Positions 1-26,638 of a stretch of DNA of 26,638 bases are shown piece by piece (the first letter of the stretch is position 1; each line of letters opens with the position of its first letter). The stretch is from positions 1 to 26,638 of the IMG/VR virus record IMGVR_UViG_3300008107_000400, one strand, 5' to 3'. Origin of the DNA: a virus. The notes beneath the pieces are model-generated. The model was not told where the DNA came from. It saw nothing but the letters and a program-made list of their open reading frames with translations, and made no database searches. The translations under genes were made by a program, and so were the position numbers.

Positions 1-9
1 TGATGCCAT
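1..9 (-). CDS. Start of a gene leaving the left edge (partial)
   Basis: Only the first three codons (Met-Ala-Ser) of a minus-strand gene are inside the window. The start is supported by a strong Shine-Dalgarno site, AGGAGA at 15-20 on the minus strand, five bases before the ATG. It would be the next gene of the minus-strand late block after the 717-residue protein. Nothing can be said about its product. Confidence 0.5.
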
Positions 10-89
10 GATTATCTCCTATTGTTAGCCTAAGTTTGTTTTGCATTTCTGCTAGTTTTGCCTATATCTACTTTACACCATTGTAAAGT

Positions 90-123
90 AAAAAAGTGCA
101 TACATGTTATTGTACGCACTTTT
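90..123 (-). terminator. Intrinsic terminator after the 717-residue gene
   Basis: Positions 92-103 and 112-123 form a 12-base-pair stem with an 8-base loop (104-111). In the minus-strand RNA all pairs form, one as a G-U wobble, and a run of six U follows (95 down to 90). On the plus strand the wobble would be an A-C mismatch, so the minus strand is the better reading. It lies about 50 bases past the stop codon at 174. A second small hairpin (71-77 with 82-88) sits just beyond it. Confidence 0.7.
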
Positions 124-130
124 ATTTAGC
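123..130 (-). promoter_or_regulatory. Late-promoter-like box overlapping the terminator
   Basis: GCTAAATA on the minus strand matches the late-promoter type seen at other genes here. Its last base is the first base of the terminator stem, so a transcript starting about six bases downstream would lack half of the 5' arm. It could drive the gene that starts at position 9 with a leader of about 108 bases. Confidence 0.4.
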
Positions 131-173
131 TTTGCAAGAGATTTCTTGCTTAATTATGATTTATTTTTGCCAA

Positions 174-2327
174 TTATCTAAACATAGCATTGAAGTGTTT
201 GAACATTTCGGAAACATCGGCTTGTGGCTTTTGTAAACCATTTTCAGTAACACCGGCTAATTGACGTAATCTTTTTGACTCGTATATTTGTGATAGTTCA
301 CTAATAACTCCATGTGCTATTCGAGCAGCATCTTCGCCAAATTCTTTTTCAACAGCAATCATTACTCCAGTTTCACCTTTAGGGAATCGTCCAGTTGTTT
401 CATCATACATTGATTTAACAAACTCAACTACTTCGTTTTGCTTGCCAGCGCCTTCAAAAAACTCTTCAATATCCATTCCGGCTTTAGTAATAGCTTCGCC
501 TAGGCTCATTTCGCCTGATCCAAAGTTAACCATAGTTTCTGCAGTAGCACCAGCTTTCTTTGCTTTGGCAATGGCAGCAGCCATACCTTTCTTAGCAGCG
601 TGACGAGCAGGATTCTTAACAACATTACCAAATTGATCCTTGTTGTCGCCTGGCTTTTTGTAAGGACCGTCAAACGGAGGATCTTCTTTTTCTTCTGCCA
701 CTGGAGCTGGCGCAGCCGGTGCTTCTGGAGCAACAGGTGCTGCAGGTGCTTCTGGAGCAACAGTAGGAGCAGGTGTAGTAGAATCAAAATTAATCTTGCT
801 AGCAATGTCCGTGCCGTTTTCTTCGTCACGTTTTTGTAAATAACCTTTTAAGATTTCTCTTGCATCCATTTCGGGATTAACTTGACCTAATTCTCTAAAG
901 GCATCTGCTAGTTCTTTATCATCAATAATACCTTTTAAACTTTGGATGGCATTAGTACCGTCAGTTCCGATTGGCATCTCATTACTTACTAGATCGTTTA
1001 ATTTTTTAATAGCTTCTTCTTGACTGTCTTCTACATTAAGTAATGCACTTTCTTCACCAACAATACCATTTAAGAATGACTCAAATGCATCTTCAATGTT
1101 AAGACTTTCTCTCTCCATACGATCATCGTAGTCATTACGCATACGTTCTTTTTTATCTAAATAGTTTTGATAACGTTCTCTGTCTCTATCAGATGCATCT
1201 GGGCCTTCTGCTTTTGATTTTAGATGATTATGATGCGATTGATCTAGGCTGCGACGGTGTTCAGCATCTACGCTATTTGGATTGTATCCATCGTTTAGTA
1301 AATCTTCTGCTGTTAGTTCTTTAACAACATTAACTTCTTCACCGACTAGTTTATAAATGTATGGGAATACATTCTTTAATTCTTCATTGAAACTACGAAT
1401 AGTTAAACGATCAATCCAATCGTTAACAACATCTTCTGGAATTAGTTGATCTTCTTTGTCAGTCCAAGATTCTGCAAATGTCTTATAAAAATTAGGACTT
1501 TGTAAACTGTGGATTTCTTTTTTAACTTGATCTATACGCTCAAATACTTTTTCATTAATAGTGCCCATTGCTTCGCTAACAATAGGATTACGGTTTACAT
1601 AGCCTTTGAACATGCGTAGTTTGTTTAATTCTTCACTTAGGCCGATAATGTGTTGTCCTATGTTATCATAACTAGTGCCGCCATGTGCCACGTGTGTAGC
1701 TAATGCACGGGCACCGTTGAGATGCTTGTAAGGATATTTAAAACGCTCGCCGTCTGCATTCTCAACAAAAATGCTTTCGATGTGCATAGTACGACCTGCT
1801 GGTAAATCATAGTTTACAGGTTTAGAATGTCTTACAATTAGTTTGGCCTCGCCCATTTCTTGGAAACTGGTTCTTGAGGTTCCCCATAATTTACTCTCAG
1901 TCATTGTGCCTTCTCCACTGCTATTATTAGCTAACATTTTATAATCTCTCTTGTCTAAATTACTTTTTGCAATATCTCTTACATTAAAGTCCATCATATG
2001 TGAGCTTGCAAAATCACTTAGACTTTCTAAAAATCTAAACCAACGATGCTTAACACCGTCAGGTTGGCCTTCAACAATATCGTTGCTATACATAACTACC
2101 AGGCCGTCGTTTTCTTCACCTTCTGGATCTGCGTTAGTATTATCGTCAATGCTGATACTGATAGTGCCTAAATTTTTTCCGTTTTTTATAAAATCAAATT
2201 CAAAAAAACGTGCGTCTTTAGGTCTGTCAGTGCGTTCACTGTTTGCATCACCGAGTCTAATTTTAGGAAACTGTGTTCGCAGTTTCGAAAATAGTTCTTT
2301 GGCAATTAAGTCAAGATTTTTATTCAT
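174..2327 (-). CDS. Conserved T4-like phage protein, probably virion-associated, function unknown
   Basis: This is a 717-residue protein that I cannot assign. The N-terminal two thirds look globular and charged. A very acidic, Arg-rich stretch around residues 355-410 could be helical or a coiled coil. It is followed by a Pro/Ala/Glu-rich linker (about 515-545) containing two copies of an APEAPAAP-like unit, and then an Ala/Lys-rich C-terminal part. There is no signal peptide or membrane segment. It follows the large terminase in the late block, and a late-promoter box (2333-2340) ends five bases before its ATG, so I infer late expression and a virion or assembly role. The start is supported by that box and by the fit to the terminase end. 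No Shine-Dalgarno site is present. Confidence 0.75.
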   Translation of the reverse strand: MNKNLDLIAKELFSKLRTQFPKIRLGDANSERTDRPKDARFFEFDFIKNGKNLGTISISIDDNTNADPEGEENDGLVVMYSNDIVEGQPDGVKHRWFRFLESLSDFASSHMMDFNVRDIAKSNLDKRDYKMLANNSSGEGTMTESKLWGTSRTSFQEMGEAKLIVRHSKPVNYDLPAGRTMHIESIFVENADGERFKYPYKHLNGARALATHVAHGGTSYDNIGQHIIGLSEELNKLRMFKGYVNRNPIVSEAMGTINEKVFERIDQVKKEIHSLQSPNFYKTFAESWTDKEDQLIPEDVVNDWIDRLTIRSFNEELKNVFPYIYKLVGEEVNVVKELTAEDLLNDGYNPNSVDAEHRRSLDQSHHNHLKSKAEGPDASDRDRERYQNYLDKKERMRNDYDDRMERESLNIEDAFESFLNGIVGEESALLNVEDSQEEAIKKLNDLVSNEMPIGTDGTNAIQSLKGIIDDKELADAFRELGQVNPEMDAREILKGYLQKRDEENGTDIASKINFDSTTPAPTVAPEAPAAPVAPEAPAAPAPVAEEKEDPPFDGPYKKPGDNKDQFGNVVKNPARHAAKKGMAAAIAKAKKAGATAETMVNFGSGEMSLGEAITKAGMDIEEFFEGAGKQNEVVEFVKSMYDETTGRFPKGETGVMIAVEKEFGEDAARIAHGVISELSQIYESKRLRQLAGVTENGLQKPQADVSEMFKHFNAMFR
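718..762. repeat. 27-base-period repeat coding for a Pro/Ala linker
   Basis: An 18-base unit starting ggtgcttctggagcaaca occurs at 718-735 and again at 745-762, period 27. On the minus strand it encodes the repeated Val-Ala-Pro-Glu-Ala-Pro units of the linker in the 717-residue protein. Such linkers are usually flexible, and the copy number may vary between relatives. Confidence 0.7.
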
Positions 2328-2332
2328 ATTGG

Positions 2333-2340
2333 TATTTATG
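2333..2340 (-). promoter_or_regulatory. T4-type late promoter of the 717-residue gene
   Basis: CATAAATA on the minus strand differs from the T4 late consensus TATAAATA at one base. It ends five bases before the ATG at 2327. The TAA stop codon of the terminase (2336-2338) lies inside the box, so promoter and stop share bases. Confidence 0.65.
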
Positions 2341-3433
2341 CAATAGTTGAGGAAACAAATATGGGCATAGGAAGTTCAAACTCGTCATTATCACTAGCAT
2401 CACTACTGCTAAAACTGTCAAACACTCTAGAATCCCAGTCTGCTAGAACTTGACTCATACGTATAATCAACAGTAATGCACTAACTAGGTCATCCTCTTC
2501 TCCGCTTTTTGCTTTAAAACTTACACCCGTAGCTATAAATGCTTTGAGTTCTGAAATCAACGGTTTGCTGTTGATTTTCATTTTGTTTGATTCTATTAGG
2601 TATTTTAATCTAGCAGCAGCTGATATTTTAGTCTTATGTGTTGTATTAAATCCCTTACGGAATTTGCGTACATGACCTTTACGTATAGGCTCGCTAACAA
2701 ACAATCCCGGAAAGTTTTCTTCCCCAATGTCTTTAATACAGACTAGGCCTGCTTCACCTACTGTGTTATTTTCAAGGCTCCAGTAGATATTATTAACATT
2801 GTCATCCCCTAAACATTCTTGTAGATATTTTAAAATTTCTTTAAGTATTCTAATCTGCCCCTGTATAGGTGTTAGATTATGGTGCCATTCTGCAACTTGT
2901 ATAAAACTAGGTAATTCAAACACTTGAATACCTGCCGAGTTACCACCTGTTCCTAAAGCTGGGTCAAGCGCAACTGCGTAAATATGATCTTTACTAACTT
3001 CTTTGTACCAGCGTGTTTGCCCCATGTTCATAATGGGCTGTCGGCCTTCCATGCCTGCAAGATGAATACTGTTGATCAATGTTTCATCATATACTAAGAA
3101 CTCACAATTATATTCTCGACGGAATCGTTCTTCGCCGATGCGTCCACGTTCTGTTGTTGCCCACGCATCGTCACGATCAGGGTGCTCACTCCATGAGCAT
3201 GTAAAGGGAAAGAACCCATTTACACCAATTAGTTGTTCGTTGCCAAACTCATCAAACTTCTTGTTAGCTTCTTTCCATATAATAGCAAATGTGTCTTCGT
3301 CACTGTTGGGCGTTGATGTTAGAATTGCTCGTCCACCAGTTGCTAGTGTCGGGGAAATTGAAGTCCAAAACTCATCGGCGATATTTGGAGGTACGAAGGC
3401 AAACTCGTCACAGTATAGTAGGGAAATAGACAT
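2336..3433 (-). CDS. 17: Large terminase subunit, C-terminal part (Walker B and nuclease domain)
   Basis: This is the second part of the DNA-packaging motor protein, a T4 gp17 homologue. Walker B is LLYCDE at the start, followed by a coupling-motif-like LTSTPN. The nuclease domain carries the expected acidic residues: VALDP, then SLENN, then a late DDLVSA. T4 gp17 uses such a D/E/D set to cut concatemeric DNA. Homology does not begin at this ATG. The same frame stays homologous upstream to about 3511 (YNKGSIEFDNGS, matching WNKGSIELDNGS of T4 gp17), so the real protein continues into the upstream part (3514-3795). The two parts are out of frame, and residues between Walker A and the NKGS motif are missing. 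Role and family are certain; intactness is doubtful. Confidence 0.92.
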   Translation of the reverse strand: MSISLLYCDEFAFVPPNIADEFWTSISPTLATGGRAILTSTPNSDEDTFAIIWKEANKKFDEFGNEQLIGVNGFFPFTCSWSEHPDRDDAWATTERGRIGEERFRREYNCEFLVYDETLINSIHLAGMEGRQPIMNMGQTRWYKEVSKDHIYAVALDPALGTGGNSAGIQVFELPSFIQVAEWHHNLTPIQGQIRILKEILKYLQECLGDDNVNNIYWSLENNTVGEAGLVCIKDIGEENFPGLFVSEPIRKGHVRKFRKGFNTTHKTKISAAARLKYLIESNKMKINSKPLISELKAFIATGVSFKAKSGEEDDLVSALLLIIRMSQVLADWDSRVFDSFSSSDASDNDEFELPMPIFVSSTIA

Positions 3434-3795
3434 ACCACGACCTGTGTTGCCAGTAGTAGTTGTAGAGACAATACGTGATCCATTATCAAATTCAATACTC
3501 CCTTTGTTATAGGGTATCCTGCCGCACAGGTAGTTTTACCCATCTGACGCGGTAACATGTTTACATTAAATCTGTGATTATGATATGCATCTAATAATCG
3601 TGTTTGATATTCAAAAGGTTCAAACAACATCTTACCTCTAACAGGATGCTGGATGTAAAAATAGTTACTGCAAAAATAATGATACCCGTTACTAGGATCA
3701 GAACATGCGACTAAATCTTCAATGTGTCGCTCAGTGAAGGTTTCTCGTGTATGCGCTTTCTTGGTTAAAACGCCATCTAATGATTTACTTGCCAT
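3343..3795 (-). CDS. 17: Large terminase subunit, N-terminal part with Walker A (broken)
   Basis: Residues 1-94 are the N-terminal part of a T4 gp17-like packaging ATPase. They include an FEPFEYQ motif of the adenine-binding type and the Walker A segment PRQMGKTT. Just after GKTTCAAGY, at 3512-3513, the frame is lost. The last 56 residues of this reading frame are out-of-frame translation of the downstream terminase sequence. Compared with T4 gp17, about 45-50 residues are absent at the junction. The intact parts sum to about 485 residues, and adding the missing piece would restore a plausible length of about 530. This is either a real lesion or an assembly deletion. The start is supported by the late-promoter box at 3801-3808. 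Confidence 0.88.
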   Translation of the reverse strand: MASKSLDGVLTKKAHTRETFTERHIEDLVACSDPSNGYHYFCSNYFYIQHPVRGKMLFEPFEYQTRLLDAYHNHRFNVNMLPRQMGKTTCAAGYPITKGVLNLIMDHVLSLQLLLATQVVVCLFPYYTVTSLPSYLQISPMSFGLQFPRH

Positions 3796-3800
3796 AGTAC

Positions 3801-3808
3801 TATTTACA
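3801..3808 (-). promoter_or_regulatory. T4-type late promoter of the large terminase
   Basis: TGTAAATA on the minus strand is one base off TATAAATA and ends five bases before the ATG. It lies directly downstream of the terminator at 3811-3836, so the terminase appears to be its own late unit. No Shine-Dalgarno site fits between box and ATG. Confidence 0.6.
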
Positions 3809-3810
3809 AT

Positions 3811-3836
3811 AAAAAAGCGACCCTATGGGTCGCTTT
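3811..3836 (-). terminator. Intrinsic terminator between the 353-residue gene and terminase
   Basis: A perfect 10-base-pair stem (3814-3823 with 3827-3836, core AGCGACCC) with a 3-base loop is followed on the minus strand by six T. It sits about 20 bases past the stop of the upstream gene (3855). Confidence 0.9.
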
Positions 3837-3854
3837 GAGTAAGATTAAATCTGA

Positions 3855-4916
3855 TTAGCCGTTGAGCATCTTGCTTAACTTAACAATTTCATTTGATTCT
3901 TTCATTGGAAATGCTTTTTCAGGTTTGGTAACATCCTGGCCGTATCCGCGGGCATTTGGATCAAATCGTGCCGCGTTGTAACTTACTGGTTCTGCTGGTT
4001 GTCCAGTAACTGCACCTTTAATAGAATTCTTTGCCTTTTCTAACCACTGAGCAATTGACAAATTATTGTTATCTCTATTATAACGCTGCACAAAATTATA
4101 CATATCCTGATTCTGTCGACCCATTACAACATCACGCCATTTATTTTTTTCTAAGTAAGTGTCTGCACTTGGGTACTGTTGTTTAAATTTATTAGTTTCT
4201 ACGTAATCCTCAGGTTTCATTTGTGCAACAATTGCCTTTACTTCAGGAGTTCCGGCAATGTGAGCACCAAACATACGATTAGTGTTTGCATTACTAGGTT
4301 GCATTAATTTAACATCAAATTCATTTAATGTCTCATTAACGTTGTCTCTTGATTTAATAGACTCGTACATGCTTGCTAAACGATTAACTAGATCTTCGTC
4401 GACACCAAATGGGTTTCCGCCACCGTTAACTTTTTCAGCTTCTGCACCTTTGCTGTGCAGATCGTTACCTGTGGGAGTTACATCACCTACAGTACCGTGT
4501 GCCTCATCTGGACTATTTGCATACTCATCCATTGGCATGTCTGTGTCACCAATAATAGGTTCTTTGTCCATTTTGCCCATTAGTTTACCTAACTGTTCTT
4601 CACCACCATCTTCACCGTCGATGTTTTTTAATATATCTAATAGATCGCGAATGCCACCTGACCCAGATCCATTCATGCTTAAATTCATAGTAACGGTATC
4701 TTGTTGTTCTTGATTCATGCTAGGCATTGGGCCCATTCCGCACTCCTCGACATCATCTTCTTTCACTTGAAAAGTTTTGCCGTCAACTTCAAATTCATCT
4801 TTGCCGGCATCTTTGGCAGCATCAAGTGCGCCACTGAAGGCATTACCTTCATTTGGTTCTTCAGTTACTGGTTGATCCAGCTCTCTCATTTTCTGGAATA
4901 GTTCGTTAAAGTTCAT
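3855..4916 (-). CDS. Conserved acidic phage protein, function unknown
   Basis: This is a 353-residue protein I cannot assign. It is acidic and rich in Met, Gly, Asn and Asp. A Gly/Ser-rich stretch near residue 85 precedes a short helical segment (IRDLLDILKNI), then low-complexity acidic sequence. The C-terminal half (about 190-353) looks more ordered, with KPEDY and several Tyr/Asn-rich segments. There are no membrane segments. A clear Shine-Dalgarno (AAAGGA) lies upstream of the ATG. The stop of the preceding gene is at 4919, so the two are translationally coupled. It lies between the small and large terminase genes and ends in a terminator. A role in late assembly is inferred from position only. 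Confidence 0.75.
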   Translation of the reverse strand: MNFNELFQKMRELDQPVTEEPNEGNAFSGALDAAKDAGKDEFEVDGKTFQVKEDDVEECGMGPMPSMNQEQQDTVTMNLSMNGSGSGGIRDLLDILKNIDGEDGGEEQLGKLMGKMDKEPIIGDTDMPMDEYANSPDEAHGTVGDVTPTGNDLHSKGAEAEKVNGGGNPFGVDEDLVNRLASMYESIKSRDNVNETLNEFDVKLMQPSNANTNRMFGAHIAGTPEVKAIVAQMKPEDYVETNKFKQQYPSADTYLEKNKWRDVVMGRQNQDMYNFVQRYNRDNNNLSIAQWLEKAKNSIKGAVTGQPAEPVSYNAARFDPNARGYGQDVTKPEKAFPMKESNEIVKLSKMLNG

Positions 4917-4918
4917 AA

Positions 4919-5524
4919 TTATTTTCCTTTAGCAGAACCAATTGGACTTTTGCCAGCAACAGGTTTAGCTTGTTCTTGTGATTTTTCTTTAGGAGCTTTC
5001 TTTGCTAGAATAGCATCATTCACGCCTTTATACTGTGTAGGTTCTGTATCTTTACGAGCCTTAGATAATTCTTTTAAGAAATTACTAACACCTTTGTCGC
5101 CTACTGTATTTTGATTATTTTCTTTTTGGTAATCTTGTGTTAAAAGAGCTTTGCCTTTTTCCATCTCTTGATTTTCAGCATTTAATTCTGCTTCTGCTTC
5201 TTCTAAAGGACTACGCACTTTGATACAGCAAGAATCAACACCTGTTTCTTGAATTAGGTAATTGTGTAATACAGTACTGGTTGTTGGATATGTAAGCTCA
5301 ACATCAAACACTGTCACGGCAGCATTTTCCATTTGTGGAAAATCTGGAAGTTTACTTTGAATAGGGGTAGTTTTAGTTTTTGCAAACTTAGCTACTTCGT
5401 ATTTTTTAAGAGCAGTTTCCATTACATCTTCACAGTTTTCTGGAAGATCTCCTGCTATTTTAATTTTGAAAGCATACTTTTTTGCTTCCTGGCTTTCTGA
5501 TAGATATTCTACAAATGATTTCAT
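4919..5524 (-). CDS. Conserved phage protein with a possible ferredoxin-like fold, function unknown
   Basis: This is a 201-residue protein of unknown function. Residues 17-110 alternate as strand (YAFKIKIAG), helix (CEDVMETALKKYE), two strands, helix (TSTVLHNYLIQETG) and strand (CCIKVRSP). That is the order of a ferredoxin-like domain, but this is my inference from pattern alone. Residues 111-201 are charged, Lys/Glu/Gln-rich and likely disordered. Similar proteins occur near the terminase genes of aquatic T4-like phages, as I recall. An AGGA-type ribosome binding site precedes the ATG. It is spaced tightly between gp16 and the 353-residue gene, so it is probably in one operon with them. Confidence 0.75.
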   Translation of the reverse strand: MKSFVEYLSESQEAKKYAFKIKIAGDLPENCEDVMETALKKYEVAKFAKTKTTPIQSKLPDFPQMENAAVTVFDVELTYPTTSTVLHNYLIQETGVDSCCIKVRSPLEEAEAELNAENQEMEKGKALLTQDYQKENNQNTVGDKGVSNFLKELSKARKDTEPTQYKGVNDAILAKKAPKEKSQEQAKPVAGKSPIGSAKGK

Positions 5525-5542
5525 GCTCGCAGTCCTAGTCTA

Positions 5543-6022
5543 TTATTTATTCATATTTTTAAGTTTTTCGATAAGGCTGTTACGATCCGTAACAATAACG
5601 CCCGTGCCTGAAACATCTATACCTTGATCATCTTGATTTGCGTCTTGATCAAGTTTTTGTTTCTTGATCTGCAGTTCGATCATCTTTAGTTTTTTATCAA
5701 TTTTTGCTGCTTTTGCATCAATTGCATTTTTAAGCATTGACCCTGCTACCTCAAAAACTCTTCCGGAATATCTTGCTTCTACATTCATTCCTAGATCCAT
5801 TAGGTCATCAAATGCATCTGTAGCACGTTGAGCCAGTGCATCAAACTCAGTATCGCTGATATCGCCTAGCCCTTTAACCTGTGGTAAGGCCGCTGCAATT
5901 TTGTCAAACTCTGACATGTCTCTAAGCAGTGGTTGCACAGCTTCTACAGATTGTTCTTTCTCAGCTTTTTTAATAGTTTTTTTGCTTTCGGGCAAGTTTA
6001 GAATTTCTTCAAGTTTTTTCAT
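5543..6022 (-). CDS. 16: Small terminase subunit (gp16-like)
   Basis: This 159-residue protein is probably the DNA-recognition subunit of the packaging motor and partner of gp17. The size is typical of gp16 (T4: 164 residues). Residues about 60-125 form a long predicted helical hairpin (FDDLMDLGMNVEARYSGRVF, then AKIDKKLKMIELQIKKQK), resembling the central coiled-coil oligomerisation domain of gp16. A short TGVIVTDRNSLIEKL segment at the C-terminus matches the position of the conserved gp16 tail. A good AGGA ribosome binding site precedes the start. It lies directly after gp4 and is separated from gp17 by two unassigned genes, unlike T4 where 16 and 17 overlap. The assignment rests on pattern and context, as sequence identity to T4 gp16 is weak. 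Confidence 0.75.
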   Translation of the reverse strand: MKKLEEILNLPESKKTIKKAEKEQSVEAVQPLLRDMSEFDKIAAALPQVKGLGDISDTEFDALAQRATDAFDDLMDLGMNVEARYSGRVFEVAGSMLKNAIDAKAAKIDKKLKMIELQIKKQKLDQDANQDDQGIDVSGTGVIVTDRNSLIEKLKNMNK

Positions 6023-6030
6023 AATATTAC

Positions 6031-6471
6031 TTATCCTACTCTGCCATTATGGAATAAGTCTTGTTCGGTAAGTATTCTAAATTTAATACCTTGTCGTGCG
6101 CACCATGCGTATGCTGCTCGCCACTTTACTTGATTCTTTGCATACTGCAGTTGGTTGTTGCGATTCTTGCCAACTTTTTCTTGTAGTGTTTGATTCTGCG
6201 GTTTGACTTCAATTAACTCGACTTGGATTTTATTGTTTTTATCTGCATACTGTATAAAAAAATCTGGTACATAAATTGTCTGTCGACCAGTAAACGGATC
6301 TTTGTAAGGTATACTTACTGCTTCACTAGCCCATTTTATAATGTTAGGATTGTTATCGCAGAATCGCATAAACTGCCACTCCCAACTACTTCTGTATGTA
6401 GGTTGACGATTGCCTACATACTTCTCTGGGTTTACAACTGTATACTTACCTTGGGCAAATCTGCGACTCAT
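6031..6471 (-). CDS. 4: Head completion protein, PD-(D/E)xK nuclease-like (gp4)
   Basis: This is a 146-residue protein of the T4 gp4 (gp50) head-completion family, which finishes DNA-filled heads before tail joining. It shows a nuclease-type motif set: Glu31 in SSWEWQF, Asp70 in YVPDFFI, and Glu88-x-Lys90 in LIEVKPQ. This is the arrangement of TnsA and T7 endonuclease I-like enzymes. All three positions are intact, so a nuclease function is plausible. The start overlaps the stop of the upstream 124-residue gene by four bases, indicating coupling. The stop is eight bases before gp16. Confidence 0.88.
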   Translation of the reverse strand: MSRRFAQGKYTVVNPEKYVGNRQPTYRSSWEWQFMRFCDNNPNIIKWASEAVSIPYKDPFTGRQTIYVPDFFIQYADKNNKIQVELIEVKPQNQTLQEKVGKNRNNQLQYAKNQVKWRAAYAWCARQGIKFRILTEQDLFHNGRVG

Positions 6472-6842
6472 TGTTTAATATTTCTGCTTTCTGTAGTTTC
6501 TTCTACGCTGGCTAGTTTAAACCCTAAGAAGGAAGTTTTTTCTCTGTATACGTTTTGTACTTCTGCAACTACTGAACTTAATTGTGCATCAGTTACACCT
6601 TTTAAAGTATCAATAAGTTTAAAAGGATTAATGTTTTCTAGTCTTGCTTGATTTAATAACACTATACTAACACTTCTTGCAGCAGCTTCGTCAAAGCCAC
6701 GCTTTAGAAAATATCCGAATACTGCGTCAATTTGATTTGTTGGAAATGTGATTTGATGTAGAAAATACTTGTCAAAGAATGCTCTAACTTCTTCTGAGCT
6801 TGATGTACCTTCTGAGGGAAAGTTTTGATTTTTATCAACCAT
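6468..6842 (-). CDS. Small conserved protein of aquatic T4-like phages
   Basis: This is a 124-residue protein with no confident function. It is mainly helical by eye, with a conserved-looking core FPTNQIDAVFGYFLKRGFD (about residues 34-52), then LLNQARLENINPFKLIDTL and LSSVVAEVQNVYR. Such small proteins occur beside gp4 or baseplate genes in marine T4-like phages and are often called structural, as I recall. It starts two bases after the stop of the upstream tube-like gene and overlaps gp4 by four bases, so it belongs to the same translationally coupled cluster. Confidence 0.75.
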   Translation of the reverse strand: MVDKNQNFPSEGTSSSEEVRAFFDKYFLHQITFPTNQIDAVFGYFLKRGFDEAAARSVSIVLLNQARLENINPFKLIDTLKGVTDAQLSSVVAEVQNVYREKTSFLGFKLASVEETTESRNIKQ

Positions 6843-6844
6843 TG

Positions 6845-7915
6845 TTAGCCACCGCCGTTTATGCTTCTAGGTTTAGCAACTGTTATGTTTGCGTTTCCGG
6901 AATCGTTAACAGGAAACACTGTATTGTTTATTGACCCTGCTCCGGCACGGCCTACATTAGTTATTCCCTTAACAGCAATATTGGTAAATTCTTGACTAAC
7001 CCCTGCTTTGGTTAAATTCTTTGAATTCTGATAGGTGTTGACTGCTGTAATAGCAGTACTGATAAAATCTAAAGGACTGTTAAATGCCTGGCCTGATGCG
7101 ACTCGGCCAAATACATCAGAAACTCCTGCAAGCACACCACCACTGCCGAACACTGTGGCAGTACCGCCACCGCCTAATGACAGAGGACTAGGTGTTGTGT
7201 CATAGTGATCAACACCAAATCCTGGCGGATTGTTCGGTGATACAGATCCTGATCCGTAGTTTACTGCTTCGTATGCTAAGGTCATAGTGTTCTGTGCAGG
7301 ACCACTATCTGCATAATTCATAGTGTCATGACTCCACTGCGAAATCACTGGATTAACTAATGTTGCACTGGTAAATTGTCTTCGAGCAAATTGATATATT
7401 GTAATATTGTTAAAAAACGGAATACTACTGTTGTTGTCTAGGCCGTAAGGTGTTCTAATAAATCCAGGTCCTAACATTGCAGTTCTATTATAGTTTCCGT
7501 AGATTTTACTAGCCTCTGCATCAGCATAGTAATAACCATAATAGTTTTCCCATAGCTGTCTAACAACTCCAAAGTTGTCTTCGTGGAACACTATATTCAC
7601 AGGTTGGTAATCAATCTTAGTTTGTACAACTTTTTTTCTATTATATTGATTTAAGGTTTCGGTAGCAATTTGAAATTTAGGTAACTCAGCAGTTTTAACC
7701 AACATGTTAATTTCATTTTGATGTTGAAATTTAAAATTTAAACTTTTTAATGCTTGACTGTTGATGCTAAAACTTACATGGTATTGAAATTTTAACTTTG
7801 GTGCCAACCGCATGTCGTCGTCAACAAACATCCTGGCTGCGTGGGCATAATCGCCCATGAGGCCTTTAGCATGTGTTAGGTTATTGACAAACTGTTTGGT
7901 GGCTTTACTGGTCAT
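6845..7915 (-). CDS. Tail-tube-fold structural protein (gp19/gp54-like paralogue)
   Basis: This is a 356-residue likely baseplate or tail-tube protein. The N-terminal half resembles the tail-tube fold: a strand-rich segment (FQYHVSFSIN), a TAELPKFQIATETLNQYNRKK loop like the tube protein's inner-wall segment, and a TMTLAYEAVNYG segment typical of tube and tube-initiator proteins. The last 150 residues are Gly/Ser/Asn-rich with little visible structure. It follows gp19 after a terminator and has its own late-promoter box (7921-7928) five bases from the ATG. T4 gp54, which starts tube polymerisation on the baseplate, is the closest idea, but the assignment to gp54 is inference. Confidence 0.7.
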   Translation of the reverse strand: MTSKATKQFVNNLTHAKGLMGDYAHAARMFVDDDMRLAPKLKFQYHVSFSINSQALKSLNFKFQHQNEINMLVKTAELPKFQIATETLNQYNRKKVVQTKIDYQPVNIVFHEDNFGVVRQLWENYYGYYYADAEASKIYGNYNRTAMLGPGFIRTPYGLDNNSSIPFFNNITIYQFARRQFTSATLVNPVISQWSHDTMNYADSGPAQNTMTLAYEAVNYGSGSVSPNNPPGFGVDHYDTTPSPLSLGGGGTATVFGSGGVLAGVSDVFGRVASGQAFNSPLDFISTAITAVNTYQNSKNLTKAGVSQEFTNIAVKGITNVGRAGAGSINNTVFPVNDSGNANITVAKPRSINGGG

Positions 7916-7920
7916 ACAAA

Positions 7921-7928
7921 TATTTAGC
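7921..7928 (-). promoter_or_regulatory. T4-type late promoter of the tube-like gene
   Basis: GCTAAATA on the minus strand ends five bases (tttgt) before the ATG at 7915. The same octamer occurs at 12202-12209 and 14653-14660 on the plus strand. There is no Shine-Dalgarno site between box and ATG. Confidence 0.65.
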
Positions 7929-7964
7929 CGAAAAGATTAACCACGCAGTTAATGCATGGTCATA

Positions 7965-7990
7965 AAAAAAGCACCCTTCGGTGCTTTTTT
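7965..7990 (-). terminator. Intrinsic terminator of the gp18-gp19 unit
   Basis: An 11-base-pair stem (7965-7975 with 7980-7990, core GCACC/GGTGC flanked by A and T runs) has a 4-base loop. It begins one base after the gp19 stop codon at 7992-7994 and ends in a T run on the minus strand. It is nearly symmetrical and could also work on the plus strand, where no gene reads into it. Confidence 0.92.
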
Positions 7991-7991
7991 A

Positions 7992-8633
7992 TTAGGCTCT
8001 TGTACCTGGACCAGTTGCTGCGGTGCCTACTGCACGAGCAATTGCTGTACCAACACCACCTAGGCTTGAACCACCTGGTACTTGTATACAGTTATCTGGC
8101 TGGATAGAAAGATCAATTGTTACAGCACCTTGTTCACCGTAGCCTAGAGTTTGATAGTTAACTGTTGTTAAGTAGCAACCATAGCACTCCCATGTTTCTA
8201 AAACATTGGCTGCGTTAATACCGTTACCGCCGTCTAAGATTTCAAGTCTTAGTGTAAACTTGTAGTCGATAGCTGCTGCGGCACTCGACTGCTCTGCAAA
8301 GTCAAATTGTTTCTGTAGTTGTTCGCCAACTAGTTTAGAAACATTACCTGATACGTCATCACGTAGTGTAATGGCCATTGGCTGCCATGTTTGCTTGCCT
8401 GCATAGTTAATTTTACTGTTGTAAATCTCAATTACTTGGTTAGCAAACTGTACGTTTGGACGAGCTGCTGTCTGTACTTGTTTAGTAAGTTCAGTAGTAG
8501 GTGTTGATACGCCAAAGTTTTCAAACATCACACGGAAGCGATATTTTAGTTTTGGCATCAACATACCTTGTGTGCTAGCGGATTGGTCGCTAGCTAAAGG
8601 TACTGTAAATTTTGTTAATGAAGCGATTGCCAT
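7992..8633 (-). CDS. 19: Tail tube protein (gp19)
   Basis: This 213-residue protein forms the inner tube of the contractile tail, stacked as hexameric rings through which DNA passes. The family is recognised from the N-terminal LMPKLKYRFRVMFENFG strand, the long loop ending in QVIEIYNSKINYAGKQTWQP, and the ITLRDDVSGNVSKLV helix region. It also shows the WECYGCYLTTVNYQTLGYG and VTIDLSIQPDN strands. The length fits the family (T4: 163 residues; aquatic relatives about 200). A good AAAGGA ribosome binding site precedes the start. It lies 16 bases after gp18, so sheath and tube are co-transcribed as in T4, and it ends at a strong terminator. Confidence 0.95.
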   Translation of the reverse strand: MAIASLTKFTVPLASDQSASTQGMLMPKLKYRFRVMFENFGVSTPTTELTKQVQTAARPNVQFANQVIEIYNSKINYAGKQTWQPMAITLRDDVSGNVSKLVGEQLQKQFDFAEQSSAAAAIDYKFTLRLEILDGGNGINAANVLETWECYGCYLTTVNYQTLGYGEQGAVTIDLSIQPDNCIQVPGGSSLGGVGTAIARAVGTAATGPGTRA

Positions 8634-8649
8634 GTTATTATTCCTTTAA

Positions 8650-11600
8650 TTATAGACCTGCGATCTCGCCAGTGTTCTTCAAGCGCAATGGAATATAAAT
8701 GAATTCAACTGCTTTGACTGGTTCAATAGCAATGTCAATCCATAACTCATTACGATCAATCCTACTAGGTGTGTTGTTGGACTCGTCGCATACTACTATA
8801 TAGTCGTATAGAGCACGTTGTCCTACTAACTCTAATAATAGAGATTCAACTGCACCTTTAATCTCATCTCTAGTGATCTTATCATTAGGTTCAAAGATGT
8901 ATGGCTTAGCCAACGCATTTAATTGTCTACGCATGTAAATTACTAGACGTGCTACATTGATACGATCTAAACTACTTGCTGCACGAGCACGAGTCTTTTG
9001 ACCGTAGTTGACTAAACCTGTACCTGTTAGGAAAGTGATCGGGTTAATCTTCTGCTCATACAATGTATCACGTTGCCCACCATTTAATGCCACACTGCTG
9101 AACTCGCCTTCTGCAGTGATATAACCAACGGCTGTTGCGTTAGTAATACCGCCACGACGTACACCAGCTGGTGCAAACCACGGATAGCTAACTTGATCGC
9201 TTAGAGCAATAGTTCTTAGAATCATATGGCTTGGAGGAACAACTACGTTATTACCAAAGTTGTCACTTGAGAAGCCCCATGGATAGAACATGCCCATGTA
9301 CTCATCAAAGCTGGTTGCACCGATGTCATTGTCTTCGTTGGCCAGTAGTTCATTAGAACCCCACTTCAATAGACTTGTTGCATCAGGTGTTAAACGAGCA
9401 GGTGTGTCACCTACTACAAATGCTGTTAGGCCACGATCGTAGTTTAGAGTAATCATTTCACCAATTAGCTCTGGATAACCAGGGCAGGCAATTAAGTTAA
9501 ACACTCTACGCTCGTCATCACGCATTGCATCGTTGCTGTTAACTGCTGCTTGTAGAGCTGTAACAACTACCTTACGCTGTGCCTTACGGCCAAAGCTACC
9601 AGAACCGTCGTCTTGGTTACTAGACACAGTAACCCAACGATGTGTGTAATAAGCAGCCATTGCTTCGCCGCCTGTGTTAGTTGGATCGTAACGTGGATTG
9701 TCTTCAGCAATATTGATATAATCACGACGGAATGATTTTACATTGTATCCGCTTCTACGTAGATTCCATAACAACATACCTTGTGGGTATAGTGCTGGAT
9801 CCGGAGCATCCGGATCAACATAGTTACTAGTTAACAAGTCTTCGATTGCCCCTGCTTCGTAGCTGTTTGCACCAGCAGTATTGTAACGAGCATCGGCAAA
9901 TAGTACACCGTCTTCTGTTGTTTGGTCTGTCTTGTCGACTAATACCCAACGCTTAGATACAGGTAAACTTGCTAAAGCTGCATTAAATCTGTAGATTTGT
10001 GGGAAGTTTTCTAAGTCGCTAGTATCAATCCATAAGTCTCCAGTTACAAGATTTCCGCTGTCAGAACGATCACCGTTTTCTGGAGCAGTAGCTGATACAA
10101 TAGGACCAGCTGGATCTGTACCATTAGCAAAATACGGACTTGTTGCTGTCTTGTAGCCAACAAAGTCGCTGCCATCATGGATCATGATATCAATTTCGTC
10201 AATAACTGAGCTGTACCATAATTGGCCTTCTTCAGGAATTCTAGCAGGAGCATCGGCACTTGCTGCGTATACTAATGGTTCCCAGTTGCTTACAACAAAA
10301 CCACTATCTGCATCACCAGCCGGCGCAGTTGAAACAAATCTTGTTCCGCTGCCAAATGTACCACTCGATGGTTCATAGTCATATGCTGAGAATCCCATTG
10401 CAGTAAATGGGGTACCAGTTCCGTTTTTAACTCGGAAATCGCCGCCTAATAAATGACTAATTACAATTCTATTTTTAGAATCAACTTCTGCAACAATATT
10501 AGTAAATCCTGCGGCATTAATTGCTCCAGCAATGGTATCAGCATCTCCTGCTGCGCCTGCTGCTGTAAATGTTATAGTTTTAGACGAGTATGTTCCGTTT
10601 AAATTATAATCACCTAATGTAGGACTTGCTAACAAACTTTCTGCAATAATAAAAGATTTACTTCCTGCAGTTACCTGAGTTGTTATAATCTCAGATGTAA
10701 TTGTAGTTGCGCCTACAGCACCTCTTCTCCAAATTCGATAGTTTGCTAATTTTGGAGTTCCATCAAACCCTACATCTTCTGAATGATTTGTTTGAACATA
10801 TAATTGCCCAACTGGTAGATTTGTGCCGCCACCAGTAACATCTAATTCGTACAGTGCTGAATGATTGTTAGGATACAACGGAGCACTTACTGTTTCCCAT
10901 GCTAAGGTAGTACCGTTCCAACGCTTAACACGGAAACGTGCGCCTAAGTTAGCTTCGGTTGTTTTAATCCATACGCTACCTGTAGGACGAGGAGCAACTG
11001 CGCTAGACTTCCACTGCGGTACTACTGTGTGTTTGCTAATCTGTAAGGCAGGTGCAAAATATGTAGTAGTACTGAGTAAATTCAATTCTGTTAGTAATGC
11101 AGCAGTGCCTCCTAGATTAATACCGTTAGAAGTGGTGCTGGTCTCACCAGATAGTCCTAATGCAGTAGTATCAAAATATAATTCTAATTTACCGTTAACT
11201 GCTGCTGCTGACACTCCTGTTGGAGGGGTAGCATTAATAGCTGTTACCAGTGCTGCAAGACTTGCATTACCGGTAAAACTACTACCGTTAACAATTAATG
11301 TTTGACCACTGGTAATTGTAGGGTTAGATTTGCTACTAGCAACTGTTGGTTGAGATTTAAACCAGTCTGATTGGCCAACTTGTACCCACTGTCCGGTAGT
11401 TTGCCCCGGAGCAACTCCACGACTTCTATACCATACGGTGTTGTCAGACTGGCGTGCTCCTAAGATATCGCCGTGTAGTGTAGTAAGTGCAGGAGTATCT
11501 GAATCAGTATCAACTGAAACAATAGCATAGTCGCCTACTGCACCAACTGATGTTTTCGGCCCACCAGTTAACGGATCAACCCTTGTTGAATCTGTAATTA

Positions 11601-12105
11601 CTAGAGGAACTTTATTTGTAAATTTCTGACCACTGCTTGTTGTTGCAGATGCGCCGTTCCATTCAAAAATACCAAAAGCCGAAATACTAGTGTCTAACCA
11701 ATGTGTTCCATTAGCTGGATTTGAGTTAGGTTCTGTAGCACTAGCATCCAATTCTGCTAGGTCAACGTCTGCACGTACAACGTATGCGCGATTGCTAACA
11801 CCTAGTAAACTGTATGCAGCCTGTAGACCGTATTCGTTTTGCTCCCCAGCGTGTACTGGATTGCCGCTTGCATCTGTCTTGAAGATAGGATCTCCAAAGT
11901 TGTCTGCAAGATCTTTCTGGCTTGTTAGGAGATATACTTCCCCTGCATTGGCAGCAAGTGTACCCGGGGCGGTTCCGGTTCCTCCGCCATTTGATTTATT
12001 CTCAGCAGTGGCAACAATAATTAAAGGTACTGTGCCAGGCTCTGCTGGTGTATAAAATGATTCGTCAATTACTTTGACTTCTACGCCTGGTGAACTTAAT
12101 GCCAT
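8650..12105 (-). CDS. 18: Tail sheath protein with a large inserted region (gp18)
   Basis: This is the contractile tail sheath, 1151 residues against 659 in T4. The N-terminal sheath segment (LSSPGVEVKVIDES, YGLQAAYSLLGVSNRAYVVRAD) and the C-terminal core (about 740-1151; KVVVTALQAAVN, FNLIACPGYPELI, WFAPAGVRRGG, NPITFLTGTGLVNYGQKT, NVARLVIYMRRQL) are clear. Between about residues 125 and 735 lies extra sequence. It holds at least five short modules of the form G-x-x-W-hydrophobic-x-T followed by an aromatic-rich strand (near 134, 376, 432, 626 and 688). It also holds two segments (266-312, 494-563) resembling flagellin-hook repeats with a central ALVTAIN or AIAGAIN-like motif. The start has a strong TTAGGAG site and a perfect late promoter upstream. 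The insertion probably decorates the outer sheath surface. Confidence 0.95.
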   Translation of the reverse strand: MALSSPGVEVKVIDESFYTPAEPGTVPLIIVATAENKSNGGGTGTAPGTLAANAGEVYLLTSQKDLADNFGDPIFKTDASGNPVHAGEQNEYGLQAAYSLLGVSNRAYVVRADVDLAELDASATEPNSNPANGTHWLDTSISAFGIFEWNGASATTSSGQKFTNKVPLVITDSTRVDPLTGGPKTSVGAVGDYAIVSVDTDSDTPALTTLHGDILGARQSDNTVWYRSRGVAPGQTTGQWVQVGQSDWFKSQPTVASSKSNPTITSGQTLIVNGSSFTGNASLAALVTAINATPPTGVSAAAVNGKLELYFDTTALGLSGETSTTSNGINLGGTAALLTELNLLSTTTYFAPALQISKHTVVPQWKSSAVAPRPTGSVWIKTTEANLGARFRVKRWNGTTLAWETVSAPLYPNNHSALYELDVTGGGTNLPVGQLYVQTNHSEDVGFDGTPKLANYRIWRRGAVGATTITSEIITTQVTAGSKSFIIAESLLASPTLGDYNLNGTYSSKTITFTAAGAAGDADTIAGAINAAGFTNIVAEVDSKNRIVISHLLGGDFRVKNGTGTPFTAMGFSAYDYEPSSGTFGSGTRFVSTAPAGDADSGFVVSNWEPLVYAASADAPARIPEEGQLWYSSVIDEIDIMIHDGSDFVGYKTATSPYFANGTDPAGPIVSATAPENGDRSDSGNLVTGDLWIDTSDLENFPQIYRFNAALASLPVSKRWVLVDKTDQTTEDGVLFADARYNTAGANSYEAGAIEDLLTSNYVDPDAPDPALYPQGMLLWNLRRSGYNVKSFRRDYINIAEDNPRYDPTNTGGEAMAAYYTHRWVTVSSNQDDGSGSFGRKAQRKVVVTALQAAVNSNDAMRDDERRVFNLIACPGYPELIGEMITLNYDRGLTAFVVGDTPARLTPDATSLLKWGSNELLANEDNDIGATSFDEYMGMFYPWGFSSDNFGNNVVVPPSHMILRTIALSDQVSYPWFAPAGVRRGGITNATAVGYITAEGEFSSVALNGGQRDTLYEQKINPITFLTGTGLVNYGQKTRARAASSLDRINVARLVIYMRRQLNALAKPYIFEPNDKITRDEIKGAVESLLLELVGQRALYDYIVVCDESNNTPSRIDRNELWIDIAIEPVKAVEFIYIPLRLKNTGEIAGL

Positions 12106-12112
12106 CTTGGAG

Positions 12113-12118
12113 TCTCCT
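12113..12118 (-). promoter_or_regulatory. Strong ribosome binding site of gp18
   Basis: AGGAGA on the minus strand lies about seven bases before the gp18 ATG. It contrasts with the late genes here that have no Shine-Dalgarno site at all. Confidence 0.85.
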
Positions 12119-12137
12119 AAGGTTTCTGTTCTATTTG

Positions 12138-12145
12138 TATTTATA
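12138..12145 (-). promoter_or_regulatory. Perfect T4 late promoter of gp18
   Basis: TATAAATA on the minus strand is identical to the T4 late consensus. If initiation occurs about six bases downstream, the leader is about 27 bases and includes the AGGAGA site. This fits the sheath being one of the most abundant late proteins. Confidence 0.85.
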
Positions 12146-12201
12146 GGTTTGAACAGAAAACCACTAGCTTACACACATCCGAAAAGGGGAGAAAAAGGGC
12201 A

Positions 12202-12209
12202 GCTAAATA
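12202..12209 (+). promoter_or_regulatory. T4-type late promoter of the HNH-like gene
   Basis: GCTAAATA on the plus strand ends five bases (ctatt) before the ATG at 12215. It diverges from the gp18 promoter at 12138-12145. A purine-rich stretch (12183-12199) lies upstream of the box, too far away to serve as a ribosome binding site. Confidence 0.6.
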
Positions 12210-12214
12210 CTATT

Positions 12215-12556
12215 ATGTCAAGACCTTTATGCCTTTGCGGGCAACGACCAGCTGCCGTTAACTATCATAAAGAAGGTAAAACCTACTATCGAAAAAAATG
12301 TGAAGTATGCCTTCGCTACGGTGGAGTAGGAAAAGGGTTACCTAAATGGTTTCAAGATGGCTACAGAATGAAACCCGTATGTGACAAATGCGGATTTAAA
12401 TCTAAATTTAGAGAGCAATTTAATGTGTTTCATGTGGACGGGAACTTAAACAATTCCCGTCCTGCTAATCTTAAGACAGTGTGTGCAAACTGTCAGCGAG
12501 TTCTTCAGAAAGAGGGAGTTCAGTGGCGTCAGGGCGATCTACGACCAGATTTTTAA
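12215..12556 (+). CDS. HNH-type zinc-binding protein, possible endonuclease
   Basis: This is a 113-residue protein. It has four Cys pairs (C6/C8, C29/C32, C56/C59, C90/C93), probably two zinc sites. An HNH-like segment contains FHVDGN (H73, D75, N77), a downstream NL pair (N85-L86) and CANCQ. The last position, usually His in HNH nucleases, is Gln here, and the first His of the common HH pair is Phe, so activity is uncertain. Similar free-standing proteins are common in cyanophage-type T4-like genomes. The frame is open further upstream, but the ATG at 12215 is preferred because it directly follows the late-promoter box and avoids overlap with gp18. The 3' end overlaps the dNMP kinase gene by 86 bases, tail to tail. 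Confidence 0.75.
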   Translation: MSRPLCLCGQRPAAVNYHKEGKTYYRKKCEVCLRYGGVGKGLPKWFQDGYRMKPVCDKCGFKSKFREQFNVFHVDGNLNNSRPANLKTVCANCQRVLQKEGVQWRQGDLRPDF

Positions 12557-13163
12557 TCTGCGCAAACAGCTGATCAATAGTGCCATTATTGTCTATTTCA
12601 AGATCAATTCCTTTACCAATCCACGCTGTTTCGCTAGCATGAATCTTACGCTGTTCCATACGCATCTTACTAATAGACCAGCTCATATTTGTAGGGCCTT
12701 GATTCATATTCCATGCATCTTGATACCATTCAGGATCGGCACCTCGAACTACCCGCACTACTTTGCCGCCTGCACTTTTAATAGCTTTGATTTCATTAGG
12801 AAAACGTACATCACTGATAACAATGTTATCGCCTGTTTTACGCATTTTATTTTCTAAACTAGCAATCCAGATGTCATCGTGAAAGCCTTGGCGGCATACT
12901 TCGGTACCCCAGTATTGTAGGATATGTCGTGGGGTAATATCTTTACCTAGACGATTGCTCCACCACTCGTCACGTTGCTCTCGCCATTCGCGAGCTTCTT
13001 TTGTACGTCCTTCCAACAGAACGCGGTCCCAACCAAATACGGCTGCTACCGCGTCTTTCAATGTGTTTGCAAATGAGTCACGGCGAAATCCGTGAAAGTT
13101 AACCAAATAATCTGCGGCAGTATCTTTGCCTGACCCAATAAATCCAACGAAGCCTATGATCAT
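12471..13163 (-). CDS. 1: Deoxynucleoside monophosphate kinase (gp1-like)
   Basis: This 230-residue cytoplasmic kinase of the T4 gp1 family phosphorylates dNMPs to dNDPs for phage DNA synthesis. The P-loop is GFIGSGKDT (residues 7-15). A DVRFPNE motif follows near residue 120, typical of this family, and a central HILQYWGTEVCRQ segment forms the lid or substrate region. The length matches T4 gp1 (241 residues). The last 28 residues are encoded over the 3' end of the HNH-like gene on the other strand. A TGGAGA ribosome binding site and a sigma-70-type promoter (13184-13212) precede it. It is thus an early/middle-type metabolic gene set among late virion genes. Confidence 0.92.
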   Translation of the reverse strand: MIIGFVGFIGSGKDTAADYLVNFHGFRRDSFANTLKDAVAAVFGWDRVLLEGRTKEAREWREQRDEWWSNRLGKDITPRHILQYWGTEVCRQGFHDDIWIASLENKMRKTGDNIVISDVRFPNEIKAIKSAGGKVVRVVRGADPEWYQDAWNMNQGPTNMSWSISKMRMEQRKIHASETAWIGKGIDLEIDNNGTIDQLFAQIKNLVVDRPDATELPLSEELADSLHTLS

Positions 13164-13183
13164 ATTATCTCCAGTGATAATAT

Positions 13184-13212
13184 ATATTACAGGATTTTTA
13201 CACTAGTGTCAA
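13184..13212 (-). promoter_or_regulatory. Sigma-70-type promoter of dNMP kinase
   Basis: On the minus strand TTGACA (13207-13212) and TAATAT (13184-13189) are separated by exactly 17 bases. The predicted start is near 13177, about 14 bases before the ATG, with TGGAGA inside the leader. A palindrome, ACACTAGTGT (13200-13209), overlaps the -35 element and could be an operator, but this is speculative. Confidence 0.75.
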
Positions 13213-13218
13213 GAGTGA

Positions 13219-13596
13219 TTACACTCCGTATTTGTTCGTTTTAATCTTAGCAACCGGACTTACTTTGTTAGTTGTGTCCAATTCTAAACTGCGCATGTCG
13301 CCGTGATTTAAATCTTCGTAGTCAGCGCCGACTGCTTTGGCAGCTTGAACAAACATCGCTTGTTCTTCTTTAGTATAGGGATAGATAGTCTTCTTTTTAC
13401 CGTGCCAGCTTTTGCCATCAATGTCCGGTTTAGTTTTGCCATCAGTGCCGGCCATAGCTTGGCCTAACTTAAATGCTACATAGTCACTATTGGCTTTTTC
13501 TTTGTCGCTGTAGATGTTCATACCTTTAGTAGACTGGCTTTGTCTCTTAGTAGGCTTGGGCTGACGCACTTCTGTAATAACTTCGTAGATTTTCAT
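13219..13596 (-). CDS. Small basic protein, function unknown
   Basis: This is a 125-residue protein I do not recognise. It starts MKIYEVITEVRQ, an opening common among small late proteins of aquatic T4-like phages. A basic, Gln/Ser-rich segment (residues 12-30) follows, and the middle contains KSWHGKKKTIYPYTKEEQAMF. There is no membrane segment. The start is supported by a late-promoter box (13603-13610) six bases upstream. The gene ends just before the dNMP kinase promoter. Confidence 0.7.
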   Translation of the reverse strand: MKIYEVITEVRQPKPTKRQSQSTKGMNIYSDKEKANSDYVAFKLGQAMAGTDGKTKPDIDGKSWHGKKKTIYPYTKEEQAMFVQAAKAVGADYEDLNHGDMRSLELDTTNKVSPVAKIKTNKYGV

Positions 13597-13602
13597 ATTG
13601 AG

Positions 13603-13610
13603 TATTTATC
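13603..13610 (-). promoter_or_regulatory. T4-type late promoter of the 125-residue gene
   Basis: GATAAATA on the minus strand ends six bases (ctcaat) before the ATG at 13596. There is no Shine-Dalgarno site in the gap. Confidence 0.6.
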
Positions 13611-13621
13611 AATAGATTTTT

Positions 13622-13834
13622 CTAATTAGCTATATTAATGTCATTAGGTTCAACTTCTATATTAGAAGTTGACTCTGTCCAAAAATTTTTAGGACATTTT
13701 GATTTACTTAATTTACATTTTGCTGGCATAAAACACCCGCACTTATTACATACTTTAAATTTACTATGAAAATTTTCACAAGATTTACAAATATTAAGTC
13801 GTTCAATATATTCATTGTTATTAACAAAAAACAT
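13622..13834 (-). CDS. Small zinc-ribbon-like protein
   Basis: This is a 70-residue protein with a Cys-rich core: CKSCENF, then CNKCGCFMPAKC, then KCP. At least six Cys could form one or two zinc sites of ribbon or rubredoxin-knuckle type. The function is unknown; small proteins of this kind recur in aquatic T4-like phages. An in-frame GTG lies five codons upstream, but the ATG at 13834 is preferred because GGAG at 13842-13845 sits seven bases before it and would lie inside the longer reading. It follows gp13 on the same strand with a 32-base gap. Confidence 0.7.
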   Translation of the reverse strand: MFFVNNNEYIERLNICKSCENFHSKFKVCNKCGCFMPAKCKLSKSKCPKNFWTESTSNIEVEPNDINIAN

Positions 13835-13866
13835 AATAAATCTCCACACCTACATTAAATAATAAT

Positions 13867-14628
13867 TTATCCAATAATCCATGTAAGACCAGTTCCCCCT
13901 GGTACATAAGTTTCTAATTCTTTGTCTAACTTTTCCATTTCTTCTTTGCCAGCAGATTTTAGGTCTGTACCATTTAGTCCGCCTGCTCCGCCTGGGCCTG
14001 CAATGTTAGCAAACTTACTACGAGCTTCGCCTAGTATAATCTTACAGATAGCCAGTGAATAATCTTTTATCCACTGTCCTGCATAGATATCGTTAATAAG
14101 CGTATAATCGGGTCTGTAGTTTTGACAACGTAGCATTATACTTTCCCCTTCAGTAAAGGGTCTTTGTAAAATTCTCAATGTACGACTTGTGGGAATCCAC
14201 TGAAATTCTATGTAACTACCAAACATTTTACCTACCATTTCTTGATAGCTAGCAAACATAAAATATGTTGCAATGCCGCCTAACATCGTACTATTTAAAA
14301 GGTACGTGTTAGTATACGCAAGATTGAAGGGTTCAAAGTTTGTACCAGTTCCTCCACCAGTTCTTGATCCCAAAGTTCTACGAAATACTGACTGGACGTT
14401 GATAATTTCTGCAGGAAGTGTGTAATCATTTTTATCTTTCTCAAGAGTTAAAAAACTGTAACTTTCTTCTACTGCGTTAGGGCTACGCTGTCTAAATCTA
14501 GATAGTGTGCGATTTAACGCAGTTTCGTAGTGTATCGGGTCAAGCTCAACATCTACCATACCGTCACCTAACATTGTGCGGCAGTAATTGTATACTTGTT
14601 GACGTACTTCTTGTGGATTGTCTGACAT
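13867..14628 (-). CDS. 13: Neck protein (gp13-like)
   Basis: This 253-residue protein is a component of the head-tail neck. Features resembling the gp13 proteins of aquatic T4-like phages are the N-terminal PQEVRQQVYNYCRTMLGDGM, the DPIHYETALNRTLSRFRQRS helix, and EESYSFLTLEKDKNDYTLP. The C-terminal half has WIKDYSLAICKIILGEARSK, a Gly-rich GPGGAGGLNGTDLK loop and a closing TWIIG. The last segments are like those of head-tail connector and neck proteins in general. A perfect TATAAATA (14644-14651) and a CGGGAG site precede it. It is transcribed away from gp14, whereas in T4 genes 13 and 14 run together. Assignment to gp13 rests on recalled family resemblance and on adjacency to gp14. Confidence 0.75.
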   Translation of the reverse strand: MSDNPQEVRQQVYNYCRTMLGDGMVDVELDPIHYETALNRTLSRFRQRSPNAVEESYSFLTLEKDKNDYTLPAEIINVQSVFRRTLGSRTGGGTGTNFEPFNLAYTNTYLLNSTMLGGIATYFMFASYQEMVGKMFGSYIEFQWIPTSRTLRILQRPFTEGESIMLRCQNYRPDYTLINDIYAGQWIKDYSLAICKIILGEARSKFANIAGPGGAGGLNGTDLKSAGKEEMEKLDKELETYVPGGTGLTWIIG

Positions 14629-14643
14629 TTGAATCTCCCGTTA

Positions 14644-14651
14644 TATTTATA
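14644..14651 (-). promoter_or_regulatory. Perfect T4 late promoter of gp13
   Basis: TATAAATA on the minus strand lies 15 bases before the gp13 ATG, with a GGGAG ribosome binding site between. It is separated by a single base from the plus-strand gp14 promoter. Confidence 0.8.
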
Positions 14652-14652
14652 C

Positions 14653-14660
14653 GCTAAATA
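14653..14660 (+). promoter_or_regulatory. T4-type late promoter of gp14
   Basis: GCTAAATA on the plus strand ends seven bases (ttatact) before the gp14 ATG at 14668. No Shine-Dalgarno site is present. It sits back to back with the gp13 promoter. Confidence 0.65.
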
Positions 14661-14667
14661 TTATACT

Positions 14668-15966
14668 ATGCCACGTTTATCACTTTACAAGCCCGAAAAA
14701 GGCAACGATTACAAGTTCTTAGATCGCAGCATATCTGAAATGTTTCAGGTAGGCGGTACTGATGTGTATTTTCACAAATATCTAGGTCCTAAAAATCCAT
14801 TAACTGGAGAGTCAACTATTGACAAACCTAACTACGATGTTATCAAAGAAACTAATATTCAAGATTTACTATTCTTAGAAAATCGTGATAGAAAATATGA
14901 CAGCTCAATTTATAGAATTCGTGGCATTTATAACGTACAAGATCTTGATTTTAATCTAAGTCAATTTGGTTTATTTTTAGATCAGGATACAGTTTTTATG
15001 ACTGTACACATTAACGACACAGTAAGTACTGTGGGGCGTAAACCCCTAAGCGGTGATGTATTAGAATTACCTCACTTAAAAGACGAGTTTGCACTTAACG
15101 ATGCAGATGTTGCACTTCCTAGATATTTTGTAATTGAAGATGTTGGACGAGCTGCTGAAGGTTTTAGCAGAGACTGGTATCCACATCTATATAGATTGAA
15201 GTTAAAGAAACTAGTTGCTGGTCAACAGTTTGCAGATATTTTAAACAAACCTACAGATGAAGATGCAAATTTTGTTGGTGATTATTCTGCTAGTGCAACA
15301 TACACAGCTGGTCAAATTATTAGATATCAAGGTACATTGTATACTGTAACCGCAACCACTACAGGAAATACCCCGCCTAACACTAGTTATTTTTCACCGT
15401 ACGGCGGGCAAAGTATACAAGGTATTCTCAGCACACAGTCTAAAAATCTTGAAATCAACGATGCTATCATTGCACAAGCAGAAGCAGATGCTCCTAAAAG
15501 TGGATATGAAACTCAGCAGTTCTACACACTAGCAGTTGACGAAGCTGGTAAGCCTGCACTTAGAACTGCAGATGAAACAGATTTGTTTAGTGATAACACT
15601 AGTTTAGATGCTAGTAGAATAGCTGATCGTCCAAAGCGTACTGGTTATATGGGCTATCTAGTAGGCGATGGCGTACCTGACAATGGAGTTGCAGATTTTG
15701 GATTTGGGTTATCCTTCCCCGGTGGTGCAACTGATGGAGATTATTTCTTACGTACAGATTATGTGCCAAACAGACTGTTTAGATACAACGGATCTATGTG
15801 GGTCAAACGTGAGGATTCTGTGAGACACACATTAACTAATACTGACGCTAGACAAACTCTTAAAACTGGTTTTATTAACAATACTAATAGTGCGGTTATT
15901 GATGGAGACACAGTTGAAGAACGTCAACCACTATCTAAAGCACTTAAACCTAGGGCAGATTTCTAA
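14668..15966 (+). CDS. 14: Neck protein (gp14-like) with an inserted carbohydrate-binding-like module
   Basis: This 432-residue protein is larger than T4 gp14 (256 residues). It starts MPRLSLYKPEKGNDYKFLDR, which I recognise as the start of gp14-type neck proteins in aquatic T4-like phages. A VGGTDVYFHKYLGP segment follows, and later LPRYFVIEDVGRAAEGFSRDWYPHLYRLKLKKL, as in T4 gp14's region before its C-terminus. Residues about 205-250 form an extra module (SATYTAGQIIRYQGTLYTV, then TTTGNTPPNTSYF) resembling chitin/cellulose-binding CBM5/12 repeats. The C-terminal part holds a DYFLRTDYVPNRLFRYNGSM segment. The frame is open 13 codons further upstream, but that would cover the promoter, so the ATG at 14668 is chosen. 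The stop overlaps the gp15 start by one base. Confidence 0.82.
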   Translation: MPRLSLYKPEKGNDYKFLDRSISEMFQVGGTDVYFHKYLGPKNPLTGESTIDKPNYDVIKETNIQDLLFLENRDRKYDSSIYRIRGIYNVQDLDFNLSQFGLFLDQDTVFMTVHINDTVSTVGRKPLSGDVLELPHLKDEFALNDADVALPRYFVIEDVGRAAEGFSRDWYPHLYRLKLKKLVAGQQFADILNKPTDEDANFVGDYSASATYTAGQIIRYQGTLYTVTATTTGNTPPNTSYFSPYGGQSIQGILSTQSKNLEINDAIIAQAEADAPKSGYETQQFYTLAVDEAGKPALRTADETDLFSDNTSLDASRIADRPKRTGYMGYLVGDGVPDNGVADFGFGLSFPGGATDGDYFLRTDYVPNRLFRYNGSMWVKREDSVRHTLTNTDARQTLKTGFINNTNSAVIDGDTVEERQPLSKALKPRADF

Positions 15967-17609
15967 TGCAATATTTTTATGACGGACAGATAAGACGATA
16001 TCTTACACAAATTATTAGACTACTTAGTAATTTTGTAGTTAGGTATGGTGACGGTACACTGGTTAGAGTTCCAGTTATGTACGGTGATGTTGACCGACAG
16101 GCAGCAAGTATCATTAATCAAAATAGTGAAAACACCTTACCAGCAACGCCAAAAATTGCAGTATATGTTACAGACTTTGATCTAGCAAGAGATAGATTAG
16201 GCGATGCTACGTATGTTGGTAAAATGCATTTTAGAGAACGTGCAGTAGATGAAGAAACTGGCATGTATACTAATGAGCAAGGTAGAAACTATACTGTAGA
16301 AAGACTCATGCCTACACCGTTTACATTAACTGTTAAGGTTGATATTTGGTCTGCTAACACTGAACAGAAGTTACAAATACTTGAGCAAATTCTTGTATTG
16401 TTTAACCCCAGTTTGGAAATACAAACTACCGACAACTATGTTGACTGGACTAGTTTAAGTGTTGTTGAACTAGGCGATGTTGTGTTTAGTTCCCGAACTA
16501 TACCAACAGGTACAAACAGTGCCATTGATGTAGCATCGTTAACATTAACTACCCCTGTTTGGATTAGCCCTCCAGTTAAAGTTAAGAAGTTAGGCATTGT
16601 TACTAATATTATTAATAACATATTTGGGTCTATAGATCCTGGCGCAACAGATTATATCGATGGGTTAGGTGTCGATCCTAACGTGGGAGTTCGTAGTCCT
16701 TCTAATTTCCTTACAGAAGAAATAGTAACTGTGGGTAATTATGATATTTTTGTTGAAGCCAATACTGCTAGATTAATTAACAATGAAACAGGAGCTAGTA
16801 CATATCTATCATGGAAGATGGTTACTGATCAATATCCGGGAACATTTACTCCTGGATTAAGTAAAATTTATCTTATTCAGGCAGATGCAACTGAAGTTGT
16901 AGGCACACTAAGTATCCATCCGCAAGATGATACTGTAATGGTAGCTACATGGGACACTGACACATTCCCGTCAAATAACTATATTGACAGTGCTGGTAAT
17001 ATTGAAGACATTGACGTTGGTTATAGCTCTGCAACTGGAAGAGGGACTTTTGATGCTGTGATTGATCCTAGCGCATTTAACCCAAAACGTCCCAATAAAG
17101 AAACAACTGATCAACCTATTACAGCAGGTATACGATATCTCATAATTGAAAGTATAGGCGGCTGGGCTCGAGAAACTTTTATTTCTTCATCTAAAATAAA
17201 GAGTATTAATACAGGAGTTGAGTTTGATCGAGTATATGATTGTCAAGTATTAGTTGACGGAGTAGAAGTTGGATTGTCTACTCCTATAAATCGAGATGGG
17301 TATTACGTTATTGTACTGAATAATATTGTACAAGTGGGCAGTAAAATAACATACATACTAACTTTTAACGAAGAAGGGCCGACGGCCTGGAAGAACACAG
17401 ACGGTAGTGATTTTATTGCAGCAGCCAATGATATTATAGAATGGAAAAATAATCAATGGAATGTAATATTTTCTTCGTATGATCACAATGACATAATTAT
17501 ATATCAAACAAACTTTTATACCACTGCACAGTACAAATGGAACGGTGTAGAATGGGTTAAATCATTTGAAGGCGAATATAAGAGGGGTCAATGGAGAATA
17601 TCAATGTAA
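15966..17609 (+). CDS. 15: Tail completion / sheath stabiliser protein (gp15) with C-terminal extension
   Basis: The first 215 or so residues match T4 gp15, the hexameric tail terminator that caps the sheath and joins the tail to the neck. Matches include YFYDGQIRRYLTQIIRLLSN, LVRVPVMYGD, PTPFTLTVKVDIWSANTEQK and ILEQILVLFNPSLEI. The protein is 547 residues, twice T4 gp15 (272). Residues 216-547 are an added region. It is strand-rich and ends in short Trp-containing repeats (IIEWKNNQWNVIF, YKWNGVEWVKSF) like the modules in gp14 and gp18. The start overlaps the gp14 stop (TAATG) and its stop overlaps the Nudix start by 19 bases, so all three are translationally coupled. Confidence 0.93.
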   Translation: MQYFYDGQIRRYLTQIIRLLSNFVVRYGDGTLVRVPVMYGDVDRQAASIINQNSENTLPATPKIAVYVTDFDLARDRLGDATYVGKMHFRERAVDEETGMYTNEQGRNYTVERLMPTPFTLTVKVDIWSANTEQKLQILEQILVLFNPSLEIQTTDNYVDWTSLSVVELGDVVFSSRTIPTGTNSAIDVASLTLTTPVWISPPVKVKKLGIVTNIINNIFGSIDPGATDYIDGLGVDPNVGVRSPSNFLTEEIVTVGNYDIFVEANTARLINNETGASTYLSWKMVTDQYPGTFTPGLSKIYLIQADATEVVGTLSIHPQDDTVMVATWDTDTFPSNNYIDSAGNIEDIDVGYSSATGRGTFDAVIDPSAFNPKRPNKETTDQPITAGIRYLIIESIGGWARETFISSSKIKSINTGVEFDRVYDCQVLVDGVEVGLSTPINRDGYYVIVLNNIVQVGSKITYILTFNEEGPTAWKNTDGSDFIAAANDIIEWKNNQWNVIFSSYDHNDIIIYQTNFYTTAQYKWNGVEWVKSFEGEYKRGQWRISM

Positions 17610-18037
17610 CAGAAATCGACTGTTCTGGGGCACTCATTTGTGCTAGGGACACGCAGAGATTTCTACTACTACAAAAAAATGAAGGCAGACACAGCGGACG
17701 CTGGGTATTAGTAGGCGGTACTAATCACACAGGAGAGTCTGCATGGCAAGGTCTTAAAAGAGAAATTGAAGAAGAAGTTGGATTTCTTCCGGAAATTAAA
17801 AAGACAATACCATTAGAACGGTTTGTTAGCAATGACAGCTTGTTTAACTTCCATACATATTTCTGTGTAGTTGAAGCAGAGTTTGTGCCAACCCTTAGCC
17901 AAGAACACTCAGCATGGGGTTGGTTTGATTTAAATAATCTACCTAAGCCAGTACACAAAGGTCTTGATCTAAGTTTGCGTAACAAAATTATTCAAACTAA
18001 AATACAAACAGTAATTGATATTATAGATAGCTTATAA
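17591..18037 (+). CDS. Nudix hydrolase
   Basis: This 148-residue protein carries a complete Nudix box: Gly43, Glu49, then Arg57-Glu58-Ile-x-Glu61-Glu62-x-Gly64-Phe65. The spacing is exactly GX5EX7REUXEEXGU, and the acidic metal ligands are intact. The family hydrolyses nucleoside diphosphates linked to another group (oxidised dNTPs, ADP-ribose, dinucleotide polyphosphates, sugar nucleotides). The substrate cannot be told from sequence. The start overlaps the gp15 end by 19 bases; a purine-rich AGAGGGG is just upstream. Being coupled to gp14-gp15, it appears to be made late, which is unusual for a housekeeping MutT role. Confidence 0.93.
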   Translation: MENINVTEIDCSGALICARDTQRFLLLQKNEGRHSGRWVLVGGTNHTGESAWQGLKREIEEEVGFLPEIKKTIPLERFVSNDSLFNFHTYFCVVEAEFVPTLSQEHSAWGWFDLNNLPKPVHKGLDLSLRNKIIQTKIQTVIDIIDSL

Positions 18038-18046
18038 GGAACTCTC

Positions 18047-18319
18047 ATGCTTAATTTAGAAAAAAGTGAAAATTTTCAAAAAGAATATAATGAATTTAAT
18101 GAAAGAATTTCTGCTGTTTCTAACGAATCAGTAAGATTAGAACTGCAGGGTATGCTACAAAACTTGTTAAAAGAAGTCAAGTACATTGACCAACAACATC
18201 AAGATCTAAGTTTAAACAATCGATTGCCGTCAGGTGCGATTGATACTAGACAAAATATTATATTGATTAGAAAAAATTTAATGAATAAACTTAGAGACTG
18301 GAAAGAAATCCAGATTTAA
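18047..18319 (+). CDS. Small helical protein, function unknown
   Basis: This 90-residue protein is rich in Leu, Asn, Glu and Lys and almost wholly helical by eye, probably a coiled coil (residues 10-50 and 65-88). It has a clear AAGGAA ribosome binding site and starts nine bases after the Nudix gene, in the same operon. I see no family motif. Confidence 0.7.
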   Translation: MLNLEKSENFQKEYNEFNERISAVSNESVRLELQGMLQNLLKEVKYIDQQHQDLSLNNRLPSGAIDTRQNIILIRKNLMNKLRDWKEIQI

Positions 18320-18338
18320 TTAATGATAAATTTTTTTA

Positions 18339-18346
18339 ATTAAATA
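18339..18346 (+). promoter_or_regulatory. Weak late-promoter-like box before the oxygenase
   Basis: ATTAAATA on the plus strand differs from TATAAATA at two bases. It lies 18 bases before the ATG at 18365, with AAAGG (18351-18355) between, a normal promoter-leader-start layout. The surrounding region is very AT-rich, so a chance match is possible. Confidence 0.3.
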
Positions 18347-18364
18347 GAACAAAGGTATTATAAC

Positions 18365-19006
18365 ATGCAAAATTTAACAAACAAATCAAGATTTAAAATA
18401 GATCGAACTAATTTAAAACAAGATTATGAAGATTTTATAGGAACTTACACTGGATTTTTTCCAGAAAGTTACTGTAACGAAGTGATTCAATTTTTTAACT
18501 TTTGTGAAGAATTTACTCCTATTGTTAAAAAACGACACGATGACTATGTTACAGACAGTAACATGTTTATGACTAGTTTTCATCAAGTTGGGGATTTACA
18601 ATTAAACAGAGCTCTACAAGATTATACAGATCATTTTTATGAAATGTTGGATTTCTGTATTAAACAGTATATGGATCGATATAGGATTCTCCAGGGGCTT
18701 GACGGGTATGCTGTCTTCGATATGAAATTTCAAAAGACTCGTCCCGGAGAGGGCTTTCATGCATTTCATTATGAAAATGCTAGACGACAAGTTGTTACTA
18801 GGAAACTAGTTGGAATGTTGTATCTTAATGATATTGAAGAAGGCGGAGAAACAGAATTTTTATATTATCCAAAAAGGATTAAAGCTCAGCAAGGTAAATT
18901 AATTATTTGGCCTTGCGAGTTTACACATGCTCATAGAGGTAACACTCCTTTAAAAGAAACCAAATATGCTGTTACTACCTGGGTAGAGGCGTTAAACCAA
19001 AGTTAA
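18365..19006 (+). CDS. 2-oxoglutarate/Fe(II)-dependent oxygenase (prolyl-hydroxylase-like), copy A
   Basis: This 213-residue protein has a double-stranded beta-helix core with probable iron ligands His135-x-Glu137 (FHYEN) and His188 or His190 (FTHAHRG), and a probable 2-oxoglutarate-binding Lys200 (ETKYAV). The first triad carries Glu in place of the more common Asp. GMLYLNDIEEGGETEF is a hallmark of the P4H-like family. These enzymes hydroxylate proteins or small molecules; the substrate here is unknown. It is the last gene of the plus-strand gp14 operon. Its 3' end overlaps copy B on the opposite strand by 15 bases. Confidence 0.88.
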   Translation: MQNLTNKSRFKIDRTNLKQDYEDFIGTYTGFFPESYCNEVIQFFNFCEEFTPIVKKRHDDYVTDSNMFMTSFHQVGDLQLNRALQDYTDHFYEMLDFCIKQYMDRYRILQGLDGYAVFDMKFQKTRPGEGFHAFHYENARRQVVTRKLVGMLYLNDIEEGGETEFLYYPKRIKAQQGKLIIWPCEFTHAHRGNTPLKETKYAVTTWVEALNQS

Positions 19007-19564
19007 TTTAGATTCTGGACGAGTCTTAAACATAATACTCATTCGTATAGTATCACAATATGCACTTACTGGTCTAACTCCATGCCAGCAATTGCCGGGA
19101 ATTAACAAACAAGAATTAAATTTAGGCAAATAGGATCCAACTATTTGCCTTTTTTCACGATCCCATATTATAGTTTCCCCGGCATAATCAACAGTCCACG
19201 TTTTATTAACATAGACAATTAAAGTTTTAGCACCTGGTAATGTATCATCAGTATGTAGTCTTTGATCTATACCGGCGGTAATGGCGTTTGCATAACATCT
19301 AACAAGCCTATCATCTTCTTGAAAATATTTTTCTTTAACATTATTCCATACAGTTTTAACAACGCCTGTTAATTCATGTTCACAGTCAAAATTTTGATCT
19401 TTGCTGTTTGTTTTTCCGCCAAAAATTATAGTCCAGTGAGGAATACTTCGAGCAGTAAGATCGTTTAATGATTTATGCCCCCATGTCCAAGAAGAATTTA
19501 ATAAAAATGTTTCTAGTTCAGCAGAAGTTTCTTCGCTATCAATATTTTCGTAGTATTCGATCAT
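18992..19564 (-). CDS. 2-oxoglutarate/Fe(II)-dependent oxygenase, copy B
   Basis: This 190-residue protein has a complete facial triad and cosubstrate residue: His104-x-Asp106 (RLHTDDT), His161 (GNCWHGV) and Arg174 (DTIRMSI), with the strand AGETIIWD between. This is the P4H/SM-20-like arrangement. It is different in sequence from the two neighbouring oxygenases. The start codon overlaps the stop of copy C (ATGA), indicating translational coupling. It is the last gene of the minus-strand distal-tail block. Confidence 0.88.
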   Translation of the reverse strand: MIEYYENIDSEETSAELETFLLNSSWTWGHKSLNDLTARSIPHWTIIFGGKTNSKDQNFDCEHELTGVVKTVWNNVKEKYFQEDDRLVRCYANAITAGIDQRLHTDDTLPGAKTLIVYVNKTWTVDYAGETIIWDREKRQIVGSYLPKFNSCLLIPGNCWHGVRPVSAYCDTIRMSIMFKTRPESKLTLV

Positions 19565-20061
19565 GTAGATGTTTTAGGATTATTAAAAAACCAGAAAGCC
19601 TGTGTTTGCCAGGTGTTAGTAAATGGAGTTCTCCAATGTAACAATTCTGTTCCTTTATATAGTAGAACATCGCCTTGGTCTAAAGATAATTTGATTATTT
19701 GTTGTTCTTTATTACTGTATAAGAACAACGGCCAAACGTCGCCTGAATAATAGTCAAGAGTTACTGAAAAATTATATTTGCAGTTGCTCTTGTCTTTATG
19801 TGGCAATAGTATTTCGTCTTTGAAATAAATTCTACTGTAATTGAATTGATATTCAACCGGAGCAACTAAAATAGATTCTAATTTTTCTTGTAGACGTTGA
19901 GTGTATTTGTCTTGTAGTGCGTCAGAAAAAGCTGGGCTTTTTAAACATTGGTTGTCGTACTTATAATTATTATTTTTAAATTCCGACCATAATGTCTCTG
20001 ACATTTCTTTACATTCTTCTTTAGTAAAGACCTGATTTAAAACAACATATTCCCATGTCAT
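19561..20061 (-). CDS. 2-oxoglutarate/Fe(II)-dependent oxygenase-like protein, copy C
   Basis: This 166-residue protein has likely iron ligands His88-x-Asp90 (LLPHKDK) and His142 in LLHWRTPF, with a GDVLLYKG strand just before. The position usually holding Arg or Lys about ten residues on is Gln (WQTQAF); Arg144 next to the His may take that role, as in related HWR-type proteins that I recall. The start lies ten bases after the fibre gene stop with no visible Shine-Dalgarno site, so translation may depend on the upstream gene. It is coupled to copy B. Confidence 0.8.
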   Translation of the reverse strand: MTWEYVVLNQVFTKEECKEMSETLWSEFKNNNYKYDNQCLKSPAFSDALQDKYTQRLQEKLESILVAPVEYQFNYSRIYFKDEILLPHKDKSNCKYNFSVTLDYYSGDVWPLFLYSNKEQQIIKLSLDQGDVLLYKGTELLHWRTPFTNTWQTQAFWFFNNPKTST

Positions 20062-20070
20062 ATAAATTAA

Positions 20071-21399
20071 TTATAGACCAAGTGCTTCTCTAAAATGTTG
20101 AGTCATCTGCCCTACTATGGTTTGAGCTTGTCCTGCGTTAACAATTGTGCCGCTGGGACTACTACACAGCACTCTAGCAATTATACAATTAAAGCTAGTT
20201 GTTTGATAAGTGTGATTATCATTATCTGGACTTCCAGGAGCATCTTGATTGTTAACTGCATTAATAGAAGATCCTAACGTAGAATGTCCTATAGTTACAT
20301 ACAGATAATTTACACTAGGGTCGCCAGCATTGTAACTTAAATTCCCAATCCAAGAGTGTACTATACAGCCATTAACCGTTTGCACATTATAAACCTGCTG
20401 ATTAGTTCGACTTCCGCCGCCGTCTGCGCCAAGATTTCCGTTACTGTTCCACCCATAAGTTCTGTTTACGCGGCCCGACGTTGCAAGTGCAAATAATGGG
20501 TAAGTGTAACCACCTGCGCCCCAGCGTAGATTTCCTCCAGTAGAGTTGCCATTATTAAAATCTAAGCAACCGCCTGCAACCTGACTGCCGTTTTCTAGTA
20601 AAGAAATGCAGTGTCCGCCGTCATACATGTCACCACCACCGTCGCTGATCTGACTCGGAGAAGCATCTAATGACCAAGAATAGAAATTGCTGTTTCGATA
20701 GTTGGTTTGACGTGCAACCATGTAATTTCTTAAGTTTTGGAATGTTGTAGTGTTTATTAAATCAATAGGTGCAGTGACAGCTTGCGCAAAACTTTGATCT
20801 ACTGTTGCAGTTGCTGAGCCACTGGTCACTGTTGCACGAATAGTCCAGTTATAAGTAGTGGCGCCGCCGCTGATTGTACCAGTGTGTGAACCATTGCTGG
20901 CAACTGATGTGCCTGACGGGACGCTACCTGATACTACTGTATACGCAATTGATCCTGAACTAGCCGATGCAACATATGTTCGAGTAGTAAATGTATTACC
21001 AACGAGCTGCGACGGAAATGTCTGACTAGCAGGGGAACTCCATGAGATGGTAACAGCATTGATTGTTATAGATAGAGCAGCATCGGCGGTTAACCCTGCA
21101 TTATTAGTTGCCCTAAGTGTAAAATTACTTGTAGTATTTGACGATACCGCACTAAATCCAGAAATAATTCCGCTTGTTCCGTTTAAACTTGCCCCAGCTG
21201 GCAATGATCCAGTAACTAAGCTATATGAAACACTTGTTGCTCCGGGGCCAGCACTAGCACTAACTGTAATAGTATTGCCTGCTGCTCGTTGCGCATCGGT
21301 TAATGTTCCTAAACTACCAGATGATATCCACGACGGTGGTGCTGCGCCGCCGCCTCGACCAAATCCTTGCGAACCACTTATTGAACCAATGAAAGGCAT
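20071..21399 (-). CDS. Tail fibre-like protein with two Ig-like (He_PIG) domains
   Basis: This 442-residue protein starts MPFIGSISGSQGFGRGGG, a leader type frequent on phage tail proteins. Residues about 22-113 form an Ig-like He_PIG domain (SLPAGASLNGTSGIISGF is the signature), and about 117-205 a second, diverged one (SVPSGTSVASNG). The C-terminal 230 residues form a different domain with DGGGDMYDGG, a possible metal-binding loop, and are rich in Gly, Asn and Tyr. I infer that this is the receptor- or surface-binding tip. A good ATAGGAG ribosome binding site precedes the start. It is directly followed by two oxygenase genes. Confidence 0.82.
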   Translation of the reverse strand: MPFIGSISGSQGFGRGGGAAPPSWISSGSLGTLTDAQRAAGNTITVSASAGPGATSVSYSLVTGSLPAGASLNGTSGIISGFSAVSSNTTSNFTLRATNNAGLTADAALSITINAVTISWSSPASQTFPSQLVGNTFTTRTYVASASSGSIAYTVVSGSVPSGTSVASNGSHTGTISGGATTYNWTIRATVTSGSATATVDQSFAQAVTAPIDLINTTTFQNLRNYMVARQTNYRNSNFYSWSLDASPSQISDGGGDMYDGGHCISLLENGSQVAGGCLDFNNGNSTGGNLRWGAGGYTYPLFALATSGRVNRTYGWNSNGNLGADGGGSRTNQQVYNVQTVNGCIVHSWIGNLSYNAGDPSVNYLYVTIGHSTLGSSINAVNNQDAPGSPDNDNHTYQTTSFNCIIARVLCSSPSGTIVNAGQAQTIVGQMTQHFREALGL

Positions 21400-21418
21400 A
21401 TGTTACTCCTATCCTATA

Positions 21419-22030
21419 TTATGCATAGCTTGTATAGTTGCCTACAACAAACCAAGTGCTTGAAATTCTTAACAATGTAAAAGTAGCAATGTCAATTTTG
21501 TTAACTCCGGGTGTTGGGACAGTGTTGTTTGCCCAGCGTATTGTTTGACCAACTCCTGCAATTTGCACTGCGCTAGGATAACGACCTGTTCCACCTTGAT
21601 TAATAACTAACACCATAGCAATTGCTCTGTTGTCAGTAGTGGGCACGTTGGTAAAGTTTGCTGTCCAGTTTGCTGCAGGAGTAGTGTGATAGAAAATTCC
21701 TCCACCACTGAAATCGTGCGCAACTGTACCAGTTGCGTTGGTTAGTGTTTGTGTAATTTCAGAAATTTCATTAAATGTTGCTAGACCGTTTGCACTGATA
21801 GTATTAAAAGTTGCACTATCGCTACCACCGTTGTTGGTAATAGTACCAACAGTAACAGTACCAGTTGTAGTAAGATTTTTAGACCCTAAACTAACAATAC
21901 CTGTGCCGTCAGGTGCTAGCACTAAATTTGCATTAGTTTCAGATGTACTAATAGTAGTGTTAACAATGTTTAATGTTGCAGGAACTGAAACGTTGCTGGT
22001 TGTTATACCGTTGGTAATTCTTCTTCCCAT
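21419..22030 (-). CDS. Tail fibre/baseplate-associated structural protein
   Basis: This 203-residue protein is Thr/Asn/Gly-rich. An N-terminal repetitive fibre-like part (LVLAPDGTGIVSLGSKNLTT) is typical of trimeric fibre shafts. The C-terminal globular part contains AIAMVLVINQGGTGRYPSAV, GQTIRWANNTVPTP, then IDIATFTLLRISSTWFVVGN. I have seen this C-terminal pattern in distal-tail proteins of aquatic T4-like phages. The exact role is unknown. An AAGGAA ribosome binding site precedes it, and it is 15 bases downstream of the 109-residue gene. Confidence 0.75.
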   Translation of the reverse strand: MGRRITNGITTSNVSVPATLNIVNTTISTSETNANLVLAPDGTGIVSLGSKNLTTTGTVTVGTITNNGGSDSATFNTISANGLATFNEISEITQTLTNATGTVAHDFSGGGIFYHTTPAANWTANFTNVPTTDNRAIAMVLVINQGGTGRYPSAVQIAGVGQTIRWANNTVPTPGVNKIDIATFTLLRISSTWFVVGNYTSYA

Positions 22031-22044
22031 TTTATTTCCTTAAA

Positions 22045-22374
22045 TTAAGCAATTGATGTTTCAATGCCCATAACAACTGCACTAAGTACGTTGCTTGCAC
22101 TTGATTTTACTATAAGGTATTTTCCAGTGTCCATAACAATACCTGTTCTTTCAAGAACACCTTTTGCTGTAATATTAGCATCGTACTCTATGTATTCACC
22201 GTTAGTAGGTGTAGTTGCTGAGGTACTAACTGCTATACGAACTTGTATAGTACTAGCACCTCTATTACACAAGCTAATTGATGCTACTGTAAATGTACTT
22301 GCTGCTACTGGGCCATAGACATTAGTGTCACCTGTAGTTGTTAAGTCCGTTGCTCCTAATCTTCCTGTTGCCAT
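22045..22374 (-). CDS. Small structural protein of the tail-fibre block
   Basis: This is a 109-residue protein, strand-rich, containing ISLCNRGASTIQVRIAVST, GEYIEYDANITAKGVLERTG and GKYLIVKSSASNVLSAVVMG. This resembles small beta-sandwich virion proteins found next to fibre genes in marine phages; the function is not established. A CGGAG ribosome binding site precedes the ATG. It starts 12 bases after the stop of the giant fibre/baseplate gene. Confidence 0.72.
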   Translation of the reverse strand: MATGRLGATDLTTTGDTNVYGPVAASTFTVASISLCNRGASTIQVRIAVSTSATTPTNGEYIEYDANITAKGVLERTGIVMDTGKYLIVKSSASNVLSAVVMGIETSIA

Positions 22375-22386
22375 ATAAAACTCCGT

Positions 22387-25300
22387 TTATGTTAAGAAAT
22401 AACTCAGGGCTGTTGGTAAGCCCCTTACGCCGCCTGTGAAATTAAATGTTGCTTTCATTAAAATTGTGCCACCGGTTGTTGTTGTAATCTGAGATCCAGA
22501 TATTTGAATAAACCCGGCTGTAACACTATTTACGTTCAATGCAGCACCACCACCACCAATTTGTGATGTGATATATGCTTTAATTGCTCTCTGCGTCGGT
22601 ACGATGTTATCTGAGTTAGCTGTAAAGAAAGGATCTGTTGAGAATTCTGAAATCGTTGCCGAACTTCCGCCTAAACTTACAGCACCTAATGTAATTTCTT
22701 GCAACCCTGAAATATTAAATGCATCTGCGTTTAATGTTGCAATACCAGTTGACTGTTCAATAGTAAACAAGTCTCCGACCCTAAAGTTACCGTCTTGGTC
22801 AGTACTTGTAAAGAACACTCGGCCGCCATTGCTTTCAACAGTTTCATTATCTTGTACTGGTTCTTGTGTAGGTGTGTTTGGATAATTTGTTTCAGATAAA
22901 TTTCCAGTTCCGATATCTAAGAAATCGTGTCCAGTTAATCGTACTTGACTATATCTAATTCTTGTTGAAACACTGACTGCATCGTTAGGTGAATCAAAAA
23001 GTGACACATCGGGACTAACTTGGAAAAATGCTGAATAACTACCATCGTACAGTCCAGCTAACGAAACAATGTTAACTAGTTTAAATGTTTGATTTGGTAA
23101 ATGTCCAAATACTACATTAGATCCGGAAACTGGTTCTGATGTTAATCTCTTAACAGCAATAAATTGTCCGCTTTGGAAATTACTAGCATAACCGTCACCT
23201 GTATCTAGTTCGACACTAGCTGATAAGTATCCGACTCCTCTATTAGTAAAACTTGGATTTGCAAGGGCACCGTTACCGATTCTAACGCTAGTCGGTGCTT
23301 CGTAGATGTTATTCGGATCAGTAATAGTAATAGTTGGCGCAACTGTGTATCCAGATCCTGGTTCTAATAGTCTAATAGCAAAGATCTTGTTATTTGATAC
23401 GTATGCTCGAGCTCTAGTTGTAGCACCTACTAATATAGAACTTGCTACTGTTCCTGCTGTACTTCTTTGTACTGCTACCCAAATGCCACTTTGGTTAGGA
23501 TTGCCGTGGGCAACACCACTAAAGCCGTTGGCTGCTGTACTAGTTGTTCTCGAAGTCCAGTTTATACCATCTTCAGAACTTGCAGCTTGTGTTGACTGGC
23601 TTACTGCTAAAAACACGCCTTGACCGTAGGCAATTCTTGTCCATTGTGCAGTAGCCGGTAGTGTGCTTGCAGTCCACGTTATACCGTTTAAACTATAAGC
23701 AGCAGCAGTGCCGCTAGTGTTCGATACTGCAACAAATCTATTGTTACCCCATGATATTGACTGCCAGTTAGAACTAGCTAGTCCGGTTGCTGCAATCCAG
23801 TTTACACCACCGTTTGTAGAGTATGCAGATGTAGTTCCGCCACTAGCCACTGCAACAAATTTCCCACCACCGTAGGCAATGCCTGTCCATGCTGCGCTTG
23901 TCAAAGCTGCACCGGTCCCACCTGCGGTCCATGTTATACCACCATTGGTACTGTATGCGTTAACTGAGCTGCCTGTGGCAATTGCCACCCAACGACCGTT
24001 TCCATAGGCAATTGCGGTGTAAGAACCAGCTGGTAGTGCTCCACCAGCAGCCCATGTTACACCACCGTCTACAGAATATGTTGTGCCGGTAGTTCCGCCA
24101 CTGGCAATTGCCACTAGATGATTAGCAATAGGTGCTGCTGTTCCTGTTGTTGCACCGCCTGTGCCGGTAGCAATAAATCTTGTGCCTACTATATTAGCAC
24201 TGGCACCAATACTAGTCCAAAGAGTATTACCTAATGTTAGTATTTGATAGGCTCGACCTGTTACAAAAGACCCAGCAGTTTCTGTCGCAGTAAGGGCACC
24301 CTCTGCCATAGCAATCCATGTGGTATTTGCTGCCAGTACTCCGGTTCTAGCTGTCCACGTTGTTCCGTTAGCTGAAGTATCAACTGTGTTTGTTCCAGTA
24401 GCAAGAGCTACAAAGTTTCCGCCTGCAGCATATCCGCTGAATTCAAAAGCCTGTATAGCACCAGTAATACTGTTAACTGATGTAATAGTAATAGTAATAT
24501 CGTTAGTAGTACTTGCACCGCCTAAATTTGTTCCTGCTAGAGTAATTGTGTCTAATCTAGCATATCCAGTACCAGCATTTATAATATCAACAAATGAATA
24601 TTTTGTGTTTTTTCTAGTTACATTAAAACTAGCACTCAAGCCGCTACCTGATGTAGTTCCAGTAACTGAAGTATAAAGTTTAGTAATTGGTGCATACTTA
24701 GTATCAACCCACGTTAATGTAGATGCGGTTGTTCTAGCATTAGTGCTGTAACTTGGCGATGTGAATGAAATTCTAGGTTCAATTATATATGTAGTAGAAG
24801 CATCAGGTGATACAATAGTTGTACCTGATACCACATGATCCCACCCAGCAGCACCAGTAGTCTCTCTAGTAACTGTTGCAATTTTTGTACCAGCATTGTA
24901 TGTAGCAATGATACCAAATTGTCCTGCACCACTACCACCTGTTAGATAAACTTTCATACCAACGTATGCTGCACTAATTTCACTATCAGTAGCCGCAATG
25001 GTAATTTGTGTAGCAGTTCCGCCTTGGGCTGTGTTAGCGTTTGAAATATAGTCAATACCGCCATAATTGCCGTCAGCTTCCGGAGCATCAGTACTATCAT
25101 CAATGTTATCTAATAATCTAACTTGAAAGACTGCGCCGTCTCGGAATTCATCTTGTTCGGTTGCTGCATTTATACCTGCACCACTAATAGCCCATGTGGC
25201 AGCAGTATAATCAGTTCCTGCATTGTTAAATTCAAATTGATAAACAGTATCAACAGAATTTGTAAGTACTGATCCTACTTCTGCTCGGAATTGCTTATTA

Positions 25301-26638
25301 TCAACTACTGCAGTATTTGGAGTTTCTGTAGAATCGAATCCTTCAGCTACCGATCCAAAGTCTCCGTAAGAATTATTACCATTAGTACCACGAATACGTC
25401 CGCCATTCTCAGCTAGGTATCCAATATGAGAATAGTATGAGAATACTGAAACAAGTTCAGCTCTAGCATTATTAGTAATCCATGCTCCAATACCGTCTGA
25501 TATAACCTGTGTAAAGTCATTAGATGTAATAGATTTATTGCCGCCATTGTGTAAACTACCGTCTACTTTCTGTCCAATTGCAGCATTACCAAATGTTGTT
25601 ACGTTTTGTACGTACGGGCTACGACTAGTAATCCATGTACTAGAGTCAGCAGGGCCCCATCCTGGATCTAAACTTGCATATGCACCTGCACTAACCCTTG
25701 AAGTTCCGTAAGCATTAGGTGCTAGTAGATCTCCGCTTAAATCAGCTAATGTTTGATTTCTTAGACCTGTACCATTTCTTAGATAATACATGTCTTCTTC
25801 TAAGCTACCGGCGACTGCATTAGAATAATAACGAGCTGCTAATAATGATTTGTAGTTCCCTGGATACTTAAGATCATATTTGATAGCGTCAATATACGCA
25901 TTAACATCTCTTTCACACGCTGCAGTATCATAGAACAAACTTACAGTCATTGACCCTGAAGGAACAGTTGCTAGATTTATTGGTGTTGTTCCGTTAGCCG
26001 CAGCTGCAATTTTAAAAGTAGTAGGGCTTACTACATTTTGCACATAGTATTGTATACCAGCGTCAACATTACCAAATACTGCACCGCTAAATGAAATAAT
26101 TGTATTTCTTTGCAACCAGCTGGTGTCACTAATAGTTAATATATTAGACCCTGAGGTAGTAGCTGTTACTGTGCCAGTGTACGTAGAGGCAATGTATGCA
26201 GAAATTTCATTTACCATGTAATCTCTGTTACGTTCTAATTGTAAGACTGCATAGTAGATATTAGCGAATCCATCAACACACGACGAACCTTCGTTAGTTG
26301 CACCAAAGAGAATGTCGTCCAGCGTGGTCATTAGCGTTTCAATACGTGCTTGCGCGGTTGCATCGCCGCCAACATTTGATTTAGCCAGTGTTTTTACATA
26401 GCTAAATGCTGCACGAGTGGCTGCTTTCTGATTTAAACTGAATACATCACTAGCTGAACTTCTTAAATAGGCATAAGCTGCTTTAATTGTTTGAAAGTTG
26501 CTGTTAAACATGAAGTCGTAGCCGACTGCATCAAGAATAATTCTTGCATCACGCTGACACTTGGCACTGTTGTAGCTTAATGTTGGATAGTTAGCGGTAA
26601 TGAAACTAGTCATACTAGTTACAATTGTACCTACTGCT
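22387..26638 (-). CDS. Giant fibre/baseplate structural protein with beta-propeller (5' end outside the window)
   Basis: At least 1408 residues are visible from the first ATG at 26613. The frame stays open to the right edge (eight more codons) and no ribosome binding site precedes that ATG, so the gene is probably partial. Numbering below is from that ATG. Two copies of a Cys-x-Arg-Asp module occur (about 12-50, KCQRDARIILDAVGYD; about 228-266, ACERDVNAYIDAIKYD). Residues about 724-1043 hold six propeller-like blades with YGxGxFVAVxxG and YSxNGGxTW motifs (BNR/sialidase type). Blade 1 is followed by an inserted GRAYQILTLGNTLWTSIGAS module (776-827). The C-terminal 150 residues (QDGNFRVGDLFTIEQSTG, then TQRAIKAYITSQI) match a conserved fibre end domain. 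It is likely a host-contact protein. Confidence 0.85.
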   Translation of the reverse strand, partial: AVGTIVTSMTSFITANYPTLSYNSAKCQRDARIILDAVGYDFMFNSNFQTIKAAYAYLRSSASDVFSLNQKAATRAAFSYVKTLAKSNVGGDATAQARIETLMTTLDDILFGATNEGSSCVDGFANIYYAVLQLERNRDYMVNEISAYIASTYTGTVTATTSGSNILTISDTSWLQRNTIISFSGAVFGNVDAGIQYYVQNVVSPTTFKIAAAANGTTPINLATVPSGSMTVSLFYDTAACERDVNAYIDAIKYDLKYPGNYKSLLAARYYSNAVAGSLEEDMYYLRNGTGLRNQTLADLSGDLLAPNAYGTSRVSAGAYASLDPGWGPADSSTWITSRSPYVQNVTTFGNAAIGQKVDGSLHNGGNKSITSNDFTQVISDGIGAWITNNARAELVSVFSYYSHIGYLAENGGRIRGTNGNNSYGDFGSVAEGFDSTETPNTAVVDNKQFRAEVGSVLTNSVDTVYQFEFNNAGTDYTAATWAISGAGINAATEQDEFRDGAVFQVRLLDNIDDSTDAPEADGNYGGIDYISNANTAQGGTATQITIAATDSEISAAYVGMKVYLTGGSGAGQFGIIATYNAGTKIATVTRETTGAAGWDHVVSGTTIVSPDASTTYIIEPRISFTSPSYSTNARTTASTLTWVDTKYAPITKLYTSVTGTTSGSGLSASFNVTRKNTKYSFVDIINAGTGYARLDTITLAGTNLGGASTTNDITITITSVNSITGAIQAFEFSGYAAGGNFVALATGTNTVDTSANGTTWTARTGVLAANTTWIAMAEGALTATETAGSFVTGRAYQILTLGNTLWTSIGASANIVGTRFIATGTGGATTGTAAPIANHLVAIASGGTTGTTYSVDGGVTWAAGGALPAGSYTAIAYGNGRWVAIATGSSVNAYSTNGGITWTAGGTGAALTSAAWTGIAYGGGKFVAVASGGTTSAYSTNGGVNWIAATGLASSNWQSISWGNNRFVAVSNTSGTAAAYSLNGITWTASTLPATAQWTRIAYGQGVFLAVSQSTQAASSEDGINWTSRTTSTAANGFSGVAHGNPNQSGIWVAVQRSTAGTVASSILVGATTRARAYVSNNKIFAIRLLEPGSGYTVAPTITITDPNNIYEAPTSVRIGNGALANPSFTNRGVGYLSASVELDTGDGYASNFQSGQFIAVKRLTSEPVSGSNVVFGHLPNQTFKLVNIVSLAGLYDGSYSAFFQVSPDVSLFDSPNDAVSVSTRIRYSQVRLTGHDFLDIGTGNLSETNYPNTPTQEPVQDNETVESNGGRVFFTSTDQDGNFRVGDLFTIEQSTGIATLNADAFNISGLQEITLGAVSLGGSSATISEFSTDPFFTANSDNIVPTQRAIKAYITSQIGGGGAALNVNSVTAGFIQISGSQITTTTGGTILMKATFNFTGGVRGLPTALSYFLT

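Follow-up and report, generated by a model that had tools for sequence, protein, structure and literature searches.

The virion genes of phage T4 are laid out as 13-14-15-16-17-18-19 in a single direction (T4 record), and P-SSM2 and HTVC008M, whose virion genes, like those of T4, are homologous to those described below, share both this order, which is that of the Straboviridae/Kyanoviridae, and T4-type late motifs. In all eight T4-, cyanophage- and pelagiphage-side (T4/Kyanoviridae-side) records, 13-14-15 are unidirectional. Genes between 16 and 17 are frequent, with two in HTVC008M, three in P-SSM2, one each in Mosig and Melnitz, and none in T4 or DLP6. A different layout is found in very large phages. 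In Pseudomonas phage PA5oct (Wroclawvirus, Arenbergviridae), gp13 is followed by the deoxynucleoside monophosphate kinase gene (dNMPK, gp1), gp18, a pair of tube genes, one small structural gene and gp4, and then by a gp16-like gene, two structural genes, the large terminase gene (terL) and, at the distal end, one more structural gene; gp14-gp15-NUDIX occupies the opposite strand. In Sinorhizobium phage Phosso (PV764938, 469 kb), gp15 and gp14 occupy one strand, gp14 and gp13 are adjacent and divergent, and the opposite strand carries gp13, dNMPK, gp18, two tube genes, gp4, a gp16-like gene, a counterpart of the 201-aa gene described below, terL and a homologue of a 717-aa structural protein.

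Here we describe the corresponding block in IMG/VR record IMGVR_UViG_3300008107_000400, analysed over its full 26,638 nucleotides (26.6 kb; hereafter, the window). Jumbo-phage genomes exceed 200 kb, and the longest related record, itself partial, has 198,740 bases. The interval 8650-14628, to which the first-pass annotation referred, covers gp18 to gp13 only, and the block described here spans 174-17609. Its features, together with the adjoining NUDIX gene, are as follows.

174-2327, minus strand: 717-aa virion structural protein (PHROG E 1e-14), after gp17; TAAATA 5 nt before the ATG
2336-3795, minus strand: gp17 large terminase, in two frames, the reading frame being broken
3801-3836, minus strand: terminator-like hairpin with T-tract (3836-3814), then late motif TGTAAATA (3808-3801), 5 nt before the gp17 ATG
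3855-4916, minus strand: unassigned 353-aa gene, matching in position PA5oct gp281 (structural by mass spectrometry)
4919-5524, minus strand: 201-aa virion structural protein (PHROG E 3e-5); PA5oct counterpart gp282
5543-6022, minus strand: gp16-like small terminase (PHROG small-terminase family)
6031-6471, minus strand: gp4 head closure (E 2.8e-46)
6468-6842, minus strand: 124-aa gene without family, matching a PA5oct structural gene in position
6845-7915, minus strand: second tail-tube-like protein (gp19b); TAAATA 5 nt before the ATG
7992-8633, minus strand: gp19 tail tube (family match)
8650-12105, minus strand: gp18 tail sheath, 1151 aa (E 1.7e-235)
12138-12145, minus strand: putative late promoter motif TATAAATA ahead of gp18 (motif scan)
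12215-12556, plus strand: antisense HNH protein; CTAAATA (12203-12209) 5 nt before the ATG
12471-13163, minus strand: gp1 dNMPK (E 3.7e-55)
13219-13596, minus strand: 125-aa gene; TAAATA 6 nt before the ATG
13622-13849, minus strand: 75-aa cysteine-rich protein
13867-14628, minus strand: gp13 neck protein (PHROG head-tail adaptor Ad2, E 2.2e-30; T4 gp13 structures, E 4e-4)
14629-14667, no strand: 39-base divergent gap with TATAAATA (14651-14644, minus) for gp13 and CTAAATA (14654-14660, plus) for gp14
14668-15966, plus strand: gp14-like neck protein with a CBM5/12-like insert (structure comparison; PHROG)
15966-17609, plus strand: gp15 tail sheath stabilizer (PHROG sheath stabilizer, E 3e-19; T4 gp15 structure, E 1.6e-4)
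17591-18037, plus strand: NUDIX gene, named by homology to annotated genes of PA5oct, 121Q and Vibrio phage 2.275.O, in which it also adjoins gp15

The minus-strand order is gp13, gp1, gp18, gp19, the second gp19-like gene, gp4, the gp16-like gene and gp17, and gp14-gp15 lie on the plus strand, divergent from gp13; the block is not collinear with the Straboviridae/Kyanoviridae order. The first-pass annotation had described a conserved virion set in an order unlike that of T4, with 18-19 ahead of 16-17 in transcription order, gp1 and gp4 interleaved, gp14-gp15 divergent from gp13 on the opposite strand, and two genes (the 353-aa and 201-aa genes) between 16 and 17. Gene calls and strands agree with this description. 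The small-terminase family was matched by 15 of the 19 members of the gp16-like family (best E 6.8e-7), and profile comparison with gp16 of T4 and P-SSM2 was weak. The gp14 label is the weakest of the assignments: the PHROG match reads "virion structural protein" only, profile comparison with P-SSM2 and T4 gp14 was weak, and profile searches against solved structures gave nothing below E 0.08, with matches mostly to carbohydrate-binding proteins. T4 neck-complex chains made up three of the four best Foldseek matches (best E 2.9e-4; model mean pLDDT 54). We set the gp14 start at the ATG at 14668 rather than the TTG at 14629 because the family profile starts there. A search for a repeated domain common to gp14, gp15, gp18 and fibres returned a single match, at E 0.24.

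A chimeric or misassembled contig could in principle produce an odd order, and the window does lack 139 bases of gp17, at about 3512/3513, that three near-identical contigs contain. However, four independent contigs keep the identical order across the junctions, aligning to window positions 4844-24628 (in one alignment, 99.76% identity), 7152-16827 (99.85%), 10303-20106 (99.91%) and 13140-20150 (99.94%), and the order is the same in 80 IMG/VR loci; we therefore reject misassembly of the block, the probability of which we consider negligible.

These 80 loci were kept of 141 found, and each count below refers to the loci holding both genes. The gp14/gp13 pair is divergent in 77/77 and directly adjacent in 76/77, and gp15 lies behind gp14 in 68/68. 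Along the other strand, the steps from gp13 to dNMPK (69/69), dNMPK to gp18 (57/57), gp18 to gp19 (36/36) and gp4 to the gp16-like gene (29/29) are invariant, as is the position of gp18 before gp17 (15/15). Comparison of window positions 2300-17700 with named phages at the DNA level gave no near match, and the best tblastn matches of the terminase and sheath were to Phosso, Atu_ph07 and PA5oct-like phages; the sheath had a further high-ranking match in SCTP-2. In the window, Phosso and PA5oct, and for the steps counted above in the IMG/VR loci, gp13-dNMPK-gp18-gp19-gp19b-gp4-gp16-terL lie on one strand and gp14-gp15 lie together on the strand opposite gp13, and we use "PA5oct/Phosso-type jumbo phages" as a working group, defined in the present analysis, for phages with this arrangement. 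Phosso reproduces the layout of the window, including the divergent gp14/gp13 pair, but differs in its inserted extra genes, in the lack of an HNH match between dNMPK and gp18, and in sequence (28-53% identity in the best segments). The order in PA5oct is nearly the same, but gp14-gp15-NUDIX is about 20 kb away and a Hef-like endonuclease follows gp18. Thus, the order, which the first-pass annotation took for an unusual rearrangement, is customary among very large phages of an already known group, albeit not a strict T4-like genus, and is therefore ordinary, an outcome that the first-pass annotation itself had named as refuting its reading. The portions of PMC7824862, PMC5259590, PMC6102473 and PMC6892783 covered by a partial literature check contain no description of this gene order.

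Among other jumbo isolates (Atu_ph07, 121Q, Vibrio phage 2.275.O and SCTP-2) the order varies, which counts against an inherited layout. In 121Q (Rak2-like, Asteriusvirus), gp13, dNMPK, gp18, the tube genes, gp4 and the gp16-like gene are ordered as in the window and gp14-gp15-NUDIX is on the other strand, but terL and gp14-gp15 are far from the block. Atu_ph07 has its gp14/gp13 pair in reversed orientation with respect to the gp18 block, gp14-gp15 lie far off on the strand of gp13 in Vibrio phage 2.275.O, and the virion genes of SCTP-2 are scattered.

The first-pass annotation further proposed that each module had gained its own promoter and terminator, and that this might be what made the rearrangement tolerable. 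A TATAAATA-like motif of the kind found in T4-type late promoters does precede late genes of the block. Among distinct upstream sequences, TAAATA stands 4-8 nt before the ATG in 57/58 for gp17, 44/45 for gp19b, 48/48 for HNH, 51/53 for the 717-aa gene and 35/37 for gp14, and the same motif precedes gp13 and gp18 with a leader and a Shine-Dalgarno-like sequence. Within 40 nt upstream, it was found in none of the dNMPK (0/50), gp15 (0/35) and gp4 (0/55) sequences. The internal genes gp19a (10/51) and s353, the 353-aa gene (4/44), have it at 9-40 nt, and the internal gp16-like gene at 4-8 nt in 4/62. The signal emerges only when motif positions are measured from the ATG: TATAAATA with one mismatch allowed showed no enrichment (56 found versus 65 expected). 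Scans for sigma-70-type promoters (80 found versus 62.0 expected, sd 8.8) and terminators (18 versus 12.0, sd 3.4) were each uninformative alone, and a T-tract lies ahead of the gp17 motif in 55/57 upstreams. A late-promoter-like motif for most modules and a terminator-like T-tract for gp17 can be retained from that proposal.

The motifs are putative promoters that a gp55-like sigma factor would recognise; a late-sigma family (phrog_234) is present in six of eight related records (one match weak). The gp45 sliding clamp (phrog_223) was found in 0/8 of these partial records, where the controls were silent too.

TAAATA is present before gp14, gp13 and gp18 also in PA5oct and Phosso, in PA5oct with leaders and in Phosso 11-58 nt before module heads where present, but neither phage has it within 80 nt upstream of gp17 or gp19b. 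A scenario in which the window virus recently reshuffled a genome of T4 order, and tolerated this because each module had gained a promoter and terminator, would fit the late motifs of the modules, the T-tract before the gp17 motif and the lack of gp17 and gp19b motifs in these two phages. However, the order is common to all comparable IMG/VR loci, and PA5oct and Phosso share the minus-strand order without those two motifs; therefore, the motifs do not explain the order, and we consider such a recent event very unlikely. The promoters of gp17, gp19b and HNH may instead have been gained in the lineage of the window after, or apart from, the order.

The block is thus, with high confidence, the inherited virion layout of an environmental jumbo-type lineage related to PA5oct and Phosso, differing from T4 because the lineages have long been separated rather than because the window virus was recently scrambled, and organized into several short late transcription units. 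Each unit would be headed by a T4-type late motif. On the plus strand, the predicted units are gp14-gp15 and the antisense HNH gene; on the minus strand, they are gp13 towards gp1 (the 125-aa gene having an additional motif in front of it), gp18-gp19, a unit running from gp19b past gp4 to the gp16-like gene, the pair of genes ahead of gp17, gp17 itself, and the 717-aa gene. The gp13 and gp14 motifs stand back-to-back in the 39-base gap, and the gp17 unit would be very compact, with candidate terminator, late promoter and ATG in direct succession.

The spacing of TAAATA to the ATG peaks at exactly 5 nt (77/565 and 125/599 occurrences in two IMG/VR sets), with smaller peaks at 4, 7 and 15-19 nt. 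HTVC008M also has a peak at 5 nt, and 10 of its 12 TAAATA-N5-ATG sites are annotated gene starts, whereas 13 other phage records or regions have 0-3 such sites each. The T4 late motif occupies -13 to -6 relative to the start site, according to the part of PMC1524935 consulted. In the lineage of the window, the spacing of exactly 5 bases between many motifs and the ATG predicts leaderless late mRNAs. We regard it as moderately probable, judging from sequence, that the lineage of the window and, separately, HTVC008M fused start codons with T4-type late promoters; the mRNAs of key virion genes (second tube protein, large terminase, 717-aa protein and gp14) would then be leaderless or nearly so. 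Alternatively, TAAATA at 5 nt could be a translation-initiation signal or an effect of composition, which we hold to be possible rather than probable. The spacing ranges from 4 to 8 nt, and genome-wide enrichment of TAAATA-N5-ATG in eight records is only mild (57 versus 39 in the reversed control), as this alternative would have it. However, rearranged letters yield 0-3 motif-to-ATG sites versus six in the window, the motif is missing before several internal genes and carries a leader and a Shine-Dalgarno-like sequence before gp13 and gp18, the gp17 motif follows a terminator-like T-tract, and the late-sigma family occurs in relatives. Shine-Dalgarno-like matches, which count against the leaderless reading, were present in 13/48 HNH and 15/53 717-aa-gene upstreams.

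In the partial literature check, no report of leaderless late promoters in T4-like phages was found; "leaderless" occurs in a reference title in the portion of PMC9004378 covered. The consulted part of PMC5312081 gives leaders of 26-491 nt for AR9 transcripts, with the comment that transcripts of phages often lack a leader.

To conclude, the departure from the T4 order in this block is the mark of a phage group and not of a scrambled genome, which removes a false lead; in metagenomes, members of the group may be easier to spot by their divergent gp14/gp13 pair. More unusual than the order seems to be the placement of a T4-type late promoter directly on the start codon of several genes. If this spacing reflects leaderless late transcripts, key virion genes would be translated without a Shine-Dalgarno sequence, which would bear on gene-start calling and on the choice of messages by the ribosome late in infection.

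The window is a complete IMG/VR record of 26,638 bases and presumably part of a larger virus. The layout of its virion gene block, drawn from ORF calls and family searches, is as follows.

Gene block of the window
From 14628 downward, minus strand: gp13, first of the minus-strand series
After gp13, minus strand: two small genes
Next, minus strand: gp1 (dNMP kinase, dNMPK), gp18, gp19 (gp19a) and a second tail-tube-like gene (gp19b)
After gp19b, minus strand: a 124-aa gene, gp4 and a gp16-like gene, in turn
After the gp16-like gene, minus strand: two further genes, gp17 and a 717-aa virion protein
Beginning beside gp13 and pointing away from it, plus strand: gp14, gp15 and a NUDIX gene
12215-12556, plus strand (antisense): HNH gene, between gp1 and gp18

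In T4, genes 13-14-15-16-17-18-19 all run in one direction, and the departure from this order seen in the first-pass annotation is borne out by the two-strand, reordered layout of the window. At the sequence level, gp13 and gp15 match T4 structures; the gp16 assignment is made by family, with 15 of its 19 members matching the PHROG small-terminase family. The gp14 label is putative, drawn from position and from Foldseek matches of a weak structural model to T4 neck-complex chains; judging by chain size and entry titles, we take the matched chain, M, to be gp14. Chitinase-type binding modules were also among these matches, and a CBM5/12-like (chitin-binding type) domain lies inside gp14 (15283-15384, plus strand; Pfam score 24.2, just under the cut-off of 26.2). 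The 1151-aa sheath gp18 (8650-12105, minus strand) aligns over about 60% of its length in the best isolate matches (86% in SCTP-2), and therefore seems to carry a large divergent insert. The small cysteine-rich protein after gp13 (13622-13849, minus strand; phrog_13558) was matched in just 5 of the best 80 of 141 gp13 loci; all five are nearly the same as the window in this region. Within 18365-20061, a 2OG-Fe(II) oxygenase gene is followed by two convergent genes that, by their look, may encode further oxygenases.

We compared the window with 160 IMG/VR loci (80 gp13 and 80 terminase loci). One contig, L014, spans positions 4844-24628 unbroken at 99.76% identity, and three others match 7152-16827 (L015, 99.85%), 10303-20106 (L013, 99.91%) and 13140-20150 (L016, 99.94%); these alignments rule out misassembly as the source of the gene order. 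The gp17 gene of the window lacks 139 bases at about 3512/3513 relative to three loci (L094, L095 and L096) that are otherwise 99.7-99.97% identical to it and each carry an open 532-codon terminase, and it is therefore split over two frames, with the break falling between what we take to be the Walker A and Walker B regions. We found no direct repeats flanking the absent 139 bases; their loss reflects either an error in assembly or a defective virus.

A gp13 query retrieved 141 IMG/VR relatives, and order was counted in the best 80, with the terminase loci left out and, at each step, loci not reaching the gene set aside. The gp14/gp13 pair was divergent and adjacent in 76 of 77 loci with both genes, and divergent but about 1 kb apart in the remaining one (L065). 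Every other step was invariant: gp15 behind gp14 (68/68), dNMPK next after gp13 (69/69), gp18 after dNMPK (57/57), gp19 after gp18 (36/36), gp19b after gp19 (34/34), gp16-like after gp4 (29/29) and gp17 after gp18 (15/15). The antisense HNH gene sat between dNMPK and gp18 in 55 of 57 loci, a position more constant than expected for a homing endonuclease.

Six jumbo isolates were also mapped. Phosso has the same order, including the adjacent, divergent gp14/gp13 pair, and so does PA5oct, but with the gp14 side about 20 kb from gp13. The run gp13-dNMPK-gp18-tubes-gp4 is preserved in phage 121Q and Vibrio phage 2.275.O, whose terL and gp14-gp15 lie elsewhere; Atu_ph07 retains dNMPK-gp18-tubes-gp4-terL, and its gp14/gp13 pair is flipped; in SCTP-2 the virion genes are scattered. 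Genes 13, 14 and 15 share one direction in all eight outside records (T4, P-SSM2, HTVC008M, Aeh1, Mosig, Melnitz, OC and DLP6), with other genes interspersed in Aeh1 and OC. Thus, the gene order is genuine, has strong support and is the usual one for its group; the unusual rearrangement first proposed is not supported, since the order is common to the IMG/VR loci, Phosso and, with wider spacing, PA5oct. The two genes between the terminase subunits are present as described but are no peculiarity, since separation of 16 and 17 is usual (HTVC008M has two intervening genes, P-SSM2 has three, Mosig and Melnitz have one apiece, and T4 and DLP6 have none). According to Sullivan et al. 2010 (PMC3037559), the T4 core is remarkably syntenic across 26 T4-like genomes and exceptions are few, which is why the block strikes a reader versed in T4.

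The window has exactly two copies of the T4 late promoter core TATAAATA, one upstream of gp13 and one upstream of gp18. The shorter TAAATA is present at 20 places, counting both strands. Among the 25 gene starts considered, six have it 5-7 bases upstream, including that of a 125-aa gene (6 bases); the same letters in 14 other orders give 0-3 occurrences at 4-8 bases. When distinct upstream sequences from the IMG/VR loci are tallied, TAAATA sits 4-8 bases ahead of the ATG of gp17 (57/58), gp19b (44/45), HNH (48/48), the 717-aa gene (51/53) and gp14 (35/37), and 9-40 bases upstream of gp18 (29/33), the 201-aa gene (49/57, plus 8 at 4-8 bases), gp13 (24/37, plus 8 at 5 bases) and gp19a (10/51). 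Within 40 bases upstream it is absent at dNMPK (0/50), gp15 (0/35) and gp4 (0/55), and rare at the 124-aa (2/49), 353-aa (4/44), NUDIX (1/20) and gp16-like (5/62) genes. The gp17 motif follows a T-tract in 55 of 57 upstreams, and in the window a 10-pair hairpin accompanies the tract. The late-sigma family phrog_234 was found in six of eight related records, five strongly. Before gp14, HNH and gp19b the form here is CTAAATA, given as the Aeh1 late motif in PMC1524935; the CBB paper (PMC5259590) reports 35 occurrences of a T4-late-promoter-like motif in a Rak2-like phage.

In a survey of single TAAATA occurrences within 80 bases of gene starts, some of which may be chance, PA5oct, Phosso and 121Q carry the motif 16-58 bases upstream of gp14, gp13 and gp18; in PA5oct and Phosso it also stands ahead of gp19a (37 and 32 bases) and of the gene after terL (23 and 21 bases). 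None was found within that distance of gp17 in PA5oct and Phosso, or of gp19b in these two and 121Q. T4 has TAAATA before 15, 16, 18, 19 and 20. The promoter set thus appears partly shared with relatives, and the candidate promoters at gp17, gp19b and HNH may be a gain of the window's lineage. Late motifs do stand at most module heads, as the first-pass annotation held in suggesting that a promoter and terminator for each module made the rearrangement tolerable; but the order is the same with or without the gp17 and gp19b motifs, so the promoters, as far as is visible, did not come with it.

In two IMG/VR sets, with identical contexts removed and relatedness unweighted, the main TAAATA-to-ATG spacing peak is exactly 5 bases (77/565 and 125/599 occurrences), with lesser peaks at 4, 7 and 15-19 bases. 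At 5 bases, the base directly upstream of the ATG is T in 89% of the 134 N-terminally distinct sequences. Among the records tested this short spacing is special to the lineage, HTVC008M excepted: thirteen other records or regions have 0-3 such sites each, and HTVC008M has 12 of 186, 10 of the 12 at annotated starts in our comparison. The annotated HTVC008M sites include head closure, tube cap, baseplate wedge and tail completion genes. Shine-Dalgarno-like matches were counted at gp17 (0/58), gp19b (1/45), HNH (13/48) and the 717-aa gene (15/53).

The T4 late motif spans -13 to -6, according to the same source (PMC1524935), and a 5-base gap would therefore place the transcription start on the A of the ATG. 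Against leaderless transcripts, genome-wide enrichment of TAAATA-N5-ATG in eight records is modest (57 versus 39 for the reversed pattern), and at gp14 just 9 of 37 sequences show the exact 5-base gap; 7-8 bases are commoner there, so a leader of a few bases would remain. The promoter-on-ATG arrangement is the interesting residue of this analysis, and we offer it as a case in which leaderless late mRNA is predicted.
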